NCBI RefSeq assembly: GCF_902459735.1
Contig: NZ_CABPRV010000014.1
Span: 1-64,000 of the forward strand
DNA length: 64,000 bases
Direction: 5' to 3'
Source of the DNA: Pandoraea capi
GTDB lineage: Bacteria > Pseudomonadota > Gammaproteobacteria > Burkholderiales > Burkholderiaceae
The notes beneath the pieces were generated by a model. It was not told the origin of the DNA. It saw only the letters and a program-made list of their open reading frames with translations, and searched no databases. The translations under genes were made by a program, and so were the position numbers. This document shows positions 1 to 64,000 of this stretch, one piece after another; position 1 is the stretch's first letter, and each line of letters begins with the position of its first letter.

Positions 1-76
1 CCAGACGCGGATCTGCCAGGTTGACGTAACGGCGCACGAATTCCGGTGCGTTCGGGTCTTGCGGGGCGAGGGCCAT
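1..76 (-). CDS. alc: Probable allantoicase, N-terminal fragment
   Basis: Reading leftward from an ATG at 76-74, the frame stays open to the window edge. It gives [20 protein letters not shown] followed by ADPRL. An N-terminus with DPNAPEF, RRY and NLADPRLG is what I recall for Burkholderiales allantoicases, which hydrolyse allantoate to ureidoglycolate and urea in purine catabolism. Only about 25 residues are visible, so the call rests on that resemblance alone. It lies downstream of the dctA-like gene on the same strand. Confidence 0.5.
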
Positions 77-101
77 GTTGCGTTTGACTCCAGATAAAGG
101 C

Positions 102-178
102 GCCGACGCCGTCATACGCGGCGTCGGCTGGAAAGGCTTGTTTGTGCCACGAGGATCACGATTTCTCTCGTGATCCTC
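102..178 (-). terminator. Two strong stem-loops between dctA and the alc-like gene
   Basis: Two perfect inverted repeats fill the spacer. The first is GCCGACGCCG (102-111) with CGGCGTCGGC (119-128). The second is GAGGATCACGA (151-161) with TCGTGATCCTC (168-178). On the minus strand the first is followed by GCCTTTATC, a weak U-rich tail. They plausibly end the dctA transcript or separate it from the next gene, but neither has a classical long T tract. Confidence 0.5.
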
Positions 179-191
179 TCTGTTTTGCGAT

Positions 192-1520
192 TCAGCGCGT
201 CAGTGCCGCATTGGCAGGGGCCGCGCCTTCGATGCTGTCGTCGGAAGTCGAGACCGGTTCGTACGGCAGTACACCGTTGAGCACTTTGTGCGCTCGGGCA
301 AAGTCGACGTCTTTTTCCCACGCGGCCACAACGAGCGTCGCCACACAGTTACCCAGCAGGTTCGTGATGGCTCGCGCGATCCCAACGAACCAGTCGACCG
401 GCAGAATCAGCACAAGACCAATCACGGGGATGGCCGGAATGGCCGCCAGCGTCGCCGCGAGGATAACGATGGCCGATCCCGGAATGCCGTGCGCACCCTT
501 GGATGTGAGCAGCGAGACAAGCACCACCAAGATCAGGTCGTGCATGGACAACGGGGTATTGGTCGCCTGCGCAATGAAGATGACCGCCAGCGTCAGATAG
601 ATGGAGAATCCATCGAGGTTGAAGGAGTAGCCCGTCGGTACGACGAGGCCAACTGTCGATTTCTTGATCCCCATCCACTCCAGCTTGCGCATGATCGCGG
701 GCAACACGGCGTCGGACGACGCCGTACCCAGCACGATCGACAATTCTTCGCGGAAGTATTTGATGAACTTGAAGATGTTGAAGCCCGCAAGCCGCAACAC
801 GCCACCCAGCACGACAGTGACGAAGACGAAGCAGCTCAGATAGAACACGAGGACCAGCAAGCCCAGTTGTTTGAGCGACGACGCACCGTATTTGCCCGTG
901 GTGAATGCTACAGCCCCCAGCACGCCCAACGGTGCGAGCCGGATGATGAACGCCATCACGCGGAAGAAGACGTGACTCAGGTCTTCGATGAAACGCGCTA
1001 CCGGCCGCCCCCGCTCACCCAACGCCGCCAACGCGCATCCGAACATGACGGAAAACACGAGAATTTGCAGGATGTCGCCCTTGGCGAACGCATCGGTAAT
1101 GGTGTCGGGAATGATCTTCAGCAGGAAGCCAGCCGTGTCTTTCAGGCTCTTGGCGTTTTCGGCATAAGCCGCCATCGAACTGGCGTCGAGACTGCGGATG
1201 TCGATGTTCATGCCCGCACCCGGACGCGTCACCCACGCCAGCACGGCACCGATCACCAGCGCGAAGGTGGTGATGATCTCGAAGTAAAGAATGGCCTTGA
1301 TACCCACACGGCCAACTTTGCGCAGATCGCCCGCGCTGGCCATACCGCTCACGACCACACAGAAGACGATCGGGCCGATCACCATCTTGATGAGCTTCAG
1401 AAAGCCATCGCCCAACGGACGCAATGACTCTCCCAACTGCGGAAACCAAATGCCAAGCGCTACACCCACTATCAACGCAATGACGACTCGGCCAAACAAC
1501 GAACGAAACAGCTTGGGCAT
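192..1520 (-). CDS. dctA: DctA-family C4-dicarboxylate:cation symporter
   Basis: 442-residue inner-membrane protein of the DAACS family, which takes up succinate, fumarate and malate with protons or sodium. The start [20 protein letters not shown] is preceded by AGGAG about 7 nt upstream. The open frame extends 56 codons further, but that part is Arg-rich and unlike the family. The family's features are visible: many hydrophobic helices, the serine-rich [14 protein letters not shown] stretch (hairpin HP1 region) and [19 protein letters not shown] (TM7 with the substrate- and ion-binding Asn/Asp). Length agrees with E. coli DctA (428). The gene stands alone between the alc-like gene and a long upstream region. 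The family is certain; the exact substrate is inferred. Confidence 0.92.
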
Positions 1521-2015
1521 GGTTTGTCTCCTCTGCCTGCGCAAATCACTCTCTCGGATTTCGCGATCTCTAAATCGAATGGACGGCTCTCGGGGGCTGA
1601 TTCTGTACGGCGGTACGGCGGAACTGCGACCTTGCAAGGCAACGGCATTCAGTTGCCAACACCCGTATCGGACAATGTATGCTGACAAGTCATACCGGTC
1701 TGACCAGTGGTGTTATGGGGAATATTAGAAAGCCAATATAGTCCGGTCAAGATTTGTCTTTTGAGGGGAATCCCTAGGGTGACGAGATCCCTTGTCAGGC
1801 GCCGCGAGCTTCAGAGGATTCGTGCGGAAGTCCTTGTTTTACTAGGTGAATCCACTGAAATTCGCGTGAACTTCGCTTTCCTGCCCGGGGTCGCATTGGC
1901 ATTGGGTGCCTTGTGGCGTGCGTCGGCATGACCGTCAAATTGCGCACGGAAATGAACGCTGTGACGCCGCGCAAGGCCCCCGAATCCGCCAATGCTTGTT
2001 TATCAGGGAGGCGTC
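1521..2015. other. Divergent upstream region of dctA and the SDR/trehalase operon
   Basis: About 495 bases without a convincing gene. Short open frames here lack ribosome sites or recognisable products. It must hold promoters for dctA (leftward) and for the glucose-dehydrogenase-like gene (rightward). I could not pick convincing -35/-10 pairs. A FadR-type half-palindrome at 1696-1706 is listed separately. Confidence 0.6.
1696..1706. promoter_or_regulatory. Possible GntR/FadR-type operator
   Basis: CGGTCTGACCA differs by one base from the TGGTnnnACCA pattern used by several FadR-subfamily regulators. It lies about 175 bp upstream of the dctA start, and a FadR-subfamily regulator is encoded at 4584-5345. 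The match is short and could occur by chance. Confidence 0.3.
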
Positions 2016-2783
2016 ATGCGAATGAAGGACACGGTGGTACTTGTCACCGGCAGTGCTCAAGGAATCGGACGTGCCATTGCCATCCGCCTCGCGCAGGAGG
2101 GGGCGCGCATCGTGGTGGAAGACCGGCTCGATAACGCAATGGCCGAACAGACGCTCGACGCCGTTCGGTCCGCCGGCAGCGACGGTTGTGTCATCGCCGG
2201 AGATGTCGGGCGTGTTGCTGATGACCGCGCGGTCGTCGAGCAGGCGGTCGCGCAAATGGGGCGCGTCGATGTGCTCGTCAATAACGCGGGTGTGGAGCGC
2301 CGGGCATCATTTCTCGATGTGACGGAGGCCGATTACGACCTGGTCATGAACGTCAATCTGAAAGGGACGTTCTTTCTCACGCAAGCTTTCGTGCAACACC
2401 TGCGCGATACGAAGCGCGGCGGCCGGATCGTGAACGTCAGTTCGGTACACGAGGAGTTGCCGTTCCCCCATTTCACGAGCTATTGCGCGAGCAAAGGCGG
2501 CATGAAGATGATGATGCGTAATCTCGCCATCGAACTCGCACCGCTCGGCATTACGGTGAATAACGTCGCACCCGGGGCCGTAGGTACGCCGATCAATCAG
2601 CAACTGCTGGCGAACAAGGCCCAACTCGATGCGCTCGTCGCAAATATCCCGCTCGCCCGCCTCGCCGATCCCAGCGAAGTTGCCAACGCCGTGCTGTTTC
2701 TCGCGTCGCCGGAAGCGAGCTATGTGACGGGAACGACGCTGTTCGTCGATGGCGGCCTGCTGTGGAACTACGCGGAGCAATGA
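2016..2783 (+). CDS. gdh: SDR oxidoreductase resembling glucose 1-dehydrogenase
   Basis: 255-residue short-chain dehydrogenase with the NAD(P) loop TGSAQGIGRA near the N-terminus, NNAGV in the middle, and catalytic Ser and Tyr-x-x-x-Lys in VNVSSVHEELPFP...YCASK. The stretches SSVHE-x-x-P, TPIN and SYVTG-x-TLF-x-DGG closely resemble Bacillus glucose 1-dehydrogenase as I remember it. That makes oxidation of glucose to gluconolactone the likely reaction. Three ATGs are possible (1992, 2016, 2022). GGGAGG at 2006-2011 favours 2016 or 2022. The stop overlaps the trehalase start as ATGA, so the pair is probably translationally coupled: trehalase would release the glucose this enzyme oxidises. Substrate is inferred. 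Confidence 0.8.
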   Translation: MRMKDTVVLVTGSAQGIGRAIAIRLAQEGARIVVEDRLDNAMAEQTLDAVRSAGSDGCVIAGDVGRVADDRAVVEQAVAQMGRVDVLVNNAGVERRASFLDVTEADYDLVMNVNLKGTFFLTQAFVQHLRDTKRGGRIVNVSSVHEELPFPHFTSYCASKGGMKMMMRNLAIELAPLGITVNNVAPGAVGTPINQQLLANKAQLDALVANIPLARLADPSEVANAVLFLASPEASYVTGTTLFVDGGLLWNYAEQ

Positions 2784-4396
2784 CCATGACGGACACGGCG
2801 CAACGCACACTTGCCTCCGGCGGTATGACGCCCGACGTCGCGCACTCGGCGCCCGCCGACGTCATGACCCCGGATGATCGGTATCGCGAACTGTTCGTCG
2901 CAGTGCAGTCGCAACGCGTCTTTCCCGACAGCAAGACGTTCGTGGATTGCGCGCCGCTGCTCGCTCCAGAGGAGATACTGCGCCGCTATCGTGAAGATGC
3001 CGGCAAACCCGGCTTCGATCTGTCGCGATTCGTGGCGTCTTATTTCACGCTGGAGCGCACGCCGCCAAGTCACTACGTGGCCGACCCGTCGCAAGGGCTC
3101 GTCGAGCATATCGATGGGCTGTGGGACGTGCTCACGCGCCAGCCGGAGGCGCATCCGGCCGATAGCTCGCTGTTGCCGCTTCCGCGCGCCTATGTGGTGC
3201 CCGGCGGACGTTTTCACGAACTCTACTACTGGGATTCGTACTTCACGATGCTCGGACTGGCCCGTAGCGGTCGCCATGATCTGCTCGTGAGCATGGCCGA
3301 CAATTTCTCGTTTCTGATCGACACCTACGGCCATATTCCGAACGGTAACCGCACCTATTACCTGAGCCGCTCGCAGCCGCCGATGTACGGGCTGATGGTC
3401 GAGCTTTTCGAGTCGCATGGCGTGGCGCGCGCGCTGCGCTATTTGCCGCATTTGCGTCGTGAGTACGACTACTGGATGGAGGGCGAGGCGTTTCTCAAAC
3501 CCGGTGAGGCTCACCGTCATCTCGTGCGATTGCCCGACGGCGCGCTCCTCAATCGCTATTGGGATGAACGCGATACGCCGCGCGAGGAAGGGTATCTGGA
3601 AGACGTGACGACGGCACTCGAAGCGCCGCACCGTGCTGCGGGCGAGGTCTACCGGGATTTGCGTGCGGGCGCGGCGTCCGGCTGGGACTTCAGCTCGCGA
3701 TGGCTCAAGGACGCGAGCGACCTGTCGTCGATCCGTACGACCGCCATTCTGCCCGTCGATCTGAACAGCTTTCTCTATGCCACCGAGCGCCACATCGCCC
3801 GGCTTTGTGAAGCCGGTGGCGATGCGGACGGGGCGCAGGCGTTTGCAAAGCGCGCACAGGCCAGGCGGGACGCCATGACCCGTCACCTCTGGTCCGATGC
3901 CGAGGGCGCTTTTCTCGATTACGACTGGAAGCTCGGCGTGCCGCGTGCGCAGGTGTCGGCGGCGCTGGCTGCACCATTGTTCGTAGGGCTCGCGTCGCCC
4001 GAGCAGGCGCATCGCTCGGCAAGCACGATGGCGACGCGCCTGCTGGCCGCCGGTGGATTGCGTACGACCGAGGCGTCGAGTCTTCAGCAATGGGATCCGC
4101 CCAACGGCTGGGCGCCGTTGCAGTGGATCGCCATTCATGGCCTGCGCAAGTACGGCGAGAACCGTCTGGCAAACGACATCGCCCATCGCTGGCTTTCTAC
4201 CGTCGGCTCGCTCTACGCCCGCGAGAGCAAGCTGGTGGAAAAGTACTCGCTTCACACCAGCGACGCGATGAGCGCCAGCGGCGGTGGGGGCGGGGAGTAC
4301 CCGCTGCAGGACGGCTTCGGCTGGACCAACGGCGTGGTACGCCGTCTGCTTGGCGATCATCCGGAGCATCATGCCCATCGGGTGAGGGCGGTTTAA
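2780..4396 (+). CDS. treF: Trehalase (glycoside hydrolase family 37), probably cytoplasmic
   Basis: 538-residue enzyme that splits alpha,alpha-trehalose into two glucoses. Both family signatures are present: PGGRFHELYYWDSY at residues ~141-154 and QWDPPNGWAP at ~437-446. The glycine-rich GGGGGEYPLQDGFGWTNGV lies near the C-terminus. No signal peptide is visible, so a TreF-like cytoplasmic enzyme is more likely than periplasmic TreA. The chosen ATG overlaps the stop of the preceding SDR gene (ATGA) and has GGAG just upstream. The frame is open slightly further (to 2762), inside the SDR gene. Length matches the family (about 550). Confidence 0.92.
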   Translation: MTMTDTAQRTLASGGMTPDVAHSAPADVMTPDDRYRELFVAVQSQRVFPDSKTFVDCAPLLAPEEILRRYREDAGKPGFDLSRFVASYFTLERTPPSHYVADPSQGLVEHIDGLWDVLTRQPEAHPADSSLLPLPRAYVVPGGRFHELYYWDSYFTMLGLARSGRHDLLVSMADNFSFLIDTYGHIPNGNRTYYLSRSQPPMYGLMVELFESHGVARALRYLPHLRREYDYWMEGEAFLKPGEAHRHLVRLPDGALLNRYWDERDTPREEGYLEDVTTALEAPHRAAGEVYRDLRAGAASGWDFSSRWLKDASDLSSIRTTAILPVDLNSFLYATERHIARLCEAGGDADGAQAFAKRAQARRDAMTRHLWSDAEGAFLDYDWKLGVPRAQVSAALAAPLFVGLASPEQAHRSASTMATRLLAAGGLRTTEASSLQQWDPPNGWAPLQWIAIHGLRKYGENRLANDIAHRWLSTVGSLYARESKLVEKYSLHTSDAMSASGGGGGEYPLQDGFGWTNGVVRRLLGDHPEHHAHRVRAV

Positions 4397-4545
4397 GGAG
4401 TAGGTGGGCAAAGGAGGGGGGCGACGGCCTGACGGGCGTGGCGGGCCTGGCGGGAAGGGCCATGGGCCTCGGCAGGTGCCCCATGTATAGGGCTTTCCCG
4501 GCGGATGACGGCGGCTTCGCGTGAGGAGAAATTTGGCGTCGTACA

Positions 4546-4560
4546 ATGCGCAATACGCAT
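4546..4560. promoter_or_regulatory. Palindrome upstream of the GntR regulator
   Basis: ATGCG-CAATA-CGCAT is a perfect 5+5 palindrome 23 bp before the regulator's start codon, next to TACAAT (4542-4547), a possible -10 element. It is a candidate autoregulatory operator. No good -35 was found at the right distance. Confidence 0.35.
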
Positions 4561-4583
4561 ACCCGCATTCCCTGTGAGGCCCC

Positions 4584-5345
4584 ATGAAGCACTCGGCGCA
4601 TGCCGTAACCGACGCCGCCGTCGCCACGATTCGCGAGCGCATCGAACGTCAGGTCTATCCGGCCGGCGCGATGCTGCCCTCGCAACGCCAGCTCGCTGAG
4701 GAACTGGCAATCAGCCGCGCCTCGCTGCGTGAAGCCCTGTCGACGCTCGAAGCCCTCGGCATGGTCGCCATCCGGCCCGGCAAGGGCGTCTATGTGAACG
4801 ACGCATCGGCGCACATCGGCGTGGCATGGCGCTTCGCCGATCAGATTTCGCTCGCCGATACGTATCAGTTGCGCTACGCGCTCGAAGGCTTCGCGACCCG
4901 CCTCGCCGCGCTCGCCGCCAGCGCCACCGAGATCGAGTGGCTCACGGATAACGTGGAGTCGATGAGGTCCGCGCTGGTCGAGGGCGATGTCGATGCCGCC
5001 GCCCAACTCGACTTCGCGTTCCACCTGCGCATCGTGGGTCTGGCCGGGAACGCGGCGATCGCCGACATTCTGCGCGGCAGCACCGAAATCGTGATGGAGA
5101 GCCAGCGCCTGCCGTTCTATCAGCGTGAGCTGGTGCTTTCCACCTATCATGAACATCTGGAGATCCTCGACGCCTTGCGCCGCCGCGACGGTGCCGCCGC
5201 AGGTGCCGCGATGGAGCGCCATATCGTGCTGGCGGCCCAGCGGGCGGGCATTCACTTCCCTATCCCCTCTGCGTATCCGTCTGCCGGCGGGCTTCCCCTT
5301 CGGGAGAACGCAGAGCGTACTGGTGCTCCACACGTTCAGCTTTGA
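4584..5345 (+). CDS. GntR-family regulator, FadR subfamily (FCD domain)
   Basis: 253 residues. The N-terminal winged helix-turn-helix (about residues 10-75) contains PAGAMLPSQRQLAEELAISRASLREAL and GMVAIRPGKGVYV, the GntR pattern. The rest is a helical FCD ligand-binding domain with the usual spaced His residues (for example HLRIVGLAGN and YHEHLEILDALRRRD). Start ATG follows TGAGG at 4 nt. FCD proteins respond to small organic acids or sugar acids. Its targets could be the neighbouring trehalase/SDR operon or dctA, but nothing in the sequence fixes this. Its stop codon overlaps the -35 element of the carA promoter. Confidence 0.88.
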   Translation: MKHSAHAVTDAAVATIRERIERQVYPAGAMLPSQRQLAEELAISRASLREALSTLEALGMVAIRPGKGVYVNDASAHIGVAWRFADQISLADTYQLRYALEGFATRLAALAASATEIEWLTDNVESMRSALVEGDVDAAAQLDFAFHLRIVGLAGNAAIADILRGSTEIVMESQRLPFYQRELVLSTYHEHLEILDALRRRDGAAAGAAMERHIVLAAQRAGIHFPIPSAYPSAGGLPLRENAERTGAPHVQL

Positions 5346-5369
5346 GATGAACCGGAAATGCGCTATACT
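5342..5369 (+). promoter_or_regulatory. Probable sigma-70 promoter for carA
   Basis: TTGAGA (5342-5347), a 16-nt spacer and TATACT (5364-5369). The -35 overlaps the end of the GntR gene. This leaves a leader of roughly 165 nt before the GTG start of carA. carAB is commonly controlled in its leader in proteobacteria, but I see no clear attenuator here. Confidence 0.6.
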
Positions 5370-5540
5370 TTGAAGGTTTTAGTCATTTAACCCTCACCCT
5401 AGCGCCTACCCGCCTGACATCTCGTCCGCCGCCCGAGCATCCGCTGTGCGCATATTCCGCGCAATTCCGGTGCCCGCGCTGATGTCATCGCTAGCGGACG
5501 ATGGGGCTGGCAGCAGGGGTGAACCCTTCAGGAGTTTCCC

Positions 5541-6686
5541 GTGCTGCCGTCATTCCCACCCGCCATTCTCGCGCTCGCTGACGGCACGGTCTTTCGTGGG
5601 TACGCCATCGGCGCTGCCGGTCACACCATCGGTGAAGTGGTCTTCAACACGGCCATTACCGGCTATCAGGAAATCCTCACCGACCCGAGCTATGCGCGCC
5701 AGATCGTCACGCTGACGTATCCGCACATCGGCAACACGGGCGTCAACGGTGAAGACGTCGAAGCCACGAAAGTCCATGCCGCCGGCCTGATCATCAAGGA
5801 TCTGCCGATCCTCGACTCGAATTTCCGCGCCGACAAGACGCTGTCGCAGTACCTGAAGGACGAAGGCGTTGTCGCCATCGCCGGCATCGACACGCGCCGT
5901 CTGACCCGAATCCTGCGTGACAAGGGCGCCCAGAACGGCTGCATCCTCGCCGGTGAAGAAGCCGACGAAGCCAAGGCGATCGCGCTCGCGCAATCGTTCC
6001 CCGGCCTCGCCGGCATGGACCTCGCCAAGGTCGTCTCCACCACGGAAACCTACTCGTGGACGCAGACGGAATGGCGTCTGGGCGAAGGCTACGGTGAGCA
6101 GAAGGATCCGAAGTTCCACGTGGTCGCGCTCGACTACGGCGTCAAGCGCAACATCCTGCGCATGCTCGCCGAACGCGGCTGCAAGGTCACGGTGCTGCCC
6201 GCCCAAAGCTCGGCCGACGACGTGTTCGCCCTGAATCCGGACGGCGTGTTCCTCTCGAACGGCCCCGGCGACCCCGAGCCGTGCGATTACGCCATCGCCG
6301 CGACGAAGACCTTCCTCGAACGCCGCATTCCGACCTTCGGCATCTGCCTCGGCCACCAGATCATGGGTCTGGCCGTCGGCGCAAAGACGCTCAAGATGAA
6401 GACCGGTCACCACGGTGCCAACCACCCGGTGAAGGACCTCTCGACGGGCCGTGTCGTCATCACGTCGCAGAACCACGGTTTCGCAGTGGACGCGAACAGC
6501 CTGCCGGAAAACGCACGCGTCTCGCACGTCTCGCTGTTCGACGGCACGTTGCAAGGCTTCGAACTGACGGACCGTCCGGCATTCTGCTTCCAGGGTCACC
6601 CGGAAGCGTCGCCCGGCCCGCACGACATCGGCTATCTGTTCGACCGCTTCGTGCAGTCGATGGTCGACGCGAAGCAGCCGGCGTAA
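5541..6686 (+). CDS. carA: Carbamoyl-phosphate synthase small subunit
   Basis: 381 residues, the glutamine amidotransferase subunit that supplies ammonia to CarB for arginine and pyrimidine synthesis. The GTG start has AGGAG six nt upstream. The N-terminal CPSase_sm_chain domain begins with [15 protein letters not shown] and contains [13 protein letters not shown]. The C-terminal class I amidotransferase domain has the nucleophile in FGICLGHQ (Cys269) and [10 protein letters not shown] supplying the His-Glu pair. Its partner carB lies 730 bp downstream, separated by leuE. Confidence 0.98.
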
Positions 6687-6731
6687 GCCGTCGCACGACG
6701 AGATCAGGAAACAGGTAAGGGAACGCGCATC

Positions 6732-7400
6732 ATGCTCGGAAACTCCATCGGCATCCTCAACCTCTGGACCTATCTGGCCGGGGTCGTGGTGGTCATTCTG
6801 CTGCCGGGACCGAACTCGCTCTACGTGCTGGCCGTTGCCGCACAGCGCGGTGTTCGTCAGGGGTATGCAGGCGCATGCGGCGTGTTCCTCGGCGACACCA
6901 TCCTCATGACGCTGTCGGCGGCCGGTGTGGCGTCGTTGCTGCACGCGCAGCCGGCGCTGTTCTTCGTGGTGAAGTACCTTGGCGCCGCCTATCTGTGCTG
7001 GATGGGTCTGAACATGCTGCGCGGGGCCATCGCCAACGCACGCGCCGCGCGAGCCAATCCGGAGGCAGCGGCGCTGGCGCCGAAGCACGTCGATGCGGAT
7101 CACCCGTTCAAACGAGCGTTGTTCATCAGCCTGTTGAATCCGAAAGCGATCCTGTTCTGCGTGTCGTTTTTCATCCAGTTCGTCGATCCGGGCTACGCCT
7201 ATCCCGCCGTGTCGTTCGCGGTGCTGGGCGTGATCGTGCAGACGTGCAGTTTCCTGTATCTGAGCACGCTGATCCTGGCCGGTTACCGCCTGGCCGAGCA
7301 CTTCCGGCAACGTCGCCGGTTGAGCGCCGGGGCAACCGGCGGCGTGGGCGCGTTGTTCGTCGGCTTCGGTGTGAAGCTCGCGACGGCGACGCTGAGTTAA
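6732..7400 (+). CDS. leuE: LeuE-like amino-acid exporter (LysE/RhtB family)
   Basis: 222-residue inner-membrane protein with about six hydrophobic helices. The family hallmark is LLPGPNSLYVL near residue 25, followed by QGYAGACGVFLGD. LNPKAILFCVSFFIQFVDP in the second half resembles E. coli LeuE closely. It probably exports leucine or related neutral amino acids. It is inserted between carA and carB on the same strand (45 bp after carA, 18 bp before carB), so it is probably co-transcribed. This arrangement is familiar in Burkholderiales. A functional link to carbamoyl phosphate is not evident. Confidence 0.88.
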   Translation: MLGNSIGILNLWTYLAGVVVVILLPGPNSLYVLAVAAQRGVRQGYAGACGVFLGDTILMTLSAAGVASLLHAQPALFFVVKYLGAAYLCWMGLNMLRGAIANARAARANPEAAALAPKHVDADHPFKRALFISLLNPKAILFCVSFFIQFVDPGYAYPAVSFAVLGVIVQTCSFLYLSTLILAGYRLAEHFRQRRRLSAGATGGVGALFVGFGVKLATATLS

Positions 7401-7418
7401 ATTTTTGTTGAGAACGTT

Positions 7419-10400
7419 ATGCCAAAGCGCACAGACATCAAGAGCATCCTCATCATCGGCGCCGGCCCGATCATCATCGGTCAGGCATGCGAGTTCGACT
7501 ATTCCGGCGCACAGGCCTGCAAGGCGCTGCGCGAGGAAGGCTACAAGGTCATCCTGATCAACAGCAACCCTGCCACGATCATGACCGACCCGGATACGGC
7601 CGATGTGACCTACATCGAACCGATTACCTGGGAAGTCGTCGAGCGCATCATCGCCAAGGAGCGCCCGGATGCCATTCTCCCGACGATGGGCGGCCAGACC
7701 GCGCTGAACTGCGCGCTGGACCTGCATCGTCACGGCGTGCTCGACAAGTACAAGGTCGAGCTGATCGGCGCATCGCCGGAAGCCATCGACAAGGCCGAAG
7801 ACCGTCAGAAGTTCAAGGACGCGATGACCAAGATCGGTCTCGGTTCGGCCAAGTCGGGTATCGCCCACTCGATGGAAGAAGCGCTCGCCGTGCAGGCGCA
7901 GATCATGGCCGATATCGGCGGCAGCGGTTACCCGATGGTGATCCGCCCGTCGTTCACGCTGGGCGGCTCGGGCGGTGGTATCGCCTACAACCGCGAAGAG
8001 TTCGAAGAGATCTGCAAGCGCGGTCTCGACCTCTCGCCCACGCGCGAACTCCTCATCGAAGAGTCGCTGCTCGGCTGGAAGGAATTCGAGATGGAAGTCG
8101 TGCGCGACCGCGCCGATAACTGCATCATCGTCTGCTCGATCGAAAACCTCGACCCGATGGGCGTGCACACGGGCGACTCGATCACCGTGGCGCCCGCACA
8201 GACGCTCACGGACAAGGAATACCAGCTGCTGCGTAACGCATCGCTCGCGGTTCTGCGCGAAATCGGTGTGGAAACGGGCGGCTCGAACGTTCAGTTCTCG
8301 ATCAATCCGAAGGACGGCCGTATGGTTGTCATCGAAATGAACCCGCGTGTGTCGCGTTCGTCGGCACTGGCCTCGAAGGCTACTGGCTTCCCGATCGCGA
8401 AGGTCGCGGCCAAGCTGGCCGTCGGCTACACGCTCGACGAGCTGCGTAACGAAATCACCGGTGGCGCGACGCCGGCCTCGTTCGAACCGACCATCGACTA
8501 CGTCGTGACCAAGGTGCCGCGTTTCGCCTTCGAGAAGTTCCGCGAAGCCGATGCACGCCTGACCACGCAGATGAAGTCGGTCGGTGAAGTGATGGCCATG
8601 GGCCGCACGTTCCAGGAATCGTTCCAGAAGGCCATGCGCGGTCTTGAAGTCGGTGTGGACGGTCTGGACGAAAAGTCGACCGACCGCGACGAGATCGTGG
8701 CCGAAATCGGCGAGCCGGGCCCGGATCGTATCTGGTACGTGGGCGACGCGTTCCGTCTGGGCATGAGCCTGGAAGAGGTGTACGCCGAGACCGCCATCGA
8801 TCCGTGGTTCCTCGCGCAGCTCGAAGCGATCGTCAAGAAGGAAAAGGCGCTCGGCGGCCGTACGCTGGAGAGCCTGACGACCGAAGAACTCCGCTTCCTC
8901 AAGCAAAGCGGCTTCTCGGATCGCCGTCTGGCCAAGCTGCTCGGTACCGATCAGACCGCCGTGCGCCGTGCACGTATCGCCCAGAAGGTGCGCCCGGTCT
9001 ACAAGCGCGTAGATACCTGCGCTGCCGAATTCTCGACGAACACGGCTTACATGTACTCGACCTACGAGGAAGAGTGCGAAGCCCAGCCGACCGACAAGAA
9101 GAAGATCATGGTGCTCGGCGGCGGCCCGAACCGTATCGGTCAGGGTATCGAGTTCGACTACTGCTGCGTGCATGCGGCGTTGGCGCTGCGTGAAGACGGG
9201 TACGAGACCATCATGGTCAACTGCAACCCGGAAACCGTCTCGACGGACTACGACACGTCGGATCGTCTGTACTTCGAGCCGGTGACGCTCGAAGACGTGC
9301 TTGAAATCGTCGACCTGGAAAAGCCGGTTGGCGTGATCGTGCAATACGGCGGTCAGACGCCGCTGAAGCTCGCGCTCGACCTCGAAGCGAACGGCGTGCC
9401 CATCATCGGCACGAGCCCGGACATGATCGACGCCGCAGAAGACCGCGAGCGTTTCCAGAAGCTGCTGCAGGACCTCGGTCTGCGTCAGCCGCCTAACCGT
9501 ACGGCCCGCGCCGAAGACGAAGCCCTGAAGCTGGCCTCCGAAATCGGTTACCCGCTGGTGGTGCGTCCGTCGTACGTGCTGGGTGGCCGTGCGATGGAAA
9601 TCGTTCACGAGCCGCGTGATCTCGAGCGCTACATGCGCGAAGCCGTCAAGGTGAGCCACGACAGCCCCGTGCTGCTCGACCGCTTCCTGGACGACGCCAT
9701 CGAGTGCGACGTCGACTGTATTTCTGACGGCAAGGACGTCTACATCGGCGGCGTGATGGAGCACATCGAACAGGCAGGCGTCCACTCGGGCGACTCGGCT
9801 TGCTCGCTGCCGCCGTACTCGCTGTCGGCCGAGACGATTGCCGAACTCAAGCGTCAGACGGCCGAAATGGCCAAGGCGCTGAACGTGGTCGGTCTGATGA
9901 ACGTGCAGTTCGCGATTCAGCAGGGCAATGGCGTCGACACGATCTACGTGCTGGAAGTGAATCCGCGTGCGTCGCGTACGGTGCCGTACGTCTCGAAGGC
10001 TACGGGGCGCCAGCTCGCCAAGATCGCCGCCCGTGCGATGGCCGGCCAGTCGCTCACGTCGCAAGGCGTGGACAGTGAAGTCGTGCCGCCGTACTACAGC
10101 GTCAAGGAAGCCGTGTTCCCGTTCGTGAAGTTCCCGGGCGTCGACCCGGTGCTCGGACCGGAAATGCGTTCGACGGGCGAAGTGATGGGTGTGGGCCGTA
10201 CGTTCGGCGAAGCGCTCTTCAAGTCGCAACTGGCTGCCGGTTCGCGTCTGCCGGCTTCGGGCACGGTGCTGCTCACGGTGAAGGATGCCGACAAGCCGCG
10301 CGCGGTCGAAGTGGCTCGCATGCTGCACGCGCTGGGTTACCCGATCGTTGCGACGCGTGGCACGGCGGCTGCCATCGAAGCGGCCGGTATCCCGGTGCGC

Positions 10401-10661
10401 GTGGTCAATAAGGTGAAGGACGGCCGTCCGCACATTGTCGACATGATCAAGAACGGCGAGATCGCGCTGGTGTTCACCACCGTGGACGAAACCCGCACGG
10501 CGATCGCCGATTCGCGCTCGATCCGTATGTCGGCGCAGGCGCATAAGGTCACGTATTACACGACGATCTCGGGTGCCCGTGCCGCCGTGGAAGGCCTGAA
10601 GTATCTGCAAAACCTTGAGGTCTACGACCTTCAGGGGCTGCACGCTCAACTGCCGGCGTAA
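7419..10661 (+). CDS. carB: Carbamoyl-phosphate synthase large subunit
   Basis: 1080 residues (E. coli 1073). It uses ammonia from CarA, bicarbonate and two ATP to make carbamoyl phosphate. Two homologous ATP-grasp halves are visible: the first begins [23 protein letters not shown], the second [22 protein letters not shown] near residue 563. The C-terminal MGS-like allosteric domain (about 940-1070) includes [22 protein letters not shown]. The spacing after leuE is short, so it is likely in one transcript with carA and leuE. Confidence 0.98.
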
Positions 10662-10695
10662 TTTGACGAAGTCGACGGTAGATTGATGCGGTACG

Positions 10696-10728
10696 CCCGG
10701 AGCGGCCGGCTGTTACGGCGGCTCCGGG
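10696..10728 (+). terminator. Stem-loop shortly after carB
   Basis: CCCGGAGC (10696-10703) pairs with GCTCCGGG (10721-10728), with further weak pairing in the loop. It starts 34 nt after the carB stop and is followed by GGAAAACGC, not a T tract. It may be a processing or 3'-stability element rather than a true terminator. Confidence 0.35.
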
Positions 10729-10745
10729 GGAAAACGCAAAATCAT

Positions 10746-10784
10746 GGCGCGTCCGCCGGGGAACTGATCTCCGGCGGGTGCGCC
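10746..10784 (+). terminator. Long 14-bp stem-loop in the carB-greA spacer
   Basis: GGCGCGTCCGCCGG (10746-10759) pairs fully with CCGGCGGGTGCGCC (10771-10784), allowing two G-U pairs, around an 11-nt loop. No T run follows. It likely closes the carAB transcript or protects its 3' end. Confidence 0.45.
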
Positions 10785-10850
10785 AAATGCTTTAAGCATG
10801 TATGAAATGCGCTTCGTCTGTGGCACAGCGCCGCGCGGCCGGTCCTCCGG

Positions 10851-10878
10851 TTGGCAGCGTCGGCAACTCTGCTACACT
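10851..10878 (+). promoter_or_regulatory. Probable greA promoter
   Basis: TTGGCA (10851-10856), a 16-nt spacer and TACACT (10873-10878) form a good sigma-70 pair. Transcription would begin near 10885 and leave a leader of about 90 nt before the greA ATG. Confidence 0.6.
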
Positions 10879-10912
10879 AGCGCAACATAGGTGTCACAGC
10901 CGCGGTCGAGCG

Positions 10913-10958
10913 GCGTTCGCAAAAAGTGCGAATGCGGCTTAGCTGCGGCAATTTTTTT
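10913..10958 (+). terminator. Leader terminator/attenuator candidate in the greA 5' region
   Basis: Within the greA leader a short hairpin GCGGC-TTA-GCTGC (10934-10946, one G-U) is followed by GGCAA and seven Ts (10952-10958), as in an intrinsic terminator. An overlapping stem, TTCGCA-AAAAG-TGCGAA (10916-10932, extendable to 10913-10935), could compete with it. E. coli greA is known to carry a leader terminator that produces short RNAs (GraL). This looks analogous by position, not by sequence. Confidence 0.45.
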
Positions 10959-10977
10959 GTCTTTCGGAACAACGCGC

Positions 10978-11454
10978 ATGAGTACCATTCCTCTGACCAA
11001 GCGAGGCGCTGAGCTGCTCAAGGACGAGCTGCACCGCCTGAAGACCGTCGAACGTCCGAACGTGATCACTGCGATTGCTGAAGCCCGTGCGCAGGGCGAT
11101 CTGTCGGAAAACGCGGAGTACGACGCCGCGAAGGAAAAACAGGGTTTCATCGAAGGTCGCATCCTCGATCTCGAGTCGAAGCTCTCGGCAGCACAGATCA
11201 TCGACCCGTCGGCGCTCGACGCCGAAGGTCGTGTGGTCTTTGCCGCAACCGTGGAACTCGAAGACCTCGAGAACGGCGGCACGGTGCAGTATCAGATCGT
11301 CGGCGACGACGAAGCTGACCTGGAGCACGGCAAGATTTCGGTGAGCTCGCCGATTGCCCGTGCATTGATCGGTAAGTACGCAGGCGATGTGGCCGAAGTG
11401 CAGGCCCCGAGCGGCGTGCGCGAGTACGAGATCATCGATGTCCGCTACGTCTGA
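10978..11454 (+). CDS. greA: Transcription elongation factor GreA
   Basis: 158 residues, the standard GreA length. The protein enters the secondary channel of RNA polymerase and stimulates cleavage of backtracked transcripts. The N-terminal coiled coil ([22 protein letters not shown]...[30 protein letters not shown]) carries the conserved acidic tip D-x-x-E ([10 protein letters not shown]). The C-terminal FKBP-like domain follows with [14 protein letters not shown] and [14 protein letters not shown]. The frame is open upstream to 10891, but that part is leader sequence. The start chosen is the family start, though its ribosome site (GGAAC) is weak. The 3' end overlaps the next gene by 17 nt. 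Confidence 0.97.
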
Positions 11455-11953
11455 AGGGACGTCTGCCGGCGGTGCGCCCCGGCTGGAACGACTGTTCCGT
11501 CTGATTGCGACCGTCTGGTGCGGAAGTCAGTGGGCGATCGGCTACATCGTCGCCCCCACGCTGTTCGCCGTGCTGGAGTCACGCATGGTTGCCGGCACGG
11601 TTGCGGGACGGTTGTTTCACACGCAAGCCTGGATCAGTCTGGTGTGTGGCGTGCTGCTGGTGTGGCTGGCGACGGCGCTGATTTCGCGCTCGGCCGATGC
11701 CTCGGCCGCTCGCAGCTATCGCGTGCTGCGCTGGCTGGCGGTGGCGATGATGGTCTGCGTGCTGATCAGCTCGTTCGGCTTGCAGCCGTTCATGGCGTCG
11801 CTGCGGGAACAGGCGGAAGCATCGGGCGTCGATATCGGCCAATCGGCTTATGCGGCGCGCTTCGGTATGCTTCACGGCATTTCCAGCGGGATCTATCTGC
11901 TGCAAAGTCTGCTCGGCATTGCGCTGATCTGGCGTCAGCCGGTGCGCGGCTAA
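11438..11953 (+). CDS. DUF4149-type membrane protein
   Basis: 171-residue protein with four predicted membrane segments. Conserved-looking stretches are [32 protein letters not shown] and [26 protein letters not shown], as in the TMEM205-like DUF4149 family found next to greA in many betaproteobacteria. Function is unknown. The ATG at 11438 lies inside greA (17-nt overlap), so expression is probably coupled to greA. A bidirectional terminator follows. Confidence 0.7.
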
Positions 11954-12017
11954 ATGCCGCACGGGGTAGCGGTAGCGGCGGCGGGTGATTAGCCAGCGTC
12001 GTGACTTCGCCCAATAA

Positions 12018-12049
12018 AAAACGCGCCCGACAATGTCAGGGCGCGTTTT
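12018..12049. terminator. Bidirectional intrinsic terminator between the DUF4149 gene and yhbY
   Basis: AAAACGCGCCC (12018-12028) and GGGCGCGTTTT (12039-12049) form an 11-bp stem with a 10-nt loop and A/T tails on both sides. It suits the convergent genes on either side. Confidence 0.9.
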
Positions 12050-12138
12050 CTTGAGCGCTGGCGGATGGTGTGACATCCGCCGCCGCTCGCGACGCAGCCG
12101 TTAGACAGGCTTCGTCCAGGCTTCGACGTTACGCTGGC

Positions 12139-12639
12139 TCAGTCGTTACGCTGGCGCTTGACGCTGGTCTGGCGCTTCTTGGCGCGCTTGACGATGCCAC
12201 CGGCAGTCATGCGTTCGTTGCCGGCAACCGTCACTTTCTTGACGGTCGGGCGACGTCCGGCATTGGTGCTGCTTTTGACGACCGTCACGGTGCGCGGTGC
12301 GCGTCCCTTGACCGTGGCGCCGGTGCCGCCGGACTTGCCGCGAACCGGCATCGGCTTTTCGTCCGGCGTCTCGCGATACAGAACGAGCAGCTTGCCGATG
12401 TGTTGCACCGGCGCTGCACCCAACTGGTCGCAGATGGATTCGTAAATGGCCACGCGCGCGTCGCGTTCGTCGCCGAACACACGCACCTTGATCAGTTCGT
12501 GGGCCTTCAGGGCGCCGTCGATTTCCTTGAGCACCGCCGGCGTCAAGCCGTCGGCGCCGATCAGAACGACGGGATTCAGCGCATGGGCGGCAGAGCGCAA
12601 GTCAGCGCGTTGCGCTGGGGTGAGGGTCAAAGCGGGCAT
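12139..12639 (-). CDS. yhbY: YhbY-family RNA-binding protein
   Basis: 166 residues. The first ~95 form a CRS1-YhbY (KH-like) domain: LTPAQRADLRSAAHALNPVVLIGADGLTPAVLKEIDGALKAHELIKVRV, then a GAAPVQHIGKLLVLYR end. This family associates with pre-50S ribosomes. The C-terminal 70 residues are a low-complexity Lys/Arg/Thr-rich tail, common in betaproteobacterial members. The family start MPALTLTPAQ was chosen over one six codons upstream. It is divergent from rlmE, another 50S maturation factor. Confidence 0.92.
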   Translation of the reverse strand: MPALTLTPAQRADLRSAAHALNPVVLIGADGLTPAVLKEIDGALKAHELIKVRVFGDERDARVAIYESICDQLGAAPVQHIGKLLVLYRETPDEKPMPVRGKSGGTGATVKGRAPRTVTVVKSSTNAGRRPTVKKVTVAGNERMTAGGIVKRAKKRQTSVKRQRND

Positions 12640-12778
12640 AGAAGACAGACGAGACAAACGAGTTAGGATGCGCCCGCAAACCCGGGCCGGAGCGTCGGAA
12701 GCGACCGCCGGCCGACTAAGGGATTTTGGGCGCGCAAGGGCGTATTATCCTGCAAATTCGCAGTGTTTTTGAAGAATT

Positions 12779-13429
12779 ATGGCAAAAAACCGTTTCAACC
12801 ACGCGTGGTTGCACGATCACATCAACGATCCCTACGTCAAAATGGCGCAGCGCGAGGGCTATCGGGCCCGCGCAGCCTATAAGCTCAAGGAGATCGACGA
12901 GCAGGACCGGCTCATCAAGCCCGGCCAGGTGATCGTCGACCTGGGCTCGACGCCCGGCAGCTGGAGCCAGTACGCCCGTAACAAGCTGGCGGCGGGCAAG
13001 CGTGTCGACGGCGGTATCGACGGCACGATCATCGCGCTGGATATCCTGCCGATGGATCCGATAGCCGACGTCCACTTCCTCCAGGGCGACTTCCGGGAGG
13101 ACAGCGTTCTCGAGCAACTCGAAGAAATTGTGGCCGGGCGCAAAGTCGACCTTGTAGTTTCCGATATGGCCCCCAACTTGTCCGGTGTGGCGTCGGCCGA
13201 TGCGGCGCGGATCGAGCATTTATGCGATCTGGCGCTGGATTTTGCACAGCGACACCTGAAACCGGAGGGAGCGTTACTGGTCAAATGTTTTCACGGCAGT
13301 GGCTATAGCCAGATTGTCGAAAAATTCAAACACCAGTTCAAAACCGTGGCGCCGCGCAAGCCAAAGGCGTCGCGGGACAAATCTTCCGAAACGTTCATTC
13401 TGGGTCGGGGTTTGAAAAATCCGGCTTGA
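12779..13429 (+). CDS. rlmE: 23S rRNA 2'-O-ribose methyltransferase RlmE (FtsJ)
   Basis: 216 residues. It methylates U2552 of 23S rRNA using SAM. The SAM-binding motif is in [16 protein letters not shown], and the K-D-K-E catalytic set is recognisable (Lys in [10 protein letters not shown], Asp in VVSDMAPN, Lys in LLVKCFHG, Glu in SSETFILG). It is divergent from yhbY across a 139-bp spacer and ends about 120 bp before ftsH. The rlmE-ftsH order is conserved in proteobacteria. Confidence 0.97.
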
Positions 13430-13548
13430 TGCCCGTCAAACCAGCGCACTGGCGCTATGGTGGCGGTAGAGAATCACTATAGCGGTGCGCCTGCGAGTGG
13501 ATTAGAATGAATTCCTGGCGCGAAGCGATTTCATGAAGGAGCAACGCT

Positions 13549-15423
13549 TTGAACAATAATATGTTTTCCAAAGCGGCGGTGTGGTTAGTCATCGCGCTGG
13601 TCTTGTTTACTGTTTTTAAACAGTTCGACAAGCCGCACGTCCAGGAGGGCGTGACGTACTCCCAGTTCATGGACGATGCCAAGAACGGCAAGATCAAGAA
13701 CGTGGTGGTGCAGGGGCGCAGCCTTCAGGTGACGCCCAGCGACGGCCAGAAATACACCATCGTGTCGCCCGGCGACATCTGGATGGTCGGCGATCTCATG
13801 AAGTACGGCGTTCAGGTCTCGGGTAAGGCCGACGACGAACCGAACGTGCTCATGTCCGCCCTCTACTATCTCGGACCCACGTTGCTGATCATCGGCTTCT
13901 GGTTCTACATGATGCGACAGATGCAGGGCGGGGGTAAGGGCGGTGCCTTCTCCTTCGGTAAATCCCGCGCGCGCCTCATCGATGAGAATGCCAATCCGGT
14001 TACCTTTGCCGACGTCGCGGGCTGCGACGAAGCCAAGTATGAAGTCGGCGAACTGGTCGACTTCCTGAAAGACCCTCAGAAATTCCAGAAGCTGGGCGGC
14101 CGTATCCCCCGTGGCGTGCTGCTCGTCGGCCCGCCGGGAACCGGTAAGACCTTGCTCGCACGTGCCATTGCCGGTGAAGCCAAGGTGCCGTTCTTCAGCA
14201 TCTCGGGTTCGGACTTCGTGGAAATGTTCGTCGGCGTGGGCGCTGCCCGTGTGCGCGACATGTTCGAAAACGCGAAGAAGCAGTCGCCGTGTATCGTGTT
14301 CATCGACGAAATCGACGCGGTCGGCCGTCATCGTGGCGCCGGTATGGGCGGCGGTAACGACGAACGCGAGCAGACGCTCAACCAGATGCTGGTCGAGATG
14401 GACGGCTTCGAAGCCAACTCGGGCGTGATCGTGATTGCCGCGACCAACCGCTCGGACGTGCTCGACAAGGCGCTGCTGCGTCCGGGTCGTTTCGACCGTC
14501 AGGTGTACGTCGGTCTGCCGGATATCCGCGGCCGCGAACAGATCCTGAAGGTGCACCTGCGCAAGGTGCCGATCGCCAACGACGTCGACGCTTCGGTCAT
14601 CGCCCGCGGCACGCCGGGTATGTCCGGTGCCGATCTGGCGAACCTCGTGAACGAAGCCGCATTGTTCGCCGCGCGCCGTAACAAGCGCATCGTCGAAATG
14701 CTCGATTTCGAAGACGCGAAGGACAAGATATTCATGGGTCCGGAGCGCAAGTCGGCAGTCATGCGCGACGAAGAGCGCCGTGCTACGGCTTACCACGAGT
14801 CGGGTCACGCGGTGGTGGCAATGCTGCTGCCGGGCGCCGATCCGGTGCACAAGGTGACGATCATCCCGCGTGGTTGGGCACTTGGCCTGACGATGCAGTT
14901 GCCGGAGCACGACAAGTACTCGGAATACCGCGACACGATGCTCACGCAGATCGCCATTCTGTTCGGCGGCCGTGCAGCGGAAGAGGTGTTCATCAACAAG
15001 ATGTCGACGGGCGCGTCGAACGACTTCGAGCGTGCTACCAAGCTGGCGCGTGACATGGTGACCCGCTACGGTATGTCGGATGCACTGGGCCCGATGGTCT
15101 ACGTCGACACGGAACAGGATTCGATGTTCGGTCGCATGTCGTCCAAGTCGGTGTCGGAAGCGACGCAACAGAAGGTCGACACGGAAGTTCGCCGTATTCT
15201 TGACGAACAGTACGCGCTGGCCAAGAAGCTGCTGGAAGACAACCGCTCGAAGGTCGAGTCGATGACCGAAGCCCTGATGGAATGGGAAACGATCGACGGC
15301 GAGCAAATCGGCGACATCATGGAAGACCGTCCGCCGCGCCCGCCGAAAGGTGGCCCGACGAACGGTGGCGCTTCGGGTGGCAATCCGCCGCTCAAGCCCA
15401 GCAATACCCCGGCGACCGTCTGA
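13549..15423 (+). CDS. ftsH: ATP-dependent zinc metalloprotease FtsH
   Basis: 624-residue inner-membrane AAA+ protease. Two membrane helices (residues ~8-24 and ~100-120) flank a periplasmic domain. Walker A is GPPGTGKT (~194-201), Walker B is [12 protein letters not shown], the second region of homology is [20 protein letters not shown], and the zinc site is HESGH (~416-420). The start is TTG at 13549: AAGGAG lies 7 nt upstream, while the ATG four codons later would be 19 nt away. A Pro/Gly/Asn-rich tail ends the protein. It degrades membrane proteins and regulatory substrates such as LpxC in relatives. A good terminator follows. Confidence 0.98.
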
Positions 15424-15433
15424 CGGACGCCAA

Positions 15434-15484
15434 GGCAGCCGAGAGGCTGCCACCCAGAAAGGCCGGCATCTTGCCGGCCTTTTT
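15434..15484 (+). terminator. Intrinsic terminator after ftsH, preceded by a second hairpin
   Basis: GGCAGCC-GAGA-GGCTGCC (15434-15451) is followed by AAAGGCCGGCA with TGCCGGCCTTTTT (15458-15484). The second is a classical terminator with a T run. The rest of the 308-bp ftsH-folP spacer (to 15731) shows no gene. Confidence 0.9.
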
Positions 15485-15731
15485 GCTTTCTGGCCCGACT
15501 CCAGGGCGATGAGGCGCGACCGGGACGCTCAAGGTCGGCGCTCAGGTCCTGCAATCCATCTCGTTCACGACCGTGAATTTCCGTGTTACGGAGTGTTTCC
15601 GTGGTCGATGTGACAGTCGATTCCGGTAACATTACGGCCATAAAGGCGTCCATCACCGCGGACGCGTCGCGCCCGGACCGGCTTGCCCGCTCGGGCCGCC
15701 ATATGGGTCTTACTGAGCTACGAGCTTTCGA

Positions 15732-16670
15732 ATGTCCACCGAGCAGTCGCAATCCCTTCCTCCTTCCGCCCCCGGCGCCGCACCGGCAGACGACATCGTC
15801 TTGCCGGCGGGCGCTGCCGGCGTTGCCGCACCGCCCGATACCTGGGCGCTCGGTCCCCGCTTTACGCTGGATGCCCGTCGGGTACACGTCATGGGCATCC
15901 TGAATGTGACGCCCGACTCGTTTTCCGACGGCGGGAAGTACGTTGCGCGTGACGAGGCGCTGCGCCACGCCGAGCAACTGATTGCCGACGGCGCAGACAT
16001 TCTCGATATCGGCGGCGAATCGACCCGCCCGGGCGCGGAAGCGCTGCCGGAGGATGCTGAACTGGAGCGCGTCGTTCCCATCGTCGAAGCGTTGCGCGAG
16101 TGCGGCGTGCCGCTCTCCGTCGACACCTACAAGCCCGGTGTGATGCGCGCTGTGCTGGCTGCCGGGGCCGACATGATCAACGACATCTGGGGCTTCCAGC
16201 AGCCGGGCGCGATCGATGCCGTGCGCGAGAGCGACGCCGCCCTGTGCATCATGCACATGCTGAACGACCCGAAGACGATGCAGCGCGCGCCGATCTATAC
16301 GGACGTCGTCACCGAAGTCGCCGCCTTCCTCGATGGTCGTGTAGACGCGCTGCTCGCCGCAGGTGTTGCGCCGTCGCGTCTGTATCTCGATCCGGGATTC
16401 GGCTTTGGCAAGAATCTCGCTCATAATCTCGCCTTGCTCAAACACCTGCGGGTGCTGTCGCGCGATGGGCTGCCGCTGCTCGTTGGCATGTCGCGAAAGC
16501 GCATGCTTGGCGAAATCACGGGACGCCAGACGCCGCAGGAGCGCCAGGTGGCCAGTGTGGCGGCTGCGATCTGCGCCGCTCAGCGCGGTGCGGCCATCGT
16601 ACGGGTGCACGACGTCGCCGAGACGGTCGATGCGCTCAAGGTCTGGCAGGCCGTGCGGGACGCCGAATAA
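15732..16670 (+). CDS. folP: Dihydropteroate synthase
   Basis: 312 residues. It condenses p-aminobenzoate with dihydropterin pyrophosphate in folate synthesis and is the sulfonamide target. Signatures: MGILNVTPDSFSDGGKY (from residue ~54), DIGGESTRPGAEAL, and the C-terminal DPGFGFGKNLAHNL and GMSRKRMLGEITGR. The first ~45 residues are Pro/Ala-rich and absent from E. coli FolP, a typical betaproteobacterial extension. It sits between ftsH and glmM, the conserved proteobacterial order. Confidence 0.97.
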   Translation: MSTEQSQSLPPSAPGAAPADDIVLPAGAAGVAAPPDTWALGPRFTLDARRVHVMGILNVTPDSFSDGGKYVARDEALRHAEQLIADGADILDIGGESTRPGAEALPEDAELERVVPIVEALRECGVPLSVDTYKPGVMRAVLAAGADMINDIWGFQQPGAIDAVRESDAALCIMHMLNDPKTMQRAPIYTDVVTEVAAFLDGRVDALLAAGVAPSRLYLDPGFGFGKNLAHNLALLKHLRVLSRDGLPLLVGMSRKRMLGEITGRQTPQERQVASVAAAICAAQRGAAIVRVHDVAETVDALKVWQAVRDAE

Positions 16671-16863
16671 GGCGTCCGCGGCCGATCAAGGCGATCAAGG
16701 CAGTCCAGGCGGTGAATACGGCTCTGCGGCGACTGCGGCTAGCTCGTCTAAAGGCAGACGAAGGCAGCACCAAGGCACACAAAGCACGACAAAGAACGCA
16801 TAAATGGGTGCGCGCGCACGGAACGTCAACTGGCGCGACGCTTCAACTGGGAACGATGCAACG

Positions 16864-18207
16864 ATGAAACGACGCTATTTTGGGACCGATGGGATTCGCG
16901 GAACGGTGGGCGAGAGCCCCATTACGCCGGAATTCGTGCTGCGGCTGGGATACGCGGCCGGACGAGTGCTGGCAGGCAATCAGACGCTGGGGCGTCCCAC
17001 GGTATTGATCGGCAAGGATACGCGTGTCTCGGGTTATATGCTCGAAGCCGCACTGGAAGCCGGTTTCGCGGCAGCAGGCGTCGACACCATGCTGGCCGGG
17101 CCGATGCCGACGCCGGCGGTCGCTTACCTGACCCGGGCATTGCGTCTGGCCGCAGGCGTTGTGATCAGCGCATCGCACAATCCGTACCACGACAACGGCA
17201 TCAAATTCTTCTCGGCAGACGGTAACAAGCTGCCGGACCAGACCGAACTGGCGATCGAAGCCGAGCTTGAAAATCCGATGACCTGCGTGCGTTCCGAGCA
17301 ACTCGGCAAGGCGCGTCGTCTGGACGATGCTGCGGGTCGTTATGTCGAGTTCTGCAAGAGCACGTTCCCGAATGACTTCGACCTGCGTGGCATGAAGATC
17401 GTGGTCGATTGCGCCAATGGCGCGGCCTACCATATCGCGCCGCATGTCTTCCACGAGCTGGGTGCGGAAGTCATTGCCATCGGCAATCAGCCCAACGGCT
17501 TCAACATCAACGAAGACTGCGGCGCCACCGCCCCGGACGCACTCATGCGCGCCGTGCGGGCCAACCACGCCGACCTCGGCGTAGCACTCGACGGCGATGC
17601 CGACCGCCTTCAGATCGTAGACGGCGCAGGCCGTCTCTATAACGGCGACGAACTGCTGTATCTGCTGGTCAAGGACCGTCTGGACAATGGCGGCGTAGCG
17701 GGCGCCGTGGGCACGCTGATGACCAATATGGCGGTCGAAGTCGCGCTCAAGGGATTGGGCGTGCCGTTCGTGCGCGCCAAGGTCGGCGACCGTTACGTGC
17801 TGGAGCAACTGTACAAGCACGGCTGGCAGATCGGTGCCGAGGGGTCCGGTCACATTCTGTGTCTGGACAAGCACACCACGGGAGACGGTATCGTCTCGGC
17901 CCTTCAGGTGCTCGCCGCCATTCGCCGCGCGGACAACAAGCCGCTCGCGAAGCTGCTCGAGGGGGTGCGCCTGTTCCCGCAGCACATGATCAACGTGCGC
18001 ACGCCGGCCGGTTACGACTGGCAGGCCGATAAGCGTTTGAGCGCCGAGCGCGAGGCCATCGAGGCCAAGCTCGGCGATGCCGGCCGCGTGCTGATTCGCG
18101 CGTCGGGCACCGAGCCGGTGCTGCGTGTGATGGTGGAGGCGCGCGACGAGTCGCAGGCATCCGGCTTCGCACAGCATCTGGCGAACGTCGTCAAAGCGGC
18201 GGCGTGA
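16864..18207 (+). CDS. glmM: Phosphoglucosamine mutase
   Basis: 447 residues (E. coli 445). It converts glucosamine-6-phosphate to glucosamine-1-phosphate for peptidoglycan and LPS precursors. Start [13 protein letters not shown] matches the family. An in-frame ATG 20 codons upstream has no family support. The phosphoserine loop is ISASHNP (Ser104 by this start, equivalent to E. coli Ser102), the metal loop is DGDADR and the sugar-binding GEGSGH-type loop is EGSGHI. The C-terminal phosphate-binding loop is [12 protein letters not shown]. It is downstream of folP as in E. coli. Confidence 0.97.
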
Positions 18208-18252
18208 TGCCGACGTAATGCGCGCCTGATATACGCCCACGTTTTACCCTCC

Positions 18253-18276
18253 GGCGACGTCTGTCCAGACGTCGCC
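18253..18276 (+). terminator. Perfect stem-loop after glmM
   Basis: GGCGACGTCTG (18253-18263) and CAGACGTCGCC (18266-18276) form an 11-bp inverted repeat 45 nt past the glmM stop. No T tract follows, so it may be a Rho-assisted or processing end rather than an intrinsic terminator. Confidence 0.5.
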
Positions 18277-18395
18277 ACCCACCTCCCAGCGTACCTGCCT
18301 ACACCCCTCCCACGATGGTAACTGGCATCGCCAGGCGTTCACATTTGTGACAACCGCCTGAGCTTCGTCGGTGGATTTCCGACACCGTTTCGTCA

Positions 18396-18413
18396 CTGTC
18401 ACATCGCTGCCAC
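18396..18413 (+). promoter_or_regulatory. Distal Pho box upstream of pstS
   Basis: CTGTCAC-ATCG-CTGCCAC: two 7-mers 4 nt apart, matching the PhoB box pattern (CTGTCAT-N4-CTGTCAC) with few changes. It lies about 240 bp upstream of pstS. Confidence 0.6.
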
Positions 18414-18574
18414 AGGCCGAAATTGAGGGTTGCCAACGCCCTGATTTCATTAGGATCACTCCGAAACCCGCGCCAACTCTGGATCTCTCCGAAAATCGGG
18501 TTCGTCCGGCAACTCGCATGCAATATGACGATTCCGAGGCGACTCCATGACATTCCGGTTGTGAGCTTTCGAAG

Positions 18575-18608
18575 ATGACACATTACTGTCACATTCGGAA
18601 TCTATTCT
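18575..18608 (+). promoter_or_regulatory. PhoB-dependent promoter of pstS (Pho box plus -10)
   Basis: ATGACAC-ATTA-CTGTCAC (18575-18592) is followed after 10 nt by TATTCT (18603-18608). In PhoB-activated promoters the Pho box replaces the -35 and sits about 10 bp from the -10, which is exactly the arrangement here. The pstS ATG follows at 18652. Confidence 0.75.
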
Positions 18609-18651
18609 TCGAGCCATCCACACGCTGTACCACACCAACTCGGAGAGATCC

Positions 18652-19686
18652 ATGAAGCTGATGAAGACTGCGATTGCCGGCCTGGCTGGCGTTCTGTTCG
18701 CCGCTGGCGCGATTGCGGGCGAGATTACGGGCGCTGGCAGCACGTTCGCCGCACCGATCTACACCAAGTGGGCTGACGCCTATCAGAAGTCGACCCAGAA
18801 CAAGGTCAACTACCAGGGCATCGGTTCGTCGGGCGGCATCAAGCAGATCCAGGCCAAGACCGTCGATTTCGCCGGCTCGGACGCTCCGCTGACCGATGAA
18901 GAACTCGCCAAGCAAGGCCTGTTCCAGTTCCCGACGGTGGTTGGCGGCATCGTGCCGGTGATCAACGTGCCAGGCGTGAAGGCTGGCGAACTCGTCCTGT
19001 CGGGCGAAGTGCTGGGCGACATCTACCTGGGCAAGATCAAGAAGTGGAACGACCCGGCCATCGCCAAGCTGAACCCGAAGGCCAAGCTGCCGGACACCGA
19101 CATCGCCGTGGTTCGCCGCGCCGACGGTTCGGGCACCAGCTTCGTGTTCACGAACTACCTGTCGAAGGTCAACGCCGAGTGGAAGAGCAAGGTTGGCGAA
19201 GGCACCACGGTCAACTGGCCGACGGGTACGGGCGGCAAGGGTAACGACGGCGTCGCCGCCTTCGTGCAACGTCTGCCGGGCGCTATCGGCTACGTGGAAT
19301 CGGCTTACGCCAAGCAGAACAAGCTGACGTACACGGCGCTGACGAACGCCGACGGCAAGACCGTCGAGCCGACCGCCAAGACGTTTGCCGCTGCCGCTGG
19401 CAAGGCTGAATGGTCGAAGACGTTCTACCAGATCCTGACGAACGAGAAGGGTGCCGATTCGTGGCCGATCGTGGCTGCCACGTTCGTGCTGGTGCATCAG
19501 AAGGCTGACGCCGGCAAGGAAGCGCAAGGCGCCGACGTGCTCAAGTTCTTCGACTGGTCGTTCAAGAACGGCGCCCAGACGGCTCAAGAACTCGACTACA
19601 TCTCGCTGCCGGAAGATGTCCTGAAGCAGATCCGTGCTGGCTGGAAGGCGAAGGTTGCCGAGTCGGCCGCCAAGGCTGGCGTCTAA
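18652..19686 (+). CDS. pstS: Periplasmic phosphate-binding protein PstS
   Basis: 344 residues. A Sec signal peptide ([22 protein letters not shown], cleavage near residue 23) is followed by [23 protein letters not shown]. The phosphate-binding loops are recognisable: [23 protein letters not shown] and [12 protein letters not shown]. It delivers phosphate to PstC/PstA. The start has GGAGAG upstream. It is the first gene of pstSCAB-phoU-phoBR, and its own promoter carries a Pho box. A strong stem-loop after the stop may raise PstS over the downstream membrane subunits. Confidence 0.98.
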
Positions 19687-19705
19687 AGCGCCCAGCAATG
19701 AGGCC

Positions 19706-19733
19706 CCTGGCAATGCGATGCCGCGTTGTCAGG
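19706..19733 (+). other. Strong stem-loop in the pstS-pstC spacer
   Basis: CCTGGCAATGCG (19706-19717) pairs with CGCGTTGTCAGG (19722-19733), a 12-bp stem with two G-U pairs and a 4-nt loop. AAAGCGCC (19685-19692) can also pair with GGCGCTTT (19732-19739). Such structures usually stabilise the 5' cistron or partly stop transcription, giving more binding protein than permease. Confidence 0.65.
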
Positions 19734-19826
19734 CGCTTTGATACCGGCAACACCCGCGCCGCCTGTTCCGAAGCCCGAAGCATGATCTGGCAACGGCTGG
19801 CGGCGCGCTCACGCTGAGACGACATC

Positions 19827-20801
19827 ATGGCAGAAGCCACCAGCCCCCTCGCAACACCAGGCGCACAGCGCGCTCCGTCTTCCGTTGGCGACGTGCTCTT
19901 CGCGCTGCTCACCCGCGCCGCCGCCCTCATTACACTGCTGTTGCTCGGTGGCATTATCGTGTCGTTGATCATCAGCGCGCTGCCGTCGATCGAGAAGTTT
20001 GGCTTCGCCTTTCTGTGGACGAAGGAATGGGATCCTCCCGCAGAACAATTCGGCGCGCTCGTGCCCATCTACGGCACGATCGTCACGTCGGTCATCGCCC
20101 TGATCATTGCGGTGCCGGTGAGCTTCGGCATCGCCCTGTTTTTGACTGAACTCTCGCCCGTGTGGCTGCGCCGACCGCTGGGCACCGCCATCGAGCTGCT
20201 CGCCGCCATTCCGAGTATCGTCTACGGGATGTGGGGCCTGCTGGTCTTCGCCCCGATCTTCAGCCAGTACTTCCAGAAGCCGCTGGGCGCGCTGCTCGGC
20301 AACGTGCCGATCATCGGCGCGCTGTTCCAGGGCCCGCCGCTCGGCATCGGTATCCTGCCCGCCGGCGTGATCCTCGCGATCATGATCATTCCCTACATCG
20401 CCTCGGTCATGCGCGACGTGTTCGAAGTCACGCCCGTGCTGCTCAAGGAGTCGGCCTACGGTATCGGCTGCACGACCTGGGAAGTGATGTGGCGCGTGGT
20501 GTTGCCCTTCACGAAGACGGGCGTCATCGGCGGCATCATGCTGGGTCTCGGCCGTGCCCTCGGCGAGACGATGGCCGTCACGTTCGTGATCGGTAACACG
20601 AACCTGCTCGACAACATCTCGCTGTATTCGCCGGGTAACAGCATCACCTCGGCACTCGCGAACGAATTCGCCGAAGCCGGTCCGGGCCTGCATACGGCGG
20701 CCCTGATGGAACTCGGCCTGATCCTGTTCTTCATCACCTTTGTCGTACTGGCGCTGTCCAAGCTCATGCTGCTGCGCCTCGAGAAAAGCGAAGGTAAATA
20801 A
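19827..20801 (+). CDS. pstC: Phosphate ABC transporter permease PstC
   Basis: 324-residue inner-membrane permease with six hydrophobic helices. Family features: [42 protein letters not shown], and the ATPase-contact (EAA) loop [20 protein letters not shown] followed by [18 protein letters not shown]. It pairs with PstA to form the phosphate channel. Its stop overlaps the pstA start by one base. Confidence 0.97.
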
Positions 20802-21700
20802 TGATGACCCAACAAGCGCTCGAATTGGAAACGCCTGCCGTGAAGCCCACCGACGCCTTTACCCGTGTGCGTCTGCAAGCGTATCGCCGCCGCAAGAACA
20901 TGTTCGCGATCGCCATGTCGCTCGCGGCCATGGCTTTCGGTCTGATCTGGTTGCTGTGGATTCTCTACACCACGCTCTCGCTGGGCATCGGCGGCCTGTC
21001 GCTGTCGCTGTTCACCGAAATGACCCCGCCGCCGAACACGGCAGGCGGCGGTCTGGCCAACGCCATCGCCGGCAGTCTGGTGATGGTCGGTGTGGCCACG
21101 CTGGTCGGCACGCCGCTGGGTATTCTGGCCGGTGTGTATCTGGCGGAGTACGGTCAGAAGTCGTGGCTCGCGAGCCTCACGCGATTCATCAACGACATTC
21201 TGCTCTCGGCGCCGTCGATCGTGATCGGTCTGTTCGTCTACGCGCTGGTCGTGGCGCAGATGGGTCACTTCTCGGCATGGGCCGGCATCATCTCGCTCGC
21301 GCTGTTGCAGATCCCCATCGTGATCCGTACCACGGAGAACATGCTCAAGCTGGTGCCGAACAACCTGCGTGAAGCGGCGTTCGCGCTGGGCACGCCGAAG
21401 TGGCGAATCATCGTGAAGATCACGTTGAAGGCGTCCATTGCAGGGATCGTAACGGGCGTGCTGCTGGCGGTGGCGCGTATCGCGGGTGAGACGGCACCGC
21501 TGCTGTTCACGGCGCTCTCGAACCAGTTCTGGTCGCTGAACCTGAACCAGCCGATGGCCAACCTGCCGGTCACCATCTTCAAATTTGCCATGAGCCCGTT
21601 TGTCGAGTGGCAGTCGCTTGCCTGGGCGGGCGTATTCATCATCACCCTCGGGGTGCTGTTCCTGAACATTCTGGCGCGCACGCTGTTTGCCAAGAAGTAA
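20801..21700 (+). CDS. pstA: Phosphate ABC transporter permease PstA
   Basis: 299-residue permease with six hydrophobic helices. [40 protein letters not shown] is typical of PstA. The EAA loop is [49 protein letters not shown]. Two adjacent ATGs (20801 and 20804) are possible; the first overlaps the pstC stop and implies coupling. Confidence 0.97.
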
Positions 21701-21775
21701 AGGCGAAGGCAACGCCAGACGGCGCCGCGCGACATAACGCCAAGTTAAACGCATACCTGAAGGTTGAGACAGACC

Positions 21776-22558
21776 ATGACGAACCCGACTCAAGAAATCA
21801 AGCTGCCCTCGAAGATTGAAGTCAAGAACCTGAACTTCTTCTACGACAAGTACCACGCGCTCAAGAACATCAACCTGCGCATTCCCGACCGTAAGGTGAC
21901 GGCCTTCATCGGCCCGTCGGGTTGCGGCAAGTCGACGCTGCTGCGCACGTTCAACAAGATGTACGCCCTGTATCCGGAGCAACGCGCCGAGGGCGAGATC
22001 AACATGGATGGTGAGAACCTGCTCACCGCCAAGCAGGACATCGCGCTGCTGCGCGCGAAGGTCGGCATGGTGTTCCAGAAGCCGACGCCGTTCCCGATGT
22101 CGATCTACGACAACATCGCCTTCGGCGTGCGTCTGTTCGAAAAGCTCTCGCGCTCGGAAATGGATGACCGCGTGGAGTGGGCGCTGACCAAGGCTGCGCT
22201 GTGGAGCGAAGTCAAGGACAAGCTGCAACAGTCGGGCTACGGCCTGTCGGGCGGTCAGCAGCAGCGTCTGTGTATCGCACGCGGTATCGCGATTCGTCCG
22301 GAAGTCCTGCTGCTCGACGAACCGTGCTCGGCGCTCGACCCGATTTCCACGGGCCGTATCGAAGAGCTGATCGCTGAACTCAAGGACGATTACACGGTGG
22401 TGATCGTGACCCACAACATGCAGCAGGCCGCACGTTGCTCGGACTTCACCGCCTACATGTACCTGGGCGAGCTGATCGAATTCGGCGAGACCGAGAAGAT
22501 CTTCATCAAGCCGGACCGTAAAGAGACCGAAGACTACATCACCGGCCGTTTCGGTTGA
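21776..22558 (+). CDS. pstB: Phosphate ABC transporter ATP-binding protein PstB
   Basis: 260 residues. It hydrolyses ATP to drive phosphate uptake. Walker [11 protein letters not shown]-loop [19 protein letters not shown], signature [14 protein letters not shown], Walker [14 protein letters not shown] and switch His in [13 protein letters not shown] are all present. The frame opens four codons earlier (21764), but [10 protein letters not shown] with AAGG upstream looks right. The pstA spacer is 75 bp and shows no terminator. Confidence 0.98.
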
Positions 22559-22579
22559 TGCCACGAGGAAACCCGCGAC

Positions 22580-23287
22580 ATGAACGATAAACACCTTTCC
22601 AGCCAGTTCGATTCCGACCTGAATCAGGTTTGCTCGCGCGTCCTCGAAATGGGTGGCGTGGTCGAGTCCCAGATCGTCACGGCGATGCAGGGCCTGAACA
22701 CGTTCGACCGCACGCTGGTCGACGAAGTGATCGCCAACGAGCATCGTCTGAACACGTTGGAAGTCGAGATCGACGAAGAGTGCAGCAAGATCATCGCCCG
22801 CCGTCAGCCGACCGCGCGCGACCTGCGTCTGCTGCTCTCGATCTCGAAGACCATCACGAACCTCGAGCGTGCCGGCGACGAAGCCGAAAAGATCGCCAAG
22901 CGTACCCGTCACCTGCTGGAAGACGGCGCCGCGCAGAGCGTGAATTTCGCCGAAATCAAGCTCTCCGGCGATATGGCCGCACAATTGCTGCGCCGCACGC
23001 TCGACGCGTTTGCGCGTCTGGATATCGTGGCCGCCGCCGAGATCGTGCGCGACGACAAGGCCATCGACAATGAGTTTCGCGGCTTCGTGCGAAAATTGGT
23101 GACGTACATGATGGAAGACCCGCGGACCATCTCCGCAGGCCTCGACTTCCTGTTCATCGCCAAGGCCATCGAACGTATCGGCGATCATGCGAAGAACATC
23201 GCCGAATTCATCATTTACATTGTCAAAGGCACCGACGTCCGGCACATTTCGCGCGAAGACTTGCAGCGCAAAGTGCAGGGCGAGTAA
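22580..23287 (+). CDS. phoU: Phosphate transport system regulator PhoU
   Basis: 235 residues, all helical, made of two PhoU repeats. Each repeat has the metal-binding E/D-x-x-x-D type pattern (LERAGDEAEKIAKRTR in the first, IERIGDHAKNIAEFIIY in the second). It links PstB transport activity to PhoR so that phosphate plenty keeps the Pho regulon off. It starts 21 bp after pstB with GAGGAAA as ribosome site. Confidence 0.97.
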   Translation: MNDKHLSSQFDSDLNQVCSRVLEMGGVVESQIVTAMQGLNTFDRTLVDEVIANEHRLNTLEVEIDEECSKIIARRQPTARDLRLLLSISKTITNLERAGDEAEKIAKRTRHLLEDGAAQSVNFAEIKLSGDMAAQLLRRTLDAFARLDIVAAAEIVRDDKAIDNEFRGFVRKLVTYMMEDPRTISAGLDFLFIAKAIERIGDHAKNIAEFIIYIVKGTDVRHISREDLQRKVQGE

Positions 23288-23339
23288 GACCGATAAGGCA
23301 AAAGACGCCTGACATTACTGAAGGTTTGAGAGGGAACCG

Positions 23340-24041
23340 ATGCCTAGCAGCATTCTGATCGTGGAAGACGAGCCGGCGATTTCCGAGCTGATCTCCGTTA
23401 ATCTGCAACACGCGGGTCACTATCCGATCCGGGCGTACAACGCAGAGCAGGCGCTCACGTTGATCAGCGACGTCCTGCCGGATCTCGTTCTGCTCGACTG
23501 GATGTTGCCGGGCAAGTCGGGCGTGACGTTCGCGCGTGAGCTGCGCGCGAACGAGCGCACCAAGCACGTGCCGATCATCATGCTCACCGCGCGCAGCGAG
23601 GAGCAGGACAAGGTGATGGGCCTGGAGATCGGTGCTGACGACTACGTCACCAAGCCGTTCTCGCCGAAGGAACTGATGGCGCGTATCAAGGCGGTGCTGC
23701 GCCGTCGTGCGCCGCAGCTGACCGAGGATGTGGTGAGCGTGAATGGCCTGAAGCTGGACCCGGCCACGCATCGCGTGACGAGCCACCAGGCGAGCGGCGA
23801 CATCAAGCTCGATCTCGGCCCGACGGAATTCCGTCTGCTGCACTTCTTCATGACGCATCCGGAGCGCGTGCACAGCCGCTCGCAGTTGCTCGATCAGGTG
23901 TGGGGCGATCACGTATTCGTCGAAGAACGTACGGTGGACGTGCATATCAAGCGTCTTCGCGCCGCGCTCAAGCCGGCGGGGCACGATGCTATGATCGAGA
24001 CCGTACGCGGCAGCGGCTATCGTCTGACGAAGTCGGTCTGA
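23340..24041 (+). CDS. phoB: Phosphate regulon response regulator PhoB
   Basis: 233 residues. The receiver domain has the acidic pocket VEDE, the phospho-acceptor Asp53 in LVLLDWMLPG, and conserved Thr (MLTARSEE) and Lys (VTKPFSPKEL). The C-terminal OmpR/PhoB winged helix contains GPTEFRLLHFFMTHPERVHSRSQLLDQVWG and VEERTVDVHIKRLRAAL. It binds Pho boxes such as those listed upstream of pstS. It lies 52 bp after phoU and is probably in the same transcript. Confidence 0.98.
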   Translation: MPSSILIVEDEPAISELISVNLQHAGHYPIRAYNAEQALTLISDVLPDLVLLDWMLPGKSGVTFARELRANERTKHVPIIMLTARSEEQDKVMGLEIGADDYVTKPFSPKELMARIKAVLRRRAPQLTEDVVSVNGLKLDPATHRVTSHQASGDIKLDLGPTEFRLLHFFMTHPERVHSRSQLLDQVWGDHVFVEERTVDVHIKRLRAALKPAGHDAMIETVRGSGYRLTKSV

Positions 24042-24132
24042 ACTCCCACGAGTCGCGCCCAGTCGACACCTGCCGAGCCAATGCCGCTCCCACCCGCCGG
24101 GTGACGAGCGGCAAAATTTCTGTGCATCGTCT

Positions 24133-25473
<1,341 letters not shown>

Positions 25474-25496
25474 ATTCCGCAGAGCCAGTCGTAGAG

Positions 25497-25530
25497 AAGG
25501 CGTTCGATCTGATGGTCGAGCGCCTTTTTT
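25497..25530 (+). terminator. Intrinsic terminator of the pst-pho operon
   Basis: AAGGCGTTCGA (25497-25507) pairs with TCGAGCGCCTT (25516-25526; one G-U), running into six Ts (25525-25530). Confidence 0.88.
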
Positions 25531-25569
25531 GTCGAGCGTGAGGGCTGGCGGGGCGACGCAACGGGCAAT

Positions 25570-25600
25570 AAAAAAGGGAGCGTTTACTCTCCGCTCCCTT
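25570..25600 (-). terminator. Intrinsic terminator of ppk
   Basis: AAGGGAGCG (25574-25582) and CGCTCCCTT (25592-25600) form a 9-bp stem. On the minus strand a T run (A tract 25570-25575) follows. It is placed 40 nt after the ppk stop. Confidence 0.88.
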
Positions 25601-25637
25601 ACTCGTTGCGCCGCCAGTGCCCATGACAGGCACTCGT

Positions 25638-27710
25638 TCAATTGCCTGTCTGCACGTGCTGTGCGATCTCCTGCATCAGCACCATCTGGCTGTTGTAGGG
25701 CGTCTTGCCCGGCTTACGACGCACGTAGTTGCCGTCGGGGCGCATCAGCCACGACAGCGTGTTGTCGCGCAGATGCACCATCAGCCCCTCGCGAATTACG
25801 CGCATTTTCAGGCGCTTGTCGCGCACCGGGAACGCCACCTCCACCCGCCGGAAGAAGTTGCGTTCCATCCAGTCGGCGCTCGAGAGCATCACATGCTCGT
25901 CACCGTTCGCATAGAAATAGTAGATGCGATGGTGTTCAAGGAAGCGTCCGACGATCGAACGCACAGTGATGTTTTCGGACATATCCTTCACGCCCGCACG
26001 CAACGAGCACACGCCGCGCACGATCAGATCGATCTTCACGCCGGCGCGCGACGCCTTGTAAAGCTCGGCAATGATCGTCGGTTCGAGCAGCGCATTCATC
26101 TTCGCGATGATGCGGGCCTTCTTGCCGGCCGCCGCCGCTTCCGTCTCACGGCGAATCGCTTCGAGCAGGTGCGAGTGCATCGTGAACGGCGACTGCCAGA
26201 GGCCGTTCAGATGAGTCTGACGGCCAATGCCGGTGAGTTGCTGGAAGACGACATGCACGTCGGCGCACAGCGCTTCGTCGGCAGTCATCAGGCCAAAGTC
26301 CGTGTACAGACGCGCGGTGCGCGGGTGGTAGTTGCCCGTGCCGAGGTGGACGTAGCGTTTGAGGTGCGTCTTCTTGCCCTGGCGGGTGCGGCGCACCACG
26401 AGCAGCATCTTGGCGTGGCATTTATGGCCGACCACGCCGTAGACGACGTGTGCGCCGACGGCTTCGAGACGAGCGGCCCAGTTGATGTTCGTCTCTTCGT
26501 CGAAGCGCGCGAGCAGTTCCACCACGACGGTGACTTCCTTGCCGTTGCGTGCTGCTTCCATGAGCGCGTCCATCAGCGCGGATTCGTTGCCGGTGCGGTA
26601 GATGGTCTGTTTGATGGCGACGACATCGGGGTCGCGCGCGGCTTGCAGCAGCAGTTCGAGTACGGGCTGGAAGCTGTCGTACGGATGATGCAGCAGCAGA
26701 TCGCCCTGATCGATGAGATCGAACATCGCAGGCGACGCACTCATGCGCTTGGGCAGCGCCGGCACGAACGGCACGAACTTCAGGTCCGGGCGGTCGACCA
26801 TTTCCGGCAGCGGCATCAGACGCACCAGATTGACCGGGCCCTTGACGCGATAGCAATCCGAGTCGGTCAGGCCGCACTCCGTCTGGAGGCGCCGCACGAG
26901 GCGTGCCGGGGCGCCGGCGTCGACTTCAAGGCGCACGGCGTCGCCGAGGTGACGCGCCGGGAGTTCGCCTTGCAGCGCGGTGCGCAGATTGGTGATTTCG
27001 TCCTCGTCGACGAACAGATCGCTGTTACGCGTGACGCGGAACTGATGACAGCCCTTGGCGGTGAGCCCGGGGAACAGTTCGCTCGAAAAGCGCAGCATGA
27101 GCGAGCTGAGCAGCACGAAGCTGTTGGGCAGCGGGGCGAGCGCCGGCGGCATCGGCACCAGACGGGGCAGGGCGCGGGGGGCCTGAACGATGGCGAGTTC
27201 GGCGTCGCGGCCGAAAGCGTCCTTACCTTCGAGCTCGACGGCGAAGTTCAGGCTCTTGTTGAGCACGCGGGGGAACGGGTGCGCGGGGTCCAGCCCGATG
27301 GGCGTGAGCACCGGCACGAGTTCGCGCATGAAATAGTCGCGCGCCCATTCCACCTGGGCGTCGTTCCAGCTGCCGGACGGGTGAAAGGCGATGCCTTCGG
27401 CTTCCATCAAGGGAAGGAGGCTGTCGAACATTGCATACTGCTTTTCGACGAGTGCCTGTGCCCGTGCGCAGACTTGCGTGTAAACTTGCTGAAAAGTCAT
27501 GCCGTCGGGCGTGAGCATGCCCGGATTCTCGCGCATCTGCTCCTTCAGCCCGGCGACGCGGATCTCGAAGAATTCATCCAGATTGCTACTCACGATACAG
27601 ACGAAGCGCAGGCGCTCCAGCAAGGGCGTGGCCGGATCGGCCGCCTGGGCAAGCACGCGTTCGTTGAACGCAAGAATGCCGAGCTCACGGTTGAGCAACG
27701 GGTAATTCAT
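25638..27710 (-). CDS. ppk: Polyphosphate kinase 1
   Basis: 690 residues. It polymerises the ATP gamma-phosphate into polyphosphate. Family order is seen: N domain (PLLNRELGILAFNERVLAQA, SSNLDEFFEIRV), middle domain with HHPYDSFQPVLELL, and PLD-like catalytic domains with the phosphohistidine region HKCHAKMLLVVRR and RIYYFYANGDEHVMLSSADWMERNFFRRVE. I choose the ATG at 27710 (MNYPLLNRE). The frame opens 14 codons earlier at 27752, but a consensus Pho box at 27760-27777 would place the transcription start downstream of that codon. It is divergent from ppx. Confidence 0.95.
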   Translation of the reverse strand: MNYPLLNRELGILAFNERVLAQAADPATPLLERLRFVCIVSSNLDEFFEIRVAGLKEQMRENPGMLTPDGMTFQQVYTQVCARAQALVEKQYAMFDSLLPLMEAEGIAFHPSGSWNDAQVEWARDYFMRELVPVLTPIGLDPAHPFPRVLNKSLNFAVELEGKDAFGRDAELAIVQAPRALPRLVPMPPALAPLPNSFVLLSSLMLRFSSELFPGLTAKGCHQFRVTRNSDLFVDEDEITNLRTALQGELPARHLGDAVRLEVDAGAPARLVRRLQTECGLTDSDCYRVKGPVNLVRLMPLPEMVDRPDLKFVPFVPALPKRMSASPAMFDLIDQGDLLLHHPYDSFQPVLELLLQAARDPDVVAIKQTIYRTGNESALMDALMEAARNGKEVTVVVELLARFDEETNINWAARLEAVGAHVVYGVVGHKCHAKMLLVVRRTRQGKKTHLKRYVHLGTGNYHPRTARLYTDFGLMTADEALCADVHVVFQQLTGIGRQTHLNGLWQSPFTMHSHLLEAIRRETEAAAAGKKARIIAKMNALLEPTIIAELYKASRAGVKIDLIVRGVCSLRAGVKDMSENITVRSIVGRFLEHHRIYYFYANGDEHVMLSSADWMERNFFRRVEVAFPVRDKRLKMRVIREGLMVHLRDNTLSWLMRPDGNYVRRKPGKTPYNSQMVLMQEIAQHVQTGN

Positions 27711-27759
27711 ATTGAACGTGCGAAAGACATGGGATTGGCGTGAATTCTTCATCCGTATT

Positions 27760-27777
27760 GTTACAGTTATATGACAT
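27760..27777 (-). promoter_or_regulatory. Pho box for ppk
   Basis: On the minus strand: ATGTCAT-ATAA-CTGTAAC, 7+4+7, close to the PhoB consensus. It points toward ppk. A weak -10 (such as AAGAAT, 27744-27749) lies at the expected 10-nt distance. Confidence 0.7.
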
Positions 27778-27782
27778 TCACA

Positions 27783-27836
27783 TTTGTCAACGACGTGTCA
27801 TATTCGATTTGTAACTTATTCGTCATTTATTTGTCG
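27783..27836 (+). promoter_or_regulatory. Two Pho-box-like elements toward ppx
   Basis: TTTGTCA-ACGA-CGTGTCA (27783-27800) and TTCGTCA-TTTA-TTTGTCG (27819-27836), each 7+4+7. They lie in the 194-bp ppk/ppx spacer, oriented toward ppx. No clear -10 was found at ideal spacing. Confidence 0.5.
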
Positions 27837-27904
27837 AGTGCTCGTCATGCTTTTAAAGTTATGCATCGGGTAATTCGACATTCTTCGCTCAGGCGCACCC
27901 CCAC

Positions 27905-29440
27905 ATGAGTACCCCATCGCCCTTGTTAGCGGCCGTCGATCTCGGCTCGAACAGTTTTCGCCTGATCATCGGCCGCGTGGAAGAAACGTCCGCCGGCACG
28001 CAGATTTATCAGGTCGATGCGCTGCGCGAGCCGGTTCGACTGGCGGCTGGCCTGAACGCTGAGAAGTATCTCGATCATCCGTCGCAGCAACGCGGCTGGG
28101 ACGTGCTCAAGCGCTTCGGCGAGCGCCTGCGCGGCTTCCATCCCGATCAGGTGCGCGCGGTCGCCACGAACACATTGCGTGTCGCCAAGAACGCACAGGA
28201 CTTTCTCGGTGAAGCGCAGCGCGCGCTGGGCTTTCCTATCGAGGTGATTGCCGGACGCGAAGAAGCGCGTCTTATCTATGCGGGCGCGGCGCATTCGGTG
28301 CCCACGTGCCCGGGCAATCGTCTCGTGGTGGACATCGGCGGCGGCTCGACGGAATTCATCATTGGGCAGGACTACGAGCCGTTGATCATGGAGAGCCTGT
28401 ACATCGGCTGCGTGAGTCACAGCCGTCTGTTCTTCCCCAGCGGCAATGTCGACGAGTACGCGATGAAGCAGGCCGAACTGGCGGCGCGTCGGGAAATTCA
28501 GATCATTTCGGCAACGTATCGTGAAGCGGGCTGGTCGCAGGCAATCGGCTCGTCCGGCACGGCGCGCGCGCTGGCCGAACTGCTCGAAGCCAACGGCTTT
28601 AACGATGGTGGTGTGCATGGTCTCACGCGCGGCGGGCTCGAACGCCTCAAGCGCGCGCTGATCAAGGCGGAGAACGCAAACCGTCTCAAGCTGGCCGGGC
28701 TCAAGCAGGACCGTATTCCGGTGCTGCCGGGTGGTCTGTCGATCATGTTGTCCGTCTTCAACGAACTCGAAGTCGACCATATGGAGACGACAGACGCCGC
28801 GCTGCGTCTGGGCGTGATGTACGACCTGCTGGGCCGCACGCAGCATCAGGACATGCGGGCAGTGACGGTAGAGCAGTTCGTGCGCCGTTACGGCGTGGAT
28901 CGTGCGCAGGCCGAGCGGGTCGGGCGTCTGGCGATCTCGTTGTATCGTCAATTGCCGGTCGACGTGGCGGCTGGCGGATCGTCGGACGACGCCCAGGGCG
29001 ACGGACGCGAGGAAGGCGAGGCATTGCTCAACTGGGCCTCGTCGCTGCACGAGATGGGGCTGTCGATTTCACACAGCGCGTACCACAAGCACTCGGCCTA
29101 CATCGGCAGCAATGCCGATATGCCTGGCTTTTCGCGTCCCGATCAGGCGCGTCTCGCGGAGTTGCTGCTGGGGCATGTTGGCAAGTTGGGCAAGCTGGCG
29201 TCGCAGGCGCAGCAGGTCGACTGGCAACTGCTGTTCTGCCTGCGACTCGCTGTGTTGTTCTGTCGTCGTCGCACGGATGCCTTGCCCGACAGTATCGACG
29301 TCGAGCGCCTTGCCGACGGTTTTCAGGTGTCGGTGCCCCGTCAGTGGATCGATGCCAACCCGCTCACCGACTACAGCTTGCAGCGTGAGGCGCAGGAGTG
29401 GGAGAAGATCGGCATGCGCTACAAGGTGGTGTACGCCTGA
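27905..29440 (+). CDS. ppx: Exopolyphosphatase (Ppx/GppA family)
   Basis: 511 residues. It releases phosphate from the ends of polyphosphate, opposing Ppk. The ASKHA-fold signatures are AAVDLGSNSFRLIIGRV (phosphate-1, residues ~10-26), VVDIGGGSTEFIIG (phosphate-2) and GSSGTARALAELL (adenosine-type motif). The C-terminal HD-like helical region (ASSLHEMGLSISHSAYHKHSAYI) is typical of long Ppx proteins. A GppA-like ppGpp-hydrolysing role is also possible for the family. It is divergent from ppk across a Pho-box-rich spacer. Confidence 0.95.
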   Translation: MSTPSPLLAAVDLGSNSFRLIIGRVEETSAGTQIYQVDALREPVRLAAGLNAEKYLDHPSQQRGWDVLKRFGERLRGFHPDQVRAVATNTLRVAKNAQDFLGEAQRALGFPIEVIAGREEARLIYAGAAHSVPTCPGNRLVVDIGGGSTEFIIGQDYEPLIMESLYIGCVSHSRLFFPSGNVDEYAMKQAELAARREIQIISATYREAGWSQAIGSSGTARALAELLEANGFNDGGVHGLTRGGLERLKRALIKAENANRLKLAGLKQDRIPVLPGGLSIMLSVFNELEVDHMETTDAALRLGVMYDLLGRTQHQDMRAVTVEQFVRRYGVDRAQAERVGRLAISLYRQLPVDVAAGGSSDDAQGDGREEGEALLNWASSLHEMGLSISHSAYHKHSAYIGSNADMPGFSRPDQARLAELLLGHVGKLGKLASQAQQVDWQLLFCLRLAVLFCRRRTDALPDSIDVERLADGFQVSVPRQWIDANPLTDYSLQREAQEWEKIGMRYKVVYA

Positions 29441-29480
29441 GGCGCTGACGAGCGTTACTGCAAGACGGTGGTTCGAAACA

Positions 29481-29507
29481 AAAAGCCCGGCATTTGCCGG
29501 GCTTTTT
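29481..29507. terminator. Bidirectional terminator between ppx and olsB
   Basis: AAAAGCCCGGCA (29481-29492) and TGCCGGGCTTTTT (29495-29507), a near-perfect stem with a 2-nt loop and A/T tails, serving the convergent genes. Confidence 0.92.
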
Positions 29508-29561
29508 CGTCCCTGTTGGTCTGACCCCGGGACTGAATACTTTGGGGGGGATGGTTGCCTG

Positions 29562-30389
29562 TCAGGCTTGTTGAAGCTTGCTTACCAGGTCGGGTCCGAG
29601 GAAGTGGCGCGCATAGCGCGGGTTCATGTCGGACAGACGGAACAGCGTGAGGAAGTCTGCGGTGTTGAAGTCGGGGTCCCAGGCCGGTGCGCCGCAGATG
29701 CGGGCGCCGAGGCGCAGGTAGCCCTTGACGAGTGCGGGCGGCTCGACGTCGAGTGTCGATTGCAGTTCGTCCACCGGCAGGGCGATGCGGGGTACGGCGT
29801 GGTACTCGGACGGCGCCATGGAGGTGTCTTGCAGCTTGCGATAGAGGCTGGCCGCATAGTGACCGCCGTCGGCCATCGGCACGCTGGCGCAACCGAGCAT
29901 GGTTTCCAGGCCGTTACGCAGCATGTACTCGGCCAGACCGCTCCACAGTGCCATGATGACGGCGCCGTTGCGGTAGTCGGTGTGCACGCACGAGCGGCCG
30001 GTTTCGAGCATCTTCGGACGGAGATGGTCGAGGCGGGAGAGGTCGAATTCTCCTTCGGAGTACAGACGGCCGAGGCGCTTGGCTTGAGACGGGGGCAATA
30101 CGCGATAGGTGCCGACGACCTTGAGCGAATCCTGATCGCGCACGATCAGGTGGTCGCAGTATTGGTCATATTCGTCGACGTCGAGGCCTGCGGGACCTTT
30201 GACCGACGCGCCCATTTCTTCGGCGAAGACCTGATATCTCAGGTGTTGCGCTTCACGAAGCTCGCTTTCGTCGCGTGCCCACGCCACAGCCAGATTCGGT
30301 TTGACAGGCGTTTCAGGGCGAGGAAGACGCCTCCGCGACGTGGGGGTCAGCGAAGAGAGCGGCATGGTGGGGTTCGGCAGGTCGCGCAT
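29562..30389 (-). CDS. olsB: L-ornithine N-acyltransferase, ornithine-lipid synthesis
   Basis: 275-residue protein of the OlsB/hemolysin-like acyltransferase family (GNAT-related). The conserved core is LREAQHLRYQVFAEEMGA, DEYDQYCDHLIVRD, VVGTYRVL, EFDLSRL, ETGRSCVHTDYRNGAVIMALWSGLAEYM and GCASVPM. OlsB transfers a 3-hydroxyacyl chain from ACP to ornithine, giving lyso-ornithine lipid, a phosphorus-free membrane lipid. No olsA partner is adjacent. The start MRDLPNPTMPLSS is chosen; the frame opens 17 codons upstream with a poor start context. A Pho-box-like site lies 74 bp upstream, consistent with lipid replacement under phosphate starvation. Confidence 0.85.
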   Translation of the reverse strand: MRDLPNPTMPLSSLTPTSRRRLPRPETPVKPNLAVAWARDESELREAQHLRYQVFAEEMGASVKGPAGLDVDEYDQYCDHLIVRDQDSLKVVGTYRVLPPSQAKRLGRLYSEGEFDLSRLDHLRPKMLETGRSCVHTDYRNGAVIMALWSGLAEYMLRNGLETMLGCASVPMADGGHYAASLYRKLQDTSMAPSEYHAVPRIALPVDELQSTLDVEPPALVKGYLRLGARICGAPAWDPDFNTADFLTLFRLSDMNPRYARHFLGPDLVSKLQQA

Positions 30390-30462
30390 AAAAGCCCTTT
30401 TTGTGACGGTCGCGTTGCGACGTACTTTAAAAAGCATCAATGTCGATTCCGTGAACGGTAGG

Positions 30463-30480
30463 CGACAATTCTATGACAAA
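30463..30480 (-). promoter_or_regulatory. Pho-box-like element upstream of olsB
   Basis: Minus strand: TTTGTCA-TAGA-ATTGTCG, 7+4+7, reading toward olsB. The -10 at the expected distance is poor (ACGGAA). The position, 74 bp before the olsB start and beside the pho/ppk cluster, supports the call. Confidence 0.5.
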
Positions 30481-30585
30481 ACGCCCGTTGTCATGAGGCA
30501 ACTCCTTAATATGGCGCCTTACATTGCCCGAACGACGGGGCTTTGCGACGTTTTTAGGGGGCGCTGGTGCAGTGGTGAAATCTTG

Positions 30586-31080
30586 TCAGATGAGATCGGG
30601 GTTAACGACGGCGCGCACCACGACCTGACTCTCGTCTTCGCGACGGCGGGAGGCGAGCCACCAGATGCCGCCTTTCTTGACGGTCCAGTACGCTTCCTGG
30701 CCGCTGAGCAGCAGGGCGGCGAGTTGACCCAGGGCGGGTTGATGGCCGACGAGCACGACGGTCTGGGCGGTGCCTGGCCAGTCGATGGCGCCGAGCAGGG
30801 AGACGGCGTTGGCGCCGGGGGCGAGGTCGCGCACGATGCGTGGGGTGGGCGTGAGGGCTTGGGCGGTCTGGACGGCGCGGATGGCGGGGCTGGAGAGAAT
30901 GACGGCGTCGTCGGGCAGACGGGGGCGAAGCCACTGCGCGGCCTTTTCGGCCTGTTTGCGGCCACGTTCGGTGAGTTCGCGGGCGAGATCGGCCTGAGCG
31001 CTGAGGGCGAGGGCGGCGGGCAGGTTTTCGGCATCGGCGTGACGCCAGAGAATCAGGTTCATCGACACGGGTTCTGACAT
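30586..31080 (-). CDS. sixA: SixA-type histidine phosphatase
   Basis: 164 residues. The RHG motif is LILWRHADAE near residue 10. The second catalytic His is in VVLVGHQPALGQLAALLL. TERGRKQAEKAAQWLRP and SSPAIRAVQTAQ fit the branch that includes SixA, which dephosphorylates phosphohistidine in phosphorelay or PTS proteins. The start at 31080 has GGGAGG six nt upstream. It precedes olsB on the same strand with a 196-bp gap. The substrate is not predictable from sequence. Confidence 0.82.
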   Translation of the reverse strand: MSEPVSMNLILWRHADAENLPAALALSAQADLARELTERGRKQAEKAAQWLRPRLPDDAVILSSPAIRAVQTAQALTPTPRIVRDLAPGANAVSLLGAIDWPGTAQTVVLVGHQPALGQLAALLLSGQEAYWTVKKGGIWWLASRRREDESQVVVRAVVNPDLI

Positions 31081-31205
31081 GGTGAACCTCCCACTATGGC
31101 GGGTTTTCGTGGCGGCGGCGTGACCGTCGGCGGGGCGGCAGGACGAGTGGCGCCCGATGATTGTGCAGCCGATATCGGGAAAATGCTCGGAATCTGCGCG
31201 ACGAT

Positions 31206-31234
31206 TTGACGCGGCGCAAAGAACCCTCTAAAAT
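31206..31234 (+). promoter_or_regulatory. Promoter of tRNA-Pro
   Basis: TTGACG (31206-31211), a 17-nt spacer and TAAAAT (31229-31234), with a start expected near 31241, eight bases before the mature tRNA. Confidence 0.8.
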
Positions 31235-31248
31235 GCGTCCTCTTTCGT

Positions 31249-31325
31249 CGGAGCGTAGCGCAGCCTGGTAGCGCATCTGATTTGGGATCAGAGGGTCGTA
31301 GGTTCGAATCCTATCGCTCCGACCA
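31249..31325 (+). tRNA. tRNA-Pro (anticodon TGG)
   Basis: 77 nt including an encoded CCA. The acceptor stem CGGAGCG pairs with CGCTCCG. The anticodon loop is TTTGGGA (31281-31287) giving TGG, with stem TCTGA/TCAGA. The T arm has GGTTCGAATCC. It closely resembles E. coli proM-type tRNA. Confidence 0.97.
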
Positions 31326-31355
31326 AAAAAATCCTTGCAGTACAAGTAGTTACGG

Positions 31356-31377
31356 AACGCCCCATCGGGGCGTTTTT
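31356..31377 (+). terminator. Intrinsic terminator after tRNA-Pro
   Basis: AACGCCCC-ATC-GGGGCGTT followed by TTT: an 8-bp stem, 31 nt after the tRNA. Confidence 0.9.
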
Positions 31378-31407
31378 CGTTTGTCTAATCGGATTTCCCG
31401 CGGCGGC

Positions 31408-31968
31408 TCACTGCATCAGATTCGCCAGGTCGATCATCGCTTGTTCGACGCTGGAAGCTACGTCTGCGAAATCTGTTGCCGGATGCAAGGTGCCGCCGTG
31501 ACGGATCACATCGTCGGACAGGGTGATCGACGGGGCCGTCGCCACAACGCGCATCTTTAGCGCCTGAGCGACCTCTCGCAGTTGACTGGCGCACTTCGTT
31601 CCGCCATGCCCGCCATATGTCACGATGGCCGTCGGCTTCTCTCGCCATTCGTCATACAGGTGGTCGATCGCATTTTTCAGCGCGGCCGGATAGCCCCAGT
31701 TGTATTGGGGGGTGACGAAAATCACGGCGTCGCTGGCGGAAATTTTCTCACTCCATGCGCGTGTGTGCGGCTGCGCATAGGGCGCTCCGCTCGCGGGCAA
31801 TCCCGGCTCGTCGTCAAGCGGAAGATGCCACGCGCTGAGGTCTACGATCTCATACGCAAAATCCGTGCTCGACTGGCCGACATCGACGACCCACCGTGCG
31901 ATGGTCGGGCAGTTTCGGCCTGCGCGCGTGCTGCCCATGATGACCAGTACCCGTTTTGTTTCACTCAT
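31408..31968 (-). CDS. NADPH-dependent FMN reductase-like flavoprotein
   Basis: 186 residues with the flavodoxin-like fold of the FMN_red family. The phosphate-binding loop is IMGSTRAGRNCPTIARWV near the N-terminus. TPQYNWGYPAALKNAIDHLYDEW is the family's flavin-contact signature (P-x-YN-x-x-x-P), followed by VTYGGHGG. Likely an NAD(P)H quinone or flavin reductase. The gene starts 3 bp after the MFS gene on the same strand, so they form an operon. The pairing of exporter and reductase suggests handling of a redox-active compound (inference). Confidence 0.85.
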   Translation of the reverse strand: MSETKRVLVIMGSTRAGRNCPTIARWVVDVGQSSTDFAYEIVDLSAWHLPLDDEPGLPASGAPYAQPHTRAWSEKISASDAVIFVTPQYNWGYPAALKNAIDHLYDEWREKPTAIVTYGGHGGTKCASQLREVAQALKMRVVATAPSITLSDDVIRHGGTLHPATDFADVASSVEQAMIDLANLMQ

Positions 31969-31971
31969 TGC

Positions 31972-33600
31972 TTATCCATTAGTCGTTTGATGGAGCGCCT
32001 TTTTCGTGACCTGTGCAGGCGCCATCAAGGGAACGAAGCACAGCGCCAACAGCCCGACCGCCGCCATGAACATGAAGGCGTCGGCATAGGCGAGCGTTCT
32101 CGCCTGCCTTATCGCTGTTTCTGCCAATAGTGCTTGCGCCATAGTGTGCGCCTGCATCTCCGACACCCCTCGCTGAATCAGCATCGCCGTCGCGGATGTC
32201 ATCCATTCATCGACTTGCAGAGACGTTGCGTAAAGGAAGTCGAACAACCGGCTCGAATGCAATTGCTCCCGCCACGCCAGTACGACGGTCACGAGGGTCA
32301 CGCCCAGCGACATCCCGAATTGTCGGAACGTCATGTACACCGCGACCGCATCGAGCTGTACCTCTTGCGGCAATCGGGCCACCGTGCCGCTGGCGAGTGC
32401 CGACAGGACTGGCGAAAGACAGAAGGCATACAGGATCAGCGGCAACGCGAAATATTCATATGGCGTGGTGGTCGTGATCAGATGCGACATCAGCGACATG
32501 GATATCGTCAGAAGCACAAACGCAAAGGCAAGCACCTTTCGTGGCCCGAACTTGGCGACCGATCGTGTGACCAGTGGCCGAATGGCCGCAGCCGTCAGCG
32601 CATAGACACAGAGAACACGTCCTGTGTGGGTGGCATCGAGACGGGGGGAATAAACCGTGCGCAGAAATTCCGGCAGCGCATACGTGCTGCCTGACACGAT
32701 GATGCCGGCAACCACCCCGAGCACAATGGAAGCCATGACATCGCGGTGTCGAAGCAGATCAAGACGATGCAGCCGCCTGTCGTTGCGATGATGTCGTTGC
32801 CATCCCACGAACAGGATGAGTGCCGACATTCCCGCCCATGCCAGTCCCCGAATCTCCGACGAGCCGAACCAGTCTTTCGCCTGTCCCCGACTCATCATGA
32901 TTTGCGCACAGACGAGCGCTACGCCGAGCAGGAGAAGTCCGGGCACGTCGATTCCCCGGGAGCGTATGTCAGTGGGACGGACAACCTTCGGGAAGTGTCG
33001 TGTGAGCAGCCAGATGGCGGCCACGGCGACGACGATATTCGGCACGAAAAGCAGCCGCCACGTGTATTGGTCGGTGACATATCCGCTCACTAGCAATCCG
33101 AGTGCCGTCGACAGATAGATCATCATGGAGATGCGCATCATCGAGACGCTGCGTCGCGGGCGAGGAATCAGCAGATAGACGCTACCTCGCCACCACATCG
33201 CAAGACCTGCACCGGCAAATCCAGACACCGCACGCCATAGCAGCATGGCGCCGAAATCGGTGGCGAACGCACATCCCAGCGACGCCACCGCAAACACGAC
33301 GATACTGCCCAGGATGTAGCGCAAATAGCCGATGTGGCGGGCGAGCCAGATGGAAACGGCCACCCCCAGAAACAACGATGTGCTGAAGGTAATCAAGAGC
33401 CAGCTGGCTTCGTCCTGCGATACGCCAAACGAGCCCGCCATGTCGGGCAGCACGAGATTGACGGCATCGAAGGTGTAGAACTCCAGCCATGCGGTCAGCC
33501 CGAGCCCGGTGAGAAGTCCCGCCTGTTTCCCATCGCCTTGCGATGCAGGCGCGGTAGCGGTTTTCAACGCACCGGATTGAAGAGAGGGAGAAGACGACAT
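31972..33600 (-). CDS. MFS exporter, DHA2-like (EmrB/QacA type)
   Basis: 542-residue inner-membrane protein with about 14 hydrophobic helices. LVLPDMAGSFGVSQDEASWLLITFSTSLFLGVAVSIWLARHIGYLRY is the typical EmrB-like TM1-TM2 region, and LGLLVSGYVTDQYTWRLLFVPNI corresponds to motif C onward. Such proteins export drugs or aromatic acids using the proton gradient. No EmrA-like adaptor is adjacent. It is divergent from a LysR regulator, with a palindrome between them that probably controls both. Substrate unknown. Confidence 0.87.
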   Translation of the reverse strand: MSSSPSLQSGALKTATAPASQGDGKQAGLLTGLGLTAWLEFYTFDAVNLVLPDMAGSFGVSQDEASWLLITFSTSLFLGVAVSIWLARHIGYLRYILGSIVVFAVASLGCAFATDFGAMLLWRAVSGFAGAGLAMWWRGSVYLLIPRPRRSVSMMRISMMIYLSTALGLLVSGYVTDQYTWRLLFVPNIVVAVAAIWLLTRHFPKVVRPTDIRSRGIDVPGLLLLGVALVCAQIMMSRGQAKDWFGSSEIRGLAWAGMSALILFVGWQRHHRNDRRLHRLDLLRHRDVMASIVLGVVAGIIVSGSTYALPEFLRTVYSPRLDATHTGRVLCVYALTAAAIRPLVTRSVAKFGPRKVLAFAFVLLTISMSLMSHLITTTTPYEYFALPLILYAFCLSPVLSALASGTVARLPQEVQLDAVAVYMTFRQFGMSLGVTLVTVVLAWREQLHSSRLFDFLYATSLQVDEWMTSATAMLIQRGVSEMQAHTMAQALLAETAIRQARTLAYADAFMFMAAVGLLALCFVPLMAPAQVTKKALHQTTNG

Positions 33601-33662
33601 ATTTGCAGAATTCGGAAATGACGGGATCGAGCCTTCAGTTTGAATCGCTCGTTATCTCGCCG

Positions 33663-33686
33663 AAACCCATCAATCTGCATGGGTTT
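33663..33686. promoter_or_regulatory. Perfect inverted repeat between MFS and lysR genes
   Basis: AAACCCAT and ATGGGTTT, 8-bp arms around an 8-nt spacer, in the 181-bp divergent region. This is a strong candidate operator for the LysR regulator at 33782. Confidence 0.5.
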
Positions 33687-33781
33687 ATTCCGATTAGTGG
33701 AAATATGGGGCGTGCGGTGCTAGCATCCTTTCCGGTGAAAATAGCGTTGGCCCGAGGCAGGTCACTCGGCAGGAGGCGGTT

Positions 33782-34681
33782 TTGGACTCGATTTCCGAAC
33801 TTGAGCTTTTTCAGGCGATTGTCGACAGCGGCGGCATTTCGCACGCGGCAGTGGCGTTGCATTCCTCGCCTGCTGCGGTCAGCCGACGCTTGCGACAACT
33901 GGAGACGCGCCTGGGGGTTTGTCTTGCGAATCGCAGCACGCGACGTTTCCATCTCACCGACGAAGGAAAGTTGTTGTACGAGCGTGCGGCAGCAATTCTG
34001 GAGTCGGTGCGTGATGTCGAGTCAGAAGTCTCTTCCCGAGGCACGGTAGCGCGTGGACTGTTGCGCGTTGGTGCGCCATCCGATTTGGGGCGTCGTCAGC
34101 TATCGACATTGCTGGCGCAATTCGCGCGTCTGCATCCGGGCCTTGAAATCACGCTGTTCCTGTCCGATGCCGGCATCGAGAACATGCTTGATGGCTGCGA
34201 CGTCGCGCTGCGTTTCGGCTTACCTCGCGATGAAGGCATGGTCGCGCGTAAAGTCGCCACGTCTGACATGCTGCTGGTGGCGGCGCCGTCGTACCTGACG
34301 CAACGTGGCAGCCCGGCAACCCCGGAAGAACTGAGGGCCCACAATTGCCTTCGTCTGTTCCGACGCCATCGCGTCCCCGGCCCATGGCGGTTCCTGCAGC
34401 AAGGTGGCTTTGTGGACGTCAGCGTAAGCGGCACGCTGGGCAGTGCCGATGGGGCGATGTTGCGCGAATGGGCGCTGGCCGGAGAGGGGATCTCCTGCGA
34501 AGCGGAGTGGGACGTCTGCGAGGACCTCGCCGCCGGCCGTCTGGTCCGCTTGCTCCCGTCTTATCCGATGCCGCGCATTGATCTGTATGTCGTATTCGCA
34601 CCCGGCAATCCGGTTCCTCCGCGGATTCGGCTGTTAGTCGACTTTCTGATCCATGAATTCGGCGGGCTGACTCACGCCTGA
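33782..34681 (+). CDS. LysR-family transcriptional regulator
   Basis: 299 residues. N-terminal HTH (LELFQAIVDSGGISHAAVALHSSPAAVSRRLRQLETRLGVCLANRSTRRFHLTDEG) and a LysR substrate-binding domain. The start is TTG at 33782, with AGGAGG five nt upstream; no nearby ATG fits. The protein belongs to the branch that regulates divergent efflux or redox genes, with the MFS/flavin-reductase operon the likely target. Confidence 0.88.
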   Translation: MDSISELELFQAIVDSGGISHAAVALHSSPAAVSRRLRQLETRLGVCLANRSTRRFHLTDEGKLLYERAAAILESVRDVESEVSSRGTVARGLLRVGAPSDLGRRQLSTLLAQFARLHPGLEITLFLSDAGIENMLDGCDVALRFGLPRDEGMVARKVATSDMLLVAAPSYLTQRGSPATPEELRAHNCLRLFRRHRVPGPWRFLQQGGFVDVSVSGTLGSADGAMLREWALAGEGISCEAEWDVCEDLAAGRLVRLLPSYPMPRIDLYVVFAPGNPVPPRIRLLVDFLIHEFGGLTHA

Positions 34682-34695
34682 TCAATCGCGTCGCT

Positions 34696-35598
34696 TCAAA
34701 CCGGACTCGACGCAGATTGACCCAGAATCGACAGCAGGGAGTGAACGCCGGCAGAGATATCGTCGGGACGCCAGGCGGCCGCGATTTCGAGCCGGAGGTG
34801 CGCGGAGTCGTTCGCCAGTTCCTTGTACACCACGCCCTTGTGTGGGCTGTTTCTTACCTGCGCGGGCAGTAGCGTAACGCCCATGCCTGCGGCGACAAGA
34901 CTCACCATGCTGGCCATCTGCCACGCATTGTGGCCGATTCGTGGGCTGAATCCGGCTTCGTCGCACGCCATCAGAAACTTGGCGTGCAGGCTCGGACTTC
35001 TGTTGGCCGGAAAGACGATAAACGAGTCGTCTGCCAGATCTTCGAGGCGCAAGGTTCGGGCCGCCGCCAGTCGGTGGTTTCTCGGCAGCACGGCAATGAA
35101 CCGCTCCACCTCGACGATGCGCATATTCAGATCGGAGGCGTTGTTCAGCGGCACGCGAACGATGCCAAGATCAATCTTGCTCGCGTGCAGGCTTTCGATT
35201 TGCTCAACCGAAGTCTGCTCGCGCAGATCGACGTGAATGGCAGGAAACTTCGTGCGAAAGTCGCGCAGTATGCGGGGCAGAAACTCGTAGCTCACCGACC
35301 CCATGAAGCCGACGGTAATCCTGCCGATAAGCCCCTCGCTGGCCCGGCGGGCCGTGTCGATGGCGCGCTGCCCATGCGCCAGAAGTTCTCGCGCTTCCTC
35401 CAGAAAGGCCCCCCCCGCCGGCGTGAGCGACACGGAATGCTTCGAGCGGGCGAGCAACTGCACCCCCACCACTTCCTCCAGATTCTTGATCGCCTGACTC
35501 AGTGGCGGCTGCGCCATGTGCAGCCGCACGGCGGCACGCCCAAAGTGCAGCTCTTCCGCGACGGCAATGAACTGTGTCAGTAAGCGACCGGGGATCAT
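34696..35598 (-). CDS. LysR-family regulator, probably of the citM-like operon
   Basis: 300 residues. HTH: LTQFIAVAEELHFGRAAVRLHMAQPPLSQAIKNLEEVVGVQLLARSKHSVSLTPAG. The ligand domain follows, with RITVGFMGSVSYEFLPRILRDF. The BenM/CatR-like features suggest an aromatic or organic-acid inducer. It is divergent from the citrate-type transporter at 35775, the usual arrangement for a LysR activator and its target. Confidence 0.9.
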   Translation of the reverse strand: MIPGRLLTQFIAVAEELHFGRAAVRLHMAQPPLSQAIKNLEEVVGVQLLARSKHSVSLTPAGGAFLEEARELLAHGQRAIDTARRASEGLIGRITVGFMGSVSYEFLPRILRDFRTKFPAIHVDLREQTSVEQIESLHASKIDLGIVRVPLNNASDLNMRIVEVERFIAVLPRNHRLAAARTLRLEDLADDSFIVFPANRSPSLHAKFLMACDEAGFSPRIGHNAWQMASMVSLVAAGMGVTLLPAQVRNSPHKGVVYKELANDSAHLRLEIAAAWRPDDISAGVHSLLSILGQSASSPV

Positions 35599-35604
35599 GG
35601 TGAG

Positions 35605-35647
35605 ACGAAATTCGTATCAAAGTGGACAAAACATGTATTGGACGAAT
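35605..35647. promoter_or_regulatory. Candidate LysR operator, repeated ACGAA motif
   Basis: The palindrome ACGAA-A-TTCGT (35605-35615) is followed 26 nt later by a further ACGAAT (35642-35647). Both lie in the 176-bp spacer between the divergent lysR and citM-like genes. Confidence 0.4.
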
Positions 35648-35774
35648 CTTACCCAATCCCACACACTTTTCAAGCCGCCAGACACGCCGCCGGGACAGCG
35701 ACGGTCTCCGGTTGCCGAATCGCCGCAAGAGTGATTCCGGTCCATCTTCACAATAAACCCCCTGGGGGAGACAA

Positions 35775-37073
35775 ATGCTTGCACTAACCGGACTCATTTC
35801 GGTGCTGGCGCTATTGGCATTGATTCTGACGAAACGCATGTCGCCGCTCGCCGCGCTCATTGCCGTGCCGGTCGTCGCTGCGGTGGTCAGTGGTTTTGGC
35901 CTGCAAATCACGACCTTCATTCTCAAAGGCATTACCAGCGTCGCGCCCGTGGTGGGCATGTTCATCTTCGCCATTATTTTCTTCGGCGTGCTCACCGACG
36001 CAGGCATGCTCGATCCGATCATCAGCCGGATACTTCGGCTCGTCGGTGCGCGTCCCCCTCGCATTCTGATGGGCACCGCGTTACTCGCGCTGCTCATTCA
36101 CCTCGACGGCTCCGGCGCAGTGTGCTTCCTGGTGACGATTCCCGCGATGCTGCCGGTGTACGAGCGCCTGAACATGGACAAGCGCTTGCTCGTCTGTATG
36201 GCCGCGCTGGGCGCCGGTGTGAATTTCCTGCCCTGGGCGGGTGTCACGATTCGCGCGTCGGTCGCGCTGCACATTCCGACCGCCGAGATTTTCGCGCCGC
36301 TGCTGCTCGTTCAGGGCGTCGGTCTGGTGTTCGTGCTCTTGATCGCTTATCTGCTGGGCAAGCGCGAGGAACGCCGGCTGGGGCTCGTGCACGATGGCCG
36401 GCCGTTCGTGGTTCCCACGCGCGAACTGTCCGAGCAGGAACTGGCGTTGCGCCGCCCCCGGCGATTCTGGCCGAATCTCGTGCTGACGCTGGTCGTGATG
36501 GGCACGATGATCACCGGCAAGGTCGATCCGGTCGTGATGTTCATGCTCGGAACCGTCGTGGCGCTATTCATCAACTACGCCAACGCCGACGAGCAGCGTC
36601 GCCGGGTGGATGCTCACGCGCCTGCCGCACTGATGATGGCAAGTGTCCTGCTGGCGGCGGGCACCTTCACCGGGATCATGTCCGGGACCGGCATGCTGAA
36701 TGCCATGGCAAGCGAAGCCGTGCATTTGATTCCCGCCGGACAGGCGCATCACATTCCGTTCGTGATGGGCCTGATTTCGATGCCGCTCAGTCTTCTCTTC
36801 GACCCCGATTCCTTCTATCTCGGCGTGCTGCCCGTTGTGGCCGGCGCTGCGGAGCGACTGGGTGTGCCGCAGATCCAGGTGGCGCAGGCCGCGTTGCTCG
36901 GCCAGATGACGACCGGTTTCCCTGTCAGTCCCTTGACGCCGGCAACGTTCCTGCTCGTCGGTCTCGCCGGCATCGACCTGGCCGAACACCAGAAATTCGC
37001 GATCCCGTTCCTTTTCGCGACATCGGTCGTGATGACGATCGCATGCGTGATTCTCGGGGTCTTTCCACTATGA
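35775..37073 (+). CDS. CitMHS-family citrate/organic-acid:cation transporter
   Basis: 432 residues with about 12 hydrophobic helices. GITSVAPVVGMFIFAIIFFGVLTDAGMLDPII, LIHLDGSGAVCFLVTIPAMLPVY and PLSLLFDPDSFYLGVLPVVA are recognisable CitMHS stretches. Members take up metal-citrate or related di- and tricarboxylates. GGGGGAG lies just upstream of the ATG. It is followed by CoA-transferase and acyl-CoA dehydrogenase genes in the same direction, so the imported acid is probably activated as a CoA ester and then oxidised or reduced. The identity of the acid is unknown. Confidence 0.85.
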   Translation: MLALTGLISVLALLALILTKRMSPLAALIAVPVVAAVVSGFGLQITTFILKGITSVAPVVGMFIFAIIFFGVLTDAGMLDPIISRILRLVGARPPRILMGTALLALLIHLDGSGAVCFLVTIPAMLPVYERLNMDKRLLVCMAALGAGVNFLPWAGVTIRASVALHIPTAEIFAPLLLVQGVGLVFVLLIAYLLGKREERRLGLVHDGRPFVVPTRELSEQELALRRPRRFWPNLVLTLVVMGTMITGKVDPVVMFMLGTVVALFINYANADEQRRRVDAHAPAALMMASVLLAAGTFTGIMSGTGMLNAMASEAVHLIPAGQAHHIPFVMGLISMPLSLLFDPDSFYLGVLPVVAGAAERLGVPQIQVAQAALLGQMTTGFPVSPLTPATFLLVGLAGIDLAEHQKFAIPFLFATSVVMTIACVILGVFPL

Positions 37074-37214
37074 CGGGGTCGTCCCCGTTCGATCTATCAG
37101 GCATCGATCTGCCGAGAAGCACGTCGGCGGCGATGCGAGAACACCGAAGTCATGGAGAAGGCAGATGAAGTCAGGGACGTGCGTAACGCCAGGCGCGACG
37201 TTGAAGGTGCGCTC

Positions 37215-38426
37215 ATGAGCACCGAGCGAGGTGGGCCGCTTGCCGGCGTCAGGATCCTCGATCTGACGTCGGTGATCATGGGACCGTTTGCCACGCAGAT
37301 TCTGGCCGCACTCGGGGCCGACGTGATCAAGGTCGAGTCTCCCGAGGGGGACAACATGCGTCACGTCGGGCCGATGAACCATGCGGGCATGGGGCATATC
37401 TTCCTGCACGCCAATCAGGGAAAGCGCAGTGTGGTGCTCGATCTCAAGGTGCCGGCAGGCCGTGAGGTCGCGGCGAAGCTCGTCGAGCGCTGCGATGTGA
37501 TGATCTCCAACATCCGGCCCAAGGCGCTGGGGCGTCTCGGACTCGACTACGACACCCTGAAGGCAACGAACCCCCGGCTGATTCACGTCTCCTGTTGCGG
37601 ATTCGGGCAGGACGGACCGAACGCGGCCCGTGCGGCGTATGACGACCTCATTCAGGGCGCGTCGGGCTTGCCGTGGTTGATGAGCCAGTCCGGTGCGCAG
37701 ACACCGCGTTATGCGCCCACGACGCTCGCCGATCGCGTGACCGGGCTTCACGCCGTGTATGCGATCACGGCGGCGCTCTATGAGCGCGAGCGCTCCGGGA
37801 TCGGGCAATCGGTCGTGGTGCCGATGTTCGAAGCCATGACCCAGTTCGTGCTCGGCGATCACCTCGGCGGTCTCAGCTTCGACCCGCCGAACGGCGACCC
37901 CGGCTACGCGCGCCTGCTGACCGAGCACCGCAGGCCTTACGAAACGAAGGACGGGCACCTCTGCGTGCTGATCTACAACGACAAGCAGTGGCGCGCCTTC
38001 TTCGCGGCGATCGGCGAGGGCGAGCGCTTCGAGAGCGACGCACGTTTTTCGACGCACACGAATCGCGCACAGCACATCGACGAGGTCTATGCGGAAGTGG
38101 CCCGGCTCATGCGCGAGCGGACCACGAACGAGTGGCGTGTCCTGCTCGACGCCGCCGACATTCCCAACATGCCGATGAACTCGCCGCGCGATCTTCTCGA
38201 CGATCCGCATCTGTCGGCCGTGGGGTTCATCCGACAGGTCGAGCATCCGACCGAAGGTCGATTGCGCACGCCGGGCAATCCGACGGCATGGTCGCGTACC
38301 GCTTGCACCGAACCCTCTCCCGCGCCGGGGCTGGGGGAGCATTCGGCCGAAGTCCTTGGGGAACTGGGTTACACCGCTGCCGAGATTGCGGCGCTTCAGG
38401 TGTCCGGTGCGATGGGCAAGGGCTGA
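37215..38426 (+). CDS. Family III CoA-transferase (CaiB/BaiF)
   Basis: 403 residues. The start MSTERGGPLAGVRILDLTSVIMGP is preceded by AAGG at 7 nt; the frame opens 21 codons upstream. Family features: GPFATQILAALGADVIKVESPEGD, NQGKRSVVLDLKVPAGRE, VMISNIRPKALGRLGLDYDTL and the catalytic Asp in TTLADRVTGLHAVYA. These enzymes move CoA between organic acids. It lies between the transporter and an acyl-CoA dehydrogenase, suggesting activation of the transported acid. Confidence 0.9.
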   Translation: MSTERGGPLAGVRILDLTSVIMGPFATQILAALGADVIKVESPEGDNMRHVGPMNHAGMGHIFLHANQGKRSVVLDLKVPAGREVAAKLVERCDVMISNIRPKALGRLGLDYDTLKATNPRLIHVSCCGFGQDGPNAARAAYDDLIQGASGLPWLMSQSGAQTPRYAPTTLADRVTGLHAVYAITAALYERERSGIGQSVVVPMFEAMTQFVLGDHLGGLSFDPPNGDPGYARLLTEHRRPYETKDGHLCVLIYNDKQWRAFFAAIGEGERFESDARFSTHTNRAQHIDEVYAEVARLMRERTTNEWRVLLDAADIPNMPMNSPRDLLDDPHLSAVGFIRQVEHPTEGRLRTPGNPTAWSRTACTEPSPAPGLGEHSAEVLGELGYTAAEIAALQVSGAMGKG

Positions 38427-38469
38427 CCCCGCCGGTCACCCGGGCAGTCAATGAACAACAGGAACAGAC

Positions 38470-39633
38470 ATGAATTTTGACCTTACGGAAGAGCAGCAAC
38501 AGATCTGCGACGCCATTGAGCGCGTGTGCGCGCCGTTCGATGCCGATTACTGGTTGCGCAAGGACAGCGAAGGCGGTTTCCCGGACGACTTTCATCGCGC
38601 GTTGGCGGATGCGGGCTGGCTGGGCATCGCCATGCCGGAGGCTTATGGCGGCGCCGGGCTGGGGATCACCGAAGCCGCATTGATGATGCAGACGATCTCG
38701 GCGACGGGTGCGGGGTTGTCGGGTGCTTCCGCCGTGCATATGAACATCTTCGGTCTGCATCCGGTCGTCGTATTCGGCACCGAGGAGCAGAAGCAGCGCT
38801 GGTTGCCGCCGTTGATCGCCGGCAAGGACAAGGCCTGCTTTGCGGTCACAGAGCCGAACACCGGTCTGAATACGCTCAAGCTCAAGACGCGGGCCGTGCG
38901 CGACGGCGATCACTATGTCGTGTCCGGGCAGAAGGTGTGGATCTCTACCGCACAGGTGGCGAACAAGATTCTGCTGCTCGCCCGCACCACGCCGATCGAG
39001 GAAGCCCGAGGCACGCAAGGGTTGTCGCTTTTCTACACCGACCTCGATCGCACGCGAATTCAGGTGCGGGAGATCGAGAAGATGGGCCGCAAGTGCGTCG
39101 ATTCGAACGAGGTGTTCATCGACGAGCTTCGTATCCCGGTGAGCGATCGGATCGGCGAGGAAGGCGCAGGCTTCGAATACATCCTGCACGGCATGAACCC
39201 CGAGCGCATTCTGATCGCATCCGAAGCGGTAGGGTTGGGGCGCGCAGCTCTTCAGCGGGCGGCGACCTACGCGAACGAGCGGGTCGTGTTCGATCGGCCG
39301 ATTGGCAAGAATCAGGGCATTCAGCATCCGCTCGCGCGTTCGTGGATCGAACTGGAAGCCGCCAATCTGCTGGTGCTCAAGGCGGCGTCGCGCTACGACG
39401 CGAAAAGCAACTGTGCGGCCGACGCGAATGCCGCCAAGTATTTCGCTGGTGAGGCTTGCTTCAATGCCTGCCAGAACGCGATTCTCACGCACGGCGGCAT
39501 GGGATTCGCGAAGGAATACCACGTCGAGCGATACATGCGCGAAGCATGGATTCCGCGCCTCGCCCCGGTCAGTCCGCAGTTGATCTTGTGTTTCATTGCC
39601 GAGAAGGCACTGGGCTTGCCGAAATCCTACTGA
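38470..39633 (+). CDS. Acyl-CoA dehydrogenase-like flavoprotein
   Basis: 387 residues with the three acyl-CoA dehydrogenase domains. Seen: WLGIAMPEAYGGAGLGITEAALMMQTIS, CFAVTEPNTGLNTLKLKTRAVRDGDHYVVSGQKVWIS (FAD contact), ERILIASEAVGLGRAALQ and HGGMGFAKEYHVERYMREAWIPRLAPVSPQLI. The C-terminal YEGT that carries the usual catalytic Glu is absent; LAPVS occupies that place. A Glu in NPERILIA may serve as base, as in isovaleryl-CoA dehydrogenases (inference). It starts 43 bp after the CoA-transferase gene. Confidence 0.88.
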   Translation: MNFDLTEEQQQICDAIERVCAPFDADYWLRKDSEGGFPDDFHRALADAGWLGIAMPEAYGGAGLGITEAALMMQTISATGAGLSGASAVHMNIFGLHPVVVFGTEEQKQRWLPPLIAGKDKACFAVTEPNTGLNTLKLKTRAVRDGDHYVVSGQKVWISTAQVANKILLLARTTPIEEARGTQGLSLFYTDLDRTRIQVREIEKMGRKCVDSNEVFIDELRIPVSDRIGEEGAGFEYILHGMNPERILIASEAVGLGRAALQRAATYANERVVFDRPIGKNQGIQHPLARSWIELEAANLLVLKAASRYDAKSNCAADANAAKYFAGEACFNACQNAILTHGGMGFAKEYHVERYMREAWIPRLAPVSPQLILCFIAEKALGLPKSY

Positions 39634-39664
39634 GGCGACGTCATGACCTGTCAAACCGCTGACA

Positions 39665-40006
39665 TCAGCTCCCCGCATAGAGCGAGTGGCCGTTGGCGGG
39701 GTTTGTCGGTTGATTCCCGGTGCTGATGCCGGTACCCGCGCCGGTTTCGATTGCGGCGCTCGTGACCTGGCCGTTACCCGGCTGCGCGTCCTGTTTCGTA
39801 ACGATTGCCTCGGCTCGCTGGATATTGGCGGGATAGTCGTTGTCGCCGACAAACGGTTGGTAGCCCGCTTTTTCGAGACGAACGAGGTCTGCCTGAACCT
39901 GAGCGCGCGTGAGCGGCGCGTCGTTGGCGGTCGCCGATTGAGCGAAAGCGGAGAACGGTGCGGCGATTGCGCAGGAAACCAGCAGTGCGGAGAAGCGTAC
40001 TTTCAT
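39665..40006 (-). CDS. Small exported DUF4148-type protein
   Basis: 113 residues. Signal peptide MKVRFSALLVSCAIAAPFSAFAQ, then a short DUF4148-like region (LTRAQVQADLVRLEKAGYQPFVGDNDYPANIQRAEAIV). DUF4148 proteins are small, abundant in Burkholderiales and of unknown function. AAGGTGA precedes the chosen ATG; the frame opens 13 codons further up. Convergent with the acyl-CoA dehydrogenase gene. Confidence 0.75.
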   Translation of the reverse strand: MKVRFSALLVSCAIAAPFSAFAQSATANDAPLTRAQVQADLVRLEKAGYQPFVGDNDYPANIQRAEAIVTKQDAQPGNGQVTSAAIETGAGTGISTGNQPTNPANGHSLYAGS

Positions 40007-40562
40007 GATATTCACCTTGAGGGTCGGAGGCCGCTGCACCCGCAACTGGGGCAGTTCGGCCAGCCTTCGACAATGTTGCGAAGGGTGAACCCATTCTGCG
40101 CTTGGGCTTCTGACCCGAAAGTGACCCGATGATTACCGTTTTGTAATTTTTCGGGATCGACGAGGTGCCTGTGCGCGAAGCGCACCTAAGCACTTATCAG
40201 CACCGACGTGACCATCTGGGCGTTTTTCGTTTTTCGTTTGCGAGCGCAGACTTGACTCTCGCCTCCATGAAAGCAGGAGACGCAGCAGGCGCGAGCGCAT
40301 CGACTGCCTCTGCGTCACCATGACGCACCTACGCGGCGCCAAGCCCCTTCAAAGATGATCTCGTAGCTCCCGCCAGCAACGACGCCAGTGTTGTGCCGAT
40401 GGCGTCACATTTGCGTTCCTTTGTGTGACGTTTTTTAAGGGTTATAAGACCTTTGCGCCATCTTCGTCGGCTCGCATAATTTTCCCGAATCAGGCCGGAA
40501 CGACGCAAATGCGACGACGTCCCGGGTCCTTCACTGGGTCAATCACGAGCAAAGAAAGGAAC
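40007..40562. other. Intergenic region, no gene seen
   Basis: About 556 bases between the divergent DUF4148 and SDR genes. It contains the small hairpin GTGCGC-GAA-GCGCAC (40171-40185). I see no convincing promoter pair or reading frame. Confidence 0.6.
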
Positions 40563-41315
40563 ATGAAGATGAGACTTACCAACAAGTCGGCATTGATCAC
40601 GGGCGGCACGAGCGGCATCGGTCTTGCCACCGCGAAGCGCTTCCTCGCAGAAGGCGCCCGCGTAGCGGTCACCGGTCGCGACGAAGCCGTGTTTGAACGC
40701 GTAATGGCCGAGCTTGGCGAGAACGCACTGGTCCTCAAGGGCGATGTTCGCTCGCTCAAGGACATGCAAGCCATTGCCTCGCAGGTGCAAGCGGCATTCG
40801 GCACACTGGACGTCGTATTCGCCAATGCCGGGTGGGCTTTCCCCTCCGCCGTCGACGACATCGACGAAACCCTGTACGCCGACATCATGGACGTCAACGT
40901 CAAAGGCGTTGTGTTCACGCTTCAGGCCGTACTGCCCGTGTTGCGCGATGGTGCATCGTTCATCCTCAATACGTCGTTCGTCGACCAGACCGGCAAGCAT
41001 GGCATTTCGCTTACCGCAGCAGCGAAGGCCGCTGTGCGATCGCTTGCCCGTAGCTGGTCCTACGAGTTTCTCGACCGCAGGATCCGCTTCAACGCCATCG
41101 CACCCGGCGCGATGGAAACGCCTCTGATCGGCAAGTGGGGTATGGCCGACGAGGATGTCCGCAATCTCAAGGTGGAACTCGCGAAAACCATTCCCGTAGG
41201 ACACATGGGCAAGGCCGACGACATCGCGTACGCGGCGCTTTATCTCGCCAGCGACGAATCCTCCTACGTCGTCGGCACCGAGTTGGTCGTCGATGGCGGA
41301 GCCTCGCAGCTCTGA
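40563..41315 (+). CDS. SDR-family protein with altered catalytic residue
   Basis: 250 residues. The nucleotide loop is TGGTSGIGLA, NAG is at ANAGW and the catalytic Ser is in ILNTSFVDQTGKHG. The expected Tyr of Tyr-x-x-x-Lys is Thr (LTAAAK, codon ACC). The rest (IRFNAIAPGAMETP, SYVVGTELVVDGG) is normal SDR. The start ATG is preceded by AAGGAA; the frame is open further upstream. It could be an inactive or differently acting oxidoreductase, or a binding protein. A short repeat and a DJ-1-family gene follow downstream. Confidence 0.85.
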   Translation: MKMRLTNKSALITGGTSGIGLATAKRFLAEGARVAVTGRDEAVFERVMAELGENALVLKGDVRSLKDMQAIASQVQAAFGTLDVVFANAGWAFPSAVDDIDETLYADIMDVNVKGVVFTLQAVLPVLRDGASFILNTSFVDQTGKHGISLTAAAKAAVRSLARSWSYEFLDRRIRFNAIAPGAMETPLIGKWGMADEDVRNLKVELAKTIPVGHMGKADDIAYAALYLASDESSYVVGTELVVDGGASQL

Positions 41316-41380
41316 GTTTTCGTTGCCCGATGTCGACGTCCATGCGCCATCGGCGCGCCGACTCGCCATCGCGGCATCTC

Positions 41381-41444
41381 CCAATCCCGCAGTCCAGCAA
41401 TCCAGCAATCCCGCAATCCCGCAATCCCGCAATCCCGCAATCCC
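41381..41444 (+). repeat. Tandem octanucleotide repeat, 8 units
   Basis: Five perfect GCAATCCC units (41405-41444) are preceded by three degenerate ones (CCAATCCC, GCAGTCCA, GCAATCCA; 41381-41404). It lies in the 217-bp spacer between the SDR and the DJ-1-family gene. Such arrays can change copy number by slippage. Confidence 0.9.
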
Positions 41445-41532
41445 GATATCGTCCGCCAGACCATGCGCCGTGGCGGTTCTTTTAGTTGGCCCGCCCCAGG
41501 TGCGCCTGGTTACGGCCGCAGTGCAAGGAGAA

Positions 41533-42393
41533 ATGATCTTGACCGACCAGAGCAAAAGTATCACTGAGGGGGAGCTACTCGGCAAAGCCGGCCATTCCCG
41601 TCGCGACGCCCTCAAGTTCGGCGGCCTCGCCGCGCTGGGTGCCGTCGTAGGAGGCGGCGCGCTACTTGGCCGCCCGAACCCCGCTTTCGCGCAGGCGGGT
41701 AGCAGAGGCGAACTTGCCCCGAACGAGCCGCTGAACATTCTGATCGTGAATTACGACGGAGGAACGCTTCTCGATTTCGCCGGCCCGAGCGAGATTTTTC
41801 ATCGGCTGCCGAATACGAACGTGCGCTATGCAAGTCTTAAAGGCGGCAACGTGACGCTTGAGTTCGGGGTTGTTTACGGCAACACCGAACGCCTGGCCGA
41901 CATCGACAAGACCGATCTGATTCTGGTGCCCGGCGGGTCCGATCTGTCGGCGCCGATGCGTCCGGACTATCTGACGCAGATCCGGCGTCTGGCCGACGGC
42001 GCCAAACACGTGACGTCGGTTTGCAACGGATCGCTCGTGCTTGCCGCAACCGGTGTCCTCAACGGCAAACGAAGTGCGTGTCACTGGGCCTTCGTCAACA
42101 AGCTCGCCGAGTATGGCGCGATCGGCGTGCCCGATCGTTTCGTGGAGGACGATAACGGTCGCTTCATGAGTGGCGGGGGTGTGACGGCCGGGATCGATTT
42201 CGCACTTCGCGTTGCCGCGAAGATGCGGGGACAACAAGCCGCCGAATTCACCCAACTGGCAATCGAATACGATCCCGCACCGCCGTTCCACTCCGGGCAT
42301 CCTCGCGACGCAAGGCCGGAGGTCGTTGCGATGGTCGACAAAGAATTGCCCGGTGCGTCCAGAGGGCTTGCACGGATTCCTGGCGTTCGTTGA
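41533..42393 (+). CDS. Tat-exported DJ-1/PfpI-family protein
   Basis: 286 residues. N-terminal twin-arginine signal: HSRRDALKFGGLAALGAVVGGGALLG, with an AFAQA cleavage region near residue 54. A DJ-1/PfpI domain follows: LNILIVNYDGGTLLDFAGPSEIFHRL, LILVPGGSD, the nucleophile elbow SVCNGSLVLAATGVLNGKRSACHW and SGGGVTAGIDFALRV. This resembles isonitrile hydratase and GlxA-type amidotransferase-like domains. The ATG at 41533 is only 2 nt after AAGGAG. A TTG at 41539 would be better spaced, so either may be the start. Export by Tat is unusual for this family. Confidence 0.8.
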   Translation: MILTDQSKSITEGELLGKAGHSRRDALKFGGLAALGAVVGGGALLGRPNPAFAQAGSRGELAPNEPLNILIVNYDGGTLLDFAGPSEIFHRLPNTNVRYASLKGGNVTLEFGVVYGNTERLADIDKTDLILVPGGSDLSAPMRPDYLTQIRRLADGAKHVTSVCNGSLVLAATGVLNGKRSACHWAFVNKLAEYGAIGVPDRFVEDDNGRFMSGGGVTAGIDFALRVAAKMRGQQAAEFTQLAIEYDPAPPFHSGHPRDARPEVVAMVDKELPGASRGLARIPGVR

Positions 42394-42483
42394 AACCCTT
42401 GCGGGCAACGCGTATTGCTGTGCAGTCGCTGCCCGAGTTTTTTGCAGCACCTATCCATGCAATCCAACATCGGAAATCAAAAG

Positions 42484-42948
42484 ATGCGACAGATTCGTTT
42501 TTGTGTGGCGGTTCTCGCCGCCAGCCTATCGCTTTCTACATTCGCCGCGCAGACAAACGCCGGCCGTCTCCAGCCGCAAACCGAATCGGCAATCAAAGTG
42601 GAGAACGCGCGATGGGCACAAGCCTATGCGAGAGGGGACTACCAGGCCATCGGCCAGCTTTATACGAAAGACGGCTCACTTCTGCCGCCCGGCGGCGACA
42701 GAATCAAAGGTGCAGACGCGATTACCGAGTACTTCACCAAGGCGTCAGGCGGCTCGGCGCCCGATACCGTATCGTTCAGCAATTACGAGTTCTACGGTAA
42801 CGATCAGGTCGTGACGGAAGTCTCGGACGCTGAGATCCATGATCCGAGTGGAAAACTCAAATATCGAGGGAAGCAGATTCTCATCTTCCTGAAGCAGGGC
42901 GGTGTCTGGAAGTTGCATCGAGACCTCTGGAATGCATCGGCACCCTGA
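42484..42948 (+). CDS. Secreted SnoaL-like (DUF4440) protein
   Basis: 154 residues. Signal peptide MRQIRFCVAVLAASLSLSTFAAQ, then a SnoaL/NTF2-like fold: VENARWAQAYARGDYQAIGQLYTKDGSLLPPGGDRIKGADAITEYF and GKQILIFLKQGGVWKLHRDLWN. The family includes isomerases and proteins without known reactions. Its position after the Tat-exported DJ-1 protein (91 bp) suggests a shared periplasmic role. Upstream start options exist; the signal peptide fixes this one. Confidence 0.75.
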   Translation: MRQIRFCVAVLAASLSLSTFAAQTNAGRLQPQTESAIKVENARWAQAYARGDYQAIGQLYTKDGSLLPPGGDRIKGADAITEYFTKASGGSAPDTVSFSNYEFYGNDQVVTEVSDAEIHDPSGKLKYRGKQILIFLKQGGVWKLHRDLWNASAP

Positions 42949-43040
42949 GTCGGGGTAAGGTAATTCGTGTGCTTTTCGAGTCAGCCCATTTCGAATCATC
43001 GGCCTGGCTCGAACATGACGGCAGATGCCCGGCAGGCCGG

Positions 43041-43988
43041 TCAGCGCAGACCGAGGCGTCTGCTCTCACGTCGAATCGATTGCGGCGGGTGACCGCACAG
43101 CTTGATGAAGGCCCGGCGCATTCGGTCCGGATCGATGAATCCCACCGCCAGAGCGATCTGTTCGATCGGTTCGCTACCGTCTTGCAAACGCAACCGAGCC
43201 GCTTCGACGCGCAGCCGCTCGACCGCCTTGGCGGGGGTTTCTCCGGTTTCCCGGCGAAACGCCCGCCCGAACTGGCGCAAACTCAAGCTTGCGGCCTGTG
43301 CAAGCCGCTCGACCGGCAGGGCTTCTGCCAGATGCTCTCTTGCAAAGTTCAGGGCGATGCGAATGCGGTCCGATTCAGGCTCCATCTGCGACATGGCGGA
43401 AAATTGGGACTGACCGCCGGGCCGGCGATACGGAACGACCAGTAATCTCGAGACGGCGCGCGCGATGTCCGGACCCATATCTTCTTCGACCATCGCCAGG
43501 GCGAGGTCGATGCCGGAGGCGATGCCTGCCGATGTCCAGATGCGGCCGTCGGCGATGAAAATACTATCGCTCTCGACGCTGATGCGCGGGTAGTGAGACT
43601 GCAACAGCCCGGCATATCGCCAGTGCGTTGTCGCTTTCCGATCGTTCAACAATCCGGCTTCTGCGAGCAGGAATGCGCCGGTACACACGCTTGCGACTCG
43701 CGACGCCTTGCGATTCAACTTCCTCGCCGCGGCAACGTTCCCCGGCTCTCGCATCGGATCGATATCGCCACCCACGAAAATGACGGTATCGAATGCACGT
43801 CGGCCGACCGGCATTGTCTCGATGGGCAGGCCCGTGTTGCCCATCACGGGGCCCCCTGTCTGCGAGATCACGTGAAGGTCATACGGGGTGTGGCCCGCAG
43901 CAGTCGCTACCTGATGGAAAGCCGAAAGGGGACCGGCAAGATCAAGCGCGTCATGACCGTGACAAACAAAGAAGCCGACTCGATGCAT
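43041..43988 (-). CDS. AraC-family regulator with DJ-1/PfpI domain (GlxA type)
   Basis: 315 residues. N-terminal DJ-1/PfpI domain (VGFFVCHGHDALDLAGPLSAFHQ, VIFVGGDID, SVCTGAFLLAEAGLLNDRKATTHW, TSAGIASGIDLALAMVEED). The C-terminal AraC DNA-binding domain has LPVERLAQAASLSLRQFGRAFRRETGETPAKAVERLR and IEQIALAVGFIDPDRMRRAF. It faces the two exported proteins and could regulate them. The effector is unknown. Confidence 0.9.
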   Translation of the reverse strand: MHRVGFFVCHGHDALDLAGPLSAFHQVATAAGHTPYDLHVISQTGGPVMGNTGLPIETMPVGRRAFDTVIFVGGDIDPMREPGNVAAARKLNRKASRVASVCTGAFLLAEAGLLNDRKATTHWRYAGLLQSHYPRISVESDSIFIADGRIWTSAGIASGIDLALAMVEEDMGPDIARAVSRLLVVPYRRPGGQSQFSAMSQMEPESDRIRIALNFAREHLAEALPVERLAQAASLSLRQFGRAFRRETGETPAKAVERLRVEAARLRLQDGSEPIEQIALAVGFIDPDRMRRAFIKLCGHPPQSIRRESRRLGLR

Positions 43989-44112
43989 GGCGGGCAGGTC
44001 ACAGGAAATTCGAGATGGCCTATTCTAAGGGAATTATGGAAAAAGCGTCGCTCAGCCGATGTCGTGAAAATGGCTGTAGCCTCTCATTGACTTATCGGCG
44101 GGCCTCGATGAT

Positions 44113-44364
44113 TCAGAACCGATAGGCGACCCGTACACTGCCTTGCTGCGCCGAGGCGTGCGTCGTGTTGATCAGGCCGTCATAGTTCAGCGACACGTCG
44201 AATCGTGTGCTCAGTCGCATCGTGATGCCTGCGCCCACCGTCAGATATCCGCGCAACGAAGACGCCCAGAGCGGGTATATGTCTGGGCAGGTCAGTCGGT
44301 TGTGAGATGTGTACGCGGACCATTCCGTAATCCTCGAATGATGTGAATTCAGAAAAAGTCGCAA
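44113..44364 (-). pseudogene. Remnant of an autotransporter C-terminus
   Basis: The last ~45 codons read GYLTVGAGITMRL, STRFDVSLNYDGLI and GSVRVAYRF, ending in Phe, as in the final strands of an autotransporter beta-barrel. Upstream of that the frame becomes unlike the family and no passenger or signal exists nearby. It appears to be a decayed fragment. The rest of the 430-bp gap (43989-44418) holds nothing recognisable. Confidence 0.55.
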
Positions 44365-44418
44365 AGTCGGTCCAGCGGTGCGATGACACGAGGCAATCGC
44401 AGAATTCCGGCCGTTAGC

Positions 44419-46533
44419 TCAGAACCCGACTTCCCGCTGCAACACCGCTGCGACGAAGCGAGCCCCTTCTACCGCGAAGCTCTGACGCCCGGCGCCGAGG
44501 TGAACGGTGCCGGTGATCTCGCGTCCGAGCCCGTTGCCGCCGCTGCATTGCCCGAACCGGACTTGCCACGTCGCCGTAAGAGGCACCAACTGGCGCGTCT
44601 TCGCGTTCTGCTCGGCGGGGATGGGGCCGCCATAGGGACTGGCGACCGACGGCGCGTCGAGCGTTGCCACGTTGACCTTGTCGATCGCATCGATCGTGCA
44701 ATGACGCGCCCCCAACTCCAGCAGACTTCCGACGAAGGTGGCCGATTGCCCGGCCTTCAACCGCGCCACGTCGTCCTCGCCGACATAGGCATCCCCCTTT
44801 ACGCCGCCGGGCGCAATGAGGTCGTAGATCCGTTCGCCGCGTGGCAGCCACGTGCCAGCCGCCTGTGCGTCGTCGTTGGCCTGTACCGTCCCCTCAAAGG
44901 GCGCGGTGATGGTCAGTTGCGCGATCTGGGCCTGTAATCCGGCAACAGTCTGTCGGGCCGACTCCCATCGGCGGGCGAGCGCCGTGCCCTGCTTTTGCAG
45001 CCGGTCGTCGAACGACTGTTGCTCGACTTCCCATCGCAGCATCGCTTCGTTTGTCGTTGCCGAGGCCAACTGTGCTTCCAGATCGGGTGATACCAGCACC
45101 GCGAGCGTCTCGCCTGCGCGCACATGCTGGCCGTCGCGCGCCGGGGGTGGCGTGTCGGCGACATACCCCGGGGCAACGGTGTAGAGCCCTTGCGCGCGCT
45201 GCGGCGCGAGCACCGCCGGCGCGCTCACCCCGGCATGCCAGGGCAGCACGAGGACACTGAGGAGCACCGCCGCCAGCACTGCCGAGCGACGCGTTTCACG
45301 ACACCAGCGCAATTCGTCGCGCCGCTGCCACGTCGCCTGCGCCTCGCGCCACACCGGGCGCATGATGAACCAGCCGAACTCGACGCAGAACAACAACATG
45401 CCGAGCAGCTTGAAGAACGCGTGGTACACCACCAGCGCGATCGACATGAACACTACCAGCCGGTAAAGCCAGGTGGCGAACGAGAACGCGATCAGGAAGC
45501 GTCGCCGCGAGGCGGGGCAGGGCTCGGGTTGGGGATCCCCGAAACCGAACAGCCGCTCGCGCAGCCACCAGCGACCCAACGCGAACGCGCGGTCGTGCAG
45601 GTTCGGCATGTCGAGCCAGTCGGAGAGCAGGAAGTAGCCGTCGAACCGCATGAACGGACTCGCGTTGATCGCCAGCGTCGCCACCCACGTCGTGGTCGCG
45701 AGCATGAACGCTCCGGCACGCAGCGGTCCATCAGGCAACAGGCTCCACGCCAGCGTCGCGAAGGCGGCGAGCGCGACTTCGCTCAACATGCCTGCGGCGC
45801 CGATCCAGAGCCGCGCACGACGTCCCGGCACCTTCCAGGCTTCGGTCGTGTCGGTATAGAGCACCGGGAGCATCACGAGCAGCGCAATGCCCATGGTGGG
45901 CACGCGGCAGCCATAGCGCTGCGCCGTGAACGCATGCGCGAACTCGTGCAGGATCTTCGCGAAACCGAGCGCAATCCCCACGCCGATCAAGCCGCGCCAG
46001 TCGCTGTAGTTATGGAACGTATGGACGAACTCGTCCCAGTGACGCGACACCAGAATCAGTCCGATCAGCGCGACGAGCGCCACGACGACCCACGATAACG
46101 GCCGAAAGGCGAACCGCACATAGCGTTCGGCTGCGCGCAGGAACGGCATCGGATGCCAGAGCGGAATCCGGATCATCAGATAGTGCTTGAGCAGCCACAT
46201 CGCGCGCGAGGTCTGCTGCGCGGCGTCGTGATGTTCAAGTCGTGCCGTGTCGGTGGCGTTCGACGACACCAGCAGATTCTGGTGACGCAGCATGCGCACC
46301 AGCGCCTCGAAATCGGCGAGCGTCGCGGTGAGCGTCGTTTCACGATTGACACCCTCGACGATCGCGTGCGCGTCGTCGAGCGGCCAGCGCGCAAGCAGCT
46401 CGAACGCCAGCCAGCCGATCTGGAAAAACCGGTTTGCCGCCGGGTCGTGGAGCATCCATGTCGGGGCGCCATCGGGCGTGGCGGCCCCGGGAGTCAGGGT
46501 GAGCTCCTGACGGAGCTGCGGAAGTCGGACCAT
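44419..46533 (-). CDS. M50 (site-2-protease-like) membrane protein fused to HlyD-like adaptor
   Basis: 704 residues. Residues ~1-100 resemble a PqqD-like winged domain. Next come multiple membrane helices with the zinc motif HEFAH in GFAKILHEFAHAFTAQRYGC and a later NASPFMRFDGYFLLSDWLDMPNL, where the Asp is the likely third ligand. After a last helix (LAAVLLSVLVLPWHAG), residues ~440-690 form an HlyD/biotinyl-lipoyl adaptor: VAPGYVADTPPPARDGQHVRAGETLAVLVSPDLEAQLASA, a coiled coil, and ITAPFEGTVQANDDAQAAGTWLPRGERIYDLI. It is last in the five-gene operon. It could process the giant protein's N-terminus, or act as the inner-membrane part of its exporter (both inferred). Confidence 0.85.
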   Translation of the reverse strand: MVRLPQLRQELTLTPGAATPDGAPTWMLHDPAANRFFQIGWLAFELLARWPLDDAHAIVEGVNRETTLTATLADFEALVRMLRHQNLLVSSNATDTARLEHHDAAQQTSRAMWLLKHYLMIRIPLWHPMPFLRAAERYVRFAFRPLSWVVVALVALIGLILVSRHWDEFVHTFHNYSDWRGLIGVGIALGFAKILHEFAHAFTAQRYGCRVPTMGIALLVMLPVLYTDTTEAWKVPGRRARLWIGAAGMLSEVALAAFATLAWSLLPDGPLRAGAFMLATTTWVATLAINASPFMRFDGYFLLSDWLDMPNLHDRAFALGRWWLRERLFGFGDPQPEPCPASRRRFLIAFSFATWLYRLVVFMSIALVVYHAFFKLLGMLLFCVEFGWFIMRPVWREAQATWQRRDELRWCRETRRSAVLAAVLLSVLVLPWHAGVSAPAVLAPQRAQGLYTVAPGYVADTPPPARDGQHVRAGETLAVLVSPDLEAQLASATTNEAMLRWEVEQQSFDDRLQKQGTALARRWESARQTVAGLQAQIAQLTITAPFEGTVQANDDAQAAGTWLPRGERIYDLIAPGGVKGDAYVGEDDVARLKAGQSATFVGSLLELGARHCTIDAIDKVNVATLDAPSVASPYGGPIPAEQNAKTRQLVPLTATWQVRFGQCSGGNGLGREITGTVHLGAGRQSFAVEGARFVAAVLQREVGF

Positions 46534-46558
46534 GAGTCGAATCGAAGGGCGCGAGGAA

Positions 46559-48010
46559 TTACCAGCCCAGCCACTGACGCGCGAGCGTCAACGGGCGGCG
46601 CAGCACGTAGTAGATAGCGGGGACCCACGGACCGCGAATCCGCGCTGTGCCCATCGCACCGAGCGGGGCCTGCTGTGCGCTTTTCCCGTCGACATCGAAG
46701 CTCGCGCGCACGCGATACGCCAGCACGCCCTCCGGCGTCGGTTCGGCGCGCCACGCGATGGAGTCGATCCGCGCGTCGTAGCTGGTAAGCGGCGAACTCT
46801 TGGGATAGAGCGTGAGCACCGCGCCGGGCTGCACGTCGATGTTGTCGGCGACCGGTAGCCAGGCCGTGACTTCGACATGCGCGGGGTCGGCCAGCACCAG
46901 AATCTTCTCGCCGACGGCCACCGCCTTGCCGGTCCACTCGTTCGGGTCGCTGAACACGGCCACGCCGGCGCGCGTCGCGTTGACGCTCACGCGTGCGAGC
47001 TGCCGCGCCGTGAAATCGAGCTCTGCGCGGCTCTGATCGAGCTTGCCGCGTCGCTCCGCCATGTCCAGACGCGTGCGGTCGTCGGTCACGGCAAGCTGTG
47101 CCGTCTGCCGGAACTCTTCCTGCGCTGCATCGAAGTTGGTGCGGGCCACCGCGTAGCGCGACTGCAAGGTCGTGGCGTCCAGACCGAGCAATGCGGTGCC
47201 GGCCTTCACCGGCTCATTCGGCTTCACGTACAGATGGTCGATGACACCGTCGAGCGGCGCACGCACCACGAACGGATCTTTCGGCGTGACTTCCGCCGGC
47301 GCCAGCACCGTCAGGCGCATCGGTATCAGGCAGATGGCGACGACGGCAATCAGCACACGGCGCTGCAACTTGCCGGGACGCAGCACGGCGCGCGCGCGAT
47401 CGAGCCAGCGCGCACGCGGCGAGAAGGCTTCGAGCGCGTGCGCCCACACTTGCCCGAGTTCGCTCAGCAGGGCGAGATCGGTGGCGCTCCACGGCGTCTC
47501 GCGCGCGAAGACGATACCCCCGGCCGGATGTCCGCCGCGATAGGCCAGCGGCAGCCAGGCGCCGTGGGCCGGCCACCACTCGGCCCATTCCGCCGCGATG
47601 TGTGGTTCCTCTGCTGCGACGTCGTCCGCCGTGAAGACACGCACTCTCGGCTGTGCCGGCAGCACCGCCGCGTCGCGACCTTCCACGTGCGCGGCGGCCT
47701 CCTTCGGCGGGACCTCGGGCAACCCTTTGGCGAGGACCTTGCACAGCGCCCCGAGCCATTGCACGTACGGCGCGTTCGGATCGCTTTGCGGCAGGCCGGA
47801 GACGGCCGCCACGTGACCCGGCGTGTCGCCCCGCCACCACGCCGCCTGCCGGAAGGGCACGAGCGCCAGCGTCTCGTTGACGATCGTGAAGCCGAGTGTC
47901 GTCTCGCTCGTGGCCGCGCGCGCCCGGATCGAGAGTTGCCACAGCAGCGCGAGCTGCTGGCCATCGATCCGGATTTGCTGGGCGTCTTCGGCCATTTGAG
48001 TCTGCGTCAT
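46559..48010 (-). CDS. HlyD-family adaptor with N-terminal GAF-like domain
   Basis: 483 residues. The first ~205 look like a GAF-type sensor (LLWQLSIRARAATSETTLGFTIVNETLALVPFRQAAWW ... WLPLAYRGGHPAGGIVFARETPWSATDLALLSELGQVWAHALEAF). A single membrane helix (LIAVVAICLIPMRLTVL) follows, then a membrane-fusion region: VTPKDPFVVRAPLDGVIDHLYVKPNEPVKAGTALLGLD, a coiled coil, and EKILVLADPAHVEVTAWLPVADNIDVQPGA. By topology the GAF domain is cytoplasmic, so export could sense a signal. It lies 4 bp after the preceding adaptor gene and 25 bp before the M50 gene. Confidence 0.85.
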   Translation of the reverse strand: MTQTQMAEDAQQIRIDGQQLALLWQLSIRARAATSETTLGFTIVNETLALVPFRQAAWWRGDTPGHVAAVSGLPQSDPNAPYVQWLGALCKVLAKGLPEVPPKEAAAHVEGRDAAVLPAQPRVRVFTADDVAAEEPHIAAEWAEWWPAHGAWLPLAYRGGHPAGGIVFARETPWSATDLALLSELGQVWAHALEAFSPRARWLDRARAVLRPGKLQRRVLIAVVAICLIPMRLTVLAPAEVTPKDPFVVRAPLDGVIDHLYVKPNEPVKAGTALLGLDATTLQSRYAVARTNFDAAQEEFRQTAQLAVTDDRTRLDMAERRGKLDQSRAELDFTARQLARVSVNATRAGVAVFSDPNEWTGKAVAVGEKILVLADPAHVEVTAWLPVADNIDVQPGAVLTLYPKSSPLTSYDARIDSIAWRAEPTPEGVLAYRVRASFDVDGKSAQQAPLGAMGTARIRGPWVPAIYYVLRRPLTLARQWLGW

Positions 48011-48014
48011 GCCG

Positions 48015-48872
48015 TCACCGCGCGAAGGTCGCCCAGCCGCTCATGCCCGGCAGTAGCTCGGGCGCGCTGCCGTTGAGGGCGGCCGTCACGTCGACGGTCT
48101 GCGTGACGGGATCGACACGCGCGCCAATGCGTACGACCTTGGCCGGATACGTCTTGCCCACTTCATCGACCTGCACACTGAGCGCATGACCGGTCCTGAG
48201 CCAGCCGAGCCATTTCGACGGCACGATCATCTTCAGTTCGAGATGGCTGGTGTCGACGATGGTCAGCAGCGGCTTTCCCGGCTCCGCGAACTGCTGCGGG
48301 GCGGCGCTGCGCTTCGAGACACGGCCGTCGAACGGGGCCGCGATCGAGCACTTGCGCACGGTTGCCTGCATGTAGGCGACGTCGGCCGCCGTCGACTTCT
48401 GCTTCGCCTGCGCCTGCTGAACCTCCAGATCACCGATGGAGCGCAGCGCCTGGAGCTTGCGGTTCGTCTCGAGCAGGTCACGTGCGCCGTCGGCATCGGC
48501 TTGCGCCTTGCGCAACTGCGCGCTGAAGAGCGAACAGTCGAGTGTGACGAGCGTCTGGCCCGCACGGAAGGCATCGCCGTCGCGGAACGGCAACGACGCG
48601 ATCTTCGCGGCGACCTCGCTCGACACGTCCACCTGATCGCGCGAGACGAGCTGGATACGGATGCGCGAATCGTTGCTGTCGCCCGCCGTGGCGGGCGCGA
48701 CTGGCGACGCCGCCGGCGGCGCGGCAGGCGCATTGCTGGCCGGGAGGCCGGGGACCGATCGCGCCGGGGGGTACGCGACCGGTGCGGCCTGCGGAGATGC
48801 CGCCGAAGCGGCATGCATTGCGACGAGCAGCGTGACGGCAAGCGCTGCCCGGTGATTCACGAACCACGTCAT
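48015..48872 (-). CDS. Periplasmic efflux/secretion adaptor (HlyD/RND type)
   Basis: 285 residues. Signal-like N-terminus (ALAVTLLVAMHAASAA), a Pro/Ala linker, then the lipoyl halves: VSSEVAAKIASLPFRDGDAFRAGQTLVTLDCSLFSAQLRKA, a short coiled-coil hairpin and CSIAAPFDGRVSKRSAAPQQFAEPGKPLLTIVDTSHLELKMIVPS. It would bridge the inner-membrane components and the TolC-like protein. Its ATG overlaps the TolC-like stop (ATGA). Confidence 0.87.
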   Translation of the reverse strand: MTWFVNHRAALAVTLLVAMHAASAASPQAAPVAYPPARSVPGLPASNAPAAPPAASPVAPATAGDSNDSRIRIQLVSRDQVDVSSEVAAKIASLPFRDGDAFRAGQTLVTLDCSLFSAQLRKAQADADGARDLLETNRKLQALRSIGDLEVQQAQAKQKSTAADVAYMQATVRKCSIAAPFDGRVSKRSAAPQQFAEPGKPLLTIVDTSHLELKMIVPSKWLGWLRTGHALSVQVDEVGKTYPAKVVRIGARVDPVTQTVDVTAALNGSAPELLPGMSGWATFAR

Positions 48873-50515
48873 TTCTGCACGGCTCCCGTCGGCAAGGCTG
48901 CTGCAGCGGCAATAGTCGGGCCTGGCTGGGCGAGTGCGGCGGCCTGAACGCCATGCACCGCGATATCGTCCCAGCGCTTCTGTTCCTCGCCGATCGACTG
49001 GGTCAGCGACGCGATGTCGTTGCCGTTGAGCTTGGCCGGCACCGGATCGAGGCCCAGCGTGGCCAGCATCTGACCGTAAGCGCTCTCGAGTTCGCCGTAG
49101 CTTTGATAGAGACGCAGCTCGGACATCATGGCCGCCGTCGCCACGCGGATTTCTTCAAGCTTGCCCTTCGCGTTGGTTACCGTGGCGTTGTGCGTTTGTT
49201 CGAGGATTTGCTGGTCGACGTCATTGAGGCGCTTGAACAGGTCGAACTGACGCGTCTTGGCGCCGAGTTCGCTGCGCGCGACGTGTACCTGCGTGAGCAC
49301 GGCCATGCTCAGCGCCATGCGCTGCATCTTCGCGACGTCGAGCTGCGCCTGCGCCGTGCCGCGAATGTTGCCCGCATTGAGCAGGTTCAGCAGGTTCCAG
49401 CTCACGCTGATACCGGCCGAGCGCCACGCGTTGTATACGAGGAAGCTGTTGCTGTCGTAATGCGCGCCGACACTGAGTTCGATGCCCGGCAACAGTTTGG
49501 CGATCGCCTTGTGCGTTTCGTTGACGCTGATCCGCTCGTTGTAGCTCGCTTCGACGAGTTCCGGGCGACGCTGCAAGGCCATGTCTTCCATGGCGGGCAT
49601 GGCCATGTCGAAGTTCGGCACGCGGAACGCATCGGTCGCGGCGAGCGTGAAGTCGCGACCCGGCTCCAGGTTCATGAGCGAGGCCAGACGCGGCTTGGCG
49701 ACTTCCAACTGATCGCGCACCGCTTCGAGCTGACGCATCAGGTCGAGCAGCGAGCGCTGATAGTTGAGCGTTTCGACCGGCGAGCGCAGGCCTTGCGCCT
49801 GCGTGGCGCGCGAGTCGTCCAGTGCGCTTTGCGCATCCGCGAGCAGCGGCCCGATACGGTCGCGCAGGCGCTGCGCACCGACGGCTTGCCAGTAGGCTTC
49901 GCGCACCTGCTGCATCATCAGTTGCACGACCTTGCGGCGGCGCTGTTCGAGCACCAGCAGGTGATCGGCCTGTTCCTTCGCTTCGAAGTAGCTCACGCCG
50001 AAGTCGAGAATGTTCCAGGACAGATTCAGATCGGCCGTGCGCGCGTTCTTGTCGGTCGAGAACGACGGCACCAGCGATTGCTCACGCGTGTAGAAACCTT
50101 CGGAGGACGACGCCAGATCGTGGTTGCGGTTCGTGTAGCCGGCGGCGGCCGTCAGCTTCGGGAGCAGGTCGAAGTTCGACAGGTCGAGCTGACGTTGCGC
50201 GAGCGCCTCTTCCATCATCTTCAGACGATGGTCGAGGTTGTAGCGAATCGCGCGGGCCATCGCTTCGTCAAGCGTGATCGGACCGGTGACCGGCTGCTGA
50301 TCCGCAAACATGGTGGTGCGGTCGGCTTGTGCCGTTGCCGCGCGTTCGGCATCGGTGAACGGCACAGGCTTGATCGCGCAGCCGGACAACGTTGCGATGG
50401 CGAGCGCAACCGCGAGCAGGGCGGGGCGCGGCAGGCGTCCCTTGATCGGCTTGTTTTTCACTTCGACGGGTCTCTTTTTAAGTTGAGCGAGTTGAGTCTG
50501 GAAAGCTGGGATCAC
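48869..50515 (-). CDS. TolC-like outer-membrane efflux lipoprotein
   Basis: 548 residues. A lipobox-type LSGC follows a hydrophobic stretch (LLAVALAIATLSGC, Cys ~46). Two OEP repeats follow: ITLDEAMARAIRYNLDHRLKMMEEALAQRQLDLSNFDLLPKLTAAAGYTNRN and MPAMEDMALQRRPELVEASYNERISVNETHKAIAKLLPGIELSVGAHYDSN, with helical tunnel segments. The start is GTG at 50515, overlapping the stop of the giant gene by four bases, so translation is coupled. The N-terminal ~28 residues before the hydrophobic stretch are longer than usual; the true start may be slightly inside. Confidence 0.88.
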   Translation of the reverse strand: MIPAFQTQLAQLKKRPVEVKNKPIKGRLPRPALLAVALAIATLSGCAIKPVPFTDAERAATAQADRTTMFADQQPVTGPITLDEAMARAIRYNLDHRLKMMEEALAQRQLDLSNFDLLPKLTAAAGYTNRNHDLASSSEGFYTREQSLVPSFSTDKNARTADLNLSWNILDFGVSYFEAKEQADHLLVLEQRRRKVVQLMMQQVREAYWQAVGAQRLRDRIGPLLADAQSALDDSRATQAQGLRSPVETLNYQRSLLDLMRQLEAVRDQLEVAKPRLASLMNLEPGRDFTLAATDAFRVPNFDMAMPAMEDMALQRRPELVEASYNERISVNETHKAIAKLLPGIELSVGAHYDSNSFLVYNAWRSAGISVSWNLLNLLNAGNIRGTAQAQLDVAKMQRMALSMAVLTQVHVARSELGAKTRQFDLFKRLNDVDQQILEQTHNATVTNAKGKLEEIRVATAAMMSELRLYQSYGELESAYGQMLATLGLDPVPAKLNGNDIASLTQSIGEEQKRWDDIAVHGVQAAALAQPGPTIAAAAALPTGAVQK

Positions 50516-53500
50516 GAGCGGCCTCCCTTCGCGGCGTGCGAGTCGCCGGGGGCTGTCGCGACGTGGAGCGCGGCATGCGCGTTGGCGAACTGCGCGGCAA
50601 GCGATGCCTTCGCAGGCGGCAGCGCGGCGTGCGGTCGGGCGGCAGGTGTTGCCGGCGCGTTCGGTGCATGCGGTGCATTATTCGGTGCGCGCTGAGCGGG
50701 TGCATCGAAGTGCAGCGTCACCTCACGACGCGACAGATTGCCGGCTGCGTCGCGCACGAGCAGCGTCACCTGCATGGAGCGCAAGCCTGCCGGCGGCGTG
50801 CCCGTGAGCACGTCGTGCTCCACGTCGTAATGCAGCCATTGCGGCAGCGGTCCGCCGTCGGCCAGTGTGATCGCCACCTGCGTGTCGGCGGCGTCGCCGC
50901 TGGGTGTGGACGATGGGGTCTGCACCAACGGCGCCATCGAGAGCACGAAGGCCTGCCCCGGCTGACGTGCGGGACTGACATCGGCGGCGGGCAGCGTGCG
51001 TGCAATCGCGGGCGCTGGCACATCGTGCGTACCCGGCGGCACGATGGAATCCAGCGCGCTCACATGCGTGTCGCCGAGCGACGCATCGCTTGCCCCGTGC
51101 GCAGCGAATGTAAAGGTCGTCCGCTGGGGAATGACGCCGAATGGCGCGGGCGTGTCGAGGGCGCCGTTCACGATGATCGGATTCGAGACCCCGTCGCTGT
51201 GGCCGTTGACGTCCGGGACGATCAGCGGATTGCTCTGCCCGAAGACAATCGGCTGCGGCTGCACGTTGGGCACGTCGAAATGATTCGATGGCGTCGGCGG
51301 CAGGATCGGCACGCCCACCGGGCTTTGGCCGGCCTTGATTTGCAGTGTGCGTGACACTGGCGCGCTGTTGGCGGTGCCGTCGCCGATCACGAAGGTCAGC
51401 GTTCGGGCGCCGCTCTTGCTTTCGTTCTGCGTGTCGCGATACGTAATGGCCTGGATGGCGGCCTGCCATTGAGCAAGCGTCGCGGTGCCGCTCGCCGAGC
51501 TGAGCGTCATCACGCCATGCGCGGCGTCGTAGGTCGCTGTGATATCACCCGTCGCCGCGCCGGCGGCAAAGCTCAGCACGTCATGCGCCGGATCGAAGCC
51601 CGAACCGATCGAGACCGTCGCTGACGTCGGTGGCGTGTCGTTCCGGTCGATCAGCGTAATGCCCGTACCGATGGCGATGCTAGACGTCGCCTTACCGTCG
51701 GCCGTGTAGCTCAGGGTCGAGCCGTCCGTGCCGACTATCGGCGTCTGGTGCGTTGCCGTGACGCTCACATCGCGGGTGACCGCGAGACTGGACTTGGCGC
51801 CGTCGTTCACCGAGAAGCTGACGGTGCGTGTCGCCGTGTCGGGCAAGACCGCCGTATCGGTGTAGGTCACCGAGCGCAACGCCGCCTGCCACTGGGCGAG
51901 CGTAGCGCTCGCGCCGGTCGACGTCAGCGTGAGCGTGCCGTTGGCGGCATCGTAACTGGCGGCGATGTTGCCCATCGTCGCACCGTCGTTGACGAAGCCG
52001 AGCACGTCTTCGCCGGCGTGGAAACCGCTGCCGATCTGGAACGTTGCCGAGGCCAGCGTACCGTTGTCGAGATCCGAGACGACGATGCCGTTATCGACGA
52101 CCACCGGTGTCGAGACAACGTTGTCGCCCGCCACGAACGGTGCAGCGCCGTTGCTGCTGCTGGTGAGCAGCGGCGTCTGATCGGTCGCGGTGATGGCGAT
52201 GTTGCGCGAGTAGACGGGGCTGCCCTTGGTGCCGTCGCTGACCGTAAAGTCGATGGAGCGCGTGGCCGTGGCGGGTGAGATCGCCGTGTCGATGTAGGTA
52301 ACGGAACTCAGGGCGGCCTGCCACTGTGCCAGCGTGGCGCTCGCACCTGCGGAGGTCAGGGTGAGCGTGCCGGTGGCCGCGTTGTAGCTGGCGGTGATGT
52401 CGCCCATCGTCACCCCGTCATTGGTGAATCCGAGCACGTCCTCGCCGGCGTGGAAGCCGCTGCCGACCTGCACGGTGGCCGAGGCCAGCGTGCCGTTATC
52501 GCGGTCTGACAGAATGATGCCGTTGTCGACCGTGATCGGCGTCGAGCTGCCGTTGTCCGCCGAGACGAACGAGACCGATCCTGAGCTGACGGAGCCAATG
52601 AGCGGTGTCTGATCGGTATCCGCGACCGTGATGTCGCGGCTCAACGCGATGCTGGACTTCGTACCGTCGTTGATCGCGAAGCTGATGGTGCGGGTCGACG
52701 TATCGGGCGTGATGGCCGAGTCGGTGTAGGTCACGGCGCGCAACGCGGCCTGCCACTGTGCGAGCGTGGCGCTGGCGCCGTTTGACGTCAGCGTGAGCGT
52801 GCCGGTGCCCGCGTCGTAGCTGGCGCCGATGTTGCCCATCGTGCCGTCGTTGATGAAGCCGAGGATGTCTTCACCCGCATGGAAGCCTGCGCCGATCTGG
52901 AACGTGGCCGAGGCCAGCGTGCCGTTATCCAGATCGGAGACCACGATGCCGTCATCGATCGCCACCGGCGTCGAGGCGACGTTGTCGCCGGCCGTGAACG
53001 GCACTGAGCCGTTGCTGCTGGTCGTGAGGATCGGTGTCTGGTCGGTCGCGGTGATCGTCACATCGCGCGAGAACACGGCGCTCGACTTGGTGCCGTCGCT
53101 GACCGAGAAGCCGATGGTGCGGGTGGCCGTATCGGGCGCGACGGCCGTATCCGTATAGGTCACGGCGCTCAGCGCGGCTTGCCACTGCGTGATCGTGGCG
53201 CTGGCATTGGCGGAGGTCAGCGTCAGCGTACCGGTGGCGGGGTCGTAGCTGGCGATGATGTTGCCCATCGTGCCGTCGTTGATAAAGGAGAGCACGTCTT
53301 CGCCGGCGTGGAAGCCGCTGCCGATCTGCACCGTGGCGGACGCGAAGGTGCCGCTGTCGAGGTCCGACAGGGTAATGCCGTTGTCGACGACAACTGGCGT
53401 CGACGGCGCATTGTCGGCGGCGACGAACGACGCCGAACCGGTGTTGCTGGAGCCCACGACAGGCGACTGATCGTTGTCGGCGACCGTGATGTTGCGCGTG

Positions 53501-56500
53501 AGCGTGGCGCTCGACTTGGTGCCGTCGCTGATGCTGAAGCTGATGGTGCGGGTCGTCGTGTCGGGCGTGATGGCCGTATCTGTGTACGTCACGGCTTGCA
53601 GCGCGGCCTGCCACTGCGCGAGCGTGGCGCTCGCGCCGGCCGAGGTCAGCGTGAGCCGGCCATGTACGGCGTCGTAGGTGGCGGTGATGTTGCCCATCGT
53701 ACCGTCGTTGACGAATAACAGCACGTCTTCGCCGAGCTGGAAGCCGCTGCTGATCTGGAACGTTGCGGAGGCCAGCGTGCCGTTGTCGAGATCCGAGATG
53801 ACGATGCCGTTGTCGATCGCTACCGGAGTGGCGATGGCGTTGTCTCCCGCAACGAACGATACCGGGCCAGTGTTGACGGTCGAGGCGATCGGCGTCTGGT
53901 CGGTGTCGGCAACCGTGATGTTGCGTGTATACGCGGTGCTGGACTTGATGCCGTCGCTGACCGAGAAGCTGATGGTGCGGGTGGTCGTGTTGGGCGTGAC
54001 GGCCACGTCGGTATAGGTCACCGAGCGCAGTGCGGCCTGCCACTGCGCGAGCGTGGCGCTGGCGGTGGCCGACGTCAGCGTGAGCGTGCCGGTGGCGGCG
54101 TCGAAGCTGGCGGTGATGTTGCCCATTGTGTGACCGTCGTTGATGAACGACAGGAAGTCTTCGCCCGCATGGAAGCCCGCGCCGATCTGCACGGTGGCCG
54201 ACGCCAGCGTGGTGTTGTCGAGATCCAGTAGCGCGATGCCGCTGTCGATGACGACTGGCGTCGAGATATCGTTGTCGGCCGCGACGAACGGCACGCTGCC
54301 GGTGCTGCTGGTCGAGATCAGCGGCGTCTGGTCGGTGCTCGCCACCGTGATGGTGCGCGCCAGCGTGTTGCTGGTCTGCGCGCCCGCGCTGAGCGTGATG
54401 TCGACGGTGCGCGTGGCGGTGTTCGGCGTGACGGCCGTATCCGAATAGACAACCGAGCGCAGCGCGGACTGCCATTGGGCGAGGGTGGCCGTGCCGCTCG
54501 ACGACGTCAGCACCATCACGCCGGTCAGCGTGTTGTAGACGCCGCTGATGTCACCCATCGTCGAGCCGTCGTTGGTGAAGTTGAGCACGTCCTCGCCGGT
54601 ATGGAGGTTGCCCGAGATCGAGATGATCGCGGTGTCCACCACGTTGCCGAGCGGGTCGGCGACCGACAGGTTCGCGTCGATGGCGACGGGCGTCGAGGGC
54701 ACGTTGTCGCCGGCCACGAAGCTGACGCTGCCGCTGCTGGTGGTCGACAGCGCAGGCGCCGAGCTGATGACATCGATCGAGTACGTCGCGGGGGCGCTGG
54801 TCTTCACGCCGTCGCTAATCGTGATCGAGATCGCGCGAGTGCCGAGCGGCGCGCTGCTGCCGGTCTGGAATTGCAGATTGTCGAGCAGGCTCTGCCACTG
54901 GGCGAGCGTGCCGCCGGTGGAGGTGATCGTCAGGGTGCCGGTGGAAGCGTCGTAGCTCGGGCTGATACCGTTGGTCGGAATCTGTCCCAGGCCGCTGAAA
55001 GACAGCACGTCGCCGAGCTCGAAGCCCGAGGTGATCTGCACCGTGATCGTCAGCGAGACCAATGCGGACGGGCTGCCGATGTTCAGGTCGGTCAACGCGA
55101 GACTGCCGTCGATCGTCGTCGCCGAATTGCCCGGCAGGAAATCCTGACTGGTCGACGATCCGGTCGTCAGGACCGGTGTCTGGTGCGTCGCGACGATGCT
55201 CAGCGACTTCGTTCCGGTGACGCTCGTCTTGGTGCCGTCGTTCACGGCGAACGAGATGGTGCGTGTCGAGCCGTTCGGCACGGCGGCCAGATCGGTGTAG
55301 GTGACCGAGCGCAGCGCTGCGATCCACTGCGCAGTGGTCGACGCGCCGGCCGAGGTCAGCGTGAGCTTGCCGCTGCTGGCATCGAAGCTCGCGGTGATGT
55401 CGCCGAACGAACCGCCGAGCGACAGCACATCTTCGCCGGACACGTAGTTGCCCGTGATCTGCACGGTGGCCGACGCCATCGTGGCGCTGTCGCTGTCGGT
55501 GAGGATAAGGCCGGTGTCGATCGCCACCGGCGTGGACGGCGCGTTGTCGGCCGAAGTGAAGGTGGTCGTGCCGCCGCTGGTGTCGAGCAGCGGTGTCTGG
55601 TCGGTCAGCGCCACGTCCACGGTGCGGCTCCACGCGGTGCTGGTCTTGGTGCCGTCGCTGATCGCGAAGGTAATGACGCGCGGCGTGGTGTCCGGCACCG
55701 ATGAGAAGTTCTGGAACTGGATCGAGCGTAGCGCAGCCTGCCATTGGGCGACCGTAGCCGTGGAGTTCAGCGAGGTCAGCGTCAGCACGCCGTTCGAGTA
55801 GGAGCCGTTGATGTTGCCCATCGTCGTCGGATTGCCGACGAACAGCAGCACGTCGCTGGAGTCCTGCAAGTTGCTGATGGTGACGGTGGCCGAGGTGAGC
55901 GTGCCGTTGTCGCTATCGGATACCACGATGCCACTGTCCACGGTGACCGGCGTCGAACTGGTGTTGTCGCCCTGCGTGAGCGTGACGGTGCCGCTTGAGC
56001 CGCTGATGAGCGGCGTCTGGTCGGTGTCGGTCACGGTGACGGTATCCGTCACGGTGGTGCTGGTCTTGACGCCGTCACTGATGCTGAACGTGACAGTGCG
56101 TTGCAGGGTTGACGGCGTGATGGCGGTCGACGTGTACGTGACAGCGCGCAGTGCCGCCTGCCATTGCGCGAGCGTGGCGGTGCCGGTGGGCGAGATCAGC
56201 GTGAGCACGTTGTTCGAGATGCTCGCCCGGATGTCGCCGTACAGCACCGTGTTGTCGTTGCTGAACGTCAGGAAATCGGTGGGCTGGTAATTGCCGGTGA
56301 TCGTGACGGTGGCCGTGTGCAGCGGGCCGCCGTCGGCATCGGCCACGGTGATGGTGTTGTCGACCACCACCGGCGTGGAGTTGGTGTTGTCGCCCGCCAC
56401 GAAGCTGGCGGTTTGGCCGCCGCCGCCGATCACCGGCGTCTGGTCGGTGTCGGTCACGCTGATGTTGCGGGTCGCCGCCGGGCTGATCAGGGTGCCGTCG

Positions 56501-59163
56501 TTGATCCGGAACGTGAGCACGCGCGTCGCGTTCGACGGCACGACCAGGTCGCTGGTGAAGGTGACGGCGCGCAGCGCGGCCTGCCATTGCGCGAGCGTGG
56601 CTGCGCCGCTCTGCGAGGTCAGCGTGAGCAGGCCGGTGCTGCTGTTGTAGATGGCGGTGATGTCGCCCATCGTCGCCGGGTTATTGATGAGCGACAGTTG
56701 GTCATGGTTGACCTGGAAATTGCTCGTGATCTGGATCGTGGCGCTCGCGAGCGTGGTGCTGGTGCCGTCCGAGATCGTGACGCCGGCGTCGACCACCACC
56801 GGCGTCGAGGGGGTGTTGTCGCCGGTCACGAACGAGGCCGAGCCGCCGTCGGTGACCACCTTCGGGCCGACCGTCACGACCACGCTGTGATGCAATGCCG
56901 CGCTGTCCTTGGTGCCGTCGTTCACCGAGAAAGTGATGTCGCGTGTGCCGCCCGTCGTGCCACTGGTTGCGGAGAAGGTCACGGCGTCCAGCGCGGCTTG
57001 CCATTGCGCGGCCGTCGCGGTGCCACTGCCCGAGAACATCGACAGCGCGTGCGTGCTCGGATTGAAGCTGGCCTGGATGTCGCCGTACAGCGTCGCGTTG
57101 TCGTTGGTGAAGCCGAGCGAATCGCCGGTCACGAAGCCGCTGGCGATGGTGACGGTGCCGGTCGCCAGCGTGGAATTGTCCGCATCGCTGACGTGGACGT
57201 TCGCGTCGACCGCAGTCGCTGCCGAGCCCGCGAGGTAATTGGTGCTGGCCGCGCCGCCTTCGGTCACTACCGGCGTCTGATCGGTCGCGGTGACCACGAT
57301 ATTGCGCGTGGCGACGTTGCTGACGAAGGTGCCGTCGTTGAACGAGAACGAGATGGTGCGCGTGGTGGTCGAGAGATTCGGCGAGGTTAGCGAGCTTGAG
57401 AACGTCACCGATTCGAGCGCGGCCTGCCATTCGGCGATGCTCGCGGTGCCGGCGCCGGTGCTGAGCGTCAGCGTGCCGGTGGTCGGATCGTAGGTACTGG
57501 TGATGCCGTTCTGTGCCGTGAAGTTGAGTACGTCACCGGTCACGAAGTTCGTGATCTGAACGGTCGCGGTCTTCGCGGTACTTGATCCGCCGTCGCTGAG
57601 CGTGATGCCCGGATCGACCGGCACGGGGGCGCCGCCTGTACCGGCGCCGTTATCTGCTGAGCTCCATACGGCGTTGCCGCTGCTGGTGGTGACGGCAGGG
57701 CCGGTGTCCTGATAGGTCAGGTTGTCGAGCGACGGCTCGAACGCGCCGGGGTCGTTCTGGTCGATCAGCGAGAACGAGACGATGTTGTTGAAGGCGCTGC
57801 CGAGCTGACTCGACACGGTGGCGCCGGGGAAACCGCCCACGGCGGCCGTGGCGAGCTGGATCAGTCCGCTTGACGTGCCGTTGGCGTAGTGCGCCTGAAT
57901 GTAGAGATCGCCGTTGAACGAACTCAGATCGAAGCTTTGCAGGTTAAAGGTGTGGCCGTTAGCGAGCGAAATGGTGACGTTGCTCATGGCCGAGCCGCCG
58001 TCGGCATTGATCTCGAGCACACCATCGGTCGACGAATCGGTAATGTCGGTCGGGCCGTTCGGCGAGTTACTGTCGTTGTACGCGAAGGTGTTAGCGGCCT
58101 GATCGAACGTGTAGACGATATTGTTGAGCGTGAATTGCGCCGATCCGAGCGCCTGGAAGTCGTTGTTTGCGGCTGTATCGTAGGTTTCTACGGTCACGCC
58201 AAGCAATTCGTTGAACTGCGCTTCGGCGCTCGCCGACTCGTTCAACGCGCTATGGACCTTGCCGGCCTGATATTCGAGCGTCCAGTTACCGCCGAGGGAC
58301 GTCGCACCGGTAGCGTCGGTCGACGCGGCGACGTTCAGATGCGTAATGCCGGCAATTTTCTGTACCAGCGCCTGCCCATCGGCCAACTGCGCGACATCGC
58401 AACCGTAAATCAGGAAGTCGCCGCCCGGCTTCATTGCCGCACCGATCTGCGCGAGATCCGCGGTGTAGGTCGACAGGCTCGACGCCGTCAGCCATGCCGA
58501 GCCTGCCTGGATCGCACCGTCGGCGCCGTGCGAGATCAGCGCGATCGAGCTAATGCCCTGATGCGTCTGCAAGTACTGAGCGATCTGGGCGAAGCCGTCG
58601 CTACCGCTATTGAGCACGACGTACTGCGTGCCAGTCGGGAAGCCGGAAATCAGCGTCTGGTAATTCGCCACGCTCGGGTCGATAAACACGACCTGGGTTT
58701 GTGTGAGTTGTCCGGCGTCGCTGGTGTCGTTCAGCGCAGCATTCGTGTGAAGCTTTTCCTGCGTGGTGTTCGGCGTGCCCGTGTTGTGCGTGTTCGACGT
58801 GTCGTTGCTGGCAGACGTCGGATCGCCAGACGTGTTCGACGTGTTCGACGTGCCCGAGGCGTTCGACGAGTGCGAGGCATGACCGCCATGCGACGCGCGC
58901 GAGGCGCTGCGATCGGGCGGGGCATTCACCGTGGCATTGCCTGTCGTGCGTGCCGACATATCCGCTTGCGCTTCAGTCGCGCCATGTCGCTCGGCGGCAT
59001 GTGTGAGGTCGTGCGTATGCGATTGGGCGGCAACGGCAGCCACCGACGCGTCGTACACCACACGGGGCTCCAGGGCGAGCAAGAGCGGCGATGCCGCAAC
59101 ACGCGGCGCGTGACGATCGGCACTTTGCTTCTCGCGCGCGAACCAATGTTTGATGATCTTCAT
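50512..59163 (-). CDS. Giant LEPR/DUF4347 repeat protein, likely secreted adhesin
   Basis: 2883 residues, clear AAGGAG upstream of the ATG. No Sec signal. Near residue 32 is ALEPRVVYDASVAAVAA, the LEPR-type motif of giant surface proteins. A His/Ser/Thr/Asn linker (to ~145) precedes DUF4347 (~150-310: VVFIDPSVANYQTLISGFP, ISSIALISHGADGAIQAG, FLIYGCDVAQLADG). One further beta domain follows to ~480, then about 15 tandem repeats of ~143 residues (~485-2609), each with DQTP, DN-x-x-STPV, L-x-SATVQI, GTLTLTS, AQWQAAL, TRTISF-x-V-x-DG. The end has an Ig-like domain (LPQWLHYDVEHDVLTGTPPAG) and a Pro/Ala/His tail. No RTX nonapeptides. First gene of the export operon. Adhesion or biofilm role is inferred. 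Confidence 0.88.
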   Translation of the reverse strand: MKIIKHWFAREKQSADRHAPRVAASPLLLALEPRVVYDASVAAVAAQSHTHDLTHAAERHGATEAQADMSARTTGNATVNAPPDRSASRASHGGHASHSSNASGTSNTSNTSGDPTSASNDTSNTHNTGTPNTTQEKLHTNAALNDTSDAGQLTQTQVVFIDPSVANYQTLISGFPTGTQYVVLNSGSDGFAQIAQYLQTHQGISSIALISHGADGAIQAGSAWLTASSLSTYTADLAQIGAAMKPGGDFLIYGCDVAQLADGQALVQKIAGITHLNVAASTDATGATSLGGNWTLEYQAGKVHSALNESASAEAQFNELLGVTVETYDTAANNDFQALGSAQFTLNNIVYTFDQAANTFAYNDSNSPNGPTDITDSSTDGVLEINADGGSAMSNVTISLANGHTFNLQSFDLSSFNGDLYIQAHYANGTSSGLIQLATAAVGGFPGATVSSQLGSAFNNIVSFSLIDQNDPGAFEPSLDNLTYQDTGPAVTTSSGNAVWSSADNGAGTGGAPVPVDPGITLSDGGSSTAKTATVQITNFVTGDVLNFTAQNGITSTYDPTTGTLTLSTGAGTASIAEWQAALESVTFSSSLTSPNLSTTTRTISFSFNDGTFVSNVATRNIVVTATDQTPVVTEGGAASTNYLAGSAATAVDANVHVSDADNSTLATGTVTIASGFVTGDSLGFTNDNATLYGDIQASFNPSTHALSMFSGSGTATAAQWQAALDAVTFSATSGTTGGTRDITFSVNDGTKDSAALHHSVVVTVGPKVVTDGGSASFVTGDNTPSTPVVVDAGVTISDGTSTTLASATIQITSNFQVNHDQLSLINNPATMGDITAIYNSSTGLLTLTSQSGAATLAQWQAALRAVTFTSDLVVPSNATRVLTFRINDGTLISPAATRNISVTDTDQTPVIGGGGQTASFVAGDNTNSTPVVVDNTITVADADGGPLHTATVTITGNYQPTDFLTFSNDNTVLYGDIRASISNNVLTLISPTGTATLAQWQAALRAVTYTSTAITPSTLQRTVTFSISDGVKTSTTVTDTVTVTDTDQTPLISGSSGTVTLTQGDNTSSTPVTVDSGIVVSDSDNGTLTSATVTISNLQDSSDVLLFVGNPTTMGNINGSYSNGVLTLTSLNSTATVAQWQAALRSIQFQNFSSVPDTTPRVITFAISDGTKTSTAWSRTVDVALTDQTPLLDTSGGTTTFTSADNAPSTPVAIDTGLILTDSDSATMASATVQITGNYVSGEDVLSLGGSFGDITASFDASSGKLTLTSAGASTTAQWIAALRSVTYTDLAAVPNGSTRTISFAVNDGTKTSVTGTKSLSIVATHQTPVLTTGSSTSQDFLPGNSATTIDGSLALTDLNIGSPSALVSLTITVQITSGFELGDVLSFSGLGQIPTNGISPSYDASTGTLTITSTGGTLAQWQSLLDNLQFQTGSSAPLGTRAISITISDGVKTSAPATYSIDVISSAPALSTTSSGSVSFVAGDNVPSTPVAIDANLSVADPLGNVVDTAIISISGNLHTGEDVLNFTNDGSTMGDISGVYNTLTGVMVLTSSSGTATLAQWQSALRSVVYSDTAVTPNTATRTVDITLSAGAQTSNTLARTITVASTDQTPLISTSSTGSVPFVAADNDISTPVVIDSGIALLDLDNTTLASATVQIGAGFHAGEDFLSFINDGHTMGNITASFDAATGTLTLTSATASATLAQWQAALRSVTYTDVAVTPNTTTRTISFSVSDGIKSSTAYTRNITVADTDQTPIASTVNTGPVSFVAGDNAIATPVAIDNGIVISDLDNGTLASATFQISSGFQLGEDVLLFVNDGTMGNITATYDAVHGRLTLTSAGASATLAQWQAALQAVTYTDTAITPDTTTRTISFSISDGTKSSATLTRNITVADNDQSPVVGSSNTGSASFVAADNAPSTPVVVDNGITLSDLDSGTFASATVQIGSGFHAGEDVLSFINDGTMGNIIASYDPATGTLTLTSANASATITQWQAALSAVTYTDTAVAPDTATRTIGFSVSDGTKSSAVFSRDVTITATDQTPILTTSSNGSVPFTAGDNVASTPVAIDDGIVVSDLDNGTLASATFQIGAGFHAGEDILGFINDGTMGNIGASYDAGTGTLTLTSNGASATLAQWQAALRAVTYTDSAITPDTSTRTISFAINDGTKSSIALSRDITVADTDQTPLIGSVSSGSVSFVSADNGSSTPITVDNGIILSDRDNGTLASATVQVGSGFHAGEDVLGFTNDGVTMGDITASYNAATGTLTLTSAGASATLAQWQAALSSVTYIDTAISPATATRSIDFTVSDGTKGSPVYSRNIAITATDQTPLLTSSSNGAAPFVAGDNVVSTPVVVDNGIVVSDLDNGTLASATFQIGSGFHAGEDVLGFVNDGATMGNIAASYDAANGTLTLTSTGASATLAQWQAALRSVTYTDTAVLPDTATRTVSFSVNDGAKSSLAVTRDVSVTATHQTPIVGTDGSTLSYTADGKATSSIAIGTGITLIDRNDTPPTSATVSIGSGFDPAHDVLSFAAGAATGDITATYDAAHGVMTLSSASGTATLAQWQAAIQAITYRDTQNESKSGARTLTFVIGDGTANSAPVSRTLQIKAGQSPVGVPILPPTPSNHFDVPNVQPQPIVFGQSNPLIVPDVNGHSDGVSNPIIVNGALDTPAPFGVIPQRTTFTFAAHGASDASLGDTHVSALDSIVPPGTHDVPAPAIARTLPAADVSPARQPGQAFVLSMAPLVQTPSSTPSGDAADTQVAITLADGGPLPQWLHYDVEHDVLTGTPPAGLRSMQVTLLVRDAAGNLSRREVTLHFDAPAQRAPNNAPHAPNAPATPAARPHAALPPAKASLAAQFANAHAALHVATAPGDSHAAKGGRS
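51337..57709 (-). repeat. About 15 tandem repeats of ~430 bp inside the giant gene
   Basis: The sequence encoding AQWQAAL and DQTP recurs every ~430 bases (for example complements near 51740, 52172, 52600, 53031, 53460, 53890, 54322). Repeats in the 51.7-54.4 kb half are very alike at base level, with long identical tracts around the GFHAGED-encoding part. Those nearer the N-terminus are more diverged. This pattern suggests recent amplification toward the C-terminal half. Confidence 0.9.
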
Positions 59164-60145
59164 GGCAATGCTCTCCTTGCAGCGGCCTGCCTGCCCCAGG
59201 CTAACGCGCGGACAATATCGGGAAGCGCGACTGCGCGACCGGAGTTTGGTGTGGAACGAGCGCGTGCGTCAGCCGCGCGCAAGCACGGGCCGCTGCGCGA
59301 AAATCGCGCCGGCCCGGGCAATTCGGGAGATGCCTGATAGCAGACGAACCGGCGACGATTGCCAGAGACTTCGGCCAGTCGAATGGTTACGCTGAAGGCG
59401 ATGAATCGGCAGTCCGGTCTGCCGTATCGATGACGGTGTCGCCGCTCGGCGAGACGACCGGCATCTGTCCGGGCGGTGCTCTCCGCTCGTTATTTTGGGT
59501 AGCACTAACACGTTACGTTTCCCCAGGCCTCGGCCCTGACGCCCATTCGTACGCTCACGCTGAACTTGTGGTCCGCGAGAGTCGGGCGTTTTTTCTTTAT
59601 GTCGTCGGGCCGCGGCCGGTTCCCCCCGTATCGCGCCCTAACCCCTATTGCAAACACAGCTTCAACTGCGTTTTTCTTGTTTCGGAATTGTTGTTCTGTT
59701 AGAAAAAACAGTCCGAAAACTTTCTTAACTTCGACAGCTTTTTGTGTGCGCTAACTTATCCGACTTTTATGATGGCCGGGTGAAAACCTATAATAAATGA
59801 TAGGCCGTTTTTCCGACGCGTTAGTGTAATCCCCGATACCTGTAATCTGCGCTACCAGAGAATTGATGGCATCTGTTCTGCATCATATTTCAAACATGTG
59901 TTTGAATTGCGTAGCGGGGAAAGTTGCCAGTATTGATGGGGTATTGCACAGTAAAACAAACGCTTAATTCTTGGTAGCTTGAATATTTTTTGAGGGATTT
60001 TTGATTTAAAAGATATTGCGTTAATGGTGAATTGAACTCGGTTTTTTAAATTTAAAATGAATGAAGAGTAATTGGCAGTTTTTGTCAAAAAATCGACATC
60101 GTCGGGTACCTGAGGTAATCGGTTTGATGCGTCGCTGTATCGGTA
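59164..60145. other. Long non-coding region upstream of the giant gene, distal half AT-rich
   Basis: 982 bases without a credible gene. 59164-59640 has normal GC. About 59640-60120 is strikingly AT-rich, with runs such as TTTTTT and AAATTTAAAAT. It contains TATAAT at 59789-59794 (plus strand) and CCTAT-N8-ATAGG followed by CCGTTTTT (59787-59814), which could be a weak terminator. No firm promoter toward the giant gene was found. AT-rich islands of this kind are typical sites for nucleoid-protein silencing. Confidence 0.7.
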
Positions 60146-61327
60146 TTACCGACGCAATGCGCGATTCATGAAGTGGAGGGTGCCTACGAGCGAGGTGGCA
60201 AGCATGACGAGGCAGGCCCAGGCGAAGCCGCCGGCACCGACCCGCGCCAGCAACATGCCCCCGATGGCGCCGCCCGCTGCGACCGCCGTATTCCATCCCG
60301 TCGTGTACATGGACTGCGCGACATCCATCGACTCGCCGGCCAGTCGTGAGAGGGCGGTCTGGGTGATCGTGGCAAAGCCGCCGGCAGCAAGTCCCCAGAT
60401 CGCCACGCTGAGATACACCGCCAGTGGATTGGCGCGCCACGTGCCCAGCAGCACGGCCAGAATGAACACGAGAACACTGGCTACCGCGAGGCGCCGAAGC
60501 TGACGGTCGACCTGTGCGCCGACGAACCACAGGCCGACGATGGACCCGAGTCCGAAGACGAGCAGGACACGCTCGACATCCGCGCTCAGCCCCGAGGCTT
60601 GCAGCAGTGGCTCGACATAGATATAGAGGATGTTGTGAGCGGCCACGAACGTGAACACCACGAAGAGGACGCCGCGGATACCCGGACGCAGCAATATGCC
60701 TATGAGGGACAGACGCTCGCCCCGGCGTTGCCCGGGGAAGTCGGGCACGATAGCGAGCACCCAGACGGCGAGCAGCAGCGCCAGTGCCGACATCAGACCG
60801 AAGGTGCCCTGCCATCCGAGGTAACGCCCGAGCATGGCGCCGAGCGGCACGCCCAGCACCAGCGCGACGATGGCGCCGGCGCCCGAGATCGCAATGGCGC
60901 GTCCGCTCAGGTGCGGGGGTGACATACGAATCGCGTAGCCCGCCAGAAGCGACCAGACGACACCGCCGAACACGCCTGCGAGCCAGCGCGCGGCCAGCGA
61001 GAGCAAGTAGTGGCCGGAGAGTGCCGTGACCAGATTGACCGCCGCGAATCCGAGGAGGGCGGTGAGCAGTAATGGCCGGCGGCGCATGCCTTGCGTCAAC
61101 ATCGTGACCGGGATTGCGGCGAGAAGCGCACCGACCGCATAGGCGGTGATGAATTGCCCGGCCAACGCTTCGGAGACACGCAAACCTGCGGCAATGGACG
61201 ATAGCAGACCCGCGGGCGCGATCTCCGTCAGCAAGGTAATGAAGGCGGCCATCGCGAGCGCGAGCAGTCCCCCCAGGGGCAAGTGATCGGCGTTCGGGCG
61301 ATGGGCGGATGTGCTCGGAAGATTCAT
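60146..61327 (-). CDS. MFS transporter, DHA1-like (arabinose/purine exporter type)
   Basis: 393 residues with 12 hydrophobic helices. Seen: GLLALAMAAFITLLTEIAPAGLLSSIAAGLRVSEALAGQFITAYAVGALLAAIPVT (TM1-TM2, AraJ/NepI-like), RWLAGVFGGVVWSLLAGYAIRM and GAGAIVALVLGVPLGAMLG (motif C). Likely an exporter; substrate unknown. Divergent from a LysR gene with a palindrome between them. Confidence 0.88.
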   Translation of the reverse strand: MNLPSTSAHRPNADHLPLGGLLALAMAAFITLLTEIAPAGLLSSIAAGLRVSEALAGQFITAYAVGALLAAIPVTMLTQGMRRRPLLLTALLGFAAVNLVTALSGHYLLSLAARWLAGVFGGVVWSLLAGYAIRMSPPHLSGRAIAISGAGAIVALVLGVPLGAMLGRYLGWQGTFGLMSALALLLAVWVLAIVPDFPGQRRGERLSLIGILLRPGIRGVLFVVFTFVAAHNILYIYVEPLLQASGLSADVERVLLVFGLGSIVGLWFVGAQVDRQLRRLAVASVLVFILAVLLGTWRANPLAVYLSVAIWGLAAGGFATITQTALSRLAGESMDVAQSMYTTGWNTAVAAGGAIGGMLLARVGAGGFAWACLVMLATSLVGTLHFMNRALRR

Positions 61328-61433
61328 CAGGCGGTTTCCTTCGTGTGATGTGTTGCGGCTCGCGATGGAGCGCGATGCGGCAATACTGCGGGTGCATGCG
61401 TTGAAGAGAAACAGGCTAAAGTGAACAATACTT

Positions 61434-61449
61434 ATGACACTCGCGTCAT
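61434..61449. promoter_or_regulatory. Palindrome between MFS and lysR genes
   Basis: ATGAC-ACTCGC-GTCAT, with a further ATGACG right after (61452-61457). It lies 16 bp upstream of the lysR start in a 137-bp divergent spacer, a likely autoregulatory operator. Confidence 0.45.
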
Positions 61450-61464
61450 CAATGACGCAGCGAT

Positions 61465-62346
61465 ATGGAAAGTCTTGGCGCTCTGGATATCTTCGTGCGG
61501 GTCGGCGAGTCCCGCAGTTTCACCGCAGTAGGTCAGCAACTCGGGATTTCGGCGTCGGCCGTCAGCAAGGCGATTGCCCGGCTTGAGGACAAGCTCGGCA
61601 CCCGGTTATTTCATCGCTCCACGCGAACCGTCACGCTGACGCCCGAAGGCATCACCTTTCTGGCGCGATGCCGGCGTATTCTGGGAGAACTGGAACAGGC
61701 GCAAGAGGAACTGGCGCAGTCTCAACGTTTGCCGCGCGGCAAGCTGCGTGTCAGCTTGCCTTCGGTCGGCCTGCTGTTCATGCCGCAAGTCGCGCAATTC
61801 AATCGGCAGTATCCGGACATCGAACTGGAGATCGATGTGACGGATCGTCTGGTGGACGTGATCGAGGAGGGTTTCGATGCGGTCATCCGAACTGGCGTGC
61901 CGAAGGATTCCCGACTCACCGCGCGCACGCTGGGCACATACCGTCGCATCATGGTGGGTTCACCGGATTATCTTAAGGCACGTGGCGTGCCGACGTCTCC
62001 CGAGGACTTGTCGCATCACCGATGCCTGCTCTACCGTTACCCCAGCAGCGGAAAGGTCGATGTGTGGCCGCTGGGTGAACTCGGGGAAAGGTGCTTTCCG
62101 GATCTGCCGGATTCGATGATCGCCAACACGCTGGAACCGCTACTCGTCTTTGCGGTGTCCGGTCTCGGTATCGCATGTCTGCCCGATATCGCCATCCGGC
62201 ATCAGGTGGAGACCGGTGCACTGGTCCCCGTCCTTGACGCGTTCAATAACGACAGCACGACCTTGCGTGTGCTGTGGCCTGCCAGCAAACATCCGTCGCC
62301 CAAGTTGCGGGTTTTTGTCGATTTTCTGACGGACAACCTGATATAG
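61465..62346 (+). CDS. LysR-family transcriptional regulator
   Basis: 293 residues. HTH: LDIFVRVGESRSFTAVGQQLGISASAVSKAIARLEDKLGTRLFHRSTRTVTLTPEG. The C-terminal domain fits the CrgA-like branch (YPDIELEIDVTDRLVDVIEEGFDAVIRTG and GLGIACLPDIAIRHQVETGALVPVL). It probably represses the divergent MFS exporter until an inducer arrives. No good ribosome site precedes the ATG. Confidence 0.9.
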   Translation: MESLGALDIFVRVGESRSFTAVGQQLGISASAVSKAIARLEDKLGTRLFHRSTRTVTLTPEGITFLARCRRILGELEQAQEELAQSQRLPRGKLRVSLPSVGLLFMPQVAQFNRQYPDIELEIDVTDRLVDVIEEGFDAVIRTGVPKDSRLTARTLGTYRRIMVGSPDYLKARGVPTSPEDLSHHRCLLYRYPSSGKVDVWPLGELGERCFPDLPDSMIANTLEPLLVFAVSGLGIACLPDIAIRHQVETGALVPVLDAFNNDSTTLRVLWPASKHPSPKLRVFVDFLTDNLI

Positions 62347-62412
62347 ACGGGCGTGCTGACGATGTTCCCCGGAGATGCCGGCGCCCCGGGGTAGCGTGGT
62401 GCAAATCCCTGC

Positions 62413-63570
62413 TCAGATTTTCCACGCGCGGCGCACACGCTCGCGAATGTCTTGCAAGCGACGCACGGGTTCGTTGGCGAAGACGAAGCGCAGGTAGCGA
62501 TCTGCCTGCGGCCCCCAACCGGTCATCGGTGTGGCTGCCACTTTGCCGAGATCGAGCAGTTGACGCGAGGCGTCGGCAGGTTCGATGCCCAGACTTCGGG
62601 TGTCGATCAGCATGGACCAGCCGCCGTGCGGACGAATCACGGGGAGATCGGAGAGCGCATCCATCAGGAAATCGCTGCGATGCTCCCACTCGGCAACGGC
62701 GGCATCTACACCGTCGTCCACAGCGGTGAGCGCGGCGGCGGCGCCGTCCATCGCAATCCCGACCTGACAGACCACGTTGGACAAGCTGACGAGGCGCACG
62801 TCGTTCATGATCGACTCGGGGCCGACGATCCAGCCCACGCGCCAGCCGATCATTCGGTACTCCTTCGAGACCGCACCGATCGTGATCGTGCGCTCTCGCA
62901 TGCCCGCGAGCGATGCCGGGTGAATGACGCGGCGCCCGCCGAACAACAGGCGTTCCATGGCGGCATCGTAGACGAGCCAGATGCCGCGCTCGTTGCAATG
63001 GTCGGCGATGGCCTGCCACTCGTCCCGTGTCGGGACATAGCCGCTTGGCATCGACGGCGACATGATGAGTAGCGCTTTCGTGCGTGGCCCGATAGCGGCG
63101 GCGAGGCTATCGAGATCGAGGCGCCAGCCGTCCGGGTTCGGGATCAGGTGAGCGAACTTCGGCACGCCACCACTGAGATGGACACGGTTGATCAGCCCGG
63201 CGTACGTGGGATCGGTCAGCACGACTTCGTCGCCGGGTTCGATGATCGATAGCAAGACGTTCAGGATGCCCGCGAGGCCACCGGCCGAGACGATACACTC
63301 TGTGGCCGGGTCGTAAGCCGTGCCTGCCGAATGTCCCACGCGCTCTGCGGCCGCTTCGCGGAGCGGTCGCAGACCGGTGAAGGGGAGATAGCTATTGGCC
63401 GCATCGTCGTCGATCGCTTCGTGCGTGCGCGCCAGCGCAGCGGCGGGAGGTCGAAGATCCGTGTCCAGATTCTCGAGCCTTAGAATGTCCGGATCGCCCA
63501 AAGCGTCTGCCGCGTCACCGACTCGATCCACGCCAATGCCGGGTATTTTTTGTAACCGTGATACCGTCAT
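62413..63570 (-). CDS. PLP-dependent aminotransferase, class I/II
   Basis: 385 residues of fold type I. N-terminal LRLENLDTDLRPPAAAL, the cofactor Asp/Tyr region GIWLVYDAAMERLLFGG, the Schiff-base Lys in GAVSKEYRMIGWRVGWIVGP and the C-terminal substrate Arg in RYLRFVFANEP. AGGAGG lies 5 nt before the ATG. The amino donor is unknown; the family includes aspartate- and aromatic-type transaminases. It is divergent from a GntR regulator with a 32-bp gap holding a palindrome. Confidence 0.88.
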   Translation of the reverse strand: MTVSRLQKIPGIGVDRVGDAADALGDPDILRLENLDTDLRPPAAALARTHEAIDDDAANSYLPFTGLRPLREAAAERVGHSAGTAYDPATECIVSAGGLAGILNVLLSIIEPGDEVVLTDPTYAGLINRVHLSGGVPKFAHLIPNPDGWRLDLDSLAAAIGPRTKALLIMSPSMPSGYVPTRDEWQAIADHCNERGIWLVYDAAMERLLFGGRRVIHPASLAGMRERTITIGAVSKEYRMIGWRVGWIVGPESIMNDVRLVSLSNVVCQVGIAMDGAAAALTAVDDGVDAAVAEWEHRSDFLMDALSDLPVIRPHGGWSMLIDTRSLGIEPADASRQLLDLGKVAATPMTGWGPQADRYLRFVFANEPVRRLQDIRERVRRAWKI

Positions 63571-63588
63571 GTCGACCTCCTGGAATGA

Positions 63589-63602
63589 TTTAATATATTA
63601 AA
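63589..63602. promoter_or_regulatory. AT palindrome operator between aminotransferase and gntR
   Basis: TTTAATA-TATTAAA, perfect 14-bp palindrome ending exactly at the base before the gntR ATG (63603) and 18 bp from the aminotransferase start. It is a likely operator for the divergent pair. Confidence 0.55.
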
Positions 63603-64000
63603 ATGAAGAAATCAGTAGAAGGCAAGCTGTCTTTAACATCGTTGGCGGATCAGTTGCGCGAACGCATTGCGGACGGACGGTGGGCGCCCGGGACCCAACT
63701 CCGTCAGGACGCGATCGCGAAGGAGTTCGGCACCAGCCATATCCCGGTTCGGGAGGCGTTCGTGCAATTGCAGGCGAGTGGGTTCGTGACGATCGTGCCG
63801 AATCGCGGTGCGTTCGTTTCGGCGATGACGACGTTCGAGGCCTCGGAACTCACAGAAATGCGGGTGGCGCTGGAATTACTGGCGCTCGACGCCGCCATCG
63901 ATGCATTCGGCCCGGAGGACGAAGCTGCGGCGCGCGAGATTCTGCGGGAAGACGAGATGGCGCCGGACGTCGAGTCCTGGTCGATCGACAACTGGGCGTT
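63603..64000 (+). CDS. GntR-family regulator (FCD type), 3' end outside window
   Basis: At least 132 residues before the edge. HTH: LADQLRERIADGRWAPGTQLRQDAIAKEFGTSHIPVREAFVQLQASGFVTIVPNRGAFVSAM, then the start of an FCD domain (EASELTEMRVALELLALDAAIDAF). No Shine-Dalgarno is visible because the palindrome abuts the ATG, so the mRNA may be leaderless or nearly so. It probably controls the divergent aminotransferase. Confidence 0.88.
   Translation, partial: MKKSVEGKLSLTSLADQLRERIADGRWAPGTQLRQDAIAKEFGTSHIPVREAFVQLQASGFVTIVPNRGAFVSAMTTFEASELTEMRVALELLALDAAIDAFGPEDEAAAREILREDEMAPDVESWSIDNWA

Follow-up and report, generated by a model that had tools for sequence, protein, structure and literature searches.

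A five-gene operon without an ABC exporter joins a giant LEPR-box protein to a TolC-family channel and an RRE-M50-HlyD protein: a candidate export system in Pandoraea capi

A five-gene minus-strand operon in Pandoraea capi encodes a giant repeat protein together with a TolC-family channel and three HlyD-type adaptors, one of them fused to an M50 membrane protease domain. As the sequence-only reading of this DNA had claimed, the operon holds no ABC exporter (Pfam). The five-gene set is a conserved system, widespread in Gram-negative bacteria, and by the tests made, judged from sequence, it is not a type I secretion system. We propose, with the chances in our view evenly balanced, that the operon is a dedicated, ABC-independent and TolC-dependent export system for one giant surface protein, a probable adhesin, with the M50-HlyD protein recognising and probably cutting the leader and a Sec-type motor driving export. 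The wider proposal is that this would be a distinct, unnamed secretion class, in which a RiPP-type leader-recognition domain, an intramembrane protease and a TolC adaptor are combined with an N-terminal LEPR box and Sec-type energy, and with a stripped-down SecA in one of two main clades. We hold it more tentatively, as plausible and somewhat short of probable.

The five open reading frames occupy 44419-59163 of the window, the whole 64,000-nucleotide stretch that was analysed, and are intact and tightly packed in the order giant, TolC, HlyD, GAF-HlyD, M50-HlyD. The features are:

50512..59163, minus strand: giant repeat protein, 2883 aa, the presumed cargo; DUF4347 and cadherin-like repeats (Pfam), with homologues in the same order in relatives
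59047..59073, minus strand: LEPR box LEPRVVYDA, giant residues 31-39; presumed export or leader tag, an N-terminal box shared by giants
58201..58692, minus strand: DUF4347 domain, giant residues 158-321; Pfam PF14252, E 2.9e-54, 183.7 bits, above cut-off
51770..54489, minus strand: tandem repeat array within the giant gene, period 429 bases, 6.3 copies
48869..50515, minus strand: TolC-family outer membrane channel, 548 aa, GTG start, lipobox LSGC (Cys46); Pfam OEP 6.7e-29
48015..48872, minus strand: periplasmic adaptor of RND/HlyD type, 285 aa, signal-like N-terminus; HlyD_3 (Pfam)
46559..48010, minus strand: GAF-HlyD adaptor, 483 aa; GAF at about 14-200, one hydrophobic stretch, HlyD at about 230-466
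44419..46533, minus strand: RRE-M50-HlyD protein, 704 aa (Pfam, model, fold comparison, alignment)
46264..46527, minus strand: predicted RRE (PqqD-like) domain, M50-HlyD residues 3-90, from the fold of the N-terminal 90 residues
45934..45948, minus strand: HExxH motif (HEFAH; H196, E197, H200), invariant in 63 of 63 aligned rows
45634..45666, minus strand: second metal-site motif NASPFMRFDGY, with N290 and D298 invariant in 63 of 63 aligned rows
44470..45246, minus strand: periplasmic HlyD/MacA-like part, M50-HlyD residues 430-688, adaptor fold
41293-42393 and 43041-43988, opposite strands: two DJ-1/AraC-like genes directly downstream of the operon, read by eye

By ORF coordinates, the giant and TolC genes and the TolC and HlyD genes overlap by 4 bases each, and the next gaps are 4 and 25 bases. 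This five-gene minus-strand layout and its spacing had been noted from the letters alone, as had the 2883-residue repeat protein, the TolC-like lipoprotein and the three HlyD adaptors, and all were found in place by the open reading frames and Pfam. The fused M50 domain stood as well, with HEFAH and SPFMRFDGY present and a borderline Pfam score. What that reading missed was the N-terminal RRE-like domain of M50-HlyD and the GAF domain of the second adaptor. A sigma-70 consensus scan over 43900-60100 gave zero sites, with 1.9 expected. Read by eye, the flanks are ordinary genes, with DJ-1/AraC-like genes downstream and LysR-type regulators further off. The operon is not a chance grouping, because the gene set recurs in relatives.

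In a phylum sample, M50-HlyD was present in 89 of 398 genomes and 46 of 212 genera (profile search, E <= 1e-40, at most 2 candidates scored per genome). With P0001, the M50-HlyD query, relatives at E <= 1e-20 turned up in 39 of the 274 class genomes searched and in 23 of the 150 family genomes. The operon is patchy, since 2 of the 15 listed genomes of the own genus were positive. A collection scan gave at least 589 stretches that encode an M50-HlyD relative (tblastn E <= 1e-3), and the best 80 of 589 were kept as named loci; these come from beta-, gamma- and alphaproteobacteria, Nitrospira, Geobacteraceae and other groups. The closest named M50-HlyD among the matches listed (best 80 of 589) is that of Pandoraea communis, at 89%. 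Within flanks of at most 10 kb, the named loci (best 80 of 589) hold GAF-HlyD in 75, HlyD in 64, TolC in 58, DUF4347 in 21 and a SecA-like gene in 0. GAF-HlyD, HlyD and TolC all accompany M50-HlyD in 52 of the 67 named loci with at least 4 kb upstream (best 80 of 589). Loci of the window's family preserve the order giant-TolC-HlyD-GAF-HlyD-M50-HlyD, with some genes hidden in the map by antisense ORFs. The named and other locus sets are not independent, with partial overlap in L124/L099, L125/L104 and L128/L112; a slice test with one 400-base slice per locus found no shared stretches between loci. A family of the sensor-histidine-kinase type, a possible regulator, occurs in 16 of the 80 named loci (e.g. 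L140 18250-20100).

M50-HlyD also occurs on plasmids, in 18 records from Escherichia and 8 from Citrobacter. Among 5426 complete E. coli genomes, 24 carry the M50-HlyD gene of one E. coli plasmid, and 21 of its 25 places are on plasmids. Plasmid pECTOK-001_2 (L203, L213) carries a clade A operon, the clade of the window, with the same gene order; no ABC gene is among the 17 annotated features of that stretch, the PLSDB gene tables being incomplete. In the annotation of this plasmid the DUF4347 part and the Ig-like giant are separate ORFs. The genome G403 has both a clade A operon (L111) and an operon of the sister clade, clade B, with a SecA-like gene (L121). The route had been called undescribed or little described, and among the papers listed in searches of the open-licence literature we found no description of this operon as a system. 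We considered the Ig-like giants of plasmid R27 as a precedent and set them aside; according to PMC8730810, they exit via the plasmid's type IV system. In PMC6764697 and PMC11268884, the terms type I, TolC and HlyD had no match.

The giant is tied to the M50-HlyD protein by co-occurrence and by its N-terminal box. Co-occurrence of DUF4347 giants with M50-HlyD had been proposed as a check, and across genomes the counts were 22, 17, 9 and 226 (p 3.5e-15); 17 of 39 M50-HlyD genomes are without DUF4347 and 9 of 31 DUF4347 genomes are without M50-HlyD. The box L[EQ]xR...[DESANT][AG] lies in the first 160 residues of 53 of 61 distinct giants, the window's included (all at least 1000 aa, of low-complexity make-up and with a readable start). 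Of the 3322 other ORFs in these loci with a length of 150-999 aa, 39 have it. These counts use one uniform pattern and limit; earlier ones, 52/60 and 18/3115, came from slightly different patterns and limits. The eight giants without the box are L054, L072, L077 (a near box), L111 (where the giant was read as two ORFs, of which this is the second and the first is boxed), L138, L149 (where the start adjoins masked letters), L159 and L161. Column by column, the box of 61 giants with a length of 800 aa or more shows A (46/61), L, E, P (41), R, I/M, M/V, F or Y (52), D (54), A/G and A/S (54), counts that are partly preset by selection with LE.R...[DESAN][AG]. Box type tracks clade in the loci read, FD[AG] or YDA in clade A, SAD-like in clade B and LDAA in L055, L059 and L071; because cargo and exporter genes are linked, this match is no independent evidence.

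Against the NCBIfam LEPR-8K / LEPR-XLL domain NF012209, the window giant scores 13.3 bits over residues 27-47, below the cut-off of 17, and clade B giants are over it (L070 26.3, L066 26.8 and L121 32.3 bits). The model had no match in the L055, L120 and E. coli plasmid proteins; the E. coli plasmid giant has the box LESRQLFDGAA despite this. The best 10-residue Kyte-Doolittle mean of the LEPR N-termini has a median of 1.71 in 61 giants, with 12 above 2.2, against a median of 2.36 in 54 adaptor-like ORFs picked by motif, with 33 above 2.2. Being less hydrophobic than adaptor-like N-termini, most LEPR N-termini are probably not ordinary Sec signals, yet the two ranges overlap and the window giant, at 2.24, comes close to the median of the adaptors. 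Three or more RTX nonapeptides in the last 700 aa were found in 0 of 51 complete giants.

Several observations concern the giants and their surroundings. Copy number may vary in arrays such as the 429-base repeat array of the giant gene. A DUF4347 protein of Burkholderia thailandensis, BTH_II1339, is marked 'Up' in a proteome table of PMC12322963. In G403, the L111 giant is read as two adjacent ORFs. A gene for a phage tail collar protein of 205 aa adjoins the giant in many relatives (e.g. L102 16246-16857; Pfam Collar E 1e-26 for L103). Of the 26 loci from the window's family (L097-L122, several cut short, the L097 match being partial at 54 residues), 13 have it next to the giant, and it is present in 9 of the 80 named loci (L132, L133, L135, L137, L170, L179, L195, L196 and L200). 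It is absent from the window, and its product may be a second surface component.

The channel and adaptors match Pfam families and fall below the cut-offs of the type I models. The TolC protein matches Pfam OEP and scores 50.3 bits against the type I model TIGR01844, cut-off 225.15. HlyD_3 (Pfam) is found in all three adaptors, which score 24.1, 20.3 and 21.1 bits against the type I HlyD model TIGR01843, cut-off 208.65. The small HlyD adaptor is over the cut-off of RND_mfp TIGR01730 (125.3 bits against 94.9).

For M50-HlyD, Peptidase_M50 (Pfam) gives 25.7 bits in the whole-protein hmmscan, below the cut-off of 27.2; the genome search, which takes in neighbouring stretches, gives 27.7 bits. In the predicted model the HExxH motif and the second-site aspartate lie within membrane helices, as in M50/site-2 proteases; the fold comparison hardly probes these helices. 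The best curated matches of the M50 part are the daptide HExxH protease NF041824 (156.1 bits, cut-off 300) and YydH/LiaK NF058609. The N-terminus is modelled as three strands plus a winged helix over about 85 residues, an RRE/PqqD-like fold. In clade A this domain is visible by fold only, with no PqqD from Pfam, and in clade B PqqD is detected by sequence. Together, fold and conservation suggest that the anatomy of M50-HlyD points to leader recognition and cleavage, not energy transduction. Of the two roles that the sequence-only reading had offered for this protein, cargo processing fits the invariant M50 site, the predicted RRE-like domain and the conserved N-terminal box of the giants. Replacement of the ATPase is unsupported, as Pfam finds no nucleotide-binding domain in M50-HlyD and a separate SecA-like motor often adjoins the M50-HlyD gene of the sister clade.

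In the class sample, a SecA-like match lies within about 1.1 kb of M50-HlyD at 17 of 41 places, the one in G060 being weak (E 2.7e-27). The 10 clade-A places (G000, G194, G119, G100, G162, G238, G116, G224, G235 and G153, of which G100, G238, G153 and G235 lie on short contigs) are all outside those 17. A second strong SecA is absent genome-wide in ten clade-A genomes; G100 has two partial matches on different contigs that may be one gene, and G235 has zero SecA matches. The own genome has one SecA match, and so does not show the second SecA of accessory Sec. In a midpoint-rooted tree of 68 M50-HlyD proteins, the SecA-bearing loci fall in one half, mixed with L062, L066 and L070, and the window in the other; the SecA labels were set by motif and missed L056, L060 and the weak L076. 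The clade B loci L062, L066 and L070 have no adjoining SecA-like gene. Two clade B examples of the truncated SecA-like ATPases, about 660 aa and beside M50-HlyD, are:

L058 6666-8654: truncated SecA-like ATPase
L121 5242-7215: truncated SecA-like ATPase

Four scanned SecA-like proteins have SecA_DEAD, SecA_PP_bind and P-loop_SecA, and the scan reported no match to a wing/scaffold family. The SecA-like proteins are about 650-730 aa and end inside the helical scaffold. Positions 691-833 are empty in 14 aligned proteins, relative to a housekeeping SecA that is itself cut at 833 by its locus edge. We take the region after 690 to be the wing, the two-helix finger and the C-terminal linker. These proteins are a possible new SecA class. 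Having no post-scaffold part, they may not act through SecY as SecA does.

The gene set, its conservation, the domains, the box, an own genome without an ABC protein over type I cut-offs and the clade B SecA-like gene were computed directly. From the domains we infer the topology, the binding of the leader by the RRE, the cleavage and the conduit, which would work as follows. The giant would be synthesised with its N-terminal LEPR box, A-LExR-hh-[FY]-D-[AG]-A. The cytosolic RRE domain of M50-HlyD would bind this leader in the manner of RRE domains with RiPP leaders, and the GAF domain of the second adaptor, predicted on the cytosolic side, may gate export. The seven-helix M50 domain, a putative site-2-type intramembrane protease, would then cut the leader at the membrane, and the HlyD parts of the three adaptors would join the inner membrane to the TolC channel, forming a conduit to the surface. 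A Sec-type motor would drive the crossing of the inner membrane. In clade A this may be the housekeeping SecA/SecYEG; clade B may often use a truncated SecA-like ATPase of its own. The energy source is the least certain part of this explanation. For clade A we favour a Sec-type motor, a choice we rate as about evenly balanced; the Sec step there rests on analogy with clade B, because the clade A operon has no motor gene.

An ABC exporter encoded elsewhere in the genome could instead work with these adaptors and TolC as a split type I system, which we consider improbable. Scoring of all 18 first-look candidates gave seven ABC_membrane proteins in the own genome, none of which reaches the NCBIfam cut-offs for LssB, HlyB or PrtD. 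Four belong to other curated families (one MsbA, one cyanophycin-associated, two cyclic-peptide exporters) and three reach no cut-off among the families shown. Searches for LssB and PrtD among the best 25 or 32 candidates per genome covered 31 clade-A genomes, including G193 and G056, where M50-HlyD is on a side branch nearer clade A than B. LssB is over its cut-off in 2 of the 31 and PrtD in 0. In 17, LssB is matched at E <= 1e-100 over its whole or almost whole length, as a split system would have it, but 14 have neither such a match nor a PrtD match at E <= 1e-80. ABC matches near the operon, which would also suit this explanation, reach at least 150 bits in 2 of the 80 named loci (L140, L172) and at least 50 bits in 10 (best 80 of 589, with 47 of the 80 spanning at least 8 kb on both sides); a dedicated ABC exporter nearby in relatives, once checked for, is not the rule. 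The low type I scores of the adaptors and TolC and the 0 of 51 complete giants with C-terminal RTX repeats argue against it as well. We considered the ABC gene beside M50-HlyD in L055 and L059 as an exporter and rejected it. It has two ABC_tran and an ABC_tran_CTD, as in a soluble ABC-F-like protein, and ABC_membrane is missing from the 25 families shown (of 32 and 39).

The adaptor/M50 complex might also move the giant by itself, using the proton gradient or folding outside the cell, without ABC or Sec. Poor Sec signals in most LEPR N-termini would be expected in that case, and greedy ORF clustering of the 80 named loci gave no recurrent ATPase family by the operon among the 26 clusters listed, bar a histidine-kinase-like one (16) and an ABC ATP-binding one (7). 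Against this, the SecA-like gene that adjoins M50-HlyD in the sister clade, at 17 of the 41 class-sample places, suggests that an ATPase is useful, and no site-2 protease is known to act as a polypeptide channel; we find such autonomous export rather unlikely. Unlikely too, in our judgement, is that the giant exits via Sec and another outer-membrane route while the TolC/HlyD/M50 set trims it, releases it, or exports a small molecule or peptide. Such a role would fit the 17 M50-HlyD genomes without DUF4347, the RND_mfp-type score of the small HlyD adaptor and the part that M50 families play in signalling and in the maturation of peptides. However, the giant gene overlaps TolC by 4 bases, gene order is kept across many genera, and the giants near these genes share the box. 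If dedicated export by leader recognition and a Sec-type motor is true, it would be a second main exit route for giant adhesins, without an ABC pump, and it would assign a function to the LEPR box and the DUF4347 giants. RRE leader recognition would reach beyond small peptides to proteins thousands of residues long, and a SecA-derived motor without the usual SecY-contacting parts would be a test case for how SecA moves proteins.

LapA/LapBCE and SiiE are type I secretion systems of giant adhesins. Like them, the window operon combines a giant repeat protein with an HlyD-type adaptor and a TolC-type channel. Unlike them it has no ABC exporter, its adaptors and TolC are under type I cut-offs, and there are no C-terminal RTX repeats, which are typical, not universal, for type I cargo; it has three adaptors, two with predicted cytosolic domains (RRE, GAF), and an N-terminal box. 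In its working, the system probably resembles type I secretion at the outer membrane. The adaptor fold is that of MacAB-TolC and MexAB-OprM, whereas the operon has no MacB- or RND-type pump gene. As in accessory Sec (SecA2), clade B loci often have an additional SecA-like ATPase gene adjoining the giant's exporter genes, but by alignment the clade B protein lacks the region of the wing, two-helix finger and C-terminal linker, and none was found in clade A. With the daptide HExxH protease NF041824 and YydH/LiaK NF058609, its best curated M50 matches, the M50-HlyD protein has an HExxH membrane protease in common; it is far below the cut-off (156 of 300 bits), is fused to HlyD, and its presumed substrate is a giant, not a small peptide. 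Finally, the N-terminal 90 residues have the predicted fold of the RRE of lasso peptide B1 proteins and PqqD, and in the window this RRE is attached to a membrane protease-adaptor.
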